Assembly: GCF_024171925.1 (NCBI RefSeq)
Contig: NZ_JAMTCO010000006.1
Coordinates: 372,001 to 436,000 of the forward strand
Origin: Actinokineospora diospyrosa
GTDB taxonomy: Bacteria > Actinomycetota > Actinomycetes > Mycobacteriales > Pseudonocardiaceae
Length of the DNA: 64,000 nt
Reading direction: 5' to 3'
The notes under the pieces are model-generated. The model did not search any database. It worked only from the letters and a program-made list of their open reading frames with translations, and had not been told where the DNA came from. The position numbers were made by a program, and so were the translations under genes. Shown in pieces: positions 1 to 64,000 of this stretch. How positions within the stretch are numbered: position 1 is the stretch's first letter; each line of letters begins with the position of its first letter.

Positions 1-3000
1 GCCGCGGCCCAGCCCGCCGGGTCGCGCAGCGACTCGCCCGTGTGCCAGGTGCCGGTGCGGGTGGACACGAACGGCACCGTGGCGTCGGCGAACCGGGTTG
101 AGCGCACGGCGTCGGCGAACACCGGCACCGCGCCGGACATCATCGCCGAGTGGAACGCGTGGCTCACGGTCAGCGCCGTGTGCCGGTGCGCCGTGGCGGC
201 CAGGTACCGCTCCAGCGCCGGACGCGGCCCGGACACCGTGGTGTTGGTGGGCGAGTTGAGTGCCGCCAACTCCACTTCGGGGTGCTCGACCAGCTCCGTC
301 AACACGACCGAAGCGTCGGCGTGCACCACCGCCATCGCGCCGCCCACGGGCTGTGCGGCCATCGCCGCACCGCGGCGCACCGCCAGCTCGATCAGGTCCG
401 CCAGGGTCAACACGCCTGCCGCATGGGCTGCGGCGAGCTCCCCGACGCTGTGACCGGCGACGACATCAGGCACGACTCCCCAGCCCGCCAGCAGGCGAAC
501 CAGCGCGGCCTGCACGGCCACGATCGCGACCTGGGCGTGCTCGGTCCTTGTCAGTTCCTCCTCCGGCGCGGCGAACACGAGATGCCGCAAGTCCTTGCCC
601 AGCAACAGCATCGCCAGGTCTGCGCACTCGTCCAGCGCGGCCCGGAACACCGGCTCGCTGTCGTAGAGCCCGCGCGCCATGCCCGGGTACTGCGAGCCCT
701 GACCGGTGAACAGGAACGCCACCGGCGCCTTCGCGCTCGACCGGACCACCGGCCGGTCCCCACCGCCCACCGCCCGCAGTTGGGTGGCGAGGTCGGCGCG
801 ATCGCCCGCCAAGACCGCCGCCCGGAACCGGTGCTCGGCGCGGCCCGCGTTCGCGGTGTGCGCGAAGTCGACCAGCTCGGTACCCGGGTACCGGTCGAGG
901 TGATCGGCGTAGTGCGAGGCCAGTGCGCGGACCGCGTTCTCGGTCGCGCCGCTGACCCTGACCAGCGTGGTGTCCTGAGTGGACACCTCGCGGGCCGCCT
1001 GGGGTGGCGGCTCCTCCAGCACGACGTGGGCGTTGACGCCACCCATGCCGAACGCGGAGACAGCCGCCCGCCTCAGGGTGTCCGACGTCCACTCGTGCAG
1101 CCGGTCGGCGATGTAGAACGGCGTGTCCTCGAACCGGATGTGGTCGTTCGGCCGGTCCACGTGCAGCGTCGGCGGGATCTGGCCGTGCTCCATCGCCAGC
1201 AGCACCTTCACCAGCCCGGCGAGCCCGGCAGCCGGTTCGAGGTGGCCGATGTTGGACTTCAGCGACCCGATCGCGCAGTACTGGGTGCGATCGGTGTGCT
1301 TGCGCCAAGCCTTGGTCAGGCCCTCGACCTCGATGGGATCACCGAGACCGGTGCCCGTGCCGTGCGCCTCCAGCATCCCGATGGTCTCCGGGTTGACGCC
1401 CGCCCGGGCCAGGGCAGCGGAGATCACGTCGTGCTGCGCCGCGCTGCTGGGCACCGTCAACCCGCTCGTGCGGCCACCGTGGTTGACCGAGGTGCCCTTG
1501 ATGACACCGCGCACCCGGTCCCCGTCGCGCAGGGCAGCCGCCAGCGGCTTCAACACCACCGCCACCACGCCCTCACCGGGGGCGAACCCGTCGGCGCCCG
1601 CGTCGAACGCCCGCGACGCGCCGGTGCGGGAGAACGACCGCAGCCGCGACCCCAGCTGGAAGTAGTGCGGCGACAACGCCAAGTGGACACCGGCGACCAC
1701 GGCCTGCTCGCACTCGCCGTCGTGCAGGCTGCGCACGGCGGTGTGCAGGGCGACCAGCGACGACGAGCACAGGGTGTCGATGGTCATGCTGGGGCCGGTG
1801 AGGTCCAGGAAGTGGCTGACCCGGTTCGCCAGGATGGCGTTGTGGTTGCCCAATCCGGCCGCGGTCTGCACGACGTCACCGACGACCTGGTCGCGGTAGT
1901 GCTGGTAGCTGGCACCCACGAACATCCCGACTGAGCGGCCAGACCGCCCCGAGATGCCCGCGTCCTCCATGGCCCGCCACACGACGCGGAGCAGGTGCCG
2001 CTGCTGGGGGTCGATCCACCGCGCCTCGGCGGGCGCGATGCGGAAGAAGCCCGCGTCGAACCCGGTCAGCTCGTCGACGAACCCGGCGCGGCGCAGGTAA
2101 ACCGTGCCGGGACCGGAGTCCTCGGCGTAGTAGGCGTCCAGGTCCCACCGGGACCGGGGCACCTCGGTGAGGCAGTCCTCGCCGCCGGTCAGCACCCGCC
2201 ACAGCTCCTGCGGGTCGGCGGCGTTCGGGAACACCCCGTCGAAGCCGATCACCGCGATGTCGGTACCGGTGATCTCGGGGTGCTCGGGGGCGGCGGATGC
2301 GGGGTTGGTGAACGCGGGTGTGCCCAGGGGTCGGTCAACGGCGGAGGTCGAGGGCTGGGCGACCTCCGCCACCGAAGGGTCCTGGCCCGCTCCGTTCATT
2401 GCGGGGATCCCGGCGGGCGCAGCAGCTACGTCGGGTACGGCGGTGACGCCGTAGCCCTCGCGCAGTTCGGCGACCAGCGCGTCGACCGTGCCGACCTCCA
2501 GGACCAGGGTGACCGGGATGTCCACGCCGAGCCGGGCGCGCAGGTCCTGCGCCAGCGACACGGCGACCATCGAGTCCAGGCCCTGCTCCTCCAGCGGCCG
2601 GTCCCGCTCCAACGCGGCGGCGTCGGTCTCCAGCGCCGCGGCGACCCACTGCGTCACCGCGGCGGCCAGCGCCCCACCTACCCGGACGACCGGTGCGACC
2701 GGCGGCTGAACGGCGACGACAGGCGCGGGTTGGATCGGTGTCGGTGCCTCGACGCGTTTCCACGTCACCCCACGAGCGATCAGCACCGGCGTGGCCCCGT
2801 CGAAGATCACCAGAGACGCGGTCAGCAGACCCGACCCCTCGCGATCACGGACCGCTTGGACCCGTGCCGTGGCGGGCACAGGACCGAGAACCGACAGCCG
2901 CTGCAACGCGAACGGCACGTGCAGGCCCTGCGCGCCGCAGGCGGCCAACGCGACCTGGAACGCGCCATCGAGCAGCCGGGCGTCCACAATCCCGTTCGCC

Positions 3001-6000
3001 GCGTCGACGTGGATGGTGCCGGTGGCGAACCCGTCCCCGGCGGACAACGCCGTCACGCAGCGGTATCCAGGGCCGTAGGCCAAGCCCGCCTCGGCGAAGT
3101 CCCGGTAGAACCGCGCCAGGTCGACCGATGCGGCCGGGAGTTCGGGGATCGTCGGCACCTCAGCCGACGGCTCCTCGACCCGGGCGTCGCACACCGTTGT
3201 CCCCGCGCTGTCGCGGAAGACGACCGCGTCGCCGTCGATCCGGCCGGTCAGCGAACCGGGGGAGCGGACGGAGTCGCGCAGCGTGAGGTCGCGCAGCCCG
3301 AAGCGGGTCCGTCCGACCAGCTCGGCGACCTTGCCCGGGTACGCCGCACCCGGCAGGGTCGGGATCCCGCGGACCACGTGCTCGACCGCCTCAGCCAGGT
3401 CCGGCCACGTCCGGGTCCGCTCGACCGGCTGCTGCGGCTCGACCACCCGGGGCTCCAGCCACAGGTGCTGCTCCTCGTGCGGCGCCGTGGGGAACCGCAC
3501 CGCCGCACCACGCGGGCGCACCGGCAGGTCACCACCCGCCGCGAAGCCACTCGCGGCCCGCTCCAGCGCCTTCCGGTCGCCAGCGGGTTCGGCGAGGGAT
3601 GGGCGACCATCCCCGGCGACACCCAAGTGCAGGCGAGCGCCGACGACGTCAGCCAGGAACAGCATCAGCTTGTCTTCGAGCTGCTCGGCCGAGTCGACGA
3701 CGCACGCCAGCCGGTGGGCCAGAGGCACCCGCTCCCGGCTCGCCGACGCCAGCGCGGCCAGCGGCGGGCAGTAAGGCGCGCGCAACATCCGGACCAACCG
3801 GTCGGCCAAGGTCCGCAATGCCGGGGCCGACGCGGCGGACAGCACCACCAGGTGCGGTCCGGGCGAGTCGGCGATCGGGCGGTCCGGGGCCGCGGCGAGC
3901 ACGGCGTGCGCGTTGGAGCCGCCGAAGCCGAAGCTGCTCACCCCCGCCACCCGCGGTCCGGTCCACGGCACCAGCCGGTCCGGCACGAACAGCGGCGAGT
4001 CCTCGAAGGCGAACGCCGAGGTCGGCGCGCTCAGGTTCGCCGACGGCGGCACCTGACCCGCCTGCACCGCGAGCACGGCCTTGATCAACCCGGCCACGCC
4101 CGCCGCGGGCTCCAGGTGCCCGACGTTGGTCTTCACCGACCCGACCGGCACCGAACCCGGCGCCGCCCCGGCCAGCGCCGACCGCAGCGCCTCCAACTCG
4201 ATCTGGTCGCCGAGCCGGGTCCCGGTCCCGTGCGCCTCCACGTACCCGATGCCGGAACCGTCGATCCCGGCGACCGTGTGCGCCCGCCGGATGACGGCTT
4301 CCTGGGCGGTCGCGCTGGGGGCGGTCAGGAACCCGCCGCCACCGACGTGGTTGACGGCCGTGCCGCGAACCACAGCGAGCACCGGGTCGTTGGCCGCGAT
4401 CGCGTCACTGAGCCGCTTGAGCACCAGAACACCAGCGCCCTCGCCGCGCACATAACCGTCAGCGGCCTCGTCGAACGCCCGGCACTGGCCCGTGGGGGAG
4501 AGCATGCCGTTGCGGGCGAACGACCGTGTCTTGGTCGGGGTCAGCACCAGGTTCGCCGCGCCCACCACGGCCGCGTCCAGCTCGCCGGTGCGCAGGTGCA
4601 GCGCCGCCATGTGCAGGGCCACCAGGGAAGACGAGCACGCGGTGTCCACCGCGACGCTCGTGCCCGACCAGCCGAACACGTGCGAGAGGCGGTTGGCCAG
4701 CATGGACAGCGCGGTGCCGGTGGCCACGTGCGGGTCGGCCGAGCCGATGCTGCCCGCCACCAACTCGGGGAAGTCGCTGGAGATCGTGCCGACGAACACG
4801 CCGGTCCCCGCGCCGAGCGACCGGGCGTCGTGCCCGGCGCCCTCGAGGGCCTCCGCGGTGACGCTGAGCAGCAGCCGCTGCGCCGGGTCCAGCCTGCGCG
4901 CCTCGCGGGTCGTTAGGCCGAACCGCGCCGGGTCGAACCACTCGACCCGCTCCAGCCAGCCGGTCGGGACCTCGTCCTCGTCGGTCCACAGGTGTGCCCA
5001 GCCGCGGTGGCCCTCGGGGGCGGCACCGACGGAGGACAGGCCCGCGGCCAGGTTCGACCAGAACTCGTCCGGGGTCGCCGCGCCGGGGAACCGGCACGCC
5101 ATCCCGATGATCGCCAGGTCCTGGTCCCGCGGGTCCGGCCGCACCGGTGCGATCACCTCGGTCGCGCACACCGCGACGACCGGCTCCGGTGTGGCGGTCG
5201 CCACGGGTTCGGGCTCGGGTGCTGTGGGCTTGGGCGCTGCCGGTTCGGGAGCTGTGGAGCTGCCGCCGAGGAGGTCGGCCAGCTTGGTGGGCGTGCCGGT
5301 CGCGAACAGGGCGGGTGGGGTGATGTCGATGCCCAACCGCTTGCCCAGCGCGATCGCGGCGACCGGCGCGGACGCCGAGTCCCCGCCCAGGTCGAAGAAG
5401 TTGTCGTGCACGCCGAACTCGCGGTGCCCCAACACCTGCGCGAACACCTCGGCCACCACCGCTGGGAGGTCCACAGTGGATGACTCGGCGACAGGAGGCG
5501 CGGCGGGTACCGGCACCGTTGCGCGCACAGGTACCTGCACAGGCACGGCTGCCTGCTCGGGGATGGCAGCCTGCTGGGGGATTGCGACGGGCTCGGTGCG
5601 CAGCACGGTGTCGCGGGTCGGCACCGGCAGCAGCTTGCGGGCCACCTTCCCGTTGTCGGTCAACGGGAGTGCGGCCAACACGAGGTATGAACCGGGAACC
5701 ATGTACTCGGGCAGCCGGGCCGCGACGAACGCGTCCAGCTCGACCTTGCCCGGTACCCGGTCACCGACCAGGTACGCGGTCAGCCTCGGCTCACCGTTGC
5801 CCTCGAACGGCACCGCGACCACCGCAGCGGCGGCCACGCCGGGGACCTCGGCCAGCACGGACTCGACCTCGCCGGTCTCGACGCGGTTGCCGCGCACCTT
5901 GACCTGACCGTCGATCCGGCCCAGCCACTCGATGGTGCCCTTGTCGTGCGCGCGAACCAGGTCGCCGGTGCGGTAGAGCCGTTGGCCGCCACGGGTCACG

Positions 6001-8699
6001 AACGCCTCGGCCGTGCGGTCCGGCCGGTTGCGATACCCGCGGGCCAGTTGCGCGCCGGACAGGTGCAGCTCACCCTCCACGCACGGGTGCCCGTCGTGGT
6101 CGAGCACGTGCAGGCCGACCCCGGGCAGCGGGGTGCCGAGCGGGAGGAACGACCCCACGGTCTCGACCCGGTGCGCGGTGACCCAGATGGTGGCCTCGGT
6201 CGGCCCGTAGAGGTTCCACAGCGCCGCGCCGGTCGCCAGCCGCCGGGCCAGCGCGGGCGGCAGCGCCTCGCCGCCGGAGCACACCGTCAGACCGGCGTGC
6301 GGGGTCCAGTCCAGGTCCAGCAGCAACCGCCACAGGCTCGGCGTGGCCTGGGCGATCGTCGCCCGCGAGACCAGTTCGACCAGCCGGGCCGGGTCGGCCG
6401 CCTCGGTGCGCGAGGCCAGCACCACGGTCGCGCCCGTGGTGAGCGGGAGCAGCAACTCCATCAGCGAGATGTCGAAGGCGGTGGTGGTGTGCGCCAGGAC
6501 GCGGTCGTCCTCGGTGATCCCGAGCCGCTGCGCCATGCCGACGAGGAAGTTCGCCAGGGCGGCGTGCTGGATCTCCACGCCCTTCGGCTCACCGGTGGAA
6601 CCGCTGGTGAACAGGACGTACGCCAGGTCGTCGCCACCGACGGCAGGCGGGATCGCCAGCGCGGACCCGTCGTCGACGCCGATCTCGGCCGCCCCGAGCG
6701 GTTCGGCGGCGGTCCTGGTGTAGGAATCGGTGAGCACGAGGTCGCACCCCGCCACCGCCGCGTAGCGGGCCAGCCGCTCCGCCGGGAAGCCGGGGTCCAT
6801 CGGGAGCATCGCGGCGCCGACCTTGAGCACGCCCAGCATCGCGGGCAGCAGCTCCGGGCCGCGCTCGGTCAGCACGCCCACCACGGAGTCGCCGTCGATG
6901 CCCTCGTCGTACAGGCGGGTCGCGATCGAGTCCGACCAGGACACGAGCTGCGCGTAGGTGAGGTCACCGCGCGAGGTCTGGACCGCGACCGCGTCCGGCT
7001 GGGCAGCCGCCGCGGCCGCGATCAGGTCCAGCACCGTCGCCGGGACCCGCGGCTCCTCGGCAGCGATCTCGGCCGGTTGCGCGATGGGCTCGGGCTCGGG
7101 CAGTTCGACGACGTGCGTGGTCGTCGGGGCCGTGCCGTGCACCAGGTCGCTCAACGCCAGGTCCTCGATCCGGTCGACCAGGTCGAACACCGCGTCCTGG
7201 GCCATCGCCGTCTCGCGCACGAACAGCGTCGGCGGCAGCCCGGCGCGGCACAGCAGCGCGAACTCGGTGTCGGCGTCGACCGACGCCTCTTCGTCGTCCT
7301 CGCGCTCGAGCACCACGATCCGGGTGAAGGTGGGGCCGTCGGCGCCGTGCGTGCGGCGCAGCAGACCGAGCCTCAGCTCCAGGTCCGTGGCGTAGCCGAG
7401 CTTCCCGGCTGCCTCGCCGAACCGGGCGGGCAGGTCTTCGGGCGCCTCGGCGTCGTACCCCACCGGCACGCGCGGGGAGGCCAGCCCCAGCGTGGCGTCC
7501 GAGCGCGACAGCAGGGTCGAGGTCGTCCAAGAGAAGTCGAACCGCGGCTCGCCCATGTGCTCGGCCAGCACGGCGAGAAACGTCCCGATGAACGCCCGGG
7601 TCTCGTCCTGGTCGGTGGGGACGTACGCGAGCTCGCAGCGGTGGTAGTGCGCGGTCGCGGCGGAGAAGTCCTTGGCGGGCACCGGCGCGGGCCGCAGGTG
7701 GGCCAGCCGCTCGCGCCACCACGGCTCGTGGCGGCGCAACGGGGCCAGCGCGTCCGCGATGGACGCCAGCAGCTCTGGGTCGGCCGCCGGGACCGCCGCG
7801 CCGAGGGTGATGCCCAGCCGCTGGGCTGCGGCCCGACCGGTCAGGGCGGTGCCGTCGACGGCGGTCAGGTCGCTGATCACCAGGTCGGCCGTGGGAGCGG
7901 CCAGCTTCAACGCGGACTCGGTCGACGCGGCGGCCACCAGCCCGGTCGTCGTGCCCTCGCGCGGGATCCGCCGCACCTGCTGGATGAACACCGCGCCGAG
8001 CGGCGTCACCACGGCCGGGATGCCCAGCGGGTTGGGGAAGGACCCGAAGTCCATGGCCTTGCTGATCCGCTCGGCCTCGATGGCGTCGGTGCCCGCGTGG
8101 ATGAGGCCGGGCACCCGGTCGGCGCGCCGGTAGAACCGCCGCTCCCGGTCTGAGGTGTCGACGGGCTCGGGCAGCGTGCCCGCCGCCAGGTGCGGCACCA
8201 GGTCCTCGAACAGCGCGATCCCGACCTCGGCCGCCTCGTAGGTCAGCGACAGCGCCGTGGAGTGCTCGCGCACCGGGAACCAGCGCTCGGCCAGCACCGG
8301 GCCCGCGTCCACCGCGGGCACCATCGCGTGCCAGGTCGCCGCGTGCCGGGCCGCGCCCTCGTAGATCGCCCAGGCCGCGACGTTGCTGCCGCCGTAGCGG
8401 GGCAGCGGGCCGTCGTGGAAGTTGATCGCCGCGACCCGGGGCAGGGCGAGTTCGGCCGCGGTGAGCAGCCGGAAGTTGATGACGCTGACCAGGTAGTCCA
8501 CCGGGTTCCCGGCCAGCAGCGCGGTGAGGTCCGCGGTCGGCGCCAGCACCGGGATGTCCCGCTCGGCCAGCCAGGCCGCGAACACCGGGTCGTCGGTCAG
8601 CACCGCGCGGACCAGCACCCCGGCCTCGACCAGCCGGGCGGTGACCCGCAGCGCCACGCGCGTGCCGCCGAGGACCACACAGTCGACGCTGTCGGTCAT
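1..8699 (-). CDS. Hybrid NRPS-PKS, partial: FT-A-PCP-KS-DH-ACP-KS-AT (C-terminus off the left edge)
   Basis: One open frame of about 2,899 residues starts with ATG at 8699, overlapping the upstream stop by 4 bp (ATGA), and runs off the left edge. Domains in order: Fmt-like formyltransferase (1-~240; INFHDGPLP gives N93 and H95, D131 follows in VPAVDAGP); an unassigned stretch (~240-545); adenylation domain (~555-1030; LFTSGSTGEPKG, NLYGPTE, NGK near the end); PCP (LGGDSAS, ~1103); KS1 (DTACSSSL, C~1355; HGTGT; NVGHLE); DH (HVVRGIPTLP, H~1774; LLDGAFQ, ~1910); ACP (GLDSM, ~2040); KS2 (DTLCSSSL, C~2311); AT (GQGSQ, GHSVGE ~2750, HAFHS ~2847). I read the A-domain code as D-I-M-Q-C-G-L-I-W, close to glycine codes. 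HAFHS points to malonyl-CoA. KS1 is followed by DH with no AT or KR. The likely role is to load glycine, N-formylate it and extend with malonyl units; oxazole formation is inference. Confidence 0.93.
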   Translation of the reverse strand, partial: MTDSVDCVVLGGTRVALRVTARLVEAGVLVRAVLTDDPVFAAWLAERDIPVLAPTADLTALLAGNPVDYLVSVINFRLLTAAELALPRVAAINFHDGPLPRYGGSNVAAWAIYEGAARHAATWHAMVPAVDAGPVLAERWFPVREHSTALSLTYEAAEVGIALFEDLVPHLAAGTLPEPVDTSDRERRFYRRADRVPGLIHAGTDAIEAERISKAMDFGSFPNPLGIPAVVTPLGAVFIQQVRRIPREGTTTGLVAAASTESALKLAAPTADLVISDLTAVDGTALTGRAAAQRLGITLGAAVPAADPELLASIADALAPLRRHEPWWRERLAHLRPAPVPAKDFSAATAHYHRCELAYVPTDQDETRAFIGTFLAVLAEHMGEPRFDFSWTTSTLLSRSDATLGLASPRVPVGYDAEAPEDLPARFGEAAGKLGYATDLELRLGLLRRTHGADGPTFTRIVVLEREDDEEASVDADTEFALLCRAGLPPTLFVRETAMAQDAVFDLVDRIEDLALSDLVHGTAPTTTHVVELPEPEPIAQPAEIAAEEPRVPATVLDLIAAAAAAQPDAVAVQTSRGDLTYAQLVSWSDSIATRLYDEGIDGDSVVGVLTERGPELLPAMLGVLKVGAAMLPMDPGFPAERLARYAAVAGCDLVLTDSYTRTAAEPLGAAEIGVDDGSALAIPPAVGGDDLAYVLFTSGSTGEPKGVEIQHAALANFLVGMAQRLGITEDDRVLAHTTTAFDISLMELLLPLTTGATVVLASRTEAADPARLVELVSRATIAQATPSLWRLLLDLDWTPHAGLTVCSGGEALPPALARRLATGAALWNLYGPTEATIWVTAHRVETVGSFLPLGTPLPGVGLHVLDHDGHPCVEGELHLSGAQLARGYRNRPDRTAEAFVTRGGQRLYRTGDLVRAHDKGTIEWLGRIDGQVKVRGNRVETGEVESVLAEVPGVAAAAVVAVPFEGNGEPRLTAYLVGDRVPGKVELDAFVAARLPEYMVPGSYLVLAALPLTDNGKVARKLLPVPTRDTVLRTEPVAIPQQAAIPEQAAVPVQVPVRATVPVPAAPPVAESSTVDLPAVVAEVFAQVLGHREFGVHDNFFDLGGDSASAPVAAIALGKRLGIDITPPALFATGTPTKLADLLGGSSTAPEPAAPKPTAPEPEPVATATPEPVVAVCATEVIAPVRPDPRDQDLAIIGMACRFPGAATPDEFWSNLAAGLSSVGAAPEGHRGWAHLWTDEDEVPTGWLERVEWFDPARFGLTTREARRLDPAQRLLLSVTAEALEGAGHDARSLGAGTGVFVGTISSDFPELVAGSIGSADPHVATGTALSMLANRLSHVFGWSGTSVAVDTACSSSLVALHMAALHLRTGELDAAVVGAANLVLTPTKTRSFARNGMLSPTGQCRAFDEAADGYVRGEGAGVLVLKRLSDAIAANDPVLAVVRGTAVNHVGGGGFLTAPSATAQEAVIRRAHTVAGIDGSGIGYVEAHGTGTRLGDQIELEALRSALAGAAPGSVPVGSVKTNVGHLEPAAGVAGLIKAVLAVQAGQVPPSANLSAPTSAFAFEDSPLFVPDRLVPWTGPRVAGVSSFGFGGSNAHAVLAAAPDRPIADSPGPHLVVLSAASAPALRTLADRLVRMLRAPYCPPLAALASASRERVPLAHRLACVVDSAEQLEDKLMLFLADVVGARLHLGVAGDGRPSLAEPAGDRKALERAASGFAAGGDLPVRPRGAAVRFPTAPHEEQHLWLEPRVVEPQQPVERTRTWPDLAEAVEHVVRGIPTLPGAAYPGKVAELVGRTRFGLRDLTLRDSVRSPGSLTGRIDGDAVVFRDSAGTTVCDARVEEPSAEVPTIPELPAASVDLARFYRDFAEAGLAYGPGYRCVTALSAGDGFATGTIHVDAANGIVDARLLDGAFQVALAACGAQGLHVPFALQRLSVLGPVPATARVQAVRDREGSGLLTASLVIFDGATPVLIARGVTWKRVEAPTPIQPAPVVAVQPPVAPVVRVGGALAAAVTQWVAAALETDAAALERDRPLEEQGLDSMVAVSLAQDLRARLGVDIPVTLVLEVGTVDALVAELREGYGVTAVPDVAAAPAGIPAMNGAGQDPSVAEVAQPSTSAVDRPLGTPAFTNPASAAPEHPEITGTDIAVIGFDGVFPNAADPQELWRVLTGGEDCLTEVPRSRWDLDAYYAEDSGPGTVYLRRAGFVDELTGFDAGFFRIAPAEARWIDPQQRHLLRVVWRAMEDAGISGRSGRSVGMFVGASYQHYRDQVVGDVVQTAAGLGNHNAILANRVSHFLDLTGPSMTIDTLCSSSLVALHTAVRSLHDGECEQAVVAGVHLALSPHYFQLGSRLRSFSRTGASRAFDAGADGFAPGEGVVAVVLKPLAAALRDGDRVRGVIKGTSVNHGGRTSGLTVPSSAAQHDVISAALARAGVNPETIGMLEAHGTGTGLGDPIEVEGLTKAWRKHTDRTQYCAIGSLKSNIGHLEPAAGLAGLVKVLLAMEHGQIPPTLHVDRPNDHIRFEDTPFYIADRLHEWTSDTLRRAAVSAFGMGGVNAHVVLEEPPPQAAREVSTQDTTLVRVSGATENAVRALASHYADHLDRYPGTELVDFAHTANAGRAEHRFRAAVLAGDRADLATQLRAVGGGDRPVVRSSAKAPVAFLFTGQGSQYPGMARGLYDSEPVFRAALDECADLAMLLLGKDLRHLVFAAPEEELTRTEHAQVAIVAVQAALVRLLAGWGVVPDVVAGHSVGELAAAHAAGVLTLADLIELAVRRGAAMAAQPVGGAMAVVHADASVVLTELVEHPEVELAALNSPTNTTVSGPRPALERYLAATAHRHTALTVSHAFHSAMMSGAVPVFADAVRSTRFADATVPFVSTRTGTWHTGESLRDPAGWAA

Positions 8700-9892
8700 G
8701 ACCGGGCCGCCCCCGTGCCGGTGACGCCCGCCCCGGTCTGCTCCGGCGCGGTCTGGCCCGGTTGGGTCAGCCGGGCCACCCACTCGTCGATCTGGGAGAC
8801 GACTTCCTCGTCGAGCGAGAGCTGCCCCGGCGACCACATCGGGTTCGACAGGCCGCGGTGGGTGCGCTCGCAGAGCTCCCAGTCCTCGTAGTTCGCCTTG
8901 TCCCACAACGCGAACACGGCCTCGTGCGAGAAGTCCGGCTTGGCCGTCTCGCTCGGGTGGAACAGCCAGAAGTGCCGCACCGTGCAGGTGCCGGGGCTCT
9001 CCGGCCAGACCCACTGCATCATCACGTAGTCGGCGGTGAACCCGAACAGCAGGTTCGGCAGGATGGTGATCCAGTTGATCTTGTGCAGGTCGCCCGGCGG
9101 CACCTTGGGCATCGGCGCCCGGTCGCTGCGGCCGGTCATCGACACCGAGTTGTACTTCGACCGGATCACCTGCCAGGCCCCGACGATGTCGCCGCGCAGC
9201 TCGTAGGTGCCCGCGTCGTCGAAGTCGGTGATCTTGTGCAGGTCCTTGTGCGCGGTGGGGAAGTGCAGGCTCTCGTTGACGTTGTGCGCCACCAGCTTCC
9301 AGTTCGAGGCCACCGGGTAGTCCTTGGCCTGCGCGCACACCAGCGACTCCAGGTCGTAGACCTCGGCGAAGCGGCCGAACTCGCCGAGCGCCTCGTCGAG
9401 GTCACCGGCCTCGTCGGAGAAGGCGACGAACACCACACCGAAGCGGACCTCGGTGCGCACCGGGATCAGCCCGTTGTCCTCTTTGGCGAAGAAGTGGTCG
9501 AGGTAGGTCCCGTTGAGGCTCTTGAGCTTGCCGTTGCGGTCGTAGACCCAGCAGTGGTAGATGCACACGATGCTCTGCCGCTTGCCCGCGGGCTCCTCGA
9601 CGAGCTTGTAGCCGCGGTGGCGGCAGTAGTTGTGGTAGGCCTGGATCCCGTTGTCCCCGTTGAGGAGCAGGATCGAGCCGCTGCCGATGTTGAGCGTGGC
9701 GTAGGACCCCTTCTCGGGGAACCGGGACACGTGGTCCACCGGCAGCCACTTCTTGCCGTACACCCGTTCCATCTCCAGCCGGAACTGCTCCTCGCCGGTG
9801 TAGAACGCGTGCGTGCGGCCCCGACCCCCGGTGGCGAAGTACGGGCGGTCCTCGTCCTGCTCGCTGATCAGGTCGAACATGCTGTTGGTCAT
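8696..9892 (-). CDS. Rieske non-haem iron oxygenase (alpha-subunit type)
   Basis: This 398-residue protein has an N-terminal Rieske [2Fe-2S] domain with ligands C90, H92, C110 and H113 (YCRHRG...CIYHCW). A catalytic domain follows with the mononuclear iron motif NVNESLHFPTAHKDLH (E207, H210, H215) and an acidic residue further on (YEDWEL). Proteins of this family use O2 and electrons from a reductase to hydroxylate, desaturate or demethylate small molecules; no reductase gene is visible here. The stop overlaps the ATG of the synthase by 4 bp, so the two are translationally coupled and this is probably a tailoring enzyme of the cluster. A GAGGAG ribosome-binding site lies just upstream of the ATG. 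The substrate cannot be read from sequence. Confidence 0.92.
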   Translation of the reverse strand: MTNSMFDLISEQDEDRPYFATGGRGRTHAFYTGEEQFRLEMERVYGKKWLPVDHVSRFPEKGSYATLNIGSGSILLLNGDNGIQAYHNYCRHRGYKLVEEPAGKRQSIVCIYHCWVYDRNGKLKSLNGTYLDHFFAKEDNGLIPVRTEVRFGVVFVAFSDEAGDLDEALGEFGRFAEVYDLESLVCAQAKDYPVASNWKLVAHNVNESLHFPTAHKDLHKITDFDDAGTYELRGDIVGAWQVIRSKYNSVSMTGRSDRAPMPKVPPGDLHKINWITILPNLLFGFTADYVMMQWVWPESPGTCTVRHFWLFHPSETAKPDFSHEAVFALWDKANYEDWELCERTHRGLSNPMWSPGQLSLDEEVVSQIDEWVARLTQPGQTAPEQTGAGVTGTGAARS

Positions 9893-10003
9893 GTGGCGCT
9901 GGGCTCCTCGTGGCGCTGCGGTCAGGAGGGGGGCGGGAAGGGAGATCGGGCTTGCGGGCGGGTGGGGAAGGAGAGCGGGAAAGGGGGCCGAACGGGCTGC
10001 CGC

Positions 10004-11248
10004 TCAGGCGGTGGGGTCGTAGATGCGCTTGGCCTCGGGGAAGCCCGCGTCCTCGTAGATGCGCTCGAGGTTGTCCGGCGAGAAGATCTCGTGGTCCTCG
10101 ACGCCGCCCGCGATCAGGCCGAGCATCTTGTTGGTCCAGTGCGGGGTCTTGCCGATCGCGCGCAGCACCGCGTCGAAGAACGGCGGCAGCTCCATCGAGG
10201 CCATGACCGTGGTGAAGTCGTAGACGCCCGCGCTGATCTCGTCGCGGATCTTGACGTACTCCTCCAGCGCGTCGGCCATCGCCCGCTCGCCCGCCAGGCC
10301 CTCGTGCGCCCGGTCGGCCAGCAGTTCGGCGTGCAGGAACGCGTCGGTGATGCCCCAGCCGGTGATCGGGTCCTTGTGGTAGCCGGCGTCGCCGACCAGC
10401 GCCCAGCCCGGGCCGTGCGCGCGGCGGTAGTAGTTGTCCGGGTAGCGCATCGGCCGCAGCGGCTCCGCCCGGCGCGCGGTGTCGCGGAACTGGGCGCCCA
10501 TGGCGGGTTCGACGTCGTCGATGACGGCCTGGAAGGCGGTCTCCGGGTCGGTGCGGAACTCCTTGAGCTGGTCGAGCGCGCAGATCGTGGCGACCATGGT
10601 CAGCCCGTCGTTGGTCGGCCAGGAGCCGAACCAGCGGTGGTTGAAGCCGGTCTTGTGGTGCAGGCCCCAGTCGTCCACACCGGAGAAGTAGGAGTAGTAG
10701 ATGAACCCGGCGGCGGGCCGCACGTTGTACAGCTCGGCGCCCACCCGCTTGGCCACCTGCGAGTGCGTGCCGTCGGCGCCGATCACCAGCCGCGCCCGCA
10801 GCTCGCGCACCTCGCCGTCGCCCTCGCGCCCGCGCACGCCCAGCACCTCGCCGGACTCGCCGAACACCAGGTCGGTCACGGTGAACTGCTCCACGACCTC
10901 GGCCCCGGCGCGGCGCGCCGCGTTGACCAGGATCTCGTCCAGGACGGTCCGCCGGGGGCAGTAGACGGCATCGATGCCCTCGATCGGGTCAGCGAACCCG
11001 ATCAGGTCGATGTCGCCGTGCCGGTAGTTCATCAGCCGGATGGCCGGGGTCCCCGCCGCGACGACCTCGTCGAGCAGCCCCCACTTCTGCAGCTGCACCA
11101 GGCCCGCCTGGTGGATGTAGTGGGTCGAGACCGCGTCGCTGGGGAAGGAGCCCCGGTCCAGCACGAGGACGCGGTGCCCGTGCTTGGCCAGCAGCATGGC
11201 CGTGGGCGCACCGGCGACCCGGGCACCGACGATGATGACGTCGTACAA
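10004..11248 (-). CDS. FAD-dependent monooxygenase / oxidoreductase
   Basis: The protein opens with a Rossmann dinucleotide fold (YDVIIVGARVAGAPTA). It has a mid-chain GADGTHS motif and the flavin-binding GWALVGDAGYHKDPITG segment, the order seen in p-hydroxybenzoate-hydroxylase-like flavoproteins and related halogenases. The FxGWxWxIP halogenase signature was not seen, so a hydroxylase or epoxidase role is more likely. I chose TTG at 11248 because it places the Rossmann strand at residue 2 and an AGGTGG site about 8 nt upstream. GTG at 11260, or ATG at 11320 (438 residues), are alternatives. A 111-bp gap separates it from the Rieske gene on the same strand. It is probably the first tailoring gene of the cluster in this window. 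Confidence 0.87.
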   Translation of the reverse strand: MYDVIIVGARVAGAPTAMLLAKHGHRVLVLDRGSFPSDAVSTHYIHQAGLVQLQKWGLLDEVVAAGTPAIRLMNYRHGDIDLIGFADPIEGIDAVYCPRRTVLDEILVNAARRAGAEVVEQFTVTDLVFGESGEVLGVRGREGDGEVRELRARLVIGADGTHSQVAKRVGAELYNVRPAAGFIYYSYFSGVDDWGLHHKTGFNHRWFGSWPTNDGLTMVATICALDQLKEFRTDPETAFQAVIDDVEPAMGAQFRDTARRAEPLRPMRYPDNYYRRAHGPGWALVGDAGYHKDPITGWGITDAFLHAELLADRAHEGLAGERAMADALEEYVKIRDEISAGVYDFTTVMASMELPPFFDAVLRAIGKTPHWTNKMLGLIAGGVEDHEIFSPDNLERIYEDAGFPEAKRIYDPTA

Positions 11249-11961
11249 GGCGAGGTCCACCTCTCCGAGGTTGGTTGGCTGCACCCACCGCGGCGCCCGG
11301 TGGGCGCTACAAAGCGCCACACCTGGTCGTGCTCGCAGGGGTGCTGGTGTGCGGGGGAATGGCGGTCTGGGCCGACTTCGATGTCGAGCCCGTTAACGAC
11401 GCGTTGCCGTGGAGACCACGGGAACCGTTGTCGCGGTGGGTGATCGACGCGGACGCCGATGTGTCTGGAGGTCGCCCAGTTGGTGTGGGCGGTGTGTCCG
11501 TTCACTCCCGATCGTGCGATTCGAGTGAACCATGAGGCGCGCGCTCAATGCACCTATTGTGGGCAAATTGGGCCAAAGGGAGCACGGGCGTGCCGCGGCG
11601 GTCGCTGCCGGTGTCCTAGGAGGTCTGTTGTGCACCGAGCGGAGTAGCGGTGGTCCACGATGGATCGCTTTAGCGCCAACGGCTCTGGCGGTCAAGGGGC
11701 GTGCTGGGTGGACGGTGCGGGAGCGTATGCGGTACCGATTCGTGTTTGAGGCTTGTGATCGTCTACTTGGGTTTGTGAACCCCTATTGAGTGGTGGGGTA
11801 CCGGTATGTGGGTGGGTTATAGGGGTAATGGGGTCGGCTCGCCTGCGACTTCGCGGCGTGCGGGTCGGCCTCGTCGCCTGGCGGCGAGCTCGGCGACCCG
11901 GGGATCGGACGCCTCGTTGCCTGGCGGCAACATCGGGCCCGATCCGCGACAATGCGAAAAA

Positions 11962-12106
11962 GCTCGATGCGGTGGACCTGTTTTGTGCGGGGCCCCTACG
12001 ACACCCGTGGCAGAACCGCAAAGCAGGGGCCGAAAAGACTGGCCCTGCCGCGCGGAAACGCTACGGGTGCCGTCCCCCCACACAAAACAGGTCCACCCCA
12101 TCGAGC
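11962..12106. repeat. 145-bp imperfect inverted repeat with 31-nt arms
   Basis: The left arm (11962-11992) begins GCTCGATGCGGTGGACCTG. The reverse complement of the right arm (12076-12106) begins GCTCGATGGGGTGGACCTG. The arms agree at 29 of 31 positions and share GGTGGACCTGTTTTGTG. The interior keeps further weak dyad symmetry (CACCCGT on both sides). It could fold as a long RNA or DNA hairpin, or be a non-autonomous mobile element. No target-site duplication was recognised. Confidence 0.8.
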
Positions 12107-12110
12107 AGTT

Positions 12111-12345
12111 GGCACCAGCGAGTCCGACTGTCCAGGTGCTGGGTTGGCAGCGTCGGCGAGAGCGGGCTGGGATGGCACCGGATCTTCCGAGTGTCCAGGG
12201 GCTGGGTAGGTGGCTGGGGCGGACCTGACGGCAGGCGGGTTGGCACCGACGGGTCCGACTGTCCAGGCGCTGAGCAGGTGGGCTGGGCTCGTCCTGGCGG
12301 CAGTTGGGTTGGCACCGCTGGGTCCGGGTGTCCGGGGGCCGGTTG
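12111..12345. repeat. Four degenerate tandem repeats, period 63-69 bp
   Basis: Units start with GGCACC at 12111, 12174, 12242 and 12311. Each continues with a variant of GGGTCCGACTGTCCAGG and then a G-rich GCTGGGTNGGTGG-like tail. The units are similar but not identical, so the array is old or under weak constraint. It follows the inverted repeat almost directly. Confidence 0.7.
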
Positions 12346-12350
12346 GGTGG

Positions 12351-12379
12351 TTATCCACAACGTGTTCTGGTGTCCACAG
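12351..12379. promoter_or_regulatory. Pair of DnaA-box-like sites
   Basis: TTATCCACAA at 12351-12360 matches the classical DnaA 9-mer TTATCCACA exactly. TGTCCACAG at 12371-12379 contains the actinobacterial TGTCCACA core. They are 10 bp apart in the same direction, in non-coding DNA. Two boxes alone do not make an origin; titration or regulation is possible. Confidence 0.35.
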
Positions 12380-12769
12380 GCATTGATCGCTGCCCCGGTT
12401 CTGTCAGGCCTCCTCGTTAGGCTGTATATCGGGGGCTCTTGCGGCAGATGATCTTGCGCGGGGGGCGGGCGGGACCCGGCGGCTTCCGGGTGTTCAGGGA
12501 TTGGTGGCAGGGCCGACTCGGCGGGGTGGAGTGGCACCGGTGAGTTCCTGCGGCTGTTGAAAACTGTTTCGCTGGAGGACCCCTGAACTGTGGTTTCGGG
12601 TGGTAATGGCGCCCACTGCTGACGCGGAACAGAAGGGTTGAGGTGGTGGGGATTTGCCGGCTAGTTTCGGGGTTCGCACACCCTGACAAACAAGAACGAG
12701 CTCGGTGGGGTCATGTCCGGTCCGCGCCGTGGTTCGTGTCTTGCCCTGCGTATGGCCGGAGTCCCAGAG

Positions 12770-13987
12770 ATGAAACGTCCCCACCCTCGTAGGTATGCCG
12801 CTGTGGCGCTTGCCGTGGCCGCGGCTACTGCTGCGTTTGTTCCGTTGTCCGCCGAGGCCGGTCAGCAGGCCGGGCTTGTTGAGAGCGTTACCGACACCTT
12901 GCTCGCTGAGCGGGGGCCTGTGGTCGCTGCCCAGCGCGGGGTGGCGGCGTTGGCGCGGGAGGCCGTGGTTGAGCCTCGGCGGTCGGTGTCGGAGTGGTCG
13001 TTCGGGGCTGCCACGATCCCGGGTGACGCGAACGACCATGCGCCGGATGCCAGTTTGTATGTGGCTCACCGGGTGGCCGGTCGTTGGCAGGTCGGGGTTC
13101 TTGGTAGTGAAACGTTCGTGAGCTTGACTCGTCAGGCTCCTACTTCCGTGGTCAGCGCGGAAGAGAAGGCGTTGTTCAAGCAGAACCGCGCGGCTGCGGG
13201 GCCGGGGGCCGCAGCGCGGTCGGTGGAGACTGGGCTTGCGTTGCCGGTCAATGCCTCAAGCAGCGTTGGGTGGGGTGGCGGCCCGCACGCCAACGACGGG
13301 CAAGGGTCGCTCTACAGTTCGCTGGACTTCGGGGGTAGTGGTACCCAGATCCGGGCGGCAGCGGCGGGCAAGATCTACCGCGCTTGTGTTGACGCCAACT
13401 CGAACCAGACCGCGCTGATTCTCATCGTGCATGCGAACGGGTACACGACGGGTTACTACCACCTGAACCAGCGCAGTGGGTTCCCGGCTGATGGCACCTC
13501 CGTGGATCTCGGCTACTCGCTGGGTACCGCAGGCACCAACACCGTCTGCGGCGGCAGTGCCAACGGCGCGCACGTTCATTTCACCCTTCGTTCTGGTGAT
13601 CGCAACAACCTCGCGTTCGAGTCTGTCATCGGGAAGACCATTGGTGGTTGGACGTTCCACACCAACGGGTCCAACTACGACGGTTACGCCACCCACGGCA
13701 CGTCCAAGGTTCAGGACGGCGGCACGCTCTACAACTACGGCCGCTACGCCGGAAGTGGTCCCTACGCGGGCACCGTCAACTCCTCCAACGGCGCCAATGT
13801 CCGGAGTGGGACCAACTCCGCTTCGAGCACGGTCATGTACACCGCCCCCAACGGTCGCGCCCTGGCCATCAGCTGTAAAACCACCGGTAGCACGGTCAAC
13901 AACAGCAACGTCTGGTACCGGCTGACCGACACCGACTACGTCGCTGCCGCGTTGACCAGTACCGCCGCCACGATTCCGAACTGCTGA
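12770..13987 (+). CDS. Secreted M23 family metallopeptidase with C-terminal SH3-like domain
   Basis: This 405-residue exported protein has an Arg/Lys-rich start and a hydrophobic signal peptide (about 1-28, ending near SAEA). The M23 zinc-peptidase core occupies roughly residues 165-300: HANDG near 174, SSLDFGG near 184 carrying the zinc-ligand Asp, and GAHVHF near 268 carrying the second motif. This beta-lytic-type arrangement differs from the lysostaphin HxxxD layout. A C-terminal segment (about 345-405, GANVRSGTNS...WYRLTD) resembles a bacterial SH3 cell-wall-binding domain. The likely role is peptidoglycan cleavage outside the cell. I chose ATG 12770 rather than ATG 12713, which is in frame 57 nt upstream, because it starts directly at the signal peptide and has GGAG about 8 nt upstream. 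Confidence 0.88.
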   Translation: MKRPHPRRYAAVALAVAAATAAFVPLSAEAGQQAGLVESVTDTLLAERGPVVAAQRGVAALAREAVVEPRRSVSEWSFGAATIPGDANDHAPDASLYVAHRVAGRWQVGVLGSETFVSLTRQAPTSVVSAEEKALFKQNRAAAGPGAAARSVETGLALPVNASSSVGWGGGPHANDGQGSLYSSLDFGGSGTQIRAAAAGKIYRACVDANSNQTALILIVHANGYTTGYYHLNQRSGFPADGTSVDLGYSLGTAGTNTVCGGSANGAHVHFTLRSGDRNNLAFESVIGKTIGGWTFHTNGSNYDGYATHGTSKVQDGGTLYNYGRYAGSGPYAGTVNSSNGANVRSGTNSASSTVMYTAPNGRALAISCKTTGSTVNNSNVWYRLTDTDYVAAALTSTAATIPNC

Positions 13988-13995
13988 TCACCACT

Positions 13996-14034
13996 CCGCG
14001 CGGCGCCCGGTTCTGCACACCGGGCGCCGCGCGG
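13996..14034. terminator. Strong hairpin terminator
   Basis: A perfect 16-bp stem (CCGCGCGGCGCCCGGT and its complement, 13996-14011 and 14019-14034) encloses a 7-nt loop. It starts 9 nt after the M23 peptidase stop. There is no U-tract, as is usual for actinobacterial terminators. Confidence 0.85.
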
Positions 14035-14139
14035 CGTCCTTCTCTGGTCCGCGACCACCAGATCCGGGCCCTGCTGGGCAAACAGCCCCCGGCGCCGCCC
14101 CAACTCAGGGCCGAGGCCGAAGCCGCCGTCCACCAGTTC

Positions 14140-14172
14140 CTAGTGGGTCGACGTTCTGGGTCGCGCCACTAG
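14140..14172. repeat. Short copy of the dispersed CTAG palindromic repeat
   Basis: These 33 bp begin CTAGTGG, contain GTCGACGTTCTG and end GCCACTAG. They match the right half and both ends of the 46-bp copy at 37849-37894, with part of the left half missing. A further GCCACTAG octamer lies at 14239-14246, just before the next gene. Confidence 0.75.
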
Positions 14173-14255
14173 CTCTGCTGAACGACTTCAGTGCCGGACG
14201 GGTACCGCCGGTTATTCCCTCGGCGCGTGACGACATACGCCACTAGGGTGGGCTT

Positions 14256-14690
14256 ATGGCGTCGGTCAAACAGGTTCAGGTCACGTTCGATTGCGCGGAA
14301 CCCGCGCGCGTCGGCCGGTTCTGGTGCGAGGTGCTGGGTTACGTCCTGCCGCCCGCACCGCCGGGATTCGCTGATTGGGACGAGTTCGACCGCACGCTGC
14401 CCCCCGAGCGCCAAGGGGCGGCGTACGCCTGCGTGGATCCGGCAGGCGTCGGTCCACGGCTGTACTTCCAGCGGGTTCCCGAGGGCAAGGTCGTCAAGAA
14501 CCGGGTGCACCTCGATGTCCGGGTCGGCACCGGGCTGGTGCGGGAGGAGCGCCTAGCCGCCCTCGAGGCCGAGTGCGCGCGGCTGATCGCACTCGGTGCC
14601 TCGCGCGTCCAGTTGCTGCCAGCCGATGAAGACAACGAGTCCTGCATCGTGATGCAGGACGTCGAAGGCAACGAGTTTTGTCTCGACTGA
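14256..14690 (+). CDS. VOC (glyoxalase/bleomycin-resistance-like) family protein
   Basis: This 144-residue protein follows the vicinal-oxygen-chelate layout of the actinobacterial glyoxalase-like group: VQVTFDCAEPARVGRFWCEVLGY at the start (residue 6 onward), LYFQRVPEGK in the middle, KNRVHLDV carrying the histidine near residue 87, and a C-terminal VMQDVEGNEFCLD strand. Such proteins may bind metals or small molecules; no specific reaction can be assigned. The gene stands alone, 8 nt after the window's second GCCACTAG octamer. Confidence 0.85.
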   Translation: MASVKQVQVTFDCAEPARVGRFWCEVLGYVLPPAPPGFADWDEFDRTLPPERQGAAYACVDPAGVGPRLYFQRVPEGKVVKNRVHLDVRVGTGLVREERLAALEAECARLIALGASRVQLLPADEDNESCIVMQDVEGNEFCLD

Positions 14691-14743
14691 CCTGGTGTCT
14701 TCCGACCTCAAGTAGCCAAGTGGTGACGGGGAGCTCGCGCGGC

Positions 14744-15193
14744 GTGCGCAGGCGGTTGTGGGTCGTGGCGGTCGTGGTTGCCCTCGCAGGGTGCTCGTCA
14801 TCGCCGAGTCAACCTCCAGCGGAGACCGAGACACCGCTGTCGAGCACTTCAACCACTCCGGTGGTGGACGATCCCGCCCTGGCAACCGATCTCCGCCAGT
14901 TCGCTGTGGACACCGCCCTGGCCGACGACGACCGCACCCTCCTCGTCGACTGGCTGCGCGCCAACACCACCGGCAAGGACGTCATCCGAGCCGGTGTCCC
15001 CCAAGAATGGACAGTCGGCGACAAAACCGGCAGTGCCGACTACGGCGGCCGCAACGACATCGCCGTGCTGTGGCCACCGGGGCGCCACCCGATCGTCATC
15101 GTCGTGCTGACCAGCCGGGACAAGCAGGGCGCCGAACGATCCGACGCCCTGGTCGCCGACGCCGCCCGCGTCGTGGCGCGCGTCCTGGGCTGA
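14744..15193 (+). pseudogene. Lipoprotein with only the C-terminal part of a class A beta-lactamase
   Basis: From GTG 14744 (GGGGAG about 10 nt upstream) the 149-residue product starts with a lipoprotein signal and lipobox (VALAGCSSS). After a short linker it continues as the last ~95 residues of a class A beta-lactamase: LLVDWLRANTTGKDVIRAG, the KTG box in VGDKTGSADYG, and RNDIAVLWPP. The SxxK serine motif, SDN motif and omega-loop Glu are all absent and there is no room for them, as intact enzymes are about 300 residues. It therefore looks like an in-frame internal deletion that left an open frame. It cannot hydrolyse beta-lactams by the known mechanism. A residual binding role is possible but unproven. 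Confidence 0.75.
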
Positions 15194-15310
15194 CGTCGAC
15201 CGCCTGGCCAGGGGTCGGCCGATCGGTCAGCGGGGGTCGGCCGTTCGGTCATCGACCCCGTACTTCCGGACGACTCGGGGACCGGCGCGCCGTTCCTAGC
15301 ATCTGGCGGC

Positions 15311-15910
15311 ATGGCGATCCTGCTCTCCGATCCGCTCGTCCACGCCGTGCGCGTGGTCGACAACGGTGACCCCCTGGTCCCACTGCCCTTCGCGTCCACT
15401 GTGGTGGTCCGCGCGGGCCTGGCGCGCAGGCTGGTGCTGGCCAGGGCCGCGCTGCCCGCCGGTGTGGACCTGCGCGTGGTGGAGGGGCACCGGTCCGTTG
15501 TGGACCAACAAGCGATCATCGACCACTACACCGGCGAACTGCGGTCCGCGCACCCGGACGCCGACGAGGTCGAGATCACCCGCCTGTACAGCCGGTTCGT
15601 CGCGCCGGTGGCGGTCGCGCCGCACGTGGCGGGCGCGGCCGTCGACCTGACCCTGGTCGACCGCGACGGCGCGGACCTGTGGCTGGGCACGCGGATCGAC
15701 GACACCCCGGAGATCAGCGGCGGCGCGTGCTACTTCCACGCCGAGGTGGACCGGGAGGCGCGCCGGAACCGGACGCTGCTCGCCCGCGTCCTCGGGAACG
15801 CGGGCCTGGTCAACTACCCCACCGAGTGGTGGCACTGGTCCTACGGCGACCGCTACTGGGCGCTGATGACCGGCGCCCGGCACGCCCTGTACGCGCCGGT
15901 GGCGGTGTGA
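15311..15910 (+). CDS. vanX: VanX-like D-Ala-D-Ala dipeptidase (M15D)
   Basis: This 199-residue protein has the VanX zinc dipeptidase signature: VVEGHRS with the transition-state Arg near residue 58, APHVAGAAVDL with the zinc-binding His and Asp near 107-114, and PTEWWHW with the catalytic Glu and zinc His near 171-174. There is no signal peptide, so it acts in the cytoplasm. VanX enzymes hydrolyse the D-Ala-D-Ala dipeptide and so deplete the normal peptidoglycan terminus. The stop overlaps the next start by 4 bp (GTGA), which couples it to an alanine racemase and a D-Ala ligase. No VanH lactate dehydrogenase is present, so this is not a standard vanHAX glycopeptide-resistance set. Confidence 0.88.
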   Translation: MAILLSDPLVHAVRVVDNGDPLVPLPFASTVVVRAGLARRLVLARAALPAGVDLRVVEGHRSVVDQQAIIDHYTGELRSAHPDADEVEITRLYSRFVAPVAVAPHVAGAAVDLTLVDRDGADLWLGTRIDDTPEISGGACYFHAEVDREARRNRTLLARVLGNAGLVNYPTEWWHWSYGDRYWALMTGARHALYAPVAV

Positions 15911-16995
15911 GCGCGGCCACGCTGACCATCGACCTGTCCGCCGTCGCCGAGAACACCCGCCGGTTCGTGCGGGCTGGATCCCCGGCGGTGCTGGCCGTGG
16001 TGAAGGCGGACGGGTTCGGGCACGGGCTGGCGGACGTGGCCAGGACGGCGGTGGCCAACGGCGCGACGTGGATCGGGGTCACCTCGGTCGCCGAAGGGGT
16101 CGCGGTGCGCGCGGCCGGGGTGACGGTGCCGGTGCTGAGCTGGCTGAACCCGGTGCAGGTGGACGTGCCGACGGTGCTGCGGCACCGGATCGACCTGGCC
16201 GTGCCGAGCGGGCGCCACCTGGCGGCCATCGTCGCCGCCGAGCCCCGGCACCCGGTCCGCGTGCACCTGCAGCTGGACACCGGCATGGCCCGCGACGGCG
16301 CGGCGCCCGAGGAGTGGGCCGGGTTGATGGCCGCCGCGCGCCGGGCCGAGGTGGCGGGCTGGGTCACCGTCGTCGGGGTCATGGGCCACCTGGCGATGGC
16401 CGACCGACCCGGGCACCCCGGCAACGCCCAGGGCAAGTCGGCCCTGCTCCGCGGCGTCGCGCTGGCCGAACAGGCCGGGCTGCGCCCGACGCTGCGGCAC
16501 CTGGCCGCGACCGCCGCGACGCTCACCGACCCCAGCGCGCACCTGGACCTGGTCCGCATCGGCGCGGGCCTGGTCGGCATCGACCCGTCCGGCAGCACCC
16601 GGCTGCGGCCCTCGCTGCGGCTCACCGCGCCGGTCGCGCAGGTCCGCCGGGTCGGCGCGGGGGTCGGCGTCGGGTACGGGCACACGGGCGTGACCGGTCG
16701 CCCGACCACGCTGGCGCTGCTGCCGCTCGGGTACGCCGACGGGTTGCCGCGGTCGGCCTCGGGGCGGGCGCAGGTGCTGGTGCGGGGCAGGCGGTGCCCG
16801 GTCATCGGGGTGATCTCGATGGACCAGACCGTGGTGGACGTGGGTGACGTGCCGGTCGAACCGGGGGACCAGGCGGTGCTGTTCGGCCCGGGCCGGGCGG
16901 AACCGGCGGTCGAGGAGTGGGCGGCGTGGGCGGGGACCATCCCGCACGAGATCGTGACCGGCATCGGTCACCGGGTGGGGCGGAGCGTGCGATGA
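15907..16995 (+). CDS. alr: Alanine racemase (PLP, fold type III)
   Basis: The 362-residue protein starts at GTG 15907 inside the dipeptidase stop. The PLP-binding Lys lies in AVVKADGFGHG near residue 34. The catalytic Tyr of the opposite face lies in GYGHTGVTG near 257. GYADGLPR and VIGVISMDQ are also typical of Alr. It interconverts L- and D-alanine; VanT-type racemases act on serine with the same fold, and sequence alone does not separate them here. Two small departures from the family norm are FG instead of AYG after the lysine and a VanX-like gene as operon partner. The stop overlaps the next ATG by 4 bp. Confidence 0.9.
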   Translation: MSAATLTIDLSAVAENTRRFVRAGSPAVLAVVKADGFGHGLADVARTAVANGATWIGVTSVAEGVAVRAAGVTVPVLSWLNPVQVDVPTVLRHRIDLAVPSGRHLAAIVAAEPRHPVRVHLQLDTGMARDGAAPEEWAGLMAAARRAEVAGWVTVVGVMGHLAMADRPGHPGNAQGKSALLRGVALAEQAGLRPTLRHLAATAATLTDPSAHLDLVRIGAGLVGIDPSGSTRLRPSLRLTAPVAQVRRVGAGVGVGYGHTGVTGRPTTLALLPLGYADGLPRSASGRAQVLVRGRRCPVIGVISMDQTVVDVGDVPVEPGDQAVLFGPGRAEPAVEEWAAWAGTIPHEIVTGIGHRVGRSVR

Positions 16996-18047
16996 CGGGG
17001 GCCGAGTCGGTGCCTACTGGAGTGGGGTCTACTGGAGTGGGGTATGCGTTGACCAGGGCGGAGTCTGTGTGGACCGGGCCGGAGCGTGTGGTGGCGCAGC
17101 GGACCAGGGTGGCTGTGATCGGCGGTGGCCAGAACGTCGAGCACGAGGTGTCGCTGGCCTCCGCCGCGTCCGCCCGGACCGCGCTCGACCCGGAGAGGTA
17201 CGAGGCGGTGGCGTTCACGATCCGCCGCGACGGGGTCTGGTGCGACGCCGCGGGCTTGCCGTTCGGCACGTCGCCCGCGTCCAGCCTCGCGGGCGCGCTG
17301 CCGGTGCTGGCCCGCTGTGAGGTCGTGCTGCCGCTGCTGCACGGCCCGCTGGGGGAAGACGGCGCGATCGCGGCGCTGTGCGAGTTGGCGGGCCTGCGCT
17401 ATGTGGGGTCGCCGCCGCGCGCGGGGGCGCTGGCGATGGACAAGTGGGCGACCAAGCTCGTGGCCGAGGCGGTCGGTGTCCGCACGGCACCGGGACGGCT
17501 CGTGACGGCGGGGGACGAGGTCGTCTTCGAGCGGCCGGTGGTGGTGAAGCCGGTCGCCGCGGGCTCGAGCTTCGGCGTGCGGCTCGTGCGCCAGTCGGCT
17601 GACCTGCGCCCCGCCCTGGATGCCGCGTTCGACCACGACGACCGCGTCTTGGTCGAACACGTGGTGACCGGCCGCGAGATCGACATCGCGATCCTCGACA
17701 CCCCCACGGGTGGCTTCCTGACCGGGCCACCGCTGGAGGTCGTGGTCACCGGCGACCTGTTCGACACGACCACCAAGTACGGCGGCGAAGCGGAGTTCCT
17801 GGTCCCTGCCCCGCTCTCGGCCGAGGAGTCGACAGCGCTGACCACCGCCGCTCATCGCGTCTACCAGGCCCTGGGCTGCCGCGGCGTGGCTCGCGTCGAC
17901 TTCTTCCTGACGGCATCGGGACCGGTGCTCAACGAGGTCAACACGATGCCCGGTATGACCGAGGCATCGCAGGTCCCGAAGATGTTCGCCGCGGCCGGGC
18001 TCCCGTACCCGGACCTGCTCGACCTCCTGCTGCGCGCGGCGAGGTGA
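16992..18047 (+). CDS. ddl: D-Ala-D-Ala ligase family protein (ATP-grasp)
   Basis: The ATP-grasp ligase has VAVIGGGQNVEHEVSL near the start, LLHGPLGEDG, VVVKPVAAGSSFGV, an omega loop with TTKYGGEAEF, and the metal-binding end LNEVNTMPGMT. The KY omega-loop signature is that of dipeptide ligases (Ddl/VanC type) rather than the RIHQE type of VanA depsipeptide ligases. It probably makes D-Ala-D-Ala or D-Ala-D-Ser. I kept ATG 16992 because it overlaps the racemase stop (ATGA). The first ~35 residues are an extra extension coded by a near-duplicate TACTGGAGTGGGGT repeat, and GTG 17089 could be the real start. It ends the three-gene operon. Confidence 0.88.
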   Translation: MTGAESVPTGVGSTGVGYALTRAESVWTGPERVVAQRTRVAVIGGGQNVEHEVSLASAASARTALDPERYEAVAFTIRRDGVWCDAAGLPFGTSPASSLAGALPVLARCEVVLPLLHGPLGEDGAIAALCELAGLRYVGSPPRAGALAMDKWATKLVAEAVGVRTAPGRLVTAGDEVVFERPVVVKPVAAGSSFGVRLVRQSADLRPALDAAFDHDDRVLVEHVVTGREIDIAILDTPTGGFLTGPPLEVVVTGDLFDTTTKYGGEAEFLVPAPLSAEESTALTTAAHRVYQALGCRGVARVDFFLTASGPVLNEVNTMPGMTEASQVPKMFAAAGLPYPDLLDLLLRAAR

Positions 18048-18121
18048 TCGATCTCGCGACCGCCTGAGCGGCCACCACCCCCAGACTGGCTCGGGAGCGG
18101 TCATGGCGATGGGGGAGCACC

Positions 18122-19393
18122 GTGAGTGGGAAGACGTCCGCTGATTCGTCCACCGCGCACGGGTCGCTGTGGCGGGACCGCGACTTCATGTCGCTCTGGA
18201 CCGGTCAAACGGTCAGTGATCTCGGGTCGGCCATGACGGTCTTGGTGTTGCCGTTGATCGCCGTCACCGCGTTGGACGCGTCGACCACCGAAGTCGGGCT
18301 GCTCGGTGCCGCCGCGACAGTGGCGTGGTTGCTCGTTCCGCTTCCGGCGGGTGCCCTGGTCGACCGGGTGGCGAAGCGGCGGCTGATGGTGCTCTGCGAT
18401 GTTGTCCGGTGTGTTGTGGCTGCGGCGGTGCCAGTGGCGGCGGTGCTCGGTGGGTTGCACATCGGGCACCTGGTCGTGGTGGCGTTCCTGCTCGGGACGT
18501 TCGCCGTGGTGTTCGAGGTGTCTTGGCAGAGCTACGTTCCCGAGTTGTTGCCCACGAACCGATTGACCGATGGCATCAGCCGGATCGCGACGACGAACGC
18601 TGTCGCCGCCGTGGTCGGGCCCAGCTTGGCCGGACTGGCGATCCTGCTGGTACCTGTCACGGGCGTGCTTCTGATCGACGCCGTGTCGTTCGCGGTCAGC
18701 GCCGCGACGCTGCTGTTCATCCGGGCCAAGGACCGTCCTGCGCCATCGCGGAAGCTGGACGTCCGGGAGCAGCTGCTGGGTGGGCTGAGGTTCGCCTGGA
18801 ACCACCCGGTGCTGCGCCGCGTGGTCGCCTGCAGCGCCACGGCGAACTTCTTCGACGCGATCACGACCACGCTGGTCGTCGTCTTCCTCGTGCGGGACTT
18901 GGGCGCGTCCAGTTCGACCACGGGCATCGTGTTGGGGATCGGCGCCGCCGGGGGAGTGGTCGGGGGACTGCTCGTCCGCCGGCTCGCCGCCCGCGTGGGG
19001 GAGTCCCGCCTGCTCTGGCTGGGAAAGCTCTCCGTCGGCTGGCTGACCGCGCTGATCCCGTTCGCCCCCAACGGCCCCGGCGTGCTCATGGTCTCCATTG
19101 GACTGTTCGCCAACAGCTCCTGCGTTGTCCTGTACAACGTCCTGCAGATCACCTACCGCCAGTCGGTCTGCCCGCCGGAGCTGCGCGGCCGGATGAACGC
19201 CGCCATCCGCTGGACCATCCGCGGCGTGATCCCGATCGGGAGTCTCCTCGCGGGCCTCCTCGGCGACGCGGTGGGCCTGCGGCCGGTTCTGCTCGTGTCC
19301 GCCCTGGGTGCGTGGCTCGCGGTCGGTTGGGTGTTCTTCTCGCCGCTACGACGAATGCGCGACCTGCAGGCTGAGCTCACTTCTCCCAGATAG
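18122..19393 (+). CDS. MFS transporter (drug/siderophore exporter type)
   Basis: This 423-residue membrane protein has about 12 hydrophobic segments. The loop after segment 2 carries GALVDRVAKRRLM, matching the MFS motif A; the second half begins near RRVVACSATANF. It resembles the enterobactin-exporter/efflux subgroup common in actinobacteria. The start is GTG 18122 with GGGGGAG upstream. It may export a small molecule; no ligand is evident. The 3' end overlaps the convergent methyltransferase gene by 17 bp. Confidence 0.87.
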   Translation: MSGKTSADSSTAHGSLWRDRDFMSLWTGQTVSDLGSAMTVLVLPLIAVTALDASTTEVGLLGAAATVAWLLVPLPAGALVDRVAKRRLMVLCDVVRCVVAAAVPVAAVLGGLHIGHLVVVAFLLGTFAVVFEVSWQSYVPELLPTNRLTDGISRIATTNAVAAVVGPSLAGLAILLVPVTGVLLIDAVSFAVSAATLLFIRAKDRPAPSRKLDVREQLLGGLRFAWNHPVLRRVVACSATANFFDAITTTLVVVFLVRDLGASSSTTGIVLGIGAAGGVVGGLLVRRLAARVGESRLLWLGKLSVGWLTALIPFAPNGPGVLMVSIGLFANSSCVVLYNVLQITYRQSVCPPELRGRMNAAIRWTIRGVIPIGSLLAGLLGDAVGLRPVLLVSALGAWLAVGWVFFSPLRRMRDLQAELTSPR

Positions 19394-20132
19394 AAACGTG
19401 TTTGGTGCTCGTGGCGGTGAACTCCGAGCGGTCCCAGTCCGCCCAGCGGTGCTTCAGGCGCATGCCCGCGATCCGGGCCATCAGGTCCATCTCCGCGGGC
19501 CACGCGTACCGGAAGGGAACCCGGAGGAACCGCCCCGTCCCGTCCGGCGACACGGTGACGTGGTTCGACGTGAACTCCTGCGTGGCGACGTCGTACTGGT
19601 CGAACCCCACGTAGCCACTATCCGGCGAGATCGCGAAGGGCACGACGTCCTGCCCGGGTGGCAGTCGGCGCAGGTCGGGTAGCCCCACCTCGATGAGGAA
19701 CAACCCACCCGGCCGCAGGTGCGCGGCCGCATTGCGGAAGACCTCGACCTGTCCGTCCTGTGTGGTCACATTGCTGATGGTGTTGTACACCAAGTACACC
19801 AACGAGAACTCGCCATCCACACGCGTGGACGTCATGTCCCCGATCGTGACCGCGACCGCGTCCCCACCCGGCCTACCCGGGATCCGAGCCGCCATCGCCC
19901 GGCTCAACTCAATCCCGCTGACCGACACCCCCCGCCCCGCCAACGGCACAGCGATCCGCCCGGTCCCGACCGCGAACTCCAGCACCGGCCCATCCGCCAA
20001 CCCCTCCAGCACATCCACCACCGGCGTCACCGCCTCGGCCCCGTTCGCACCCCCAGGCCCGTCATAGCCCGCCGCCACACTCTCCGGAAACCAACCATCC
20101 GCCGGGTCATCGCCCGCGCTCACAGCAATCAC
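19377..20132 (-). CDS. Class I SAM-dependent methyltransferase
   Basis: This 251-residue protein has SAM motif I (VLEFAVGTGRIAVPLA, about residues 50-65), an acidic loop after strand 2 (GIELSRAM), and motif IV/V (LVYLVYNTISNV, LRPGGLFLIEVG). That order is the typical class I fold (Methyltransf_25-like). The substrate is unknown. The N-terminal GWFPESVAAGYDGPGG is common in actinobacterial members. It converges on and overlaps the MFS gene. Confidence 0.85.
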   Translation of the reverse strand: MIAVSAGDDPADGWFPESVAAGYDGPGGANGAEAVTPVVDVLEGLADGPVLEFAVGTGRIAVPLAGRGVSVSGIELSRAMAARIPGRPGGDAVAVTIGDMTSTRVDGEFSLVYLVYNTISNVTTQDGQVEVFRNAAAHLRPGGLFLIEVGLPDLRRLPPGQDVVPFAISPDSGYVGFDQYDVATQEFTSNHVTVSPDGTGRFLRVPFRYAWPAEMDLMARIAGMRLKHRWADWDRSEFTATSTKHVSIWEK

Positions 20133-20306
20133 GCCGATCGACGCTACTCCCGTCCCGCGTACTCCTCACCCCGTTTTCCACGCCCGGCGAACCGTCTACC
20201 CTTTCGCCCCAGCTCAGCCCGCCAGGACCGGTCGCGGTCGGTCCGCCGCCACTTCCCAGCCTCGGCGCACTGCTCGTCAGCGACAACGGAGCCGTGCCAG
20301 ATCGGG

Positions 20307-20777
20307 TCACCTGGATGGCGCGTCCGGGCAGGCGGCCGCCAACCTCGCCCGCAGCAGCGAGTAGTCTCCCGCGTTCCTCGGTGCCACCTCGGCCATGTCG
20401 GCGAAGAACCTGTCTCCCGCGGCTTTCAGGGCGGCCACGAAGTCCCCGCGGTCCACACTGGACCGCCGAACGGCCGCGCCCGCTCGGCTGGTCACCTCGA
20501 CCCGGCCGTGCCTCGCCTCGAACGAGAGCTCGATCGGCTGGTCGGGGAAGTAGGTCGACACCCGCGGTGCCGTCGTGAACTCTTCGAGCATGGTGACGAT
20601 GTAGGCCCACAGCTGGTCCACGTAGTCCCACATGGACTGGTCGATGATCTCCTTGCCGTTGAGCCGCAGTTCGATGGCGCCCTCGATGTGCGTCGGCACC
20701 GGTGGTGTCCAGGCACACCCGGCTACCGGGCGGAACTCGCCGCCCGGTAGCCGGAGGTAGGATTCGACCTCGATCAC
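20307..20777 (-). CDS. Putative immunity protein for the RHS-Hint toxin
   Basis: A 156-residue soluble protein starts at GTG 20777, overlapping the toxin stop by 4 bp (GTGA). That coupling is the usual arrangement for polymorphic toxin and immunity pairs. It begins VIEVESYLRLPGGEF and contains WTPPVPTHIEGAIEL and DQSMWDYVDQLWAYIV. No catalytic motif is visible. I do not recognise the family with certainty. The immunity role is inferred from position and coupling only. Confidence 0.7.
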   Translation of the reverse strand: MIEVESYLRLPGGEFRPVAGCAWTPPVPTHIEGAIELRLNGKEIIDQSMWDYVDQLWAYIVTMLEEFTTAPRVSTYFPDQPIELSFEARHGRVEVTSRAGAAVRRSSVDRGDFVAALKAAGDRFFADMAEVAPRNAGDYSLLRARLAAACPDAPSR

Positions 20778-23700
20778 GGTGTGGAGGGTACCGGGTAGAA
20801 CTGGCCGACTCGCCCGTTGTTGAGGCCAACCACGTACTCTTGGCCGTTGACCTTGCCGCGGACCTGGTACATGCCGCGGGATCCGCGGGTGGCCAGCGTG
20901 TCGCGGTTCTGGCTGAGCACGTTGCTGACGGTGTCCTGGACGTCGTTCACCGACATCTTCCGGTCGAGGAAGGTCTGCGTCGCCTTCACCGAGCCGTTCC
21001 AGTAGGTCGGGTGGTGGCGGGTGAGGATGTGGTCCATCCCCCGCTTGTCGAGCAGGAACGACTGGTTGCCGAACATGTACCGCTTGCTCGTCCAGTCGCG
21101 CAGGACAGTCAGGCAGTTGTGCACCAGGACCGGGGTGTCGCCCGCCAACACGTGGTAGGTGTGCCGGGTGTCCACGGTCAGGTCGTAGGTGCGCGCCACC
21201 ATCGTGCGGACGCTGGTCGAGGTGACCGCCGCACCACCGCCGGGCGACTGGAGGGGATCGCCCACGACCAGTTCGTCCGCGCGCACCCAGACACGTTTGG
21301 CCGAGTCGAACACGAGGTGGTGGTCGGTGACCACGACCTCCCCGGTGCCGACACCTAGAGCGACGTAGCGGGTGTCCTTGTCGGTGATGTGCAGCGCGGT
21401 GACCGCGTGCGACTCGAGTGCGCCGCCCGGTGCCGCGCTGGCCACCACGTCGCCGACCTCGACGTCCTCGATGGCCTTGGTGCTGCCGTCGGCCATCAGG
21501 ACCCGGGTGCCACCGACGAAGCTGTTGCACGCCGCCGGGATGATGTTCTTGCCGTAGCTCTCGGCCAGTTCCGAGAGCACGGCGCGCTCGCCGGTGCGCA
21601 CCAGGGACTTGGCGAACTTGTTCAGCTTGCCGAACGGGATGAAGTCCAGCGGGGCGGTGATGCAGGCGGCGCTGTCCTGCCCCGAGAGGCACATGAACGC
21701 GTCGTAGCCGGGCAGCAGTTGCAGGAGCACCTGGTTGTCGGTGTCGAGCAGGCCCTGCGCGAAGGACTCGAGGCAGAACGCCTCGGGCCCGGAGGTCATG
21801 CTGCCGCCGCCGCAGATCCGCTCCGCCCAGTGGTGGATGGCGAGCCCGTACTCGTTCTCCTGGTAGTCGCGCAGCGGGTAGCGCTCCTTGAGCTCCTTGA
21901 AGGTCGGGACGACGACGTCGGCGATCTTGGGCTGCTTCGACCGGTCGGTGTTCCTGCCCGTCAGGAACTCCTCGACCTCCTTCTCCTCGCGCCGCTCCGC
22001 ATCCGACGAGCACACCGCGCGCCCGGTCGAGCAGCCGACGCTGGTGTTGGCGGGTGAACCGGCGGCGCACCCGTCGCAGAACAGGCCCGTGGGGTCGGAG
22101 TGCGTCGTGGGGTTGTTGCTCGCGTACCCGTAGCCGGTCCAGGACTGCGGGTCCGCCGGGTCCAGCACCGGGTCGACCGAGGCGAAGCGGCCGAGCGCCG
22201 GGTCGTACTGCCGGGCGCCCACGTCGACCAGGCCGGTGGTGGCGTTGGTCGGCTTGTCCAGGAAGCCGTGGTTGTCCGCCCACGGGCCGCCTTGCACCGC
22301 GCCGATCGGGTTGCCGTAGGGGTCCATCTCCCGGCGCGTCTCCGCGAAGCCCACGGCCGACACCGACACCTGGGCGGTGCCGTGCTGGTCACCGTGCAGG
22401 TACTCCGGCGAACCGCTGCCCACCCGGCGGGCGACCTTGGTGCCGTTGTGGGTGTAGTACCGCGTGCCGGTGATCGTGCCGGTCGCGGTGTCGCGGGCGA
22501 ACTCCTGGCCCGGCAGGTAGAGGATCACCTTGCCCGGTTCGCGGCGGACGAGCTGGGTGCCGTCGGCGTCGTAGGTGTAGGTGGTGTCGCCCGCGGGTGA
22601 CTGGACCCGCTTGAGCCGGTTGTTCTCGGTCCAGGTCAAGGTGTGGACGGTGCCGTTGATGTCGCGGCTGGTGGTGTTGCCCGCGTTGTCGTAGGCGAAA
22701 CTGCTGCCCGTGTTGCCACCGGGGCCCGTGGTCGAGGTCGAGGTCAGCGCGTGCGGGCGGGCACCGGCCGCGGCGGGGTAGGTGTAGGTCGTGGTGGTGT
22801 CCGCTTGGCCGATGCCGTGCCGGGTCTGGCCGGTGCGCAGGCCGTTCGCGGTGAACGTCCACGACGTCCAGTACGGGTCCGGGCCGCCGACGTTCGTCGC
22901 CCCCGGTGTGGTGCTCGGCTGGCCCGCGCACCCGTCGGTCGCCGTCCACGCGGTGGACAGCCGGTTCAGGGCGTCGTAGCCGAAGCACTGGGTGCGGCTG
23001 GTGTTCGCGGGTACGCCACCGCGGGTGTTGACGATCTTGAGGAGGTTGCCCGCCGGGTCTCGGGTGTAGGTGAGGTCGTCCACCAGCGGGTTGGCCCGCT
23101 GCACCGAGAGGTTGGTGTGGTTGATCGCGTGCGTGCGCGGGTCGCGTTCGAAGGTCAGCGTGCCCGCGTTCGAACCCGAGCTGAGCAGGTACTGCGACTC
23201 CTCGCCGACCGGGCTGTAGCTCGTGCCGGACACGTAGTCCCACACGTTGCTGTAGGTCTCGGTCGGGCTCCCGTACCGGTTGAGCTTGATCGCGAGCGCT
23301 TCACCGGGGAGGCCGCCCTTGGTCGGCAGGGCGATCCCGGTCAGGTGGCCGGTGGTGGTGTAGGAGTAGGTCGTGGTGTAGAGGCCGTTGAGGCCGGTTT
23401 CTTGCGACGGGACCGACACGATGTTGTTCTGCGGCAGCCCGAGCGCGTTGTAGCCGCTGACCCCGACCTGGTAGTTGCCGTCCGCGGTGAAGCGGGTGGT
23501 CGAGGCGAGTTGGCCCGTGCCACCCGGTGCGGTGTCGAACACCCACGAAGCCAGCTTGGTCCTGGTGGCCGGTGCGGCCCCGCTGTACTCCGCCAGGCGC
23601 CTGCCCAGCACGTCGTAGTCGTAGCTGAGCACCTGTCCGCGCCCGTCGGTGGCGGTGGTGATCTGGTCGGCCAGGTCGTAGGCGCGCGTCGAGTGGCCCG

Positions 23701-26700
23701 CGTCCGGGTCGACGACCCCGGTCTGCCTGCCCAGGTAGTCGTACTCGAACTCCCACTTGTTGCCCGCCGTGTCCGTGCTGCGGTCCAGCCGTCCCGCCGC
23801 GTCGAAGCGGAACGTCGTGCTGACGGCGGTCCCGCCGGAGACCACGTTCCCGGTGACGGTGGGCTGGGTCTGGTAGCTGCGGGTCTCGACCTCCCGGCCG
23901 CGCGAGTCGGTGATGCTGGTCTTGGTGACGCCGCCGGTGGGCGGGAACACCGTCACCCGGTCGCCGCCGTGGACGGTGGTCGTGGTCGCCTTGAGCGTGG
24001 TGCCCTGGTAGTCGGCTGTCTGGATGACCCGGCCCGCGGCGTCGTAGGAGGTCACCGTCCGGTCGTCGACCGAGGCGTCCGGGACCGAGATGACAGCGGT
24101 ACCGGGGATCCCGGTCGTGACGTAGCGGTTCTGGCTGCGGATCACCTGGCCGTGCGAGTCGTAGCTGAGGTGGCTCACCACCCGGTTGCTCACGCCCGTC
24201 GGGTCGCTGAGGTCGTCGGCCTGGGTCTGCAGTTGCTGGCCGAACGCGTCGAAGAGGCTGATCTTGGTGACGTAGTTGGTGCCCGTGCCGTAGTCGACCA
24301 GGCCCCGCGAGGTCACCGCGAGCGGCCCGTCGGCGCGCAGCAGGTAGCTGAACTCGCTGTTGGCGCTCTCGCCGCCCGCCTTGGAACGACCCGGCTTCCA
24401 CACGGCCGTGACCCGGCCGAAGCTGTCGTGCGTGGCATCGGTGCGCCTGCCCGCCACGTCGACCATCGCGGTGGTCGATCCACGCGCGGGATCGAGGGTG
24501 ACGGTCGCGGTCTGGTTCTTCGCGTTCGTGGTGGTGAACTGGCTGAGGATGCCGCCTTCGGCAGGGGTGTAGGCGGTCGTTGCCTCACGCAGGAGTGCGT
24601 CCTTGCGGGAGACCACCCGACCGGTGAGGTCGTAGGTCGCGGTGTCGGTGGTCTGGAAGTCGGTCGCGTTGGCGACGGCGGTTTCGGTCTTGGTGAGGTT
24701 GCCGCGACCGGCGACCACGCCGAGGGTGCTCTGGCCGTCGAAGTACTGCCGGGTCGACTCGACGACCGGCGCGGGCGCGGTGACCGGGCCGGTGGTCGGG
24801 CAGGCCGCGGTGGACTTCCAGCTCTGCGCGACCCGATCGCGGATCCACGCCGCGGTGTCGTCGGCGTAGGCGAACGTGGCGCACTGGTCGGTTGTGGCGT
24901 CCGCGGCCGAGGTGGTGGCGACCACGCGGCCGAGCGCGTCGTAGCGGTGGATCTCCGACGTCGTGCGGACGCCACCCGCGGCGAGATTGGTGATCTCGCG
25001 GGTGCGGGCGGTCTGCACGATGTCGGCGGTGGCTGCGGCCAGCCCCGTTCGGGCGCGCGTCGCGGTGGTGGCGATCTTCACCGGCTCGGTCACAGCGGTG
25101 CTCAACTGGGCGCCGCCGGAACCGAGGAAGGTCTGCTCCTCGTGCGCGACACCGGCGAAGAGGGCGTCGTCGACGTAGGTTTCGCCGAGCGAGTTGGTGA
25201 CCGATGCCGTCCGCTGCTGGTTGCCCGGCAGCGTGTCGCCGTGCATCCCGCGGAAGTAGGTCGTCCTGGTGAGCCGCTGCGCGTCCGGGGCCCCGCTTCC
25301 GGTGAAGCTCGGGTCCCCGGTGCGGACCTCGACCTGGGCGTAGCCGCGGAACTGCCCGTAGGTCCGGTGCGCGGGCTTGACCAGTTCGTTGTCGTCGAAG
25401 TGCCAGGCCGGGGTGCCGAGGTAGGCGTAGTCCGACCGCCGGGTGGGGGACAGGCCGTTGCCGTCCTGCACCAGGACCTGGCTCACCGGGTAGATGTGGA
25501 AGTAGTCCAGCACCGGGTTCGGGTTGAGCGGCAGGTGCCAGTACACGGGGTAGCAGCGCTTGGTGTTGGTCGCCGGGGCGGCGGGCACCGTGCTCGCCGT
25601 GCACTCGACCGGCAGGTACGAGACCAGGTAGTGGGCGCCGGTCTCGGTGTTGATGCCGGTCAGCCGCCAGTGGGCCATGGCAGGCTGGTTGTTGTACCCG
25701 CTGACCCGGTTGTCCAGGAGTTGGCTGGTGAAGGTGACCGGCGCCATCGCGGTGCCGACGCCCGCGCTGTCGTGGGCGGTGCGGACAAGGCCGTCCAGCC
25801 GCAGTTCCGGGTCGCCCGTGCTCGGGAAGGCATGCGTGAGCGCGTAGCTGTCGACGGTCTTGGGGCCCGCGCCGACGTCGTACTTCGTGGTGATGGTGGT
25901 CAGCCGCTTGGTGGACCAGAAGCTGGGAGCGTGGTTGTTGCAGGTGGCACCAACCAGGCACTGCTGGTCCTGTGGGGTGTCCGGCCACTTGCTCGCGTTC
26001 GCGGCGGTGAACTGCGCCGGGTCGCAGGTGAATCCGCCCGCGGGCAGGCACCGCTCGGCGACGTCGAACCCGACCTGGGCCGGGACGGCGCCGTAGACCG
26101 AACCCGAGACCTTGCGCATCCCGTAGTCGATGCGCTTGAGCACGCCACCGCGGGTGTACTTCACGCCAGCGGTGCCCTTGTTGGCGCCGTAGTAGTTGCT
26201 CTCCGGCGTGTAGTAGTACAGAGCCGCGTTGCCGTGGGGATCCTCGACGTAGTCCAGGTTCCAACGCCAGGCCTGTGCGCAAGAGGACTGTGCGAATCCC
26301 GCGGCGTTGTAGCACGGGTCCCCGGATCGGGGGCCGTAGACCGGGACCGTCCAAGTGGAACCGGTGGTGTCCTGGTTGGTGCGGCCGGGACCGGCGTCGC
26401 GCCCGAAGTAGTACTGGACGCCTTCGGTCGTGGTGACTCGCCAGTGCTCACCGTTGCGCGCGCCGTTGGCCACGCCGGTCAGCAACTCCACCCGGGTCCC
26501 GTCGTCCGAGGCCGGGCGCCAGCTGCCGTCGGCGTCGTTGCGCACCAACGAGGTGGCGCGACCACCCAGGTTCATCGACACGATGTGCCCGGCCCAGCAC
26601 AGGTCACCGGTCTGACTGGCCTGCGGCAGGGTCGTGTCGTCGGCACAGGAGCGGTAGGTCCGTTCGATGTAGCCCGGGGAGTACGACCACCCCTGGCCGA

Positions 26701-27661
26701 TCCAGGAACCCTGGTTGTTGGTCGCCGCAGTGCGGCCGTCGACGCTCGCCGAGCTGTAGCCCAGGTTGATCGACGGCAGGACCGACGTGCCCGCGGCGAT
26801 CGGCGGCACGGTGATCGGGTATGACCAGGTGAACCCACCGGTGTTCCCGGTGACGCCCCAGGTGTTGGCCGGGCTGAGCGAGCTCGCGCTGAACGCGCCG
26901 TTGCTGCCATCCGCGTCGGCGGCGGCCGCCAACACGGTCGCGCCTGCCGCTGAGCGGTCGCGGCCCTCGGCGGTGATCGGGAGCGTGGCGGTCACCGTCT
27001 GGTTGGCGACGTCGTTGCTGGAGGGCACCGGCGTCCGGGTCTGGCAGGAAGCGACCTGGGGTGTGCTCAACGCACATGCGGGCAACCGGACCAGGCGCAG
27101 CCTGCTGCCCAGGTCAGCCCCACCCGCGTGGCGGAACGAGGAGTAGTCGAGGGACACGGTCGCGGAGTCGATGTCACCGGCCGACGGGCGCACTGCGAGG
27201 ACCACGGCGGTTCCCGTGCGCTCGGCGACGGAACGGGCGGCGACCTCCACGCGCACCGCGGGCTTCGGCGTCTTGGCGCTGGGCCCAGCCGCGACCCGGA
27301 CTGGCAAGGCCCCGGCCTGGCGAGCTCGCGCGCTGCTCGCCCCGCGTTCGGCGGCGTTCCTACCCCCGGGCGCTGTTGCCTCGGTGCCGAGAACCACCTC
27401 GGCGACCCCCGCGGCAGGCCACGTCGTCCCGGCACGGGAGGTGGGTTGGGCCGCCTGCACCGTCCGGCCGGTGTTCACCGGAACGACCTGGTGTGCGATC
27501 ACCTTCTCCCGAGGTGGTGCGGGCAGCTTCGACGCCGCGGCCGCCGACGGGGCAGGCGCGATGGCCGCGAGTGCCGAGGCGACCATGGCCACCAACAGGG
27601 CGAACAGCAACAGCCGGGTCGGTGGAAGGTGGACGTGATGAACCTGTGATTTGTCCCGCAT
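20774..27661 (-). CDS. Secreted RHS/YD-repeat polymorphic toxin with Hint domain
   Basis: From ATG 27661 the protein has 2,295 residues; an in-frame ATG at 27721 is less likely. It starts with a Sec signal peptide (PPTRLLLFALLVAMV, cut near AAAA). A long N-terminal beta-rich region (SpvB/RHS-type, GNTGGFTWSYPITVPP) and many YD repeats follow (YDALGR, YDAAGR). The RHS core ends with DPTGL near residue 1862. A pre-toxin region contains DFIPFGKLNK. A Hint autoprocessing domain runs from Cys ~2045 (CNSFVGGTRVLMADGS) to VHNC ~2183. The last ~113 residues are a small toxin tip with HILTRHHPTYWNG, QNRDTL and NNGRVGQFYP, possibly a BECR-type RNase. The Hint domain should cleave at VHN|C and release the tip. 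The gene probably serves contact-dependent competition. Confidence 0.88.
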   Translation of the reverse strand: MRDKSQVHHVHLPPTRLLLFALLVAMVASALAAIAPAPSAAAASKLPAPPREKVIAHQVVPVNTGRTVQAAQPTSRAGTTWPAAGVAEVVLGTEATAPGGRNAAERGASSARARQAGALPVRVAAGPSAKTPKPAVRVEVAARSVAERTGTAVVLAVRPSAGDIDSATVSLDYSSFRHAGGADLGSRLRLVRLPACALSTPQVASCQTRTPVPSSNDVANQTVTATLPITAEGRDRSAAGATVLAAAADADGSNGAFSASSLSPANTWGVTGNTGGFTWSYPITVPPIAAGTSVLPSINLGYSSASVDGRTAATNNQGSWIGQGWSYSPGYIERTYRSCADDTTLPQASQTGDLCWAGHIVSMNLGGRATSLVRNDADGSWRPASDDGTRVELLTGVANGARNGEHWRVTTTEGVQYYFGRDAGPGRTNQDTTGSTWTVPVYGPRSGDPCYNAAGFAQSSCAQAWRWNLDYVEDPHGNAALYYYTPESNYYGANKGTAGVKYTRGGVLKRIDYGMRKVSGSVYGAVPAQVGFDVAERCLPAGGFTCDPAQFTAANASKWPDTPQDQQCLVGATCNNHAPSFWSTKRLTTITTKYDVGAGPKTVDSYALTHAFPSTGDPELRLDGLVRTAHDSAGVGTAMAPVTFTSQLLDNRVSGYNNQPAMAHWRLTGINTETGAHYLVSYLPVECTASTVPAAPATNTKRCYPVYWHLPLNPNPVLDYFHIYPVSQVLVQDGNGLSPTRRSDYAYLGTPAWHFDDNELVKPAHRTYGQFRGYAQVEVRTGDPSFTGSGAPDAQRLTRTTYFRGMHGDTLPGNQQRTASVTNSLGETYVDDALFAGVAHEEQTFLGSGGAQLSTAVTEPVKIATTATRARTGLAAATADIVQTARTREITNLAAGGVRTTSEIHRYDALGRVVATTSAADATTDQCATFAYADDTAAWIRDRVAQSWKSTAACPTTGPVTAPAPVVESTRQYFDGQSTLGVVAGRGNLTKTETAVANATDFQTTDTATYDLTGRVVSRKDALLREATTAYTPAEGGILSQFTTTNAKNQTATVTLDPARGSTTAMVDVAGRRTDATHDSFGRVTAVWKPGRSKAGGESANSEFSYLLRADGPLAVTSRGLVDYGTGTNYVTKISLFDAFGQQLQTQADDLSDPTGVSNRVVSHLSYDSHGQVIRSQNRYVTTGIPGTAVISVPDASVDDRTVTSYDAAGRVIQTADYQGTTLKATTTTVHGGDRVTVFPPTGGVTKTSITDSRGREVETRSYQTQPTVTGNVVSGGTAVSTTFRFDAAGRLDRSTDTAGNKWEFEYDYLGRQTGVVDPDAGHSTRAYDLADQITTATDGRGQVLSYDYDVLGRRLAEYSGAAPATRTKLASWVFDTAPGGTGQLASTTRFTADGNYQVGVSGYNALGLPQNNIVSVPSQETGLNGLYTTTYSYTTTGHLTGIALPTKGGLPGEALAIKLNRYGSPTETYSNVWDYVSGTSYSPVGEESQYLLSSGSNAGTLTFERDPRTHAINHTNLSVQRANPLVDDLTYTRDPAGNLLKIVNTRGGVPANTSRTQCFGYDALNRLSTAWTATDGCAGQPSTTPGATNVGGPDPYWTSWTFTANGLRTGQTRHGIGQADTTTTYTYPAAAGARPHALTSTSTTGPGGNTGSSFAYDNAGNTTSRDINGTVHTLTWTENNRLKRVQSPAGDTTYTYDADGTQLVRREPGKVILYLPGQEFARDTATGTITGTRYYTHNGTKVARRVGSGSPEYLHGDQHGTAQVSVSAVGFAETRREMDPYGNPIGAVQGGPWADNHGFLDKPTNATTGLVDVGARQYDPALGRFASVDPVLDPADPQSWTGYGYASNNPTTHSDPTGLFCDGCAAGSPANTSVGCSTGRAVCSSDAERREEKEVEEFLTGRNTDRSKQPKIADVVVPTFKELKERYPLRDYQENEYGLAIHHWAERICGGGSMTSGPEAFCLESFAQGLLDTDNQVLLQLLPGYDAFMCLSGQDSAACITAPLDFIPFGKLNKFAKSLVRTGERAVLSELAESYGKNIIPAACNSFVGGTRVLMADGSTKAIEDVEVGDVVASAAPGGALESHAVTALHITDKDTRYVALGVGTGEVVVTDHHLVFDSAKRVWVRADELVVGDPLQSPGGGAAVTSTSVRTMVARTYDLTVDTRHTYHVLAGDTPVLVHNCLTVLRDWTSKRYMFGNQSFLLDKRGMDHILTRHHPTYWNGSVKATQTFLDRKMSVNDVQDTVSNVLSQNRDTLATRGSRGMYQVRGKVNGQEYVVGLNNGRVGQFYPVPSTP

Positions 27662-28182
27662 TACCTCACCCCAGTGAGAATCGCCCCAGATCACTGCAAA
27701 CAGTGCGGTACTCAACCACACGGAGAACGTGCCGAGAATCCCCTAAATGGAGTGGGCGCTTGCCGGCCTGGCCATTGGACTGGTTAGCCTGTGGTGCGCC
27801 TCTGGAGGTTCGCGCACTTCCGGGCGTGTCGGCTTTCCGCTATGATCGCCGATCGCGCGAGGCGCTTGACCTGGCTCTACTTTCGACCGGGACGCCAGCA
27901 GTGCTCGTCACGAGAGGGCTGTTCGAGGCATCCAGGGCGGAGATTTACCTTTCTTCGATTATTCTGGTCGGGCCCTCACGGAATTCTGCCGGTGTCATCC
28001 TGCCGGTGTTCCGGGGTTGCCATTTCGATCATTGTGTGCCCCAAAAGGCTTTCGTCTCAATCTCGACGTTGTCTGCCGCGGGGGCTTCGGATCGTTGCCC
28101 GGCAGCGTGGCGCGATGCCAAGACCTCTTCGGTAGCTCCACGTTGACCGGCGGGCGGCGCGGTCTGGAGTTGTTTGGTGCGC
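27662..28182. other. Intergenic stretch upstream of the RHS toxin
   Basis: About 520 bp with locally lower G+C than the flanking genes and no supported gene. It must hold the promoter of the leftward toxin gene. Short open frames have no domain and poor third-position bias. A GGTGAGG site precedes the toxin ATG. Confidence 0.5.
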
Positions 28183-29475
28183 TCAGCCGGGGCGGCGGTT
28201 GATGTAGGCGGTGAGGCCGCCGAGTTCTTCGCTGGCGATGAAGGCCGACCGCACGTGGACGATGGCTTCCTCGACGTGGGTGGGGCAGCCCCAGCCCGCG
28301 TCGCCCCAGGAGTCGGCGACCTTGAGTTCGGCTGGGGCGGTGCAGCCGTTGGCGCCGCCGAGTTGGCAGTGTTCGGGGTGGGGCAGGGCGGCTTGGAGGT
28401 CCGCGGCGGCGCGGACCTGGGCGGTCAGTTCGGCGGCCGCGGTGGCGCGCTGCTCGGCCTCGGCGCGCAGTTCCCGTTCCGTGCGGATCGCCTCGGCCAA
28501 CTCGGCACGTGCTGCTTCGGCGCGGGCTTCGGCGTCCCGGCGGGCCTGCTCGCCGTGGTGGCGTTCGATGGCCAGGGCCGCGGTGCCCGCGAAGACCCGG
28601 GCCAGGGCGAGGTCGAAGTCCTGCGGGACGCGCGGGACCCGGTGGTACATCGCGAAGGTGCCCAACAGGCTCCCGTCGCGGGCCAGGATCGGCGTGGACC
28701 AGCACGCGGCCAGCCCCGCCCGGTCGGCCAGGTCGCGGAAGTCGGCCCAGAACGGGTCGGTGGTGATGTCGGTGACGATCACCGGTTCCCGGCGGTGGGC
28801 GGCCGTGCCGCACGAGCCGACCCCCTCGCCGGTGGCGATCCCGTCGATGGCCTGGTTGTAGAAGTCGGGCAGGCTGGGCGCGGCCCCGTGCCGCAGGTGC
28901 GCGCCGTCGGGGTCGGCGAGCAGCACGGAGACGAGCACCTCCTGCGGCGTGAGGTTCTCGATGCACCGGGCCATCCCGTCGAGGACCTCGGTCAGCGGCG
29001 CCTGCCGGGCGATCTGCTCGAGCAGGGCGATCTGCTCGACCATCAACTGCTGGGCGTGCTTGACCTGCGTGGTCTCCACGCCGATCACCTGAACCCCGAT
29101 CACGCTGCCCTCGGCGTCGCGTCGCGGCTCGTAGGTGAAGTCGAAGAACGCCTCCCGCGCGTGCGGACCGGCGTCGAGCACGAGCCGGACATCGCGGCCG
29201 GTGTGGGACTCGCCGGTGCGGTACGCCTGATCGAGCGGGCCGATGAAGCCCTGACCAGCCAGTTCGGGCCTCACCTCGACGAGTGGGACCCCGGTGCGGC
29301 CCGCACCGACAGTGGCCAAGAACGCCGGGTTCGCGGTCTCCACCAGGTGCGCGGGCCCCGAGAGCGAGGCGAACAGGGCGATGGACTGCCCGAACAGCGC
29401 CCGCAGGTCCTCCTCCGCCCGCCCGGCGACCCCGGAAGCCGTGCTGGAGGAGTACTGGCCAGGTGCCGCGGTCAT
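28183..29475 (-). CDS. PAS-GAF sensor protein with a Cys/His-containing C-terminal tail
   Basis: The 430-residue soluble protein has a PAS domain (about 25-140; ENANPAF-like NPAFLATVGA and EAFFDFTYEP). A GAF domain follows (about 155-300; GSCGTAAHRREPVIVTDI, STPILARDGSLLGTF). A long Glu/Ala-rich coiled coil spans about 305-365. The last ~65 residues hold HPEHCQLGGANGCTAP and WGCPTHVEEA. No kinase, GGDEF, EAL or phosphatase domain is present, so signal output must go through the tail or a partner. It lies divergent from the response regulator, which suggests shared control. Confidence 0.82.
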   Translation of the reverse strand: MTAAPGQYSSSTASGVAGRAEEDLRALFGQSIALFASLSGPAHLVETANPAFLATVGAGRTGVPLVEVRPELAGQGFIGPLDQAYRTGESHTGRDVRLVLDAGPHAREAFFDFTYEPRRDAEGSVIGVQVIGVETTQVKHAQQLMVEQIALLEQIARQAPLTEVLDGMARCIENLTPQEVLVSVLLADPDGAHLRHGAAPSLPDFYNQAIDGIATGEGVGSCGTAAHRREPVIVTDITTDPFWADFRDLADRAGLAACWSTPILARDGSLLGTFAMYHRVPRVPQDFDLALARVFAGTAALAIERHHGEQARRDAEARAEAARAELAEAIRTERELRAEAEQRATAAAELTAQVRAAADLQAALPHPEHCQLGGANGCTAPAELKVADSWGDAGWGCPTHVEEAIVHVRSAFIASEELGGLTAYINRRPG

Positions 29476-29496
29476 GTGTTGTCCGTTCCTCGTCTA

Positions 29497-29510
29497 GTGG
29501 GTATCACCGT
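29497..29510. promoter_or_regulatory. Shared motif GTGGGTATCACCGT, copy 1
   Basis: This 14-mer lies between the divergent PAS-GAF and response-regulator genes. It recurs exactly at 30379-30392 upstream of the SpoIIE phosphatase. GGGTAT resembles the -10 element of actinobacterial sigma-B-type promoters (GGGTAY); no clear -35 was fixed. Confidence 0.4.
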
Positions 29511-29647
29511 AGTACCGAAGACACGATCGGGCGTGACACGGACGCTCGCCCACCCCCGGCGCTCAGTCGCCGCTGGAGCGCGCCGCGCGGCATGACACGA
29601 TTCACCGGCTCGGCCCCGTCCTGCCCGCCCAGGATCCAGGAGCTCTC

Positions 29648-30133
29648 ATGACCGACCAGACCACAGCGCGCGGCGACTCCACCGACCTGCCGCCAGCTCC
29701 GATCGAGGTCTTGGTCGTGGAGGACGACGAGGGCGACATCCTGATGATCCGTGAGGCGTTCGAGCTGCACGGGCAGCGCAGCAGGCTGCACGTGGTCAAC
29801 GACGGGGTGGACGCGGTGGCGTTCCTGCGCCGGGAAGCGCAGTACCACGACGCACCGCGGCCCCAGTTGATCCTCTTGGACCTGAACATGCCGCGCATGG
29901 ACGGCCGCGAGGTCCTCGCGCAGGTGAAGGACGACCCCGCGTTGACCTCGATCCCGGTGGTCGTGCTGACCACCTCCGCCGCGGACGACGACGTCGTGAG
30001 CAGCTATTCGTTGCACGCCAACGCCTACGTGACCAAGCCCGCCGACCTCGACGAGTTCATGTCGGCGATCGGCAAGGTCGACGAGTTCTTCGGCGGCACC
30101 GTCCGCCTCCCCGCGCCGTCGGATGGCGACTGA
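29648..30133 (+). CDS. Single-domain response regulator (CheY/Rcp1-like)
   Basis: This 161-residue protein is a stand-alone receiver domain: acidic pocket VVEDDEGD near residues 24-31, phospho-acceptor Asp in ILLDLNMPRMDG near 78, switch Thr in VVLTTSA near 106, and Lys in YVTKPAD near 128. There is no DNA-binding output. The insertion after beta3 (RREAQYHDAPRP) is typical of Rcp1-like regulators paired with phytochrome or GAF sensor kinases. No histidine kinase is nearby. It sits with GAF, SpoIIE and STAS genes, so it may feed a partner-switching pathway. Confidence 0.9.
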   Translation: MTDQTTARGDSTDLPPAPIEVLVVEDDEGDILMIREAFELHGQRSRLHVVNDGVDAVAFLRREAQYHDAPRPQLILLDLNMPRMDGREVLAQVKDDPALTSIPVVVLTTSAADDDVVSSYSLHANAYVTKPADLDEFMSAIGKVDEFFGGTVRLPAPSDGD

Positions 30134-30312
30134 CCCGCCTGGTGGTCACGTGTCGAGGCGAACCGAACGCCGCTGTCGGGGGCCGGTGACGGTGGCGTAG
30201 CGGGTTTGGACGTTGACGTGATCCGACTTCTCCCTGACCGCACAACGTGCGCAGCACACCGGCGATCCGCACGACCAGCCGTCGCCCGTCAAGACAAGAC
30301 CCGGTCCTGGTG

Positions 30313-30338
30313 ACTCACCCGTTCGCGAACGGGTGAGT
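30313..30338. promoter_or_regulatory. Perfect 26-bp palindrome
   Basis: The half-site ACTCACCCGTTCG is followed directly by its exact reverse complement with no loop. A zero-loop dyad suits a dimeric repressor site better than an RNA terminator. It lies 180 bp after the response regulator stop. Confidence 0.55.
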
Positions 30339-30378
30339 GTCGAATCCGACCACGCTGCAGGTGTGACGAGCGAGCGCT

Positions 30379-30392
30379 GTGGGTATCACCGT
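30379..30392. promoter_or_regulatory. Shared motif GTGGGTATCACCGT, copy 2
   Basis: Identical over 14 nt to the site at 29497-29510. It lies 224 bp upstream of the SpoIIE phosphatase start. Two exact copies within 900 bp, both in front of signalling genes, suggest a common regulator or sigma factor. Confidence 0.4.
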
Positions 30393-30603
30393 GGCGGGCT
30401 TGTGACCAGGGGACGGTCGGGGACGACAACGAGGGGGAGTGGGACGCGGCCGTGCAGCGCGCTTGCGTCGGAGATCGTCGAGCGGAGGATCCGCGAGTCG
30501 GCAGTGCCGGGTACTGGGAGCGTTGGCACTGGGTAGTCCACTTTGTAGTGTGTGGCTGTTCGCCCACCGCGATCGATGGTGGGCTGGGAAGGGCCGAGCT
30601 GTT

Positions 30604-31923
30604 GTGAGAGCTGGGACTGTGGTGTTTCCCAGCGGAGTGCGCCAGGACGGCCTGCCCGCGGCCCTGTCGGATCCGGTCCGGGTGGCCGCGGTGCGGGCGA
30701 CGGGTCTGCTCGACACCGGCCCGGAGGCGGCGTTCGACGACCTCGCGTCACTGGCTGCCGGGTTGACCGGGTGCGACCGGGCGTTCGTGACGCTGGTCGA
30801 CGAGCGGCGCTCGTTCTGGAAGGCCTGCATCGGGGTCGACCTGCACGAGGTCCCCGACCGGCAGAACCCGGTGCGGGAAAGCTTCTGCTACTTCCTCGTC
30901 GGCTTGGGCGACGCGTTCGCGGTGGAAGACGCCCCGAACGATCCGCGGACCCGGGACCACCCGTCGGTGCGGCCGATGAACATCGGCGCCTGGGCCGGGC
31001 ACCCCATCCTCGACCGCGACGGCCGGGTCCTGGGCAGCCTGTGCGTCATCGACGACCGACCGCACCCGTGGGAACCGGCGGTGCTGGCCTCGTTGGCGAC
31101 CCTGGCGCGCGCGGTCAGCACCGAGATCAGCATGCGCCAAACCCTCGCCGAGGCCGTCGCCGCCCACGAGTTGAGCGCGGGGCTGGCTCGGAGTCTGCAA
31201 GACAGCCTGCTCCCCCCGCTGCTGCCGCAGGTCCCCGGGGTCGAGGCGGCAGCCTCCTACGTACCGGCGGGCGGTGGGATCGCCGTGGTCGGCGACTTCT
31301 ACGACCTGTTCCGCGGCGAAGACGACCAGTGGCACGCGGTCCTGGGTGACGTGTGCGGCAAGGGTGTCGCCGCCGCGGAGGTCACCGCTTTGGCCCGCTA
31401 CACCGTGCGCGCCGAAGCGAGCCACCACCCCGAACCCGCCGCTGTGCTGACTCGCCTGAACTCCGCGCTGATGGCCCAGCGCGACGACGGCCGCTTCCTC
31501 ACCGCCGTGCACCTCGCTTTCCGCGTCACCCGCGACGGCCTCACCGGCCTGCTGTGCCTGGCCGGGCACCCACCGCCACTGCTGCGCCACGCCAACGGCC
31601 ACGTGGAACCCCTCGGCACCCCAGGCACCCTCCTCGGCATCCTGCCCACCGTCGACCTCGTCGACGTCGCCTTCCACCTGAACCCCGGTGACACACTGCT
31701 GCTCTACACCGATGGCGCCACCGAGGCCCGCGCCGACCACGCCAGCGGCCCCATGTTCGGCGACAACGGCCTCATCCACGCTCTCGCCGACTGCCACGAC
31801 CTCACCGCCGCGGCCACCATCGACCGCCTCAACCACGCCATCGCCCACCACACCCACGACTGGGCCAGCGACGACACCGCCCTGCTCGCACTACGCGTAC
31901 CGCCTACCGGCGAGGCGCCGTGA
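30604..31923 (+). CDS. GAF domain PP2C-type (SpoIIE/RsbU) phosphatase
   Basis: The 439-residue protein has an N-terminal GAF domain (about 20-165; ATGLLDTGPEAAFDDL, GAWAGHPILDRDGRVLGSLCVID) and a SpoIIE phosphatase domain (about 195-435). Metal-binding Asp residues lie in VVGDFYDLF, LGDVCGKG and the C-terminal SDDTALLAL. Such enzymes dephosphorylate STAS anti-anti-sigma factors, freeing them to bind RsbW-like kinases. The next genes encode exactly those partners. I chose GTG 30604, with GGGAAGGG about 10 nt upstream; the frame stays open to 30439. Confidence 0.9.
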   Translation: MRAGTVVFPSGVRQDGLPAALSDPVRVAAVRATGLLDTGPEAAFDDLASLAAGLTGCDRAFVTLVDERRSFWKACIGVDLHEVPDRQNPVRESFCYFLVGLGDAFAVEDAPNDPRTRDHPSVRPMNIGAWAGHPILDRDGRVLGSLCVIDDRPHPWEPAVLASLATLARAVSTEISMRQTLAEAVAAHELSAGLARSLQDSLLPPLLPQVPGVEAAASYVPAGGGIAVVGDFYDLFRGEDDQWHAVLGDVCGKGVAAAEVTALARYTVRAEASHHPEPAAVLTRLNSALMAQRDDGRFLTAVHLAFRVTRDGLTGLLCLAGHPPPLLRHANGHVEPLGTPGTLLGILPTVDLVDVAFHLNPGDTLLLYTDGATEARADHASGPMFGDNGLIHALADCHDLTAAATIDRLNHAIAHHTHDWASDDTALLALRVPPTGEAP

Positions 31924-32020
31924 AACCCGAGGGGCAGGGTTCCGGGGACGCGGTCGTGACCGGCGGGTGGGTACTCGCGCGGCGATCACCCCCTGCCGCC
32001 CGGTGCGGCCGGTGAACCAG

Positions 32021-32431
32021 ATGGTGCCCCCCGGCGCGGGCAACTCCGCGCTGTTCTCGATGAGCCTGCCCGGTGAGCCGACCAGTGTGGCCCACGCTCG
32101 ACGGAGCCTCCGACAGTGGCTGGCGGGACACGGAGTCGCGGGTGGGGTGCTCGACGACGTGGTCCTGTGCGCTGACGAAGCGGTGACCAACGCCATCGAG
32201 CACGGCTACCGCGGCGACACCACCGGCGAGGTGCGGCTTTCGGTCGAACTGCTCGGCACCGCCATCGTGGTCACCGTGCTCGACCACGGCCACTGGCGAC
32301 CCGCGCAGGACGGTCTTGGCGTCTCCCACGGCTGGGGCCTACCGATGATCAAGTCGCTCGCCGAGACGATGGCGGTCACCCACACCGATGGTCACACCAC
32401 GCTCACGGCCCGCTTCCGCCGCCCCGGTTGA
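32021..32431 (+). CDS. RsbW-like anti-sigma factor kinase (HATPase_c)
   Basis: This 136-residue protein is a small GHKL ATPase: N-box DEAVTNAIEHGY, G1 box VLDHGHW, and G2 box GWGLPMIKSL. Proteins of this kind bind a sigma factor and phosphorylate a STAS antagonist. It lies 97 bp after the SpoIIE phosphatase and 107 bp before a STAS gene. The start is uncertain: ATG 32021 gives the normal length, and the frame is open upstream with GTG codons at 32003 and 32012. Confidence 0.85.
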   Translation: MVPPGAGNSALFSMSLPGEPTSVAHARRSLRQWLAGHGVAGGVLDDVVLCADEAVTNAIEHGYRGDTTGEVRLSVELLGTAIVVTVLDHGHWRPAQDGLGVSHGWGLPMIKSLAETMAVTHTDGHTTLTARFRRPG

Positions 32432-32538
32432 GTGACCGGTCTCCGGTCACATTCCCGGCTCGACGCCACCGGGACGAGTAGGTTGTCCGCCGAACCGCGG
32501 CGGCAGGCCGCCGCGATCACCGTGGAAGGCGATCGAGC

Positions 32539-32883
32539 ATGAGGCGGTTCTCGACCAGGGTGCGGACCGTCGACCACGCCGTGGTCCTGCGGGTCGCCGG
32601 GGACATCGATCTCCTCACCGGCAGCCAACTGCGCCAAGCCCTCGACCGAGCCCACAACGCCGCGCACCACAAGCTGATCGTCGACCTCACCGACGTCGAC
32701 TTCATGGGTTCCGCCGGGGTCGCGGCCCTGGTCGCTATCCACGAGAACGACAACCCCACCCCCATGATCATCGTCGCCGACCACATCGGCTCACCCCACC
32801 GAGTACTCGAGATCACCGGCCTGCTCAACGTCCTCACCATGACCACCACCGTCGACAAGGCCCTGCTCCACGGTCGCAACTAG
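32539..32883 (+). CDS. STAS anti-sigma factor antagonist
   Basis: This 114-residue STAS protein has VLRVAGDIDLLTGSQLRQAL, strand LIVDLTDVDFM, and the phosphorylatable serine in MGSAGVAALV near residue 59. It should bind the upstream RsbW-like kinase in its unphosphorylated form. It closes the plus-strand set of phosphatase, kinase and antagonist. The ATG follows GGAAGG by about 8 nt. Confidence 0.9.
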   Translation: MRRFSTRVRTVDHAVVLRVAGDIDLLTGSQLRQALDRAHNAAHHKLIVDLTDVDFMGSAGVAALVAIHENDNPTPMIIVADHIGSPHRVLEITGLLNVLTMTTTVDKALLHGRN

Positions 32884-33098
32884 CGTTCACGCGACGACGA
32901 AGGCAGCCGCACCCGTGCGCCGGGATGAACGGTCGTCTGGTGCCGCCGTGGGCAAGGCGTTCGCGTGGTCGGCCCGGCCAGCGCGGCGGCTGACCCAGGG
33001 ATCAAGGATGCTGGCCGCTCTGTTCTCCGAGTCGACGTCCGGTCTGACCCGGGTGGAGGACGCTGCTTACGTTGGCGTTTATCGGAATTGCTGGTGAG

Positions 33099-33698
33099 AT
33101 GACGGGTATGACCGAATCGGAACGGGTTGTGGTTGTGGATACGCACACCATGGCGGCCGTGCTGGGGCTGCTGGTCGATCAGATGCCCGGCCTGCCGGTT
33201 GGGCTGGCCGATGGTATCCGGGACGATGTGGCGCAGAGGGAGTGGGAGCTCGCGTTCGACTTCCTGACCGACTGGCTCATGGAGGAGGAGGTATCGCTGA
33301 CGCCGCGGTACTTCCGGCAGGTGGCGGCGGTGGGGGACTACCTGGCCTATGAGCGTGCCTGGATGGCCGTGACCAGGCTGCGCTGCCAGGTTCACTGGGG
33401 GACTGAGCCGCCGGAGGAAGAGGCGGATCTTGTGGTCGACTCAACCACTGTGGAGCGCTCGGTACGGCACTTGGTGATTGTCTCCTGTGGACTCGACCGC
33501 GAGGTGTTGATCGGGCTGCACATCCGGGTGGAGTCGGGTGATCTGCGCGGCGCGGTCGAGGAACTCTTCGACTGGGTTGAGGCCTATCGGATGCCGGTGT
33601 CGGAGTGGTTCTTTCGCAATGCCGGTCGAGTTGTGTCCTACTTCGGGGATGACCGTCTGGCGGAACGGATGTCTGAGCTGCGACCTCAAGTGACTTGA
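33099..33698 (+). CDS. Hypothetical protein with two MafI-like repeats
   Basis: I read this ~199-residue acidic soluble protein as an internal duplication. Half one has LPVGLADGIRDDVAQREWEL, then AFDFLTDWLMEEEVSLT. Half two has VLIGLHIRVESGDLRGAVEE, then LFDWVEAYRMPVSEW. Each half resembles MafI-type immunity folds (short helical proteins of about 80-90 residues). No toxin gene is adjacent, so an orphan immunity role is only a guess. ATG 33099 and ATG 33108 are both possible starts; TTG 33072 seems too far upstream. Confidence 0.6.
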   Translation: MTGMTESERVVVVDTHTMAAVLGLLVDQMPGLPVGLADGIRDDVAQREWELAFDFLTDWLMEEEVSLTPRYFRQVAAVGDYLAYERAWMAVTRLRCQVHWGTEPPEEEADLVVDSTTVERSVRHLVIVSCGLDREVLIGLHIRVESGDLRGAVEELFDWVEAYRMPVSEWFFRNAGRVVSYFGDDRLAERMSELRPQVT

Positions 33699-33785
33699 TC
33701 ACGACGAGGCAGACCGAAGTCTTGGAGCGGTGAGAGTTCGCGGATGTCCGTGCGGGCCCACTGCTTCCCCGTGCGCTTCACTGTC

Positions 33786-34151
33786 CTAAGTATCACGCCG
33801 TTCCCGGACCTGCCGATCCGCCGTCACCGCGTCTTCGGCGAGGGTGAGCACCCGGTCGAGGCTGCTGACGGTGATGGCTCGGTGCACCGCGCCTGCCGGT
33901 GGGCTGACCACGACCAGTGCGCCGCCGGTCGTCCGGGCCCGTTGGTCGGCTGCGACCAGGGCGGCGAGTCCGGCTGAGGCGAGGAAGGTGACCTCGGTGA
34001 GATCGACGACCACCACCGCGGAGCCGGACTCCTGGGCGGTGTCGAGGGCGTCGGCCAAGGTCGAGACGGTGCCCATGTCGATCTCGCCGCTTGCGTGCAG
34101 GGTGGTGCGGTCAGGCTCCTGCTCGACGGACACCGTGAACAGGGTGGACAT
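33786..34151 (-). CDS. STAS domain anti-sigma factor antagonist
   Basis: A second STAS protein (121 residues) has LHASGEIDMGTVSTLADAL, VVVVDLTEVTFL, and the conserved serine in LASAGLAALVAAD near residue 59. The Arg/Asp-rich tail VTADRQVRERRDT is extra. It is on the opposite strand from the phosphatase and kinase set and is probably regulated separately. Two antagonists next to one kinase would allow two inputs into one pathway. Confidence 0.88.
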   Translation of the reverse strand: MSTLFTVSVEQEPDRTTLHASGEIDMGTVSTLADALDTAQESGSAVVVVDLTEVTFLASAGLAALVAADQRARTTGGALVVVSPPAGAVHRAITVSSLDRVLTLAEDAVTADRQVRERRDT

Positions 34152-34375
34152 GCCGGTGCCTCCAGTCCGCGCGGTGTGGGCAGCTGGTGCTCAACCGCCC
34201 GGATAGGTGACTTAACACTATCGATTCATGTTTCGCGGTGCATGATTGACCGCCGATGGCGCGTGATGTCCGCGAGGTGAGCAGTGACCCGCGTCGTTCG
34301 GCGGTGTGCTCCCCGCTGTGGTCGGGGCAGGGTTCGTGATCCCCGCTGGGCGGGTATCCACGACCTGTGGCAGCG

Positions 34376-34608
34376 ATGTTCGAGGGGTTCTCCGAGGCGA
34401 CGATCGACGTGGGTGCGGCTCGTGTCTTCGCGCGCCACGGCGGGCGGGGCCTCCGGTGTTGTTGTCGCACGGCCATTCCCGCCCCTCCTCGACATGGCAC
34501 CGGGTAGCGCCGTTGCTGGTCGAGCAGGGATTCGCGTTGGTGTGCCCCGATTTGCGCGGCTATGGCAGGTCCCGCGGGCCCGCGCCGACCGCTTTCCTTC
34601 GTGCCTAA
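34376..34608 (+). pseudogene. Alpha/beta-hydrolase remnant, frameshifted and truncated
   Basis: ATG 34376 opens MFEGFSEATIDVGAARVFAR, the usual start of fluoroacetate-dehalogenase-like hydrolases. The continuation PPVLLSHGHSRPSSTWHRVA and PDLRGYGRSRGP is in another frame, so one frameshift separates them near 34450. The frame then ends at TAA 34606-34608. The nucleophile, acid and catalytic His regions are missing. This is a dead gene. Confidence 0.7.
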
Positions 34609-34761
34609 GCCGGTTGATCGGCGGACACCAACCGGTGTCCGCCGCGCTCGACCTCGCTAGGGCGGTCTGTGGTCGCATCGGGCTGGCACCGAACTGCAGT
34701 AACTCTTGTGGACGACGCCGTGGGGCCGGGTCCGTCCCGGCCCCACGGCGCGCCCCGGGGG

Positions 34762-35193
34762 TCAGGCGTCGATGGACTTGCGGTTGCCGCCGATGGCGAT
34801 CTTGCGTGGCTTGGCGCGTTCGGCCACCGGGATGCGCAGCGTCAGCACGCCGTGGTCGTAGGCGGCGCTGATGTGCTCGGTGTCGAGCGTGTCGCCGAGG
34901 AACAGTTGCCTGCTGAACACGCCGTGCGGCCGCTCGGAAACCTGGAACTCGACGCCGTCGCTGGCCTCCTGGGGCCTGCGTTCGGCGCGCACGCTCAGCA
35001 CGTTGCGCTCGACGTCGAGTTCGATCGCGTCGGGGTCGACGCCGGGCAGGTCGAAGCGGACCACGAACTCGTTCCCGGCCCGGTAGGCGTCCATCGGCAT
35101 GGAGGACGGCCGTGACCAGGTTCCCTGGGCGCCCGCGAACACCTGCTGGGCGATGCGGTCGAGCTCCCGGAACGGGTCGGTGCGCATCAACAT
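34762..35193 (-). CDS. Hsp20 family small heat shock protein
   Basis: This 143-residue alpha-crystallin protein starts with [19 protein letters not shown]. The core has [32 protein letters not shown] and the family's G-V-L motif in [15 protein letters not shown] perfect AGGAGGT site lies 8 nt before ATG 35193, which settles the start. It is an ATP-independent chaperone that holds unfolding proteins. A divergent regulator gene and a 7-5-7 dyad in the shared promoter region suggest repression in normal conditions. Confidence 0.95.
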
Positions 35194-35240
35194 CGTTCCA
35201 CCTCCTGTGTTGTCCGTGCGGTCGTCAACGCGCACCACCT

Positions 35241-35268
35241 TTCTAACATGTCATCACAACGATGACAA
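35241..35268 (-). promoter_or_regulatory. hsp20 promoter overlapped by a 7-5-7 operator dyad
   Basis: TGTCATC-N5-GATGACA spans 35249-35267 and is a perfect dyad. On the minus strand TTGTCA (35268-35263) and TTAGAA (35246-35241), 16 bp apart, form a plausible -35/-10 pair, with the dyad in the spacer. A bound repressor would block the hsp20 promoter. The divergently encoded regulator is the obvious candidate. Confidence 0.55.
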
Positions 35269-35361
35269 CTGTGATGTCGCTCAACTGATGACCTACAAGA
35301 CTGTCGTCACCCTTCCGGAATCCGGCTAAAGTCATCCCAGTGACGACGAACGGGAGCCACG

Positions 35362-35988
35362 ATGGATGACGACCGCGGCGACGCGCGGTCGTGGCTGCGC
35401 GCGGATGCCGCCGACGAGGGCGCGTTCGCCGACCTCGCCTTGGTCCGCACCGTCGCCGAGCACGAGACCGCCGACGCCGCCGACGTGCTGGCCGCGCTCA
35501 CGTTGCTGCGCCACATCCGCGACGAGCTCGCCGGGTGGGAGCCGCGGTTGATCGAGGCCGCGCGCGCGGCCGGGGTCAGTTGGGCCCGGATCGCCCCCGC
35601 GCTCGGCGTGGCCAGCAGGCAGGCCGCCGAGCGCCGCTACTTGCGGGGCCGACCGGACGGCACGACGACGAGCACCGGCGAGCAACGGGTCCGCGCCGAA
35701 CGCGACCGCCGCGCCGGGGACCGCGCCGTCGTGCGCTGGGCCAGGGACAACGCGGTGCTGCTGCGGCGGCTGGCCGCGGCGGTCAGCGTGGTCGACGGCC
35801 TGGACCGCGACGGACAGCGCTCGGTCGACGACGTCACCGATGCACTGGGCGGCGCCGACAGCGCGGACCTGCTCACCCCGCTCGCCGACGCCGGGCGGCA
35901 CCTGCGCGAGTCGCACCCCGAGTTGGCCGACCGGATCGACAGGGTCGCCGACCACGTCCACCGCGCCCGCCACGAGGCGGGGTCCTGA
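35362..35988 (+). CDS. Putative HSP18 transcriptional regulator
   Basis: This 208-residue protein is divergent from hsp20. An HTH-like stretch (AGVSWARIAPALGVASRQAAERRYLRG, about residues 70-96) has the pattern of regulators found next to actinobacterial Hsp20 genes. The C-terminal half is helical and rich in Asp and Arg (DRRAGDRAVVRWARDN). No ligand domain is visible. The SD and start (ATG 35362) are ordinary. It probably binds the dyad in the 169-bp intergenic region. Confidence 0.8.
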   Translation: MDDDRGDARSWLRADAADEGAFADLALVRTVAEHETADAADVLAALTLLRHIRDELAGWEPRLIEAARAAGVSWARIAPALGVASRQAAERRYLRGRPDGTTTSTGEQRVRAERDRRAGDRAVVRWARDNAVLLRRLAAAVSVVDGLDRDGQRSVDDVTDALGGADSADLLTPLADAGRHLRESHPELADRIDRVADHVHRARHEAGS

Positions 35989-36080
35989 CCGACCTGCGCC
36001 ACCGCCACCCGCGGGTTTGACCGGCGGCGGCCTGGGAATCCCCGCGGCGATCGACGCCCACCACCCACGGGGGAGCCCAG

Positions 36081-36974
36081 ATGGCCGACCAGAGCACCCG
36101 CAGTGATCCGCGCACGCAGTACCCGGGTCCGGTGTCCGCGGGCGAGGACATCGACCACCCCGGCCCCACCAACCAGATGGACAGCGAACCCGACCACGGT
36201 GAGCGCACCTACCGCGGTTCGGGCCGGTTGACCGACGCCGTGGCGGTGATCACCGGCGGGGACTCCGGCATCGGCCGCGCCGTGGCGATCGCGTTCGCCC
36301 GCGAGGGCGCCGACGTCCTGATCACCTGCCTGCCCGACGAGGAAGAGGACGCGCGGGCCACGGTCGAGCTGGTCACCGAAGCGGGCAGGCGCGCGGAGGT
36401 GGTCGTCTGCGACCTGAGCGTGGAGGCCGAGAACGCGCGGGTGGTCGAGCGGGCGGTGGCGGCGTTCGGGCGCATCGACGTGCTGATCATCAACGCGGCC
36501 TATCAGATGTCGCGCGACGGCGGGCTACCGGAGATCGACACCGAGCAGTTCGACCGGGTGCTGAAGACCAACGTCTATGCGCTGTTCTGGCTCTGCAAGG
36601 CGGCGTTGCCGCACCTGGCACCGGGGTCGTCGATCATCACGACCTCGTCGATCCAGGCGTTCCAGCCTTCGCCGCACCTGCTCGACTACGCCACCTCCAA
36701 GGCGGCGATCGTCAACTTCACGAAAGGGTTGGCGCTCAACCTGATCGACCGGGGGATCCGGGTCAACTCCGTCGCGCCCGGTCCTGTGTGGACACCGTTG
36801 ATCCCCGCGACCATGCCACCGGACAAGGTGGCGTCCTTCGGCGCCCAAGCGCCACTCGGGCGCCCGGCCCAGCCCGCCGAACTGGCGCCCACCTACGTCT
36901 TCTTGGCGTCGCAGGAATCGAGCTACACCACCGGCGAGGTCATCGCCGTCACCGGCGGGTCTCCCATCACTTGA
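36081..36974 (+). CDS. SDR family oxidoreductase (general-stress type)
   Basis: The 297-residue protein has a ~45-residue Pro/Asp-rich N-terminal extension, then a classical short-chain dehydrogenase: VAVITGGDSGIGRAVA (NAD(P) loop), IINAAYQ, serine in ITTSSIQAFQ, and YATSKAAI with the catalytic Tyr and Lys. The extension and TPLIPATMPPDK place it with the YhdF/YghA-like stress dehydrogenases. The substrate is unknown. A GGGGGAG site precedes ATG 36081. Confidence 0.9.
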   Translation: MADQSTRSDPRTQYPGPVSAGEDIDHPGPTNQMDSEPDHGERTYRGSGRLTDAVAVITGGDSGIGRAVAIAFAREGADVLITCLPDEEEDARATVELVTEAGRRAEVVVCDLSVEAENARVVERAVAAFGRIDVLIINAAYQMSRDGGLPEIDTEQFDRVLKTNVYALFWLCKAALPHLAPGSSIITTSSIQAFQPSPHLLDYATSKAAIVNFTKGLALNLIDRGIRVNSVAPGPVWTPLIPATMPPDKVASFGAQAPLGRPAQPAELAPTYVFLASQESSYTTGEVIAVTGGSPIT

Positions 36975-37069
36975 GACCGCGTCCGCAATGTGGCTCACCT
37001 GGCGCCGCTGCCGGAACTCGGCCAGTATCGCGCCCAGCGACCTGCCACACCGAGTCTGGGGAGATACCC

Positions 37070-37852
37070 ATGTCCAGCAGCCAGTCCGACCGCGCGCGGG
37101 AGTTGCTGCGCCTGCACCGGGATCCCGCACTGCTCACCGTGGTGAACGTGTGGGACGCCATCACCGCCAAGGTCGTCGCCGACGTCCCGGGGACGAAAGC
37201 CCTGGCCACGGCCAGCCACTCGATCGCCGCGAGCCGCGGCTACCCCGACGGCGAGAAGATCCCGGTGGCGGAGATGATCGCCGAGGTCAAGAACATCGTC
37301 GACGCGACCGACCTGCCGGTGACCGCCGACCTCGAGGGCGGCTACGGCGACGCCGCCGACACCGTGCGCCGCGCGATCGCCGTGGGCGTGGTCGGGGCGA
37401 ACCTGGAGGACCAGGTCAAGCCGCTCGCCGAGGCCGTCGCGCAGGTGGCGGCCGTCGTCGCGGCGGCGGCTGCGGAGGGCGTGCCGGACTTCGTGCTCAA
37501 CGCCCGCACCGACGTGTTCCTCAAGGCGGGCGACCGTGATCCGGCCGAGGTGCTGGCCGACGCCATCGAGCGCAGCCGCGCCTACCTCGACGCGGGCGCG
37601 CCCGTGGTGTTCGTGCCGGGCAAGCTGGACCTCGAGCAGGTGAGCGCCCTGGTGGACGCCGTCGGCCCGCAGCGGCTGACCCTGATCGGCCTGCCCGGAA
37701 CACCCTCCCTGGCCGAACTGGAGAAGCTGGGCGTGGCCCGGGTGTCCTTCGGACCGCTGTCGCAGCGAGTCGCCCTCACCGCGCTGGCCGAACTCGTCGA
37801 AACCGTCCACCAAGGCGGCGGCGTTCCGGAGGGCACCCGTCCGCTGAACTAG
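37070..37852 (+). CDS. Isocitrate lyase / PEP mutase family protein
   Basis: This 260-residue TIM-barrel protein has NVWDAITAKVV near the start, the metal-binding TADLEGGYGD (Asp, Glu) and NARTDVFL. These are typical of the short 'phosphoenolpyruvate mutase-like' actinobacterial group rather than true isocitrate lyase, whose KKCGH loop is absent. It may cleave or form C-C or C-P bonds in small 2-oxo acids; the true substrate is not known. Its TAG stop lies inside the dispersed palindromic repeat. Confidence 0.87.
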   Translation: MSSSQSDRARELLRLHRDPALLTVVNVWDAITAKVVADVPGTKALATASHSIAASRGYPDGEKIPVAEMIAEVKNIVDATDLPVTADLEGGYGDAADTVRRAIAVGVVGANLEDQVKPLAEAVAQVAAVVAAAAAEGVPDFVLNARTDVFLKAGDRDPAEVLADAIERSRAYLDAGAPVVFVPGKLDLEQVSALVDAVGPQRLTLIGLPGTPSLAELEKLGVARVSFGPLSQRVALTALAELVETVHQGGGVPEGTRPLN

Positions 37853-37894
37853 TGGCTCGACTCAGAACGTCGACGTTCTGAGTCGCGCCACTAG
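37849..37894. repeat. 46-bp dispersed palindromic repeat (full copy)
   Basis: The left arm CTAGTGGCTCGACTCAGAAC and the reverse complement of the right arm CTAGTGGCGCGACTCAGAAC differ at one base. The centre is GTCGAC. The first CTAG supplies the stop codon of the preceding gene. Related copies are at 14140-14172 and 52729-52894. Confidence 0.85.
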
Positions 37895-37935
37895 TCCACA
37901 CCAGTCCCCGTGCCTGCCCACGAGCGCGGGCCGGA

Positions 37936-38602
37936 TCACGCGGTGGCGTCGTCGGCTTGCCTGAGGACCTGGTTCAACGGGACGTCAGGCAGGCCGCGGT
38001 GCGCGACGGCGATGATCGTGTCGACGACCCCGGGCCGGTGGGCGCCGAGGAACCTGCCGCGGTGGCGTGGCGCGACGAGGACGGTGGTGATCACCGGGCC
38101 CGCTGGTCCTCGCCGGGTGAGCGGCTCGACGGCTTCGCCGACGCGGTGGCCGAGGCGACGTACGGGTGATCGCCGCTGCGACCGGGGGCACAGCGCAGGA
38201 CCCGCAGGTGACCCGGTTCCCACCGGACGCCGATCCACTTGCCGCTGTCGCGAAGACCGACCACGTCCCGACCAGCGGCGCCGCCTGCACAGCGTCCCCC
38301 CGGACCACGGCCGGTTCGGGATCGGCCGCGAGGCCAGGACCGCTACCGGGCCGCGGTCCCCGAGGCGATGACCTGCTGGGCGAGGCCTTCCGCGGTCGGT
38401 GCACCGTGGCCTCGGCCAGTACCGCCGCGTACGGGCCCAGGAACGGCCGCGGCAGCCCCGGGGCCCGGTCGTCGAGTACCCACGCCACCACGGCGGCCAT
38501 CGCGGACTCGCTCGCCTGGACCGCCACAGCTCGACGCAGCACCGCCCCCACCCACCCCGCCTGGACCGAGGCGAGCGGCCCGCGCGCACGACGAAGGTCT
38601 AG
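37936..38602 (-). pseudogene. Probable decayed coding region
   Basis: No single frame spans these ~670 bp, but three minus-strand frames each hold a natural-looking stretch in turn: VGAVLRRAVAVQASESAMAA (upstream), TAEGLAQQVIASGTAAR, GLRDSGKWIGVRWEPGHLR, and VDTIIAVAHRGLPDVPLNQV (downstream). Third positions stay GC-rich in each. This suggests one gene broken by two or more indels. I do not recognise the family. Confidence 0.35.
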
Positions 38603-38653
38603 TCCTGGTCGAGATGGGTAGCCCGGGGGAGTAGCCGTGCCGAGGAGGAACCT

Positions 38654-40894
38654 GTGGATCCGATCAAGCCCGCCCGCGCCGTCAAGGAAGCATTGGAGAG
38701 AGCGGTGGACAAGATCGCGGATCTCACCGCACCCGCGACACCGGGTGCGCCGAGCAGTACGTCGCCCGCGGTGGACGAACCCACCGAGCCGGGGGAGCCG
38801 CTGCCGCGCAAGCCCGACCAAACCGAACCCGAGACCCGCACGGCCACGGGCGCGCAGACCGGTGCCAACAGCCGCGAGCAGCAGGGCGCCTTCCTGACCA
38901 CCTCGACCGGCACCCGGCTGCGCGACACCGACCACTCGCTCAAGGCCGGGTCGCGCGGCCCCACGTTGCTGCAGGACCACCACCTGCGCGAGAAGATCAC
39001 GCACTTCGACCACGAGCGCATCCCCGAACGGGTCGTGCACGCGCGCGGCGCCGGTGTGCACGGGGTGTTCGTGGGCTACGGCAACGCCGAGCAGGTGTGC
39101 AAGTCCGCGTTCTTGCGCGAGGGCGAGAGCACACCGGTCTTCGTGCGGTTCTCCACCGTCGTCGGCTCCCGCGGTTCGGCCGACACCGTGCGCGACACCC
39201 GCGGGTTCGCCACGAAGTTCTACACCTCCGAGGGCAACTTCGACCTGGTGGGCAACAACATCCCGGTGTTCTTCATCCAGGACGGGATCAAGTTCCCCGA
39301 CGTCATCCACGCCGCCAAACCGCACCCGGACCGGGAGATCCCGCAGGCGCAGAGCGCGCACGACACGTTCTGGGACTTCGTGTCCCTGCACACCGAGGCC
39401 ACCCACCACGTCCTGTGGAGCATGTCCGACCGGGCCGTCCCGCGGTCCTACCGGACGATGGAGGGCTTCGGCGTGCACACCTTCCGGCTGGTCAACGCCG
39501 AGGGCGCGACGTCGCTGGTGAAGTTCCACTGGAAGCCCAGGCTCGGCGTGCACTCGCTGGAGTGGGAGGAGGCGCAACTGCTCAGCGGGGTCGACCCGGA
39601 CTTCCACCGGCGGGACCTGTTCGACGCGATCGAGGCGGGCGCCTACCCGCAGTGGGAGCTGGGCATCCAGGTCTTCCCGGACACCCCGGAGCAGACCTTC
39701 GAGGGCATCGACCTGCTCGACCCGACCAAGATCGTGCCGGAGGAGCTCGCCCCGGTGCGGCCGGTCGGCGTGCTGACCCTCAACCGCAACACCACCAACT
39801 ACTTCGCCGAGACCGAGCAGATCGCCTTCCACGTCGGACACCTGGTCCCGGGCATCGACGTCACCGACGACCCGCTGCTGCACGCCCGGCTGTTCTCCTA
39901 CATCGACACCCAGCTCAGCCGCCTGGGCGGGCCGAACTTCAACCAGATCCCGGTCAACCGGCCGCACGCCCCGGTCAACGACATGCTGCGCGACGGGCTC
40001 CACCAGCACGCGGTGCACAGCGGTGTCGCGCCCTACAAGCCCAACAGCCTCGACGGCGGTTGCCCCTTCCAGGCGGGCGCCGACACGGGCGCGTACGCGG
40101 AGATCGCCGCGCCGGTCGCGGCGGCGGTGAAGGAGCGCAAGTCGCCTGCGTCGTTCTCCGACCACTTCAGCCAGCCGCGCTTGTTCTACCGCAGCCTCGA
40201 ACCCCTCGAGCGCCAGCACATCATCCGGGCGTTCACCTTCGAACTCGGCAAGTGCTACGAACAGGCCATCAAGGAACGGCAGCTGAGGGTACTGGCCAAT
40301 GTGGACACCGAGCTGTGCGCGGCGGTCGCCGCCGGTCTCGGGCTGCCCGCCCCGGAACCGACCGCGGTGCTACCGGAGGTGACCCCCAGCCCCGCGCTGT
40401 CGCAGCTGGGGAAGCGGTGGCCGACCGACGGCCGGGTGATCGGCATCGTCGTCGACGCGACGGACCCGTCCGGCCTCGACGGGGTACCCGCGCTCCAGCG
40501 AGCGATCACCGACGCGGGCATGACCCCGCTGGTCATCGCCGCGCGCGGCGGGGAGTTGCCACTGGAGTTGACCGCGCAGCGGACCTTCCTCACCGCCCGT
40601 TCCGTCGAGTTCGACGCGCTGCTCGTGGCAGCGGCCCCACCCCCGGCCCCGGACGCGGTCCCGCACCGCGCCGCCGTCGACCCCCGCATCGTGCTCATGC
40701 TCCAAGAGGCCTACCGGCACGCCAAGGTCATCGGCGGGTGGGGGACGGCGAGCGCGGCGTTGACCGAGGCGGGCATCGGACTCGACGACGTCGGTGTGGT
40801 GGTGGGCGAGGACCCGGCGGAGGTGTTCCCCCAGGTGCTGGACCTGCTGGCCGGTCACCGCGTGTGGGACCGGTTCCCGGCGTCGGCCACCTGA
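38654..40894 (+). CDS. katE: Catalase, large-subunit clade (HPII/KatE-like)
   Basis: This 746-residue catalase has the length and layout of HPII: an N-terminal extension, the haem core, and a C-terminal flavodoxin/DJ-1-like domain (about 590-746; [21 protein letters not shown]). The catalytic His is in [13 protein letters not shown] near residue 129, the active-site Asn in [12 protein letters not shown] near 202, and the proximal haem Tyr in RLFSYIDTQ near 415. It degrades hydrogen peroxide in the cytoplasm, often in stationary phase or under sigma-B control. GTG 38654 has GAGGAGGAA upstream. Confidence 0.96.
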
Positions 40895-41003
40895 TCCGAC
40901 CGGCCCGGCGCCCGATCGTGTCCGACCTCATCCGGCCGGGAAGCGTGAAGCCGCTGGTAGCGGGGTATGCCCGCATCGTTGGGGGAACATCGAGGGAGGC
41001 CCG

Positions 41004-41999
41004 TTGTCGGCTGCTGTGCGCACCACCACTGGTTTGGGGTGGCTCGATCTCGGGCACCCGAGGCGGATCCCGGCCCCGCGGTCGGCCACGTCCGTCATCA
41101 CCGAGGTGCGGGCGCGGCTCGGCAGCGGTGCCCTCGACCTGCCGTTGGCGGGCGTGGACACGCTGGAGCGCTGGAGCAGCCTGGTCGACCTGGGGCGGAC
41201 CGACCTCGCTGTGGCGCGGTTGGCCGAGGGGCACGTCGACGCTGTAGCCATCCTGGCTGAGGCGGGGCGGGCGCCGGTCGCTGGTTCGCTCTACGGCGTG
41301 TGGGCATCGCGATCCGGTGGCGTGGGCGCGCGGGTGGTCCGCGGGCGGGTGCAGGGGACCATGCGGTTCTGCTCGGGCGCGACCGGCCTGGACCGGGCGC
41401 TGGTGGTCGCGGACGATGGCGGTGGCGCGTGCTTGGTCGAGGTCGACTTGACGCACCCAGGGGTCACACCAGACCCGGGGACGTGGCAGGCCATCGGGAT
41501 GGACGCCTCCGACAGCGCGGACGTGTCCTTCGACCGGGTCGAGCCCGTCGCGGTGATCGGACCGCCCGGTTGGTACACCGCTCGCGGCGGGTTCGCGGTC
41601 GGCGGGGGCGGGGTCGCCGCGGTGTGGCTGGGCGGCGCGGTCGGGGTGCTCGACGACGTCGCCGCCGTGTTGGGTGGTCGCGAGGCCGATGAGCACCAGC
41701 TGGCCCACCTCGGAGCGCTGCACGCGGCCGTAGCGGGCGCGGGGGCGCACCTGGAACACGTGGCTCGCCTGGTGGATCACGGTGTGGCGAGCGCCCACCA
41801 CCTGGCCACGTCGCGGGCCGTGGTGGAACGCGCTGCCTGGGAGGTGGTGGACCGGGTGCCGCGCATCGTGGGGCCGACGCCGTTGAGCCGGGACCGCCAG
41901 TTCGCCCAACGGCTGGCCGACCTGCAGGTCTACGTCCGGCAGCACCACGCCGAGCGTGATCTCGCCGCGCTCGGGCGCACCGTGCTGGACGCGCGGTGA
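41004..41999 (+). CDS. Acyl-CoA dehydrogenase-like flavoprotein (divergent)
   Basis: This 331-residue protein is shorter than usual acyl-CoA dehydrogenases (~380). It keeps GVWASRSGGVGARVV, GTMRFCSGATGLDRALVV (middle-domain beta strands) and a helical C-terminus with HLEHVARLVDHGV. The catalytic Glu is not obvious. It heads an operon: its stop overlaps the next start (GTGA). The start may be TTG 41004 (GAGGGAGG 4 nt upstream) or GTG 41016. Its role is probably tied to the deacetylase, methyltransferase and glycosyltransferase that follow, rather than to beta-oxidation. Confidence 0.78.
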   Translation: MSAAVRTTTGLGWLDLGHPRRIPAPRSATSVITEVRARLGSGALDLPLAGVDTLERWSSLVDLGRTDLAVARLAEGHVDAVAILAEAGRAPVAGSLYGVWASRSGGVGARVVRGRVQGTMRFCSGATGLDRALVVADDGGGACLVEVDLTHPGVTPDPGTWQAIGMDASDSADVSFDRVEPVAVIGPPGWYTARGGFAVGGGGVAAVWLGGAVGVLDDVAAVLGGREADEHQLAHLGALHAAVAGAGAHLEHVARLVDHGVASAHHLATSRAVVERAAWEVVDRVPRIVGPTPLSRDRQFAQRLADLQVYVRQHHAERDLAALGRTVLDAR

Positions 42000-43276
42000 C
42001 CGGGCGGGCGACCACCGACGAGAGCGAATGGGCGTCCTGGCTGAGTGGTCTGCGCGAGTTCCCGGACGAGTCGTACGGCCGCGCGGTGGTCGTGGCCGCG
42101 CACCCGGACGATGAGACTCTCGGTGCCAGTGGGCTGATCCAGGCGCTGCACGAGCGCGGCACCGACATCCGGCTGGTCGTCGCCACCGACGGCGAGGCCG
42201 CGTTCCCGGGGAGTTCGCCCGCCGAACGCGCCGAGCTTGGCCGCACCCGGCGCCGTGAACTGATGTCGGCGCTACATGTGCAGGGCCTTGACGACGTCGA
42301 GGTCCAGTGGCTCGGCCTGCCGGACTCGGAGTTGACCGGACACCGCGGCGAGCTGGCCTCGGCACTCGGTTCGGCGATGGTGGGAGCCGACTTGTGCGTG
42401 GTGCCATGGCCGGGGGATCCGCACCCGGACCACCAATGCGCGGGCGAGGTCGGCCTGCGGGTGGCGCCGGTGACCGCGCACCGCTGGTCGTACCCGATCT
42501 GGATGTGGCACTGGTTGCGCCCCAACGACTCCGCCGTGCCGCGTTCCCGTGCGTTCGGTGTGTCGATGGATTCCTCGCGGCGCCGACGGAAAGCCGCCGC
42601 CATCGCGCGTTTCACATCCCAGGTGGACACCTCGGAACCGATCTTGGACGCGGCGACGCTGAGCCACTTCGACCGCGCGGTGGAGGTCCTGTTCCGCGAG
42701 CCGCCACGCGAGAGCGCTCCGGTCGACCGGTTCGCCGACCTCTACGCCGCGCGGACCGATCCGTGGTCGGTGGTCGACAGTTGGTACGAGCGCCGCAAAC
42801 GGGCCGTCACCCTCGCTTGCCTGCCGGACGAGCGGTACGGGGTGGCGGTGGAACCGGCGTGCGGGATCGGCCAACTCACCGTGGAACTCGCTGCTCGGTG
42901 CGACCGGTTGACCGCGTTCGACCCGGTAGACGCGGCGGTCGAGCGGGCCAGAGGTCGCACCGAGGACCTGCCCCACGTTCAGGTCGTACCCGGCGCGTTG
43001 CCAGACGACTTCCCCGGTGAACCAGCGGATCTGGTCGTGTTCAGCGAGATCCTGTACTACCTCGACGACGCGGACCTTGACTCCACAGTGGACAGGGCAG
43101 TCGCCGCACTCCGCCCGGGCGGACACCTGCTCGCCGCGCACTGGTTGCCCTGGGCCCCGGAGGCGCCCAGGGACGGCATGGACGCCCACCGCCGCCTGCT
43201 CGAGCACCCAGACCTCGACCCGCTGGTCGAGCACCTGGACCACGAGTTCGCCGTCCACGTCCTGCGCCGCCGATGA
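41996..43276 (+). CDS. PIG-L family deacetylase fused to a SAM methyltransferase
   Basis: The 426-residue fusion has an N-terminal PIG-L/LmbE domain (about 25-225) with the zinc motif AAHPDDETLGA and the second His site in GDPHPDHQ. A class I methyltransferase domain fills the rest (about 275-426; AVEPACGIGQLTVELA, LVVFSEILYYLDD, LRPGGHLLAAH). The linker contains the conserved RFADLYAARTDPWSVVDSW. PIG-L enzymes remove N-acetyl groups from sugars, so it may build a modified aminosugar. Start GTG overlaps the upstream stop and its stop overlaps the next ATG, so three genes are coupled. Confidence 0.9.
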   Translation: MTGRATTDESEWASWLSGLREFPDESYGRAVVVAAHPDDETLGASGLIQALHERGTDIRLVVATDGEAAFPGSSPAERAELGRTRRRELMSALHVQGLDDVEVQWLGLPDSELTGHRGELASALGSAMVGADLCVVPWPGDPHPDHQCAGEVGLRVAPVTAHRWSYPIWMWHWLRPNDSAVPRSRAFGVSMDSSRRRRKAAAIARFTSQVDTSEPILDAATLSHFDRAVEVLFREPPRESAPVDRFADLYAARTDPWSVVDSWYERRKRAVTLACLPDERYGVAVEPACGIGQLTVELAARCDRLTAFDPVDAAVERARGRTEDLPHVQVVPGALPDDFPGEPADLVVFSEILYYLDDADLDSTVDRAVAALRPGGHLLAAHWLPWAPEAPRDGMDAHRRLLEHPDLDPLVEHLDHEFAVHVLRRR

Positions 43277-43980
43277 CGACACCGATCACGGCCATCGCGA
43301 TCGCCATCCCGGCCCGCGACGAGCGCGACACCATCCGCGCCTGCCTGCGCGCGATCACCGCCTCCGCGCAAGCGTTGCCACCCACCGTCGCCTGGTCGTT
43401 GTGCGTAGTGGCCGACCGCTGCACCGACGACACAGCCGCGCTCGCCCGGTCCGAACTGGACGGACACCCCGCCCTCGTCGTGGTCAACGACCGGGACCGA
43501 CCACTCGGCGAGGTCCGCGACCTGGGTCTGCGGCACGCCCGTGAGCACCTGGGACCCCACACCCCGGCCGCCACCTGGCTCCTGTCGACCGACGCCGACA
43601 CCACTGTCCCCGACCCCTGGCTCACCGACCACCTGCGGCTGGCCAACTCCGGAACCCACGCCACCGCAGGCATGGCCCACCTCGACGGCCTACCCCGAGC
43701 AGCCATCCTGGACTACGCCAGAGTCCTCGACCTAGCCCGAATCCCCGAAGGCCACGGCAACATCTACGGCGCCAACTTGGGCATCCGCGCCGACGCCTAC
43801 GACACCGTCGGCGGCTTCGGCCCAATCAACACCGGCGAAGACCACCACATCTGGCACCGCCTCGGCCACACCGGCCACCACCGCACCTACGCCGAACACA
43901 TCACGGTCACCACCAGCGCCCGAACCCAAGGCCGCGCCACCGGCGGCCTAGCCGACCTCCTGGCCACCCTCCCAGCCTGA
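43273..43980 (+). CDS. Family 2 glycosyltransferase
   Basis: This 235-residue GT-A protein has AIAIPARDERDTIRACL at the start, VVADRCTDDT, the DxD motif in STDADTTVPDPWL, and GGFGPINTGEDHHIWHRL with an ED acid pair. There are no membrane segments, so it acts in the cytoplasm. It ends the coupled acyl-CoA dehydrogenase / deacetylase-methyltransferase / glycosyltransferase operon. Donor and acceptor are not known. Confidence 0.88.
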   Translation: MTTPITAIAIAIPARDERDTIRACLRAITASAQALPPTVAWSLCVVADRCTDDTAALARSELDGHPALVVVNDRDRPLGEVRDLGLRHAREHLGPHTPAATWLLSTDADTTVPDPWLTDHLRLANSGTHATAGMAHLDGLPRAAILDYARVLDLARIPEGHGNIYGANLGIRADAYDTVGGFGPINTGEDHHIWHRLGHTGHHRTYAEHITVTTSARTQGRATGGLADLLATLPA

Positions 43981-44039
43981 CCAGCGACGACGGAACGGTC
44001 TCGCGAGACAACGATGGCACCAAGCGAACAGCGCAGGCG

Positions 44040-44441
44040 GTGGTCGAGAAGCTGATCGAGCGCGACAACGTCAGGTCAGGTGCTTCCTCAGCGGACCTGG
44101 AGCGCGTCATCCTGGCCAAGGGGCAGATCGCTGAAGTCGATGGCATCGCTTTGGCGTTGTGCGGAAACCGGGTTGCCGGGGCGGAGATGATGAGCGGCGT
44201 GATTGACGTCGAGAAGTTGATGAACGATATGGGGGAGCGGGGCATCACCGTGATCCTCAAGGTGGACGACGTCCGGGCGGCCGAGCGTGATCGTCCGTGG
44301 ACGGTGGTGTTGTCCGGACCGGGAGTCGTTGCTGACGCGCTGGTCCGGACCGACGCGGTGTCGTTGACGGCGGCTTTGCGCTTCTGCTTCAAGGGTCTGC
44401 GCGCGCGTCCTGGCGACTGGGATTGGCTGCCAGAAGTCTGA
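44040..44441 (+). CDS. Hypothetical protein
   Basis: A 133-residue soluble protein with LIERDNVRSGASSADLERVI, GVIDVEKLMNDMGERGITVI and RPWTVVLSGPGV. I do not recognise the family. The start is uncertain: GTG 44040 has no clear ribosome site, and the frame is open to CTG 43977, which would overlap the glycosyltransferase stop. Its stop lies inside a terminator stem. Its third-position G+C is lower than that of its neighbours, which may mean recent transfer. Confidence 0.6.
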   Translation: MVEKLIERDNVRSGASSADLERVILAKGQIAEVDGIALALCGNRVAGAEMMSGVIDVEKLMNDMGERGITVILKVDDVRAAERDRPWTVVLSGPGVVADALVRTDAVSLTAALRFCFKGLRARPGDWDWLPEV

Positions 44442-44474
44442 GCGGGTGGGCCGTTTAGGCGGCCCACCCGCTCA
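44439..44474. terminator. Bidirectional hairpin terminator
   Basis: A perfect 15-bp stem (TGAGCGGGTGGGCCG and complement) has a 6-nt loop TTTAGG. The first three bases are the stop codon of the hypothetical gene. It lies between convergent genes and can serve both. Confidence 0.85.
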
Positions 44475-44547
44475 GTCCTGGTCGCTCGATCGGCGTCCAG
44501 TGTGGACTCAGCGCGATCGAGGGCGTGGCAACGGTGGCCGAGGCCGG

Positions 44548-45972
44548 TTACCGGCCGCGGCGCCTGGCGCCGCTGCGGGTGCCTGCTGAGAAGGCGGCGA
44601 CGCCTGCGGTCTTCACCGGGGCTTCCGGGGCGGCTGGGGCGGTCGACCGGCTCTGCTTCGGGGTGGACGGTCCCTGGCGGCGCTTGGCGTTGGCCGGTTT
44701 GCGGGGGTTGCGGGTCGACTGGGTCGCCGCGGGCTTCGCCGTCGGGGCGACGAAGGTGCGTTCGCCGGGAGCCAGTTCGGCGAGCAGGGGGTGGCCGGGG
44801 CGCAGGCGGGTGATGGTCGCGGTGACGCCCGCCTTGCGGGTGAGGTCGCGGACGTCGGCGACCTGGGCGTCGGTCATCAGGGTGATGACGGTGCCCGCGG
44901 CGCCGGCGCGCGCGGTGCGGCCCGAGCGGTGCAGGTAGGCCTTGTGCTCGACCGGCGGGTCGGCGTGGATCACGAGGGCGACGTCGTCGACGTGGATGCC
45001 CCGGGCGGCGATGTCGGTGGCGACCAGGGTGGTCACCTTGCCGTCGGTGAAGGCGAGCAGGTTCCTGGTGCGCGCCGTCTGGCCGAGGTCGCCGTGCAGT
45101 TCCACCGCGGGGACGCCCTCCGCGACCAGTTGGCGGGTCAGCTTCGTGGCGCCGCGCTTGGTCCGGGTGAACACCACCGTCCGACCGGGCGCGGCGACCA
45201 GGTCGACCAGGACCGGCAGCCGGGCGGCGGGCTGCACGTGCAGCACGTGGTGGGTCATGGCCGTGACCGGCGCCGACGGCGGGTCGGTGCTGTGCGTGGC
45301 CGGGTTGCTCAAGAACCGGCGGACCAGCACGTCGACGCCCGCGTCCAGGGTCGCGGAGAACAGCAGCCGCTGGCTCCCGCGCGGGGTCTTGTCCAGCAGC
45401 TTGGTGACGACGGGCAGGAAGCCGAGGTCAGCCATGTGGTCGGCCTCGTCGAGCACGGTGACCTCGACGTCGTCGAGGTGGGCGCGCCCGGTCGAGATGT
45501 GGTCGGCGAGCCTGCCGGGGCACGCGATCAGCACGTCGACCCCGGCGCGCAGCGCGGCCACCTGGGGCCCGGGTCGCACACCGCCGTAGATCGTCGTCGT
45601 GGTCAGCGCCAGGGCCTCGGCCAGCGGCGCGACGGTGGCGGCGATCTGGTCGGCCAGCTCACGGGTGGGCGCCAGGATCAGCGCCCGCGGCTTGCCGGGG
45701 CGCCTCGGTCGGGTGCTCGCCGCGAGCCGGGCGAGCAGGGGCAGCGCGAACGCGTAGGTCTTGCCCGACCCGGTCCGGCCACGCCCGAGCACGTCACGGC
45801 CGGACAGCGAGTCCGGCAGCGTGGCGGTCTGGATGGGGAACGGGGTGCTGATACCACGGGCGCTCAGCACGTCGACCAGCGCGGCGGGCACTCCCAGCTG
45901 GGCGAACGTGCGCCCCGCCGTGGTGTCATCGGTCGTGGTCGGACTGGTCTTGCTGGGGCGGCGAGCCGCCAT
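44548..45972 (-). CDS. DEAD-box ATP-dependent RNA helicase
   Basis: The 474-residue helicase has the Q motif (ISTPFPIQTATLPD), Walker A GRTGSGKT, PTRELADQ, motif II VLDEADHM, motif III SATLD, and domain 2 motifs VVFTRTKRGA, ATDIAARGIHV and HRSGRTARAG. The motif II DEAD and short C-terminus, basic and Pro/Ala-rich (~80 residues), fit RhlE-like enzymes of actinobacteria. It unwinds short RNA duplexes in ribosome assembly or mRNA turnover. It converges on the hypothetical gene across the terminator. Confidence 0.95.
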   Translation of the reverse strand: MAARRPSKTSPTTTDDTTAGRTFAQLGVPAALVDVLSARGISTPFPIQTATLPDSLSGRDVLGRGRTGSGKTYAFALPLLARLAASTRPRRPGKPRALILAPTRELADQIAATVAPLAEALALTTTTIYGGVRPGPQVAALRAGVDVLIACPGRLADHISTGRAHLDDVEVTVLDEADHMADLGFLPVVTKLLDKTPRGSQRLLFSATLDAGVDVLVRRFLSNPATHSTDPPSAPVTAMTHHVLHVQPAARLPVLVDLVAAPGRTVVFTRTKRGATKLTRQLVAEGVPAVELHGDLGQTARTRNLLAFTDGKVTTLVATDIAARGIHVDDVALVIHADPPVEHKAYLHRSGRTARAGAAGTVITLMTDAQVADVRDLTRKAGVTATITRLRPGHPLLAELAPGERTFVAPTAKPAATQSTRNPRKPANAKRRQGPSTPKQSRSTAPAAPEAPVKTAGVAAFSAGTRSGARRRGR

Positions 45973-46384
45973 AGGGTACTCCGGAACGTTGAGGGACGGT
46001 CTGCGCGACGTGGGCCACTAGATCCAGGCGCACGTCGCGGACGCGACGCGTAGGCAGCCCGCAGCGGTGCGGGCGAGACCGCCCCTGAACCATACAGGAC
46101 CGAACCGCCGCTGTGCGATGAAATCGCGCCAACCGGCCGTACGTCGCACGAGCAGGCGGCGTCGACACAGGCTGTGCGCGACCGCGTGGCGAGGTTGAGG
46201 GAGGGCTGTTCGGCTTCGGGGAACTGTCGCTCGCCCCGGCGGCCTTCGTGGGTGACGAGGTGTTGAGACAGCCGCGGCCGCGGTTCTGGCGATCATCTCG
46301 AGCGCACTGCGTACCGTGTTCGGATCCGACCACTAGCGACAGCGCGGCGACCTTGGGGTCCTAACAGGACTGTTTGACGGATCG
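45973..46384. other. Intergenic stretch
   Basis: About 410 bp with no supported gene. It holds the upstream region of the helicase and a GCCACTAG octamer at 46014-46021. Short open frames show no domain. Confidence 0.5.
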
Positions 46385-46825
46385 TCAGCGCTTGCCCGCG
46401 ACCAGGATGACGAGGAACTGGCCACCGCCCGGTTCGACGTTCGCGGTCACGGGTAGCCCGGGCGCCAACCGGGAGAAGCGGTCCACCAGCCACTCCGCGG
46501 TCTCGTGCGCGTCCTGCTTGGTCGGGCAGCGGCCGACCATCTCGCGACCGCCCTTGCGCTCCAGCCGCCCGGCGACGGTGATCAGCGGCGCGGGCTCGAC
46601 CACGTGCAGCCGGTCCGGCCAGGGGATGACGACCTTGACCGCGCCCTTGCGGGTGTTGCACCCCCGGTGCGCCAGCCGCTCCGCGAGCTTGGCCTTCCGG
46701 TCGGCGGTACGGCTGTCGACACTGGGCCCGCGCGGGTCGTTCACCGACATCTCGGCGTCGACCGGCTCGTCGCACACCCAGCACCGCCAGCCGTCGCGTT
46801 CGGCCACGTCATCGAGGAGACTCAC
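46385..46825 (-). CDS. HNH-like zinc-finger protein, actinobacterial conserved
   Basis: The 146-residue protein has two knuckles typical of HNH-like folds: CWVCDEPVD near residues 15-23 and HRGCNTRKG near 53-61, giving four zinc ligands (Cys and Cys/His). MSVNDPRGPSVDSRTADRKA lies between them. The C-terminal half (LERKGGREMVGRCPT, LPVTANVEPGGGQFLV) looks like a separate alpha/beta domain. Nuclease activity is not shown; the conserved HN of true HNH is only partly kept. It is probably a DNA-binding or repair-linked protein. Confidence 0.7.
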   Translation of the reverse strand: MSLLDDVAERDGWRCWVCDEPVDAEMSVNDPRGPSVDSRTADRKAKLAERLAHRGCNTRKGAVKVVIPWPDRLHVVEPAPLITVAGRLERKGGREMVGRCPTKQDAHETAEWLVDRFSRLAPGLPVTANVEPGGGQFLVILVAGKR

Positions 46826-46959
46826 CCGAGCAAACTAGCCTGCCCCGCCGCCGCCCCGCCCACCAGCACCCGCGCCACCGATCTGCGCTGGATCTGCGGT
46901 CCGTCTGCGCCCCGCCCATACGGTCTGGGCAAGTCGGTTCGGATGCGGAGGAGTGGATC

Positions 46960-47934
46960 GTGGCCGCGACACGTGGGAGTTCGCTTGAGGTCGGGCGCGG
47001 CGGGAACACGCCCCTGGTGGACGTGGTCGCCGCGTTCACCGCCGTGCCTGCGCGGGGGAAGTCGTGCGTGGCCGACCGGCCGGTGGTCGACTCGGATCCG
47101 ATCGGTCACTACCAGGGCATGGGCGTGTACCGGGACCGCTGGGTGATCCTGACGCACAGCACGCTGATCTGGGACGCGGGCTGGTTCACCGTGTGGGACC
47201 GCGAGACCGGCGAGGTCGCGGTCCACCCGATCCCGACCCCGGGCGGCATGCGGCACCCGGGTGGCCTGCAGGTCATCGGGGACTACCTGGTGCTCGGGGT
47301 CGAACCGACGGCCGAGGTGTCGTTGCCGTCGCTGGTGCGGTTCTACGACCTGCGCGACATCGAGCGCAGCGGACCGACGCCGTTGCCCGAGCCGCAGGTG
47401 ACGGTGCCGGGCCGGAGCGCGGCCGCCGTCGGGATCGCTCAGCTGGGCGACCAGCACGTGCTCGCCGTCTACGGCAGCGACCCGTGCGGGAAGACCTACT
47501 TCTACCGGTCCAACGGGCGCCCCCTCGGTGACCCGGCCTTGACGTTCGACACCGAGTTCCCCATCGTCGAGTTCCGCGCCGACGTCGACGGGACGAAGAC
47601 CGGGTACGACAACATCGCCTTGCTGACCAGCATCGCGGGCGAGCTTTACATGATCGGCCTACGGGGCGTCATGCACTGCGTCGACATGGAAGACCATGCC
47701 GACCTCTGGCACATCCACGTCGACCCCCGCGCCCCCGAGGCCGAGTTCGTCGCCACACGCGAGTTCACCACCGAGGGCTGGGGACCACTGAGCCCACACT
47801 TCCGATTCGGCGCAGGCGCCGCCCCTGTCGGGGAGACCGAGCTCGAACTCTTCTGCAGCTCCCGAAGCGCCCTAGCCGGTTTGGGCATGTGCCTCTTCAC
47901 CGACGGCCCGGCCTGGTCCTCCGAACGGCCGTGA
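46960..47934 (+). CDS. Hypothetical beta-propeller-like protein
   Basis: A 324-residue protein with repeating strand-rich segments such as GHYQGMGVYRDRWVILTHS, WDAGWFTVWDRETGEVAV, PGGLQVIGDYLVLGVEP and LGDQHVLAVYGSDPCGK. The pattern is that of WD/kelch-like propellers. There is no signal peptide or catalytic motif. It lies divergent from the HNH-like gene. The start is GTG 46960. Confidence 0.65.
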   Translation: MAATRGSSLEVGRGGNTPLVDVVAAFTAVPARGKSCVADRPVVDSDPIGHYQGMGVYRDRWVILTHSTLIWDAGWFTVWDRETGEVAVHPIPTPGGMRHPGGLQVIGDYLVLGVEPTAEVSLPSLVRFYDLRDIERSGPTPLPEPQVTVPGRSAAAVGIAQLGDQHVLAVYGSDPCGKTYFYRSNGRPLGDPALTFDTEFPIVEFRADVDGTKTGYDNIALLTSIAGELYMIGLRGVMHCVDMEDHADLWHIHVDPRAPEAEFVATREFTTEGWGPLSPHFRFGAGAAPVGETELELFCSSRSALAGLGMCLFTDGPAWSSERP

Positions 47935-47935
47935 C

Positions 47936-48451
47936 GTGCCCCTTGAGCCATCGCCTGTCATAGGCGACGCGGTCGAGCGCCACGAGAGTGGTAACGGCCA
48001 GGGTGCTGTGCCGGACATCGTCCTCTATCGCCCCGCTGACGGATCGTTGCGGGTGATCCTCAAGAACGCCGGTGGCGGTTTCAGCGGATATGGCGGTAAT
48101 CCGATCCGGACCGGGCTCGGGGCTCCCACGTGGGCTGGGGTGGCGGACCTCGACGGTGACGGGCAGCGCGACGACATTGCTTGGTGGAGCGGGACCACCT
48201 TGTCTACGTTGGTAGCCCCGAACTTCACCACCAGTTCCTCCACACCAGGCCTCCAGCCAGGAACCTGGCACGATGTCTTGGACTACAACGGTGACGGCCG
48301 CGATGACGTCGTTCTCTTCCGTCCGGCGGATGGATCGTTGCGGGTGATCCTCAAAGACCCCGGTGGCGGCTTCAACGGATACAGCGGCAACCCCATCAGG
48401 ACCGGCCTCACCACACCGATCTGGGCGGGCACAAGTTCCTACAACGGTTGA
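47936..48451 (+). CDS. FG-GAP/VCBS-like repeat protein fragment
   Basis: This 171-residue product holds two near-identical ~65-residue repeats, each with RPADGSLRVILK, a glycine-rich GGGF, and NPIRTGL. Between them are Ca2+-type loops DLDGDGQRDD and DYNGDGRDDV. FG-GAP proteins are normally long and secreted; here there is no signal peptide. It starts 1 nt after the previous stop. It may be the tail of a lost secreted protein. Confidence 0.6.
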   Translation: MPLEPSPVIGDAVERHESGNGQGAVPDIVLYRPADGSLRVILKNAGGGFSGYGGNPIRTGLGAPTWAGVADLDGDGQRDDIAWWSGTTLSTLVAPNFTTSSSTPGLQPGTWHDVLDYNGDGRDDVVLFRPADGSLRVILKDPGGGFNGYSGNPIRTGLTTPIWAGTSSYNG

Positions 48452-48543
48452 CACCATGCCCGCCCGGCTTGTGGTGCCATCGACGACCTGGTCGTAATCT
48501 CCTCGCGGGTTACGCCCAGCTGTCCGTACGATGCGGCGCCGTG

Positions 48544-49353
48544 ATGTCACCGCGCGCTGTCCCGCCCGACTCCGTGATCGCCGCGTTCGGCGTTGGGCAC
48601 GAACCGGTTCTGTTGGAGGGCGGTCAAGGGGGGACTTGGCGCGCGGGGCAGGTGATCCTCAAACCGGTCGAGTTCTTGGCCGAGACGTTGTGGCGGGCCG
48701 AGGTGTTCGACGGACTGGCTGAGTCGTCCGCGTTTCGAGTTGCTCGTCCACTGAGGACGGCGGCCGGTGCTTGGGTGTGCGAGGGCTGGGAGGCGAGTCG
48801 GTTCGTCGAAGGGGAGCCGGATGTCAGCCGCACGGATGACCAGTTGCGTGCTGGGATCGCCTTTCACGCCGCCGTCGCTGATCTGCCCTGTCCGGCCTTC
48901 CTTGAGCAGCGCGACGACGCCTGGTCGCATGGAGATCGTGTTGCCTGGCAAGACGTAGCCCACCGGGCATCAGCTCCCGCCACGCGACTGCTTCGGCCGC
49001 TGTTCGACGCGAGACGGCCGGTGTCCCTGATATCCCAATTGGTTCACGGCGACCTCCCCGGCAACGTCCTGTTCGCCGAGGGCCTGCCACCGGCCATCAT
49101 TGACTGGCCCCCGTACTGGCGCCCCACCGCGTGGGCCTCGGCGGTCGCGGTTGCTGATGCCCTGTGTTGGTACGACGCGGAACCCGACCTGATCACCCGC
49201 TGGCAACACCTGCCCGAGTGGCCGCAGATGCTCATCCGCGCGTTGATCTACCGGATCGTCACCCACGACCGGGCGTTCGGAGCAATAGGGTGGACACCCG
49301 ATCACGTCGGCGCCTACGAACCCGTGATCGCACTGGTTCTCAGCAGCAGGTGA
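48544..49353 (+). CDS. TIGR02569-like aminoglycoside phosphotransferase-fold protein
   Basis: The ~269-residue protein has WRAGQVILKPV (Lys), the catalytic loop LVHGDLPGNVLF (HGD...N) and the DFG-like IIDWPPYWRP. It fits the TIGR02569 actinobacterial group. It may phosphorylate a small molecule; antibiotic resistance is possible but not shown. I chose ATG 48544; GTG 48541 or a longer form to 48448 are alternatives. Confidence 0.8.
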   Translation: MSPRAVPPDSVIAAFGVGHEPVLLEGGQGGTWRAGQVILKPVEFLAETLWRAEVFDGLAESSAFRVARPLRTAAGAWVCEGWEASRFVEGEPDVSRTDDQLRAGIAFHAAVADLPCPAFLEQRDDAWSHGDRVAWQDVAHRASAPATRLLRPLFDARRPVSLISQLVHGDLPGNVLFAEGLPPAIIDWPPYWRPTAWASAVAVADALCWYDAEPDLITRWQHLPEWPQMLIRALIYRIVTHDRAFGAIGWTPDHVGAYEPVIALVLSSR

Positions 49354-49356
49354 AAC

Positions 49357-49382
49357 GGTGCCCGGGCAAGTGCCCGGGCACC
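49357..49382. terminator. Hairpin terminator between convergent genes
   Basis: GGTGCCCGGGC pairs with GCCCGGGCACC around a 4-nt loop. It lies between the convergent TIGR02569-like and protease genes. Confidence 0.8.
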
Positions 49383-49389
49383 ATTGCCA

Positions 49390-50616
49390 CTAGGACGGAT
49401 TGAGCTTGATGGCGAAATCGTTGAAGATCGACCACACGTCGACCCAACCGAGGCCGCCGGTGCAGACCTTGTTGGCGTCGCAGCCGGAGCCGACGCTGAT
49501 GATGCCGTTGAGCTGGCGGGAGTTGGGGTCGTTGATGTAGATCACCGGACCACCGCTGTCGCCGCCGCGGCCGACGACGCCGCCGCTGTGCGGGACGCCC
49601 CAGCTGCCGCGCACGGTCGTGCCGTTGGCCGACCAGCTCGCGGTGCCCGCTTGGGTCGTCCTGATGTTGCAGATGACCTTGGAGTTGTAGCCGAGCTGGC
49701 AGGTGAAGTCACCGACCGCTACGTTGCGCACGCCGTTGAGGTAACGGGTGTAGCCCGTCGCGTCCACGCCGTCCCAGGTGTAGCGGTTGGTCCGCGCCTC
49801 GATGAACGCCGAGTCGATCGCGGGCCGGGTGTACTTGACCTGGCCGATGAAGTTGCCGCCCGCGGTGTAGACGTTGGCCCCGACGCCGTAGCAGTGGGCC
49901 GCGGTGACCAGCCACTGGCGGCCGTCCCACGTGCTGATGGCCGGGATGCCGCTGGTGCAGTAGGACTGCCCACCGGAGGCGGGGCCGAGCGCGGCGCCTG
50001 CGTAGAACGGGGCAGTGTCGTTCCAGCGGGTCAGGAGCTTGGTCGTCGGTGCCTTGCTGATGCGGATCTCCGGCGCCGCCGTCGCGCTCCGCTGCCGCGC
50101 GACGGTTGCCGAGGCGAAGTGCGCCCGCGCGGCCTCCGGCTTGTCCACCGCGAGTTCCACGGTGCCGCCGTCGACCGAGCTGCCCGCCAAGACCACCGTG
50201 AACGGCAGGTCCGACCGGCTGCTGACGGCCAAGAGCTCCTCGCGGACCTGCAGCCAGGTCTTCTTCCCCTGCACGATGGTGATCAGCCGGGTGTCGACCT
50301 TCGGTTCCAGCTTGGCCACCGCGGCGATGAAGTCCCGACCCTGCCGCACGTCGGTCAGGTAGACGTTGATCTTCCGGTAGTCGGCGGCCATCTCCACCTG
50401 CGTGTAGATGTCCGCTCGAGCCCCCTGCCCCACCCTGGCCACCGCGTCGGCGGCCACCCGCAACGGCTCCAGCACCTTCCCCTGCCGCTCCGGCGACATG
50501 GCGGCCACCACGTCAGCCGAAAGCGCCTGAGGTGCTGCCTGCGCCGAAACCCCCGCTATCGGCAATACGGCAAGAGCCCCGGCGATCGCAAGGGCTCTTC
50601 GTAACGCTATTTTCAT
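49390..50616 (-). CDS. Secreted trypsin-like serine protease (S1) with pro-region
   Basis: The 408-residue precursor has a signal peptide (MKIALRRALAIAGALAVLPI, cut near AQAA), a ~150-residue pro-region (about 35-195), and a mature S1 domain. The catalytic triad is His in VTAAHCYG, Asp in RPAIDSAFIEA, and Ser in GRGGDSGGPVIY. A pro-region before the mature domain is the arrangement of alpha-lytic-type proteases, whose pro-region acts as a folding chaperone. It is exported and degrades proteins outside the cell. Its TAG stop lies in a GCCACTAG octamer. Confidence 0.93.
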   Translation of the reverse strand: MKIALRRALAIAGALAVLPIAGVSAQAAPQALSADVVAAMSPERQGKVLEPLRVAADAVARVGQGARADIYTQVEMAADYRKINVYLTDVRQGRDFIAAVAKLEPKVDTRLITIVQGKKTWLQVREELLAVSSRSDLPFTVVLAGSSVDGGTVELAVDKPEAARAHFASATVARQRSATAAPEIRISKAPTTKLLTRWNDTAPFYAGAALGPASGGQSYCTSGIPAISTWDGRQWLVTAAHCYGVGANVYTAGGNFIGQVKYTRPAIDSAFIEARTNRYTWDGVDATGYTRYLNGVRNVAVGDFTCQLGYNSKVICNIRTTQAGTASWSANGTTVRGSWGVPHSGGVVGRGGDSGGPVIYINDPNSRQLNGIISVGSGCDANKVCTGGLGWVDVWSIFNDFAIKLNPS

Positions 50617-51030
50617 CAGTACCCCTAGTTTCGTAGCTCACTGAACATGAGAAAGTCCCGACGCACCTGACCGGCCTGTACCACGGACCCAGCACATTTC
50701 GCTTGTCGACGGACACGAACGCTACGAACACCTGCACAACCCCGACCACTTCGCGCCGGGCATCCTCCGTTACCCCGAAGAGAACCATGGGAGCACAGAC
50801 CCAGTGTTACCCGATACCCCTGTTCTTGCTGTCAACCTCAGTCGTTAATCTCGCGGAAGCCTGGTAGTGATTCCCCGTCGCCTTTACACCAATGAAGACG
50901 AGCATGCAATTGCCCCCGACTGGCCAACAGTGGAGGGGGAGTGTTTCAGCATCGGCACGCTACCGACGATCGTCCGCTTGCCCTGACCTTCTGCACCTCG
51001 GCCTTGTCCGTCTATGGCAGGGTTGTCGCC
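50617..51030. other. Intergenic stretch between divergent genes
   Basis: About 410 bp. It holds the promoters of the protease and the GNAT gene. A plus-strand stretch 50651-50827 is open, ends in TAA and has good codon bias (LVDGHERYEHLHNPDHF), but has no start codon, so it may be a gene scrap. Confidence 0.45.
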
Positions 51031-51555
51031 ATGACAGCTGGGTTGACGCCGGGTTACGGGGTTCCACTTGAGACGGACCGCTTGCTGCTCAGGCCGTGGC
51101 GGGTGGCCGACGCCGTCATCCAGCGTGAACTGTGGACCGAACGCGACCCGCGAGTGCCACCACACCGTCACATCGATGCCGATGGGCGTCCTACGGTCGC
51201 GGAGCTGGAGGACGCAATCCGGGCCAACGGACCATCGACGAGGCGGTTGCTGGCGGTCGAGCTGAAGGCCGCAGGCGACGTCATCGGGTACTGCGGACTG
51301 GTCGGTGGGGGAGAGGAACCAGAATTGGCGTTCGAGCTACTCCGCCGGTTCTGGGGCAGGGGATACGCGACCGAGGCCGCATTGGCCGTTCTGGACTGGG
51401 CGAGAGCCTCCGGTTACACACGCCTGTTGGCCACGGTCTGGGAGTGGAACACCGCGTCTCGCCGAGTGCTGGCCAAGGTCGGTTTCACCGAGACCGGACG
51501 GGAGGAGTCGGACCCGGTCCACGGGATCACGCTGTTCACCGCGCGACAGCTCTGA
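51031..51555 (+). CDS. GNAT family N-acetyltransferase (RimJ/RimL-like)
   Basis: This 174-residue protein has LETDRLLLRPWRVADA at the start, ELAFELLRRFWGRGYATEAA with the acetyl-CoA-binding loop, and WNTASRRVLAKVGF near the end. This is the RimJ/L subgroup, which acetylates protein N-termini or small amines. I chose ATG 51031 with AGGG upstream; ATG 50941 would add a 30-residue tail that does not fit the family. Confidence 0.9.
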   Translation: MTAGLTPGYGVPLETDRLLLRPWRVADAVIQRELWTERDPRVPPHRHIDADGRPTVAELEDAIRANGPSTRRLLAVELKAAGDVIGYCGLVGGGEEPELAFELLRRFWGRGYATEAALAVLDWARASGYTRLLATVWEWNTASRRVLAKVGFTETGREESDPVHGITLFTARQL

Positions 51556-51705
51556 AGCGGCCGGGTTTCCAACCGCGAAGCCGAGCAGGCGGGCACACCG
51601 ACGGCCTGTGGCGACCGAGCACCCCGGCTCTGGATAGCCCCATCAGGTCCGAGGCCGACCGGGGTCACGGTCGCCACAGGCGCCCAACGCCGTCGAGGGC
51701 AGCGA

Positions 51706-52155
51706 CTACCGGGACGAGGTGGCGCTGCGATTCCTGGACAGGGCCACGCCGAGGCCGATCATGCCGATGGCCAGACCGAGGTGCAGCCAGTTGTCGGCGG
51801 TGTTGACCGGCACGAAGTTGGCGGCGCTGTCGTGGTCGATGACGATCCCGTACAGCCAGAGCACGAGGTAGACGACTCCGCCGCCGATCAGGTACGACCG
51901 GGCACTGCTCGCGGTGCGGCCCAGCGCCAGGCCCGCGACGCCGAAGGCGAGGTGCACGAGGTTGTGCAGCACCGAGACGGCGAAGACCCCGAGCAGGGCC
52001 GCCTCGGAGTGGTGGCCCGCGAAGGTGAGCTGGTCGTAGTTGGTGGTGGCGCCGGGGATGAAACCCAGGATCCCGACGAGCAGGAACACCGCGCCGACGA
52101 CGGTCGCGGCCAGCTGAACCGGTTGCTTGGTGGACGTGGTGCGCGAGGTGGTCAT
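51706..52155 (-). CDS. DUF4383 membrane protein
   Basis: The 149-residue protein has four predicted membrane segments (AATVVGAVFLLVGILGF, LLGVFAVSVLHNLVHLAFGV, YLIGGGVVYLVLWLYGIV, WLHLGLAIGMIGLGVAL). The conserved HNLVHL and NTADNWLHL motifs are the DUF4383 hallmark. Function is unknown. GAGGAGC lies before ATG 52155. Confidence 0.88.
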   Translation of the reverse strand: MTTSRTTSTKQPVQLAATVVGAVFLLVGILGFIPGATTNYDQLTFAGHHSEAALLGVFAVSVLHNLVHLAFGVAGLALGRTASSARSYLIGGGVVYLVLWLYGIVIDHDSAANFVPVNTADNWLHLGLAIGMIGLGVALSRNRSATSSR

Positions 52156-52423
52156 GTATCGCTCCTCGTATCGTGGTGGGCGCCCTGTGCGGCGCTGTTG
52201 CAGAGGCGCGGGAATGAGCACCGGGGGCCGGGGTACTCGAGCGATGTCGAAGTTCCTCCACTACCCGGCCCGGATACCACCGTGCGACGGGAGTAAACAG
52301 GCGACCGCTCCACGTGGCGGCCGGCTCCGCCTGCTTGGGGCACGTGGGCAGGTAGCCGTGGTGATGCGGGTACGCATCACCACCGGTTGGCGCGAGGCGG
52401 ACAACACGCACTGACGACGTGAG

Positions 52424-52651
52424 TTAGCGCCCGCCTCTGAACAAGCGGCCGCCCGCGCGGTTCTGGGCCGTTCTGCGGATCTTGCTGGTGCCGCCCGATT
52501 CCGCCAACGCGGTGAGGACTGGCAGTGAGGTGGACTCACTGCCAGCAGGCCTTGCATCCAGGTGCTCGTCGCCGCCAAGTTGACGGTCGTGGGGATCTCG
52601 ATGGTCAGGTAGGTCGACCCAGTCGCGGCACTGTTGCCCCACGCGTGTCAC
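52424..52651 (-). pseudogene. Decayed copy of the RHS immunity gene C-terminus
   Basis: The DNA aligns over about 230 bp with the 3' end of the immunity gene at 54416-54970. The encoded ends match closely: SESTSLPVLTALAESG and KIRRTAQNRAG here, SESTSLPVLAALAESG and KIRNAAQNRAG there. One T is missing near 52528 (CTCACTGCC versus CTCACTTGCC), which breaks the frame between TSTWMQGLLA and SESTSLP. The 5' half is lost. It keeps its stop (TAA). Confidence 0.8.
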
Positions 52652-52728
52652 AACTTCCCGAGTTCATGAATAACTCGATCACCTGGGACCAGGGCAGCGA
52701 ATTGGCGGACCACCGGAGCCCTGCACCA

Positions 52729-52894
52729 CTAGTGGCGCGACCCAGAACGTCGACCATGTCTCGACCCGCCCACGACGTGCCTGGCGGCGTTGCCGAAACG
52801 CCCAAGTACATCCAGTACGAGGACGTTCCGGCGCCTTGCCGGCCACGCCGTGGACCCGCCGATACACGGCCAACGTTCTGAGTCGAGCCACTAG
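52729..52894. repeat. 166-bp element with inverted CTAG-repeat ends
   Basis: The left end CTAGTGGCGCGACCCAGAAC is an arm of the 46-bp palindrome. The right end ACGTTCTGAGTCGAGCCACTAG-like sequence (52873-52894) is the other arm. About 118 bp of unrelated DNA lie between them. The layout is that of a small non-autonomous element or a REPIN. It lies beside the decayed immunity copy. Confidence 0.75.
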
Positions 52895-52936
52895 AACCCC
52901 GTCATTGCAGCCCTCTCTCGTCCGCCACCGCCGGTG

Positions 52937-52975
52937 CCGACCGGCAACCGCCACCCGGGAGCGGTTGCCGGTCGG
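52937..52975. terminator. Hairpin terminator of the SapA-like gene
   Basis: CCGACCGGCAACCGC pairs with GCGGTTGCCGGTCGG around a 9-nt loop (15 bp). It lies 10 nt beyond the TAG stop of the leftward gene. Confidence 0.8.
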
Positions 52976-52984
52976 GTCGTGCCA

Positions 52985-53389
52985 CTAGCCGCAGTTGGTC
53001 CGCCAGACCGTCACGCTGTCGGAGTCGATGGCCCCACCCCAGTCGACGCACACGCCTGCGGCGTGGCGGTACACCGGACCCGCGTACGTGCCGTAGTCGC
53101 CCATGTCTTCGACCCAGGTGAGCTCGTCGGACCGCGAGACCTTCGCGGTCATCGGCAGCTTGGGGCCGGGGTTGTCGCGCACGGTCACGACGCAGTTGAG
53201 GCCGCTGCTCCTGCTGTAGGTGAGGAACACCGTGCCGCCGATCAGGTCGTATCGGTTGACCACGCCGTACCCGCTGCCGCAGGCGCCGTTGTAGGAGGCC
53301 GCGGTCGCGACCCCGGGTACCAAGACCGCCGTGCCCAGTGCCATCCCGACCGCCGCCAGGGCAGCGACCGCATTGCGAGCCACTCTCAT
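52985..53389 (-). CDS. sapA: Spore-associated protein A (SapA)-like secreted protein
   Basis: The 134-residue precursor has a signal peptide (MRVARNAVAALAAVGMALG, cut near ATAA). The mature part starts SYNGACGSGYGVVN and contains AGPVYRHAAGVCVDWGGAI, ending RTNCG. Four Cys probably form two disulfides. The SapA family is found on spore or cell surfaces of actinomycetes; its role is not known. The stop codon sits in a GCCACTAG octamer. Confidence 0.87.
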   Translation of the reverse strand: MRVARNAVAALAAVGMALGTAVLVPGVATAASYNGACGSGYGVVNRYDLIGGTVFLTYSRSSGLNCVVTVRDNPGPKLPMTAKVSRSDELTWVEDMGDYGTYAGPVYRHAAGVCVDWGGAIDSDSVTVWRTNCG

Positions 53390-53541
53390 CGTGTTCCCCT
53401 CGTCGTTGGGTGATCGCGCAGCGGGCCATCACGCGTTCAGTCGATGTCCGTGCTGCCCGACCCTGCGAAGATCACACGGTCCGTACGTTGTCCGACAGGG
53501 GTTTACACACCCTGACAACAGTCCTGACAGGGGAGCCATCG

Positions 53542-54383
53542 ATGCTCGACGAGCACGGTGAATCGCGGCGGGAGGCTGCTCGTCGGTTCGCCGAGCACCT
53601 GCGGGAACTGCGGGCGGCGGCGGGGCAGCCCTCGTTGCGGCAGATGGCGGCCCGCTCGGGTCGTATCTCGCACACGACCTTGCACGACTGCCTCTCCGGC
53701 GCGCGGCTCCCGTCCTGGGAAGCGACCCGCGAGTTCGTCCGGGCCTGCGCCGGGACGAGCAGGAGTGGCGAGCGCGCTGGGTCGCCGCGTCGGCACCGGC
53801 CGGGCCGGGCGATGCCGCTGCGGAGGAAGCCGAACCCGAAGAAGCCGAACCCGCGCCCGGCGGCTCCACCACCGATGCCCGTGAGCGCGGCCCTCGGCGC
53901 CTGCTGATCCTGTTGGCCGCCGGTGCCGCGCTAGCGATCGCCATCCTGGTGCTGCTGATCCCGAGCAGCCAGGACACCGAGGCGGGAGCACCGGCGCCGA
54001 GCACCCCGCAGGTGCCGGGACCCCTGGTCGCCGATGATCGGGCCCGGTTCGTCGGCGACATCACCATCCCCGATGGCACGGTGGTCGCTCCCGGAGCCCA
54101 CTTCACCAAGGTCTGGGAGATCGAGAACGCGGGCCTGGCGATCTGGCGTGGCCGCTACCTCGAACGCGAGGACCTCCCGGTGGCGCCGGACGCGTGTCAG
54201 ACCCCTGACCGCATCGCCATCGGCGACACGTTGCCCAACGACCGGGTGAAGATCAGTGTCAACGTCACCGCGCCCGCGGCGGCCACGACCTGCATGGTCA
54301 AGTGGAAGATGGTGGACGTGGACGGGCGGCGCTTCTTCCCCTCGTCGCGCCCGGTGTACTTCCTCGTCCACGTGCACGGGTAG
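53542..54383 (+). pseudogene. XRE HTH - TM - NBR1-Ig-like protein, broken by a 1-nt frameshift
   Basis: The first part (from ATG 53542) is an XRE-type helix-turn-helix: FAEHLRELRAAAGQPSLRQM, ISHTTLHDCLSGARLPSWEA. The frame then leaves the expected sequence. In the +2 frame it continues DEQEWRARWVAASAPAGP, a Glu/Pro-rich linker, a membrane segment (LLILLAAGAALAIAILVLLI) and an NBR1-Ig-like domain (DITIPDGTVVAPG, KVWEIENAG, CMVKWKMVD). Restoring one G in the GGG near 53750 joins both as one ~280-residue protein. Such anchored HTH proteins occur in many actinobacteria. Confidence 0.8.
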
Positions 54384-54415
54384 CGCCGCACGGCCAACCC
54401 GCGCGGGCGCTCGAA

Positions 54416-54970
54416 CTAGCGCCCGTCTCTGAGTTGGCGGCTACCCGCGCGGTTCTGGGCTGCGTTCCGGATCTTCTTGGTGCTGCCCGATTCCGCCAGC
54501 GCGGCGAGGACTGGTAGTGAGGTGGACTCACTTGCCAGCAGGCTCTGCATCCAGTTGCTGGTCGTAGCCAAGTCCGCGGCCGCCGGGATCTCGCCCGACG
54601 CGATAGCCAGGTAGGTCGTCCAGTCGTGGATGCGGTGGCGGACGAACTCGCGTTCGGTTGGTGTGGCGAGATGCTCGAACTCCGGAGCCAAGGCGGCAGC
54701 CCAACGCTCGAATCCGGCTGAGTCAGAGAAAGTTGGCGCGACCGCGTCAATGAACGCAACAACGGCGGACTTTGCGACCACGTTCACCGGGTCCCGCAAG
54801 AAGACGCGTACGACGATCTCGTCGAGGTCGCCGCGCGGCCCCTCCGCGACCGCCGACACGACCTGCCGGTAGGCCGACGAACGCACGTGCTCGTCGGCCA
54901 TGGCGGCGTCGATATCCACGTCGGTGACGTCCGCGGCCGCCAGCAGGGCGGCCAAGTCGGCTCGGGTCAT
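54416..54970 (-). CDS. Immunity protein for the ESX-type RHS toxin
   Basis: The 184-residue all-helical protein starts at ATG 54970, sharing one base with the toxin stop (TGATG). It contains VDIDAAMADEHVRSSAYRQV, IVVRVFLRDPVNVVAKSAVV and WTTYLAIASGEIP. The pattern suggests HEAT-like helical repeats. A decayed copy lies at 52424-52651, which is common for immunity genes. The family is not recognised. Confidence 0.75.
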   Translation of the reverse strand: MTRADLAALLAAADVTDVDIDAAMADEHVRSSAYRQVVSAVAEGPRGDLDEIVVRVFLRDPVNVVAKSAVVAFIDAVAPTFSDSAGFERWAAALAPEFEHLATPTEREFVRHRIHDWTTYLAIASGEIPAAADLATTSNWMQSLLASESTSLPVLAALAESGSTKKIRNAAQNRAGSRQLRDGR

Positions 54971-57900
54971 CAGCGCCGACCCCGCTGGCAGGCCCGCTCG
55001 GCCTCGCGGCGCGCGCGTTCCTCGCGTTCGGCCCGCTCCTCCGCCTGGTTGCGGCGACCCAGTTTGCGCACCGCCTTGCGGACCTCCGCCTTGAACTGCT
55101 CGACCACCTGCCGTTGTTGGCCGGTCAGTTCGGGCTGGCCGTCGATCGGGTGGCCGTTCGGGCCGATGCGGACCTCTTGGCCCCGGCCGGTCACGTGCGC
55201 GTGCGCGGGCCGGTCGACGTCGTACTCGTGGACGACGATGCGGACGCCGTTCTTGATGACGTCCAGCAGCGCGAGGCCCACGGGGTCGAGCCAGGTCAGC
55301 GGGTTGGGCACGTAGCTGTGCGGGGCGTAGCCACCCGCGAGGCCGATCGGGTCCGGGCTGGCGTAGCGGCCGGTTTCCGGGTCGTAGTAACGGAAGTAGT
55401 TGTAGTGCAGGCCGGATTCCCGGTCGTGGTACTGCCCGGGGAACCGCAGCGGCGTCGACGCCGTGCCGCCCTCCACGACCGGCAGACCCCATGTCGTGCT
55501 CTGGCCGAACCAGGCCACCGCGCCCTGCTCGTCGACCAACTCCGTAGGCGTGCCAACGAGATCGGTGACGATCGCGTAGAACCGGTCGTCCACGATCTGG
55601 GTGTACGGCCGGTGACTCTTCGGGTCGTAGTCCCACGTGGTCGTGCGGCCCGCCGTGGTCTGCTCGGCCAGCGCGGTCCCGTCCCAGATGAAGTCGACCC
55701 GTTCGACGACCTGGCCGCTCGCGTGCCGCTCCTTCGCGATCCGCCGCCCCAGCGCGTCGTAGCGGTAACGCCAGACGCTGTTGTCCGGCGTGATCAACTC
55801 GACCAGTTGGTCGTCGGAGTTCCAGGTGTAGCGCCACACGTCGGACCCGTGCTCCTTGCGCGTCACCCGGCCCCCGCCGTCGTACTGGTACCGCGTGTCG
55901 CCCGCCGCGTGCAACATCGTCCCCGCGTACCGCCACGGACCGGCAGCGGCGCCCGGTGCGGTTGCGCCGGTCAGGTTGCCCGCCACGTCGTATTGGTAGC
56001 GCTCCGACCAGCGGCTGCTGTGCACCTGGTTGACCCGCCCGTACGGGTCGAGATCGAAGCGCCGCCGCCCGGTGGTGGAGTCGGCGATCTCGGTGATGTT
56101 GCCGTCGGCGCGGTAGTGGAAGGCGCGCTGCTTGCCCCCGACGGCCTGGCCCGCGAGCCTGCCCTCCGCGTCCCAGGTCTGGGTCAACCGCATCCCCGTC
56201 GCGGTCGACCGGCTGACCTCCCGGCCCGCGTCGTCGTAGGCGAACGCCAGCCGCCGCCCGCCGGAGGACAGCGCGGCGAGCGTGCCGACGGCGTCGTAGG
56301 TCCAGGTCGACTTGACGCCGCCGGGCGTGCGCCGGTGGACCCGCCTGCCGAGCGGGTCGTACGTCGAGGTCACCGTCTTGCCGTTGAGCGTCTCGGCGGT
56401 CACCTGCCCGACGATATCCCTGGTCAGCGTGACCGTCGCGGCGTGCCCGGTCGCGGTGAGGATGCGCCCGGCGGCGTCGTAGGTGAAGTGGGTGGTGTCC
56501 GCGGGTGACTCGACGGTGACGACGTTGCCCAGCGCGTCCCGGTGGTACGTGGTCGTCTCGCCGACGCTGGTGGTCTTGCGCGCGAGCCTGCCCGCAGCGT
56601 CCCGCTCGTAGGCGATCGCGCGACCGTTGAAGTCGATCTCCCGCACGAGGCCGCCCGCCGCGTCGTACTCGTAGCGCCACTCCAGGCCCTGCGCGTTGGT
56701 CACCTTCACCAGGTTGAGCTCGGTGTCGTACTCGAACTCCACCCGGCTGCCGTCCGCGTTGACCTGGGCGGTGGGCAGGTCGAAGTGGGTCGTGGTGAGC
56801 GAGAGCGCCGGGCCGTCGCCCACCGAGTACTCGACCAGGTTGCCCTCGGGGTCGTGCCGCCACCGCTCCACGGTCCCGTCCGGGCGGACCCGGGTCAGCG
56901 GCTTGCCCTCGACGGTCCACCTGGTGCGGGTCGTGCCGCCCAGCGGGTCGACCTCGGTGGTGATCCGGCCGAACTCGTCGCGGTCGGCGCGCGTCGTGCG
57001 GCCAAGCGGGTCGGTGACGGCGACGGTCAGGCCTCGCGCGTCGGTGTGGATGCGGTAGGTGTTGCCCAGCGCGTCGGTCTCGCTGACCCGGTGGCCTAGC
57101 GCGTTGTAGGTGGTTCGTGTGACGGCGCCCGTCGGATCTATGGACTCGACGATGTTGCCGTGCTCGTCCCGCCGGTAGCGCCACCGCGCACCCGTCGCCT
57201 CGACGACCTCTATAGGCAGACCATCGCTGTCCTCGACCGTGAACGTCTGGCTGCCATCCGGGCGGATGACCCGGGTCGGGTCGTCGCCGAGGCCGTACTC
57301 GTAGCGCGTGGTGTTGCCCAGTGGATCGGTTGTGGCGCTCGTGCGGCCGTGCTCGTCGTACTCGTACGCCGTCGTCGCGCCGAGCGGGTCGACCTGCCGG
57401 GTGAGCTGCCAGTCCCGATCGAAGTGGTAAGAGGTCACGGCGCCCCGCGAATCGCGATAGGTCGTCACGCGGCTCGCAGTGTCGTACTCGATCGAGCAGG
57501 CCAACGCGCCGCCGCTGCCGTCAGTGCTGACCACGCGACCGTCGGGGCCGTAGCGGTAGGCGTACCAGTGCCCGTTGCGGTCGGTCCACTTAGTCACCCG
57601 CCCGGCGGCGTCGTAGTCGAAGCGCAGCACGCGACCGGACGAGTTGGCCACCGTGGACAGTCGCGTCCCCGCGTAGCCGTAGCCGACGAGCGCGATGTCC
57701 TGGTTGCCGGGGCGGACTAGGCGCAGGCCGGTCACCAGGCCGTTAGCCGAGTCCACAGCTACCCGGTACCCGCCGTTGTGCGAGAGCGCCGTCGGTGTGC
57801 CCGCCTCGTCCCGCTGGACCTCGACCCGGTTGCCGTTGCGGTCGGCGATCCCGGACAGCAGCAGCCCTGGCCCGGTGAAGTGGCGCACGACGCCGTCGGA

Positions 57901-59274
57901 CGGGTTGGTCACGGTGTACCCGCCCGCCGCCACGCGCAGCGCCCAGCGGGCGCCCCGGGCCGGGCGGACGGGGGAGCCGTCGGCGGGCGGGGTCGGGAAG
58001 GCCAGGGTGGTGCCGTCGTCGGCGACGTAGCAGACACCCAGGGGATCGGGCTCGACCCGCTGATCCAGGGTGGACGCCCAGGTGGGGCCGAACGAGCGGC
58101 CGAGCCGGTAGGTCGAGATGTGCGTCCTGGACAGCACCAGCGGCAGCACGCCCGGTAGCTCGAGGTCGGTCTGGGTCATCAGCATCTCGCCGGTGGCCAG
58201 GTCGACCGGGTCGCCGCCGGTGCACTTGCCGTCGTTGGGCCTGCTGTCCTTGGTCGGGTCGGTGTTGTCCCTGGCCTTGGGGTTGCCGCCCGGCTTGGAC
58301 CCGGTGGGACTGGTCGTGCTTGACTGGGTGGTCGAACTGCCGGGCGTGCTGGTGTCAGGCGTCGAGGTCGTCGAGCTCGGTGTCGTTGTGCTCGATGGCG
58401 TGGTCGTGGAGTTCGGGGACGTGGCCGTGTTGGGGGTGGTCGAGCCGGACGGGGCCGTGGCGCCGTCGACCTTCGCCGGGGTGGTGTGCGGGCTGTGCGG
58501 GGCGGCGGGGCCGTCGCCGCGGCGGGCGAGCTTGGCCAGCTTCGCGATGATCTCGTCCAGCTTGTCGACAACCTTGCGGATCCGCGGCGCCACGTTGCTG
58601 ATCGTCTTGATCAGCTTGCGCACGACCGTGGTGACCTTGCTGACGACCTTCGAGATCGCCGAGGTCGCCTGCGCGACGACCAGCGGCGTCGCCAGCCCGA
58701 GCGTGGCGGCGAGCTCCAAGGCCCAGACGATGAGCCTGCCGACCAGTTCGGCGACCAGATCGCGGATGAACTCGCGGACGAACGCCACGACCTGGCCCAT
58801 GAGCATGACCCCGGCCGAGATGCCCTCGGCCAGCGCGGAGGCACCGGTGACCGCGTCCGCGGTCTCGGCGGCGTGGGCCCGGTAGGCCTCGGCGGCGGGG
58901 CCGGTCCATCCGGCGGTGCCCGCCGAGCACTCCGTGGCGAGGTCAGCGGCGACCGCGTTGACCTCGTTGGCCACGTTGAGCCAGGTGTCGGAGAAGGACT
59001 GGATCACCGGCGGGTTGCCCGCGAACCAGTCGAGCGCGTCTTTCAGTGGCTTGACGTGCTCGATCAGCCAGGACACGCCGTAGGCGGCCAGGGTGCCCAG
59101 CGGGTCGATCACCATCGATAAGACCTCGAGGCCGACCCCGGCGGCGGAGAGCCCGGCCTCCACCCAGTCACCGTTGCTGATCCCGTGGGCCAGCCCGTCC
59201 GCGGCTTCCGCGATACCGATGCCGGTGAACGCGGTGGTGGTGTCCTTCGGCTGGGCGATGAGCGGGTTGGTCAC
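54970..59274 (-). CDS. ESX-type RHS/YD-repeat polymorphic toxin
   Basis: This 1,434-residue protein has no signal peptide. Its N-terminal ~260 residues are helical, with a WXG-type motif (TAGWTGPAAEAYRAH, near 123) and a hydrophobic stretch, fitting type VII secretion. A Ser/Thr/Pro-rich linker (~265-330) leads to the RHS start (GDPVDLATGEMLM) and many YD repeats. The core ends with PDPIGLAGG and WLDPVGL near 1333. The last ~100 residues are a toxin tip: VRIVVHEYDVDRPAHAHV and RIGPNGHPIDG, then a basic helical tail. The tip resembles DUF4160-like or RNase-type tips with paired His. GTG 59274 follows the upstream stop directly. Confidence 0.9.
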   Translation of the reverse strand: MTNPLIAQPKDTTTAFTGIGIAEAADGLAHGISNGDWVEAGLSAAGVGLEVLSMVIDPLGTLAAYGVSWLIEHVKPLKDALDWFAGNPPVIQSFSDTWLNVANEVNAVAADLATECSAGTAGWTGPAAEAYRAHAAETADAVTGASALAEGISAGVMLMGQVVAFVREFIRDLVAELVGRLIVWALELAATLGLATPLVVAQATSAISKVVSKVTTVVRKLIKTISNVAPRIRKVVDKLDEIIAKLAKLARRGDGPAAPHSPHTTPAKVDGATAPSGSTTPNTATSPNSTTTPSSTTTPSSTTSTPDTSTPGSSTTQSSTTSPTGSKPGGNPKARDNTDPTKDSRPNDGKCTGGDPVDLATGEMLMTQTDLELPGVLPLVLSRTHISTYRLGRSFGPTWASTLDQRVEPDPLGVCYVADDGTTLAFPTPPADGSPVRPARGARWALRVAAGGYTVTNPSDGVVRHFTGPGLLLSGIADRNGNRVEVQRDEAGTPTALSHNGGYRVAVDSANGLVTGLRLVRPGNQDIALVGYGYAGTRLSTVANSSGRVLRFDYDAAGRVTKWTDRNGHWYAYRYGPDGRVVSTDGSGGALACSIEYDTASRVTTYRDSRGAVTSYHFDRDWQLTRQVDPLGATTAYEYDEHGRTSATTDPLGNTTRYEYGLGDDPTRVIRPDGSQTFTVEDSDGLPIEVVEATGARWRYRRDEHGNIVESIDPTGAVTRTTYNALGHRVSETDALGNTYRIHTDARGLTVAVTDPLGRTTRADRDEFGRITTEVDPLGGTTRTRWTVEGKPLTRVRPDGTVERWRHDPEGNLVEYSVGDGPALSLTTTHFDLPTAQVNADGSRVEFEYDTELNLVKVTNAQGLEWRYEYDAAGGLVREIDFNGRAIAYERDAAGRLARKTTSVGETTTYHRDALGNVVTVESPADTTHFTYDAAGRILTATGHAATVTLTRDIVGQVTAETLNGKTVTSTYDPLGRRVHRRTPGGVKSTWTYDAVGTLAALSSGGRRLAFAYDDAGREVSRSTATGMRLTQTWDAEGRLAGQAVGGKQRAFHYRADGNITEIADSTTGRRRFDLDPYGRVNQVHSSRWSERYQYDVAGNLTGATAPGAAAGPWRYAGTMLHAAGDTRYQYDGGGRVTRKEHGSDVWRYTWNSDDQLVELITPDNSVWRYRYDALGRRIAKERHASGQVVERVDFIWDGTALAEQTTAGRTTTWDYDPKSHRPYTQIVDDRFYAIVTDLVGTPTELVDEQGAVAWFGQSTTWGLPVVEGGTASTPLRFPGQYHDRESGLHYNYFRYYDPETGRYASPDPIGLAGGYAPHSYVPNPLTWLDPVGLALLDVIKNGVRIVVHEYDVDRPAHAHVTGRGQEVRIGPNGHPIDGQPELTGQQRQVVEQFKAEVRKAVRKLGRRNQAEERAEREERARREAERACQRGRR

Positions 59275-59586
59275 TTAGAGCGCTCCTTCGATCGAGCCGA
59301 AGGAAGCGGCCTCCGCGGTCTCGTTCGACTCGTAGCCCTCGACCGTGTCCCGCACCTGGCCCGCGGTGGTGTCGACGGTGTCGGTGGCCTGCTGGAGCGC
59401 GCGGACTCCCATCTCCTCGAACGGCTGCAGCAGCATCGCGAACGGCTGGCAGACGACCCCGTAGGCGCTGTCGTCCATGGTCACGGTGTTCGCCGCGTCG
59501 ACCGCGCCGCGCAGCCGGGCCGCGAGTGCGGCCACCTTGCTCGCGTGCGAGGTCAGCTCCGCGGTCACGACGTCGTAGCCGGACAT
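59275..59586 (-). CDS. EspC-like (WXG100-related) ESX-associated protein
   Basis: This 103-residue helical protein has the DUF2580/EspC-like pattern: YDVVTAELTSHASKVAALAA, DSAYGVVCQPFAMLL, and a C-terminal tail TAGQVRDTVEGYE. These small proteins are co-secreted with, or help export, large ESX substrates. It is directly upstream of the RHS toxin (TAA then GTG) and 4 bp after the YbaB-like gene. Confidence 0.85.
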   Translation of the reverse strand: MSGYDVVTAELTSHASKVAALAARLRGAVDAANTVTMDDSAYGVVCQPFAMLLQPFEEMGVRALQQATDTVDTTAGQVRDTVEGYESNETAEAASFGSIEGAL

Positions 59587-59590
59587 CTCG

Positions 59591-60118
59591 CTAGTCCCCT
59601 CGCCTCAAGATGGACGAGTCGCCGAAGTCCTCGTCGCCGCTGCTGTCGTTGTTGCTGTCGCGCGTCGCACGTCTGCGAGGCGGCGGCGGAGTGTCCACTT
59701 CGTCCGGTAGTTCGCCGATGTGCGACCGCGGTCCGCTCGGTGTCTCTTCGTCGACGGGAGCGGGGAAGTTGGCGTAGGCGCTGTCGAGGATGAACTGGCC
59801 CGCGGGGTCCGTGCCGACCGTCTCGGCCACGAGCTCGGACAGCACCTGCGGGTACCTGGACTGCGCCTTGCGGATCGCGGCCATGACGTGCCCGGCGATC
59901 TCATCGGGCGACATCTGCCGCACCCGCTCGGTCATCGCGATGTTCGTCGGCAAACCGTTGTTCCCGACGGTCGCGCTCACCGCCCCACCCGCGACTGACT
60001 CGGTGATCGAGACACCGGCCACACGCTCGTTCAACGCCTGGAACCGAGCCGCCTTCTCGGCGGCGTCACGCTCCCAACCGTCGAGCATCCTGGCCGTGTC
60101 AGCAAGCGGGTCACTCAT
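59591..60118 (-). CDS. YbaB/EbfC-like DNA-binding family protein
   Basis: This 175-residue protein has a helix (LADTARMLDGWERDAAEKAA), then VSITESVAGGAVSATVGNNG and IAGHVMAAIRKAQSRYPQVL, a pattern seen in YbaB-like proteins of ESX toxin loci. The tail is Pro/Asp/Arg-rich. It opens the four-gene operon; GGAG lies 7 nt before ATG 60118. It is probably a chaperone or regulator of the export system. Confidence 0.8.
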   Translation of the reverse strand: MSDPLADTARMLDGWERDAAEKAARFQALNERVAGVSITESVAGGAVSATVGNNGLPTNIAMTERVRQMSPDEIAGHVMAAIRKAQSRYPQVLSELVAETVGTDPAGQFILDSAYANFPAPVDEETPSGPRSHIGELPDEVDTPPPPRRRATRDSNNDSSGDEDFGDSSILRRGD

Positions 60119-60464
60119 CCCAGGGCTCCAGCGGTCGATCGTTGGTACACCGTGCGAAACCCCGCCCACCGGGGGAGGCCGGCGGGCGGATCTGTGCTCT
60201 GACGCGCGACCCCACGAGCGGGTTCCGCCGGGGCAAGCCTGACTCGGTGGACCCCCGCGGCGACATCTCCGCAGATCACAGGCCGCAAGGCCGCGCAACG
60301 TCAAGGTGTGTGCGGGTGATCCTGTGTGGACTGGCGTGGGTGGGCCCGGACCGGATCCCCGTCGACCGCGGCGTGCGGTGTCCGGATCGCCCCGTCTGGC
60401 CGTATCGGGAGTCTCGATCTTGGCCTAGATTGGTCTGGACCATGATGCCGGTTGGAGGAGGACC

Positions 60465-61769
60465 ATGTCCGGGAAGCGGTGGGGCGCCTTAGTCGCGGCG
60501 AGCGCCTTGGCGGTCGGGGTGGCGGTCGTCGGGACGCCAGCTCAGGCCCACGGTGGCGGTGGCGGCGATGGGGTCCGCACGGTCGGGTACTACACGCAGT
60601 GGAGCTACAAGGATCGGGGCATCCCCGCCCGCTACCTCGTGGACAACGGCACGGCGTCGCGGCTCACCCACATCAACTACGCCTTCGGCCTGCTCGACGA
60701 ACGGGGCGGCTGCGTCAGCTCCGACCCGGTGGCCGACTACCAGCGGTTGGTCCCGGCGCGGGATTCGGTCAACGGCAAGGCCGATCGGCCCGGTCAGCCG
60801 CTCGCGGGCAACCTGAACCAGCTCAAGCAGCTCAAGCAGAAGTACCCGAAGCTGCGCGTCTACATCTCGCTCGGCGGCTGGATCGGCTCCACGTACTTCT
60901 CCAACGCCGCGCTGACCCCGCAATCCCGCGCGGCGCACGTGAAGTCGTGCATCGACTTGTGGCTCAAGGGCAACCTGCCCGGGGCTCCCGGCGGCGCCGC
61001 CAAGGGCATCTTCGACGGCATCGACCTGGACTGGGAATGGCCCGCGACCGAGGGCAACACCGGGAACGTCGTTCGGCCTGAGGACAAGCAGAACTTCACC
61101 GCGCTGCTGCGCGAATACCGCACCCAGCTCGACCGGCAGGGCTTCGCCGACCACAAGCGCTACGACCTCACCGCGTTCCTGCCCGCCAACCGCGAGGCCC
61201 TCGACCGCGGGTTCGAGGTCACCGAGGTGTTCCGGCTGCTGACCTTCGCCACCATCCAGGGCTACGACTACCACGGCGCCTGGGAACGGACCGCCAACCA
61301 GCAATCCGCCCTCCGCGTCCCCGACGGCGACCCCACCACCCCCAAGGACAGCGCCGAGATCGTCGTCGACGCCTACCTGCAGCGCGGCACCCCCCGCGAC
61401 AAGATCACCCTCGGCGTCCCGTACTACGGCCGGGGCTGGACCGGTCTGCCCAACCAGAACAACGGCCTGTTCCAGCAATCCACCGGCCCCGCGCCCGGCA
61501 CCTACGAAGCGGGTTACGACGACTACCGCATCCTCAAGGGCCTGCTGACGAGCGGCAAGTACAAGCTGCACCGCGACAACAAGGCGGGCCACGCCTGGCT
61601 GTTCGACGGCACCACCTTCTGGACCTACGACGACCCGACCGAGCTCACCCGCAAGGGCCGCTACATCCGAGACCGCAACCTGGGCGGCGCCATGATCTGG
61701 TCCCTCGACGGTGACACCCCGCAGGGTGAACTCATCCGTGCCCTGTCCTCGGGCCTGCACCGACGCTGA
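60465..61769 (+). CDS. Secreted GH18 chitinase
   Basis: The 434-residue precursor has a signal peptide (WGALVAASALAVGVAVVG, cut after AQA) and a single GH18 domain: TVGYYTQWSYKDRG, ISLGGWIGSTYFS, and the catalytic DGIDLDWEWP (DxDxE) near residue 187-196. A chitinase insertion domain is present (around 300-370, YYGRGWTGL...YDDYRILK). No chitin-binding domain is attached. It hydrolyses chitin outside the cell. GGAGGAGG precedes ATG 60465. Confidence 0.95.
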   Translation: MSGKRWGALVAASALAVGVAVVGTPAQAHGGGGGDGVRTVGYYTQWSYKDRGIPARYLVDNGTASRLTHINYAFGLLDERGGCVSSDPVADYQRLVPARDSVNGKADRPGQPLAGNLNQLKQLKQKYPKLRVYISLGGWIGSTYFSNAALTPQSRAAHVKSCIDLWLKGNLPGAPGGAAKGIFDGIDLDWEWPATEGNTGNVVRPEDKQNFTALLREYRTQLDRQGFADHKRYDLTAFLPANREALDRGFEVTEVFRLLTFATIQGYDYHGAWERTANQQSALRVPDGDPTTPKDSAEIVVDAYLQRGTPRDKITLGVPYYGRGWTGLPNQNNGLFQQSTGPAPGTYEAGYDDYRILKGLLTSGKYKLHRDNKAGHAWLFDGTTFWTYDDPTELTRKGRYIRDRNLGGAMIWSLDGDTPQGELIRALSSGLHRR

Positions 61770-61780
61770 CCCCAACCTGC

Positions 61781-61813
61781 CCGCCCCGCTCACCAACCCG
61801 GTGAGCGGGGCGG
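61781..61813. terminator. Hairpin terminator after the chitinase
   Basis: CCGCCCCGCTCACC pairs with GGTGAGCGGGGCGG (14 bp) around a 5-nt loop. It starts 11 nt after the chitinase stop. Confidence 0.85.
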
Positions 61814-61877
61814 TGTCATTCCCGCCTGTCGTCCACCTCCGGAATATGCTGGTCCAGGCCCTGGCGATGAGGTGATC

Positions 61878-62072
61878 ATGACTTTCGCATTGTTCGACCT
61901 GGTACGCGTCAAGAACGGACGGCCGCAAGAGGGCCTCGCAGCAGGCGCTTGCGGCACGGTTGTGGTCGTCTTCGAGGCGCCGGTCCCCGGGTACGAGATC
62001 GAGGTCGCCGACGAGAACGGACGCACCCTGTACCAGGGAAGCTTTGCCCCTGAAGAACTTGAGCCCTGGTGA
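61878..62072 (+). CDS. DUF4926 small protein
   Basis: This 64-residue protein matches the DUF4926 layout: MTFALFDLVRVKNGRPQEGL, GTVVVVFEAP, YEIEVADENG. Such SH3-like small proteins are often found near toxin-antitoxin genes. GAGGTGATC precedes ATG 61878; GTG 61872 is an alternative. It lies 31 bp before the next gene. Confidence 0.75.
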   Translation: MTFALFDLVRVKNGRPQEGLAAGACGTVVVVFEAPVPGYEIEVADENGRTLYQGSFAPEELEPW

Positions 62073-62103
62073 GGGTCCACTATTACAACGCAGGAGTGGA
62101 ACT

Positions 62104-62820
62104 GTGCCGTCCGGTAAGAGCCTGGATGTAGAGGGTTTCCACATAAGGGAGTCGTTCGAGGGGCTTGACCTCGACTACTTCACGGCGGTGGCCGCGCGGT
62201 TCGAGCGGTGTTCATTCAACGGGACCAGGATCCGCCAGGCGTGCTTCGGCGCGGGCGTCGAGACCTCGGAGTACGTGGACTGCACGTTCGACAAGGCCCA
62301 CCTCAGCGCCCTCTCGCCTGGCGTCGCGCGTTTCGAGCGGTGCACGTTCCGCGGCACCCGCGTGGTGAAGTGGCTCTGCGACTCGATCGAGCTCATCGAC
62401 TGCGTGTTCACCGGGCGGATCAGTGAGACCAACTTCGCGGGCGCCATGTCACCCATGGACGCGCGAATGATCGGTCGCACGACCAACCGGTTCGAGGGCA
62501 ACGACTTCAGCGGCGCCACGTTGTCCGGAGTGGCTTTCCGCGGTGGCATCGACCTGCTCGACCAGCGGTTGCCCACCTCCGGCGTCGTCCTCGTGGAGGA
62601 CGGCGCGACCGTGTTGCCGAGGATGCTCGACCTCGCGAAGGCATGGCCGGATTCCCCTGCCAAAGAGCGGATCGTGGCGACCGTGGAAGTGGATATGATG
62701 CGCTTGGCGGGCGGGCAGCGGCATTTCCTGTTCACGGCCGCGACCTGGGACAGCAAGACCTATGCGGGGCTGGACATGTACGACAAGATCGTGGACCTGG
62801 TCAGACTCGCGAGCACCTGA
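62104..62820 (+). CDS. Pentapeptide-like repeat protein
   Basis: This 238-residue protein has spaced 'ARFERCSFNGTRI', 'ARFERCTFRGTRV', 'ELIDCVFTG' and 'NDFSGATLSGVAFRGGIDL' units, an imperfect pentapeptide-like right-handed beta-helix. The last ~90 residues are helical. No function can be assigned; some relatives mimic DNA and protect gyrase. AGGAGTGG precedes GTG 62104. Confidence 0.7.
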   Translation: MPSGKSLDVEGFHIRESFEGLDLDYFTAVAARFERCSFNGTRIRQACFGAGVETSEYVDCTFDKAHLSALSPGVARFERCTFRGTRVVKWLCDSIELIDCVFTGRISETNFAGAMSPMDARMIGRTTNRFEGNDFSGATLSGVAFRGGIDLLDQRLPTSGVVLVEDGATVLPRMLDLAKAWPDSPAKERIVATVEVDMMRLAGGQRHFLFTAATWDSKTYAGLDMYDKIVDLVRLAST

Positions 62821-62838
62821 GCTCTGTCGGAGGGACCA

Positions 62839-63165
62839 GTGGCCACACCCGAGGAACCGACCCGAGACGCTGTCGCACGGATGTGGCGGGGCGTGCTGGA
62901 CGGCACCATCAGTCGTGATGCCGCCCACGAGTGGGCCGCGCCGTGGGTCGAGGGCGAGCTGCTCGTCGAGGACGTGATGACCGACTCGGCGTTGCAGCAC
63001 TTGCACGGGTTCGACATGGTCTGGGTCGACGAGGCCCGCACCATCGTCCAGCACGGAGGTGCCGGAACGCCGGTGCACTCGCTGGCGCACATCGAGATCA
63101 CGCTCGAGACCTGGCGCACGAACTGCGACAGCCCCAGTACATCGAGCAAGCCGAACGGATGCTGA
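62839..63165 (+). CDS. Hypothetical protein, possibly frameshifted at its end
   Basis: A 108-residue acidic protein, 18 bp after the previous stop. It contains AVARMWRGVLDGTISRDAAH and LHGFDMVWVDEARTI. Its last residues (SPSTSSKPNGC) look unnatural, while the +2 frame continues PQYIEQAERMLTT, so one base may be missing near 63133. The small acidic form fits an immunity-like protein, but no toxin is adjacent. Confidence 0.5.
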   Translation: MATPEEPTRDAVARMWRGVLDGTISRDAAHEWAAPWVEGELLVEDVMTDSALQHLHGFDMVWVDEARTIVQHGGAGTPVHSLAHIEITLETWRTNCDSPSTSSKPNGC

Positions 63166-63736
63166 CCACATCGTGTACATGTTCGGATTCGCGGCGGTGG
63201 CCGTGCTGCTACTGATTCGCCCAACCGCGTGACCGGGTGGCGACCTCGCACTTCGGCGTCAGGCAATCGGGTCGCTGTTCTACGCCCCTTATCCTCCCGC
63301 TACACGGCACCCCCGCGACACCGGCCATCCGCGTGCTCGACCGTCGCCCCCGCCGCGATGCCGACCGGCCAAGTGCCCCCACGCCCGCTGCCTGGTATCC
63401 CCGTTCCACTCCCAGATGAACGCCCCCGCCTACCTGCCCACTGCCGTCTCCGCCGGATTGGCTACTCCAGCCCCCGCCGCCAACAACCCGAACATCGTCC
63501 CCCCGGACCACTCAAAGCCCACCACCCAATCCGCCCCCAGCCCCCTCCCCGCGCGCGCACGCGACGAGTGGCGCCCGGCCCCCACCCTCTCCGGGGGGCG
63601 GCCCCGGTGCCAGTCTACCGGGTGTCAACCCCGCGGAAGGGGGCGGCGGAAAGCTGTGGATGGCGGGGCGGGTTGTGGATAACTCGGACCTGGGATCTGT
63701 GGGGGAAGGGCCGGATTTTCACCCGTTCGTGGCCGT
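63166..63736. other. Gene-poor stretch with DnaA-box-like sites
   Basis: About 570 bp with no supported gene; it is unusually Pro-codon and C-rich. TTGTGGATAA (63673-63682) is the exact complement of a DnaA box. A second, weaker TGTGGAT lies at 63655. A 17-codon frame with a hydrophobic run (ATG 63179, MFGFAAVAVLLLIRPTA) is too short to call. Confidence 0.45.
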
Positions 63737-63773
63737 GGTCTGCCCGCCCGTGAGCTGAACGGGCGGGCAGACC
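63737..63773. terminator. Hairpin terminator for the sortase-anchored gene
   Basis: GGTCTGCCCGCCCGT pairs with ACGGGCGGGCAGACC (15 bp) around a 7-nt loop. It lies 6 nt beyond the stop of the leftward gene. Confidence 0.85.
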
Positions 63774-63779
63774 AGGCTC

Positions 63780-64000
63780 TCAGTTCCGCTTGGTGCGACG
63801 TTTCCGGCTCAGGAAGATGAGCGCTGAACCCGCGCCGAGCACCAAGACGCCGAGGCCGACCAGCCACGGGATGCCCGAGACACCCGTTTCAGCCAGGGGC
63901 GGCGGGCGCGAGCCGCTCGGTGCGGGCGGCGGCGCGGTCGTCGTCGATGTGGTCGTCGTGGGGGCTGGTGTCGTTGTCGGGTCCGGTTTCGGGATGTACA
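63780..64000 (-). CDS. Sortase-anchored cell-wall protein, C-terminal end (partial)
   Basis: The visible ~72 residues begin with a Thr/Pro-rich linker (PTTTPAPTTTTSTTTAP). They then show a class E-like sorting signal LAETG, a membrane segment (IPWLVGLGVLVLGAGSALIFL) and a basic tail (SRKRRTKRN). A sortase should cut after Thr and join the protein to peptidoglycan. The N-terminal domain lies outside the window. Confidence 0.85.
   Translation of the reverse strand, partial: YIPKPDPTTTPAPTTTTSTTTAPPPAPSGSRPPPLAETGVSGIPWLVGLGVLVLGAGSALIFLSRKRRTKRN

Follow-up and report, generated by a model that had tools for sequence, protein, structure and literature searches.

A conserved FT-A-PCP loader without a nearby SGGKDS gene in a polyketide cluster of Actinokineospora diospyrosa that carries an AlkC-like gene

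The closest described relatives of the loader analysed here belong to the oxazolomycin (ozm), conglobatin (cong) and phthoxazolin (ptx) clusters. In two reports, a gene for an SGGKDS ATP pyrophosphatase (CongE, OzmP or PtxD) adjoins the loader in all three clusters, and this protein is credited, though without proof, with closing the ring (PMC4504003, PMC5764310). The same reports give glycine as the substrate predicted for CongA (PMC4504003) and PtxE (PMC5764310). For a loader of this kind in Actinokineospora diospyrosa, a first-pass annotation had proposed that an N-formylglycyl starter feeds a KR-less KS-DH-ACP module whose DH may close a 5-substituted oxazole. An oxazole at this loader found no support in our analysis, because the SGGKDS gene is absent, the KR-less layout recurs elsewhere in the line and KS1 belongs to a different clade.

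The window, by which we mean the whole analysed stretch of 64,000 nucleotides (C6:372001-436000 in an 8.1 Mb genome), opens inside the NRPS-PKS loader gene. The gene lies on the minus strand, which the first-pass annotation leaves unnamed; its start codon, at 8699, shares bases with the stop codon of the Rieske gene (ATGA), and its end (C6:371592) falls about 0.4 kb outside the window. A Pfam scan of the protein returned the order FT-A-PCP-KS1-DH1-ACP1-KS2-AT2, continuing past the window edge, with matches to Formyl_trans_N (aa 56-159), AMP-binding (562-889) and PS-DH (1856-1986) as well as two KS, two PP-binding sites and one Acyl_transf_1 (2662-2886). The scan detected neither a KR in any part of the protein nor an AT for module 1, the sole Acyl_transf_1 belonging to module 2. 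From the gene start, all on the minus strand, the formyltransferase (FT) domain (7980..8699; Formyl_trans_N, N93/H95/D131) is followed by a linker of about 305 aa that has no Pfam match and is found in relatives too (7065..7979), the glycine-type adenylation (A) domain (5610..7049; Pfam and code reading), the PCP (5250..5474; Pfam and the motif FFDLGGDS) and KS1 with its Cys/His/His (3780..5114; Pfam and motifs). A KS-DH linker in which Pfam detects no acyltransferase (3465..3779) leads to DH1 (approximate boundaries 2745..3410), ACP1 (2445..2684; Pfam and GLDSM), KS2 (765..2279; Pfam) and AT2 (3..734, crossing the window edge; Pfam and motif). The scan thus bears out the earlier domain reading FT-A-PCP-KS-DH-ACP without a KR. 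The span once given for it, 2800..8699, contains most of these domains but cuts off the end of DH1 near 2745 and leaves ACP1 (2445-2684) outside; the module layout was right but incomplete, since module 1 is also AT-less, the protein continues into KS2-AT2 and the gene leaves the window. Upstream, also on the minus strand, lie genes for a Rieske oxygenase alpha subunit (8696..9892; Pfam and PDB comparison, with NCBIfam far under cut-off) and an FAD-dependent oxidoreductase that is geranylgeranyl-reductase- or halogenase-like by profile comparison (10004..11320).

Elsewhere the window holds a plus-strand group at 15311-18047, with genes of the D-Ala-D-Ala dipeptidase (VanX-like), alanine racemase and D-Ala-D-Ala ligase families followed by an MFS transporter, which looks like a cassette of the cell-wall remodelling or glycopeptide-resistance type. 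Two large RHS-repeat proteins are encoded on the minus strand, one with a pretoxin-HINT domain near its end (20774-27721) and one with a weak WXG100-like start (54970-59274). Between 40794 and 45972, acyl-CoA dehydrogenase-like, PIG-L deacetylase plus methyltransferase, and glycosyltransferase family genes lie in a row on the plus strand and are followed by a minus-strand DEAD-box helicase gene. The same genome has, on another contig, a very extensive region (C3:197000-426000) in which more than 30 KS matches fall.

To place the loader among its relatives, an alignment of six FT-A proteins was used as query against species genomes, yielding 39 loci, of which 25 (L013-L035, L044, L049) were assigned to this cluster family by identity and context. 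The FT residues N93/H95/D131 named in the first-pass annotation were confirmed by a residue check and are conserved in all 28 cluster-family members (the 25 loci, the own locus, G244, a genome of the host's own genus, and G237). Code reading likewise reproduced the glycine-like A code D-I-M-Q-C-G-L-I-W, which is shared by the own locus and G244; 24 other readable members have DILQLGLIW or DILQLGLVW, two being unreadable. These codes are close to those of ten Streptomyces loaders with an SGGKDS gene (DILQLGMIW, DILQLGLIW or DILQCGLIW). In the PDB, the FT has relatives among sugar-amine, ArnA, Met-tRNA and glycinamide-ribotide formyltransferases. FT residues and glycine-type code together support the proposed starter, which, judged from these features, is very probably N-formylglycyl.

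Whether such a starter signals an oxazole was assessed on loaders from 392 Streptomyces-genus genomes, where the FT search gave matches in 33 genomes at 35 places: 14 at 62-68% identity, representing this cluster family, 17 others at 33-38% and four weak pieces. Sixteen of the 17 divergent loci were examined (genome G342 holds one locus of each kind, and its second, lower-scoring one was left out). An SGGKDS gene lies between FT-A-PCP and the next KS in 10 of the 16. Because these ten were called SGGKDS type by that very gene, finding it there tells nothing independent; what counts independently is 10 of the 16 loci versus none in this cluster family. The remaining six loci have a split A domain, a glycine-type code and no SGGKDS frame within the 20 kb examined, so an FT-Gly loader does not imply an oxazole; FT-Gly loaders without an SGGKDS gene nearby are not rare. 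In this cluster family, a search with the OzmP-like protein of locus L119 found no match in any of 20 genomes, while all four controls matched, one of them being the source genome of the query; the proposed oxazole route is therefore missing here. No SGGKDS frame of more than 200 aa was seen in the 39 related loci (25 of this family; flanks up to 10 kb), and PF01902, tried as a tentative stand-in for CongE, gave nothing above cut-off in the own genome. In a tree of 76 KS rows (restricted to stop-free KSs longer than 300 aa), KS1 did not group with the ten KSs behind SGGKDS-type loaders, our stand-ins for OzmQ, which form a clade of their own. With OzmP missing and KS1 in another clade, membership in an oxazolomycin-type oxazole system was rejected.

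Reading 60 kb around the loader revealed a six-module line, all on the minus strand. The FAD oxidoreductase and Rieske oxygenase genes precede FT-A-PCP-KS1-DH1-ACP1-KS2-AT2, after which come DH2-KR2-ACP2-KS3-DH3-ACP3-KS4-KR4-ACP4 and KS5-DH5-ACP5-KS6-AT6, an AlkC-like protein, DH6-KR6-ACP6-alpha-oxoamine synthase (AOS), a 99-aa protein, an HDAC-like amidohydrolase, a thioesterase-family protein and an MFS transporter. KR6 was called by similarity and motif, not by Pfam, and module 4 is AT-less. AT2 and AT6 both have GHSVGE and HAFH, which we take to indicate the malonyl type.

This arrangement is conserved. The Rieske gene stands directly before the FT in all 25 family loci and the FAD gene is present in 23, the contigs of the other two (L026, L033) beginning just before the Rieske gene; KS1 follows the loader in 21, the other four contigs ending first. 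As judged from the domains traced (ACP3, ACP4 and ACP5 lie outside the tracing), the order FAD-Rieske-PKS-AlkC-AOS-small-HDAC-MFS is complete in nine of 11 stretches: the own locus, G244, G237, CB02009, HM190, S. rimosus, MA5143a, S. neyagawaensis and, with broken frames, WAC08241. The cluster of adm13 is divided, its FT end and its AOS end being on separate contigs, and one half was compared. CC53 (L061-L062) shows a cluster without the middle modules, in which KS2 runs into an AT6-like domain and then AlkC; this gap is perhaps an assembly collapse between similar KS-AT copies. The thioesterase gene was present in all eight stretches looked at. The FT occurs in three of 297 genomes of the host's own family and, as this FT family, in 14 of the 392 sampled Streptomyces-genus genomes, with further loci titled Micromonospora, Nonomuraea, Microtetraspora and Nocardiopsis. 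One of these (L032, genome G312) is titled Microtetraspora glauca yet was drawn with the Streptomyces genus, and its title may be outdated. The Rieske protein is distantly like the glycine betaine monooxygenase GbcA, has one 334-member Streptomyces group and has a 95% relative in Actinokineospora baliensis. We found no description of this soil-bacterial, antibiotic-type cluster in openly licensed full-text literature.

DH1 carries the motifs HVVRGIPTLP and DGAFQ, and the earlier statement that its DH motifs are intact extends to its relatives: all 22 orthologues readable across the domain, own included, keep the His, Gly, Pro, Asp and Gln unchanged (L035 was omitted for a frame break). Its AlphaFold model is a double hotdog with a mean pLDDT of 93.9, with which the fold matches agree, so that the features of the PS-DH family (double hotdog, HxxxGxxxxP, Asp of DxxxQ/H) are all present. 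Its kin by both sequence and fold are ordinary PKS DHs, namely CurF, CurK, RzxB and AlnB; the enoyl-isomerase 4u3v from a trans-AT line is also among the fold matches. No KR was found in module 1 of the compared cluster stretches, and the scanned cluster genes included no free-standing KR or AT. The KR-less, AT-less KS-DH-ACP layout is shared by modules 1, 3 and 5, twice away from the starter; the missing KR of module 1 therefore does not point to ring closure and was rejected as proof of it. In a tree of 53 DH rows, from which a score and length filter had removed the own-genome DHs L136, L145 and L147 and most DHs of split-A loci, DH1, DH3 and DH5 each sit, with uncertain placement, on long separate stems; long branches, the DH2-DH6 pairing itself among them, are flagged by the program. 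In DH5 the motif is altered, to HxxxR and with DSVTI in place of DxxxQ; the KR-less DHs therefore cannot all be ordinary.

These data bear on the idea that DH1 itself is a cyclodehydratase which, in place of CongE or OzmP, would form a 5-substituted oxazole from 4-formamido-3-oxobutyryl-S-ACP1. The starter is that of oxazole lines, module 1 is KR-less in the compared stretches, the catalytic residues of DH1 are invariant on a long stem of its own, and no other cyclodehydratase was recognised among the cluster genes. We nevertheless consider this route unlikely: OzmP is unmatched in the 20 genomes, modules 3 and 5 lack a KR away from the starter, and DH1 resembles ordinary DHs in fold and sequence, although cyclising relatives share the fold. 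The conserved amidohydrolase would, moreover, be left with no formamide to cut. To our knowledge, no DH domain has been shown to make an oxazole. The same intermediate could undergo another five-membered closure, in which the beta-ketoacyl-ACP1 adds through C-2 to the formyl carbon, a one-carbon electrophile, and is dehydrated by DH1 to a 4-hydroxypyrrole-3-carbonyl unit; this would use both the KR-less state and an acid-base DH, and a halogenase-like FAD enzyme would suit a pyrrole. The sequence evidence does not separate this closure from the oxazole idea, we know of no precedent for it, and we regard it as very unlikely.

The KS domains speak to a further possibility, that KS1 passes formylglycine on unextended and that DH1, DH3 and DH5 isomerise or cyclise within non-extending shift modules resembling those of trans-AT lines. 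Modules 1, 3 and 5 do lack both AT and KR, and a trans-AT enoyl-isomerase is among the fold matches of DH1. KS0 domains, however, lack the His (PMC5764310), whereas the catalytic motifs with Cys and both His are kept in KS1 in eight of nine stretches (the third motif is unmatched in CB02009) and in KS3 and KS5 in eight of eight each, which makes non-extending modules improbable. The KS tree unites KS2, KS4 and KS6, all of which follow a KS-DH-ACP module, in a single clade (support 100/99) whose sister is KS3, and KS1 and KS5 fall apart from it. This clade fits like beta-states or intermediates handed on by modules 1, 3 and 5, or it may stem from duplication within the cluster.

The AlkC gene (C6:355566-356717) lies between PKS genes, and its protein matches the solved AlkC 5vi0 over its full length (E 1.9e-69, residues 14-382). 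In all nine cluster-bearing genomes searched AlkC was found at one place per genome, inside the cluster (in three pieces in WAC08241), and in none of three control genomes. Among 16 congeners a close copy occurs only in the two with the FT, and two of the 14 without it have a distant copy (39-40%). DNA glycosylases confer self-resistance in other clusters (PMC9040887, PMC8626424, PMC8934636). Since a dedicated AlkC-type glycosylase gene sits between PKS genes, we predict by analogy that the cluster product is probably DNA-alkylating, with AlkC as self-resistance; the gene's place in the cluster is suggestive, not proof.

The AOS domain belongs to the alpha-oxoamine synthase sequence family, carries the PLP lysine motif TLSK and is matched at 72-93% in 18 of 19 genomes; no close AOS was found in S. 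niveus (G302), though the FT end is present there. Given its fusion behind ACP6, it is probably a release domain. The HDAC-like amidohydrolase has its metal and tyrosine motifs, and an orthologue lies in the cluster in all eight cluster-bearing genomes tested, the other seven being 79-91% identical to the own protein. A general HDAC-like copy (34-38%) was found in all 13 genomes searched, and the cluster-less G190 has another at 48%. Conservation of the cluster gene could be explained if the glycine nitrogen bore a formyl cap that is later taken off, or by some other acyl removal. The 99-aa protein (C6:351657-351956), kept between the AOS and HDAC-like genes at 52-90% in matched pieces, had no Pfam or NCBIfam match. 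Some unrelated enzyme acting in trans, encoded within or outside the cluster, might still make an oxazole. The type of starter would suit such an enzyme, but the conserved accessory genes match other families and the 99-aa protein is the only one without an assignment, so that this explanation seems highly improbable.

Taken together, we favour, with a probability of roughly 0.45, the reading that the cluster makes a formyl-capped aminoketone polyketide, with an ordinary DH1, AlkC self-resistance and no oxazole. FT-A-PCP would form N-formylglycyl-S-PCP, as domain code and residues suggest, and the six-module line would extend this starter. The malonyl-type ATs of modules 2 and 6 and the KRs of modules 2, 4 and 6 probably serve their neighbours; with KRs shared in this way, DH1 would most likely catalyse an ordinary dehydration after borrowed ketoreduction, and a borrowed KR is our first choice for module 1, held at less than even odds. 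The PLP-dependent AOS on the last ACP would release the chain as an alpha-aminoketone, as its family implies, and the Rieske and FAD enzymes would oxidise the product. The formyl group may serve as an N-cap against early cyclisation that the HDAC-like amidohydrolase may cut at the end; the product is predicted to alkylate DNA, AlkC providing self-resistance, and an oxazole of the oxazolomycin type is not expected. Against this reading stand the long stems of DH1, DH3 and DH5, the altered motif of DH5, the lack of a free-standing KR or AT among the scanned cluster genes, and S. niveus with its FT end but no close AOS. Doubtful in our view is the combination of DH1 as a ring-closing dehydratase (oxazole or hydroxypyrrole), and hence a second independent route, with an AlkC-protected, DNA-alkylating cluster.

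The analysis corrects a tempting rule, as an FT-A(Gly) loader ahead of a KS does not alone mean an oxazole. Of greater interest is the wider cluster with its probable alpha-oxoamine release and AlkC gene, an orphan pathway that is conserved and in which AlkC hints at the target. It lets one ask about the role of KR-less KS-DH-ACP modules, about formyl as a protecting group that a PKS product could later shed and about AlkC as a possible self-resistance glycosylase.

Among known systems, the yatakemycin and azinomycin clusters likewise have a DNA glycosylase gene among their biosynthetic genes (YtkR2 and AlkZ; PMC9040887, PMC8626424), but the gene here is AlkC rather than AlkD or HTH_42. The AOS shares its sequence family with serine palmitoyltransferase, BioF and KBL and is here fused behind a PKS ACP. 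The split-A Streptomyces loaders (L126, L130-L134) are alike in having an FT and a glycine-type A code before a PKS, with the SGGKDS frame absent in the stretch examined. Unlike the loader described here, they have a 1.3 kb gap in the A domain and no Rieske, FAD or AlkC match. These loaders run from FT and gapped A domain into PCP-KS-AT and may start from N-formyl-N-methylglycine; in L130, the only split-A locus scanned, the gap holds a methyltransferase. With OzmO-OzmP-OzmQ, CongA-E-B and PtxE-D-C, our loader shares the order FT-A(Gly)-PCP then KS, the glycine-type code and the N/H/D of the FT. It differs from these oxazolomycin, conglobatin and phthoxazolin systems in having no OzmP/CongE/PtxD gene, and its FT is 32-38% identical to those of the ten SGGKDS-type Streptomyces loaders that stand in for the Ozm, Cong and Ptx proteins. 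Whereas PtxC is described as a minimal module (PMC5764310) and CongB as having KS1 then ACP (PMC4504003), in the present module 1 KS1 is followed by a DH, and a single protein contains both loader and KS.
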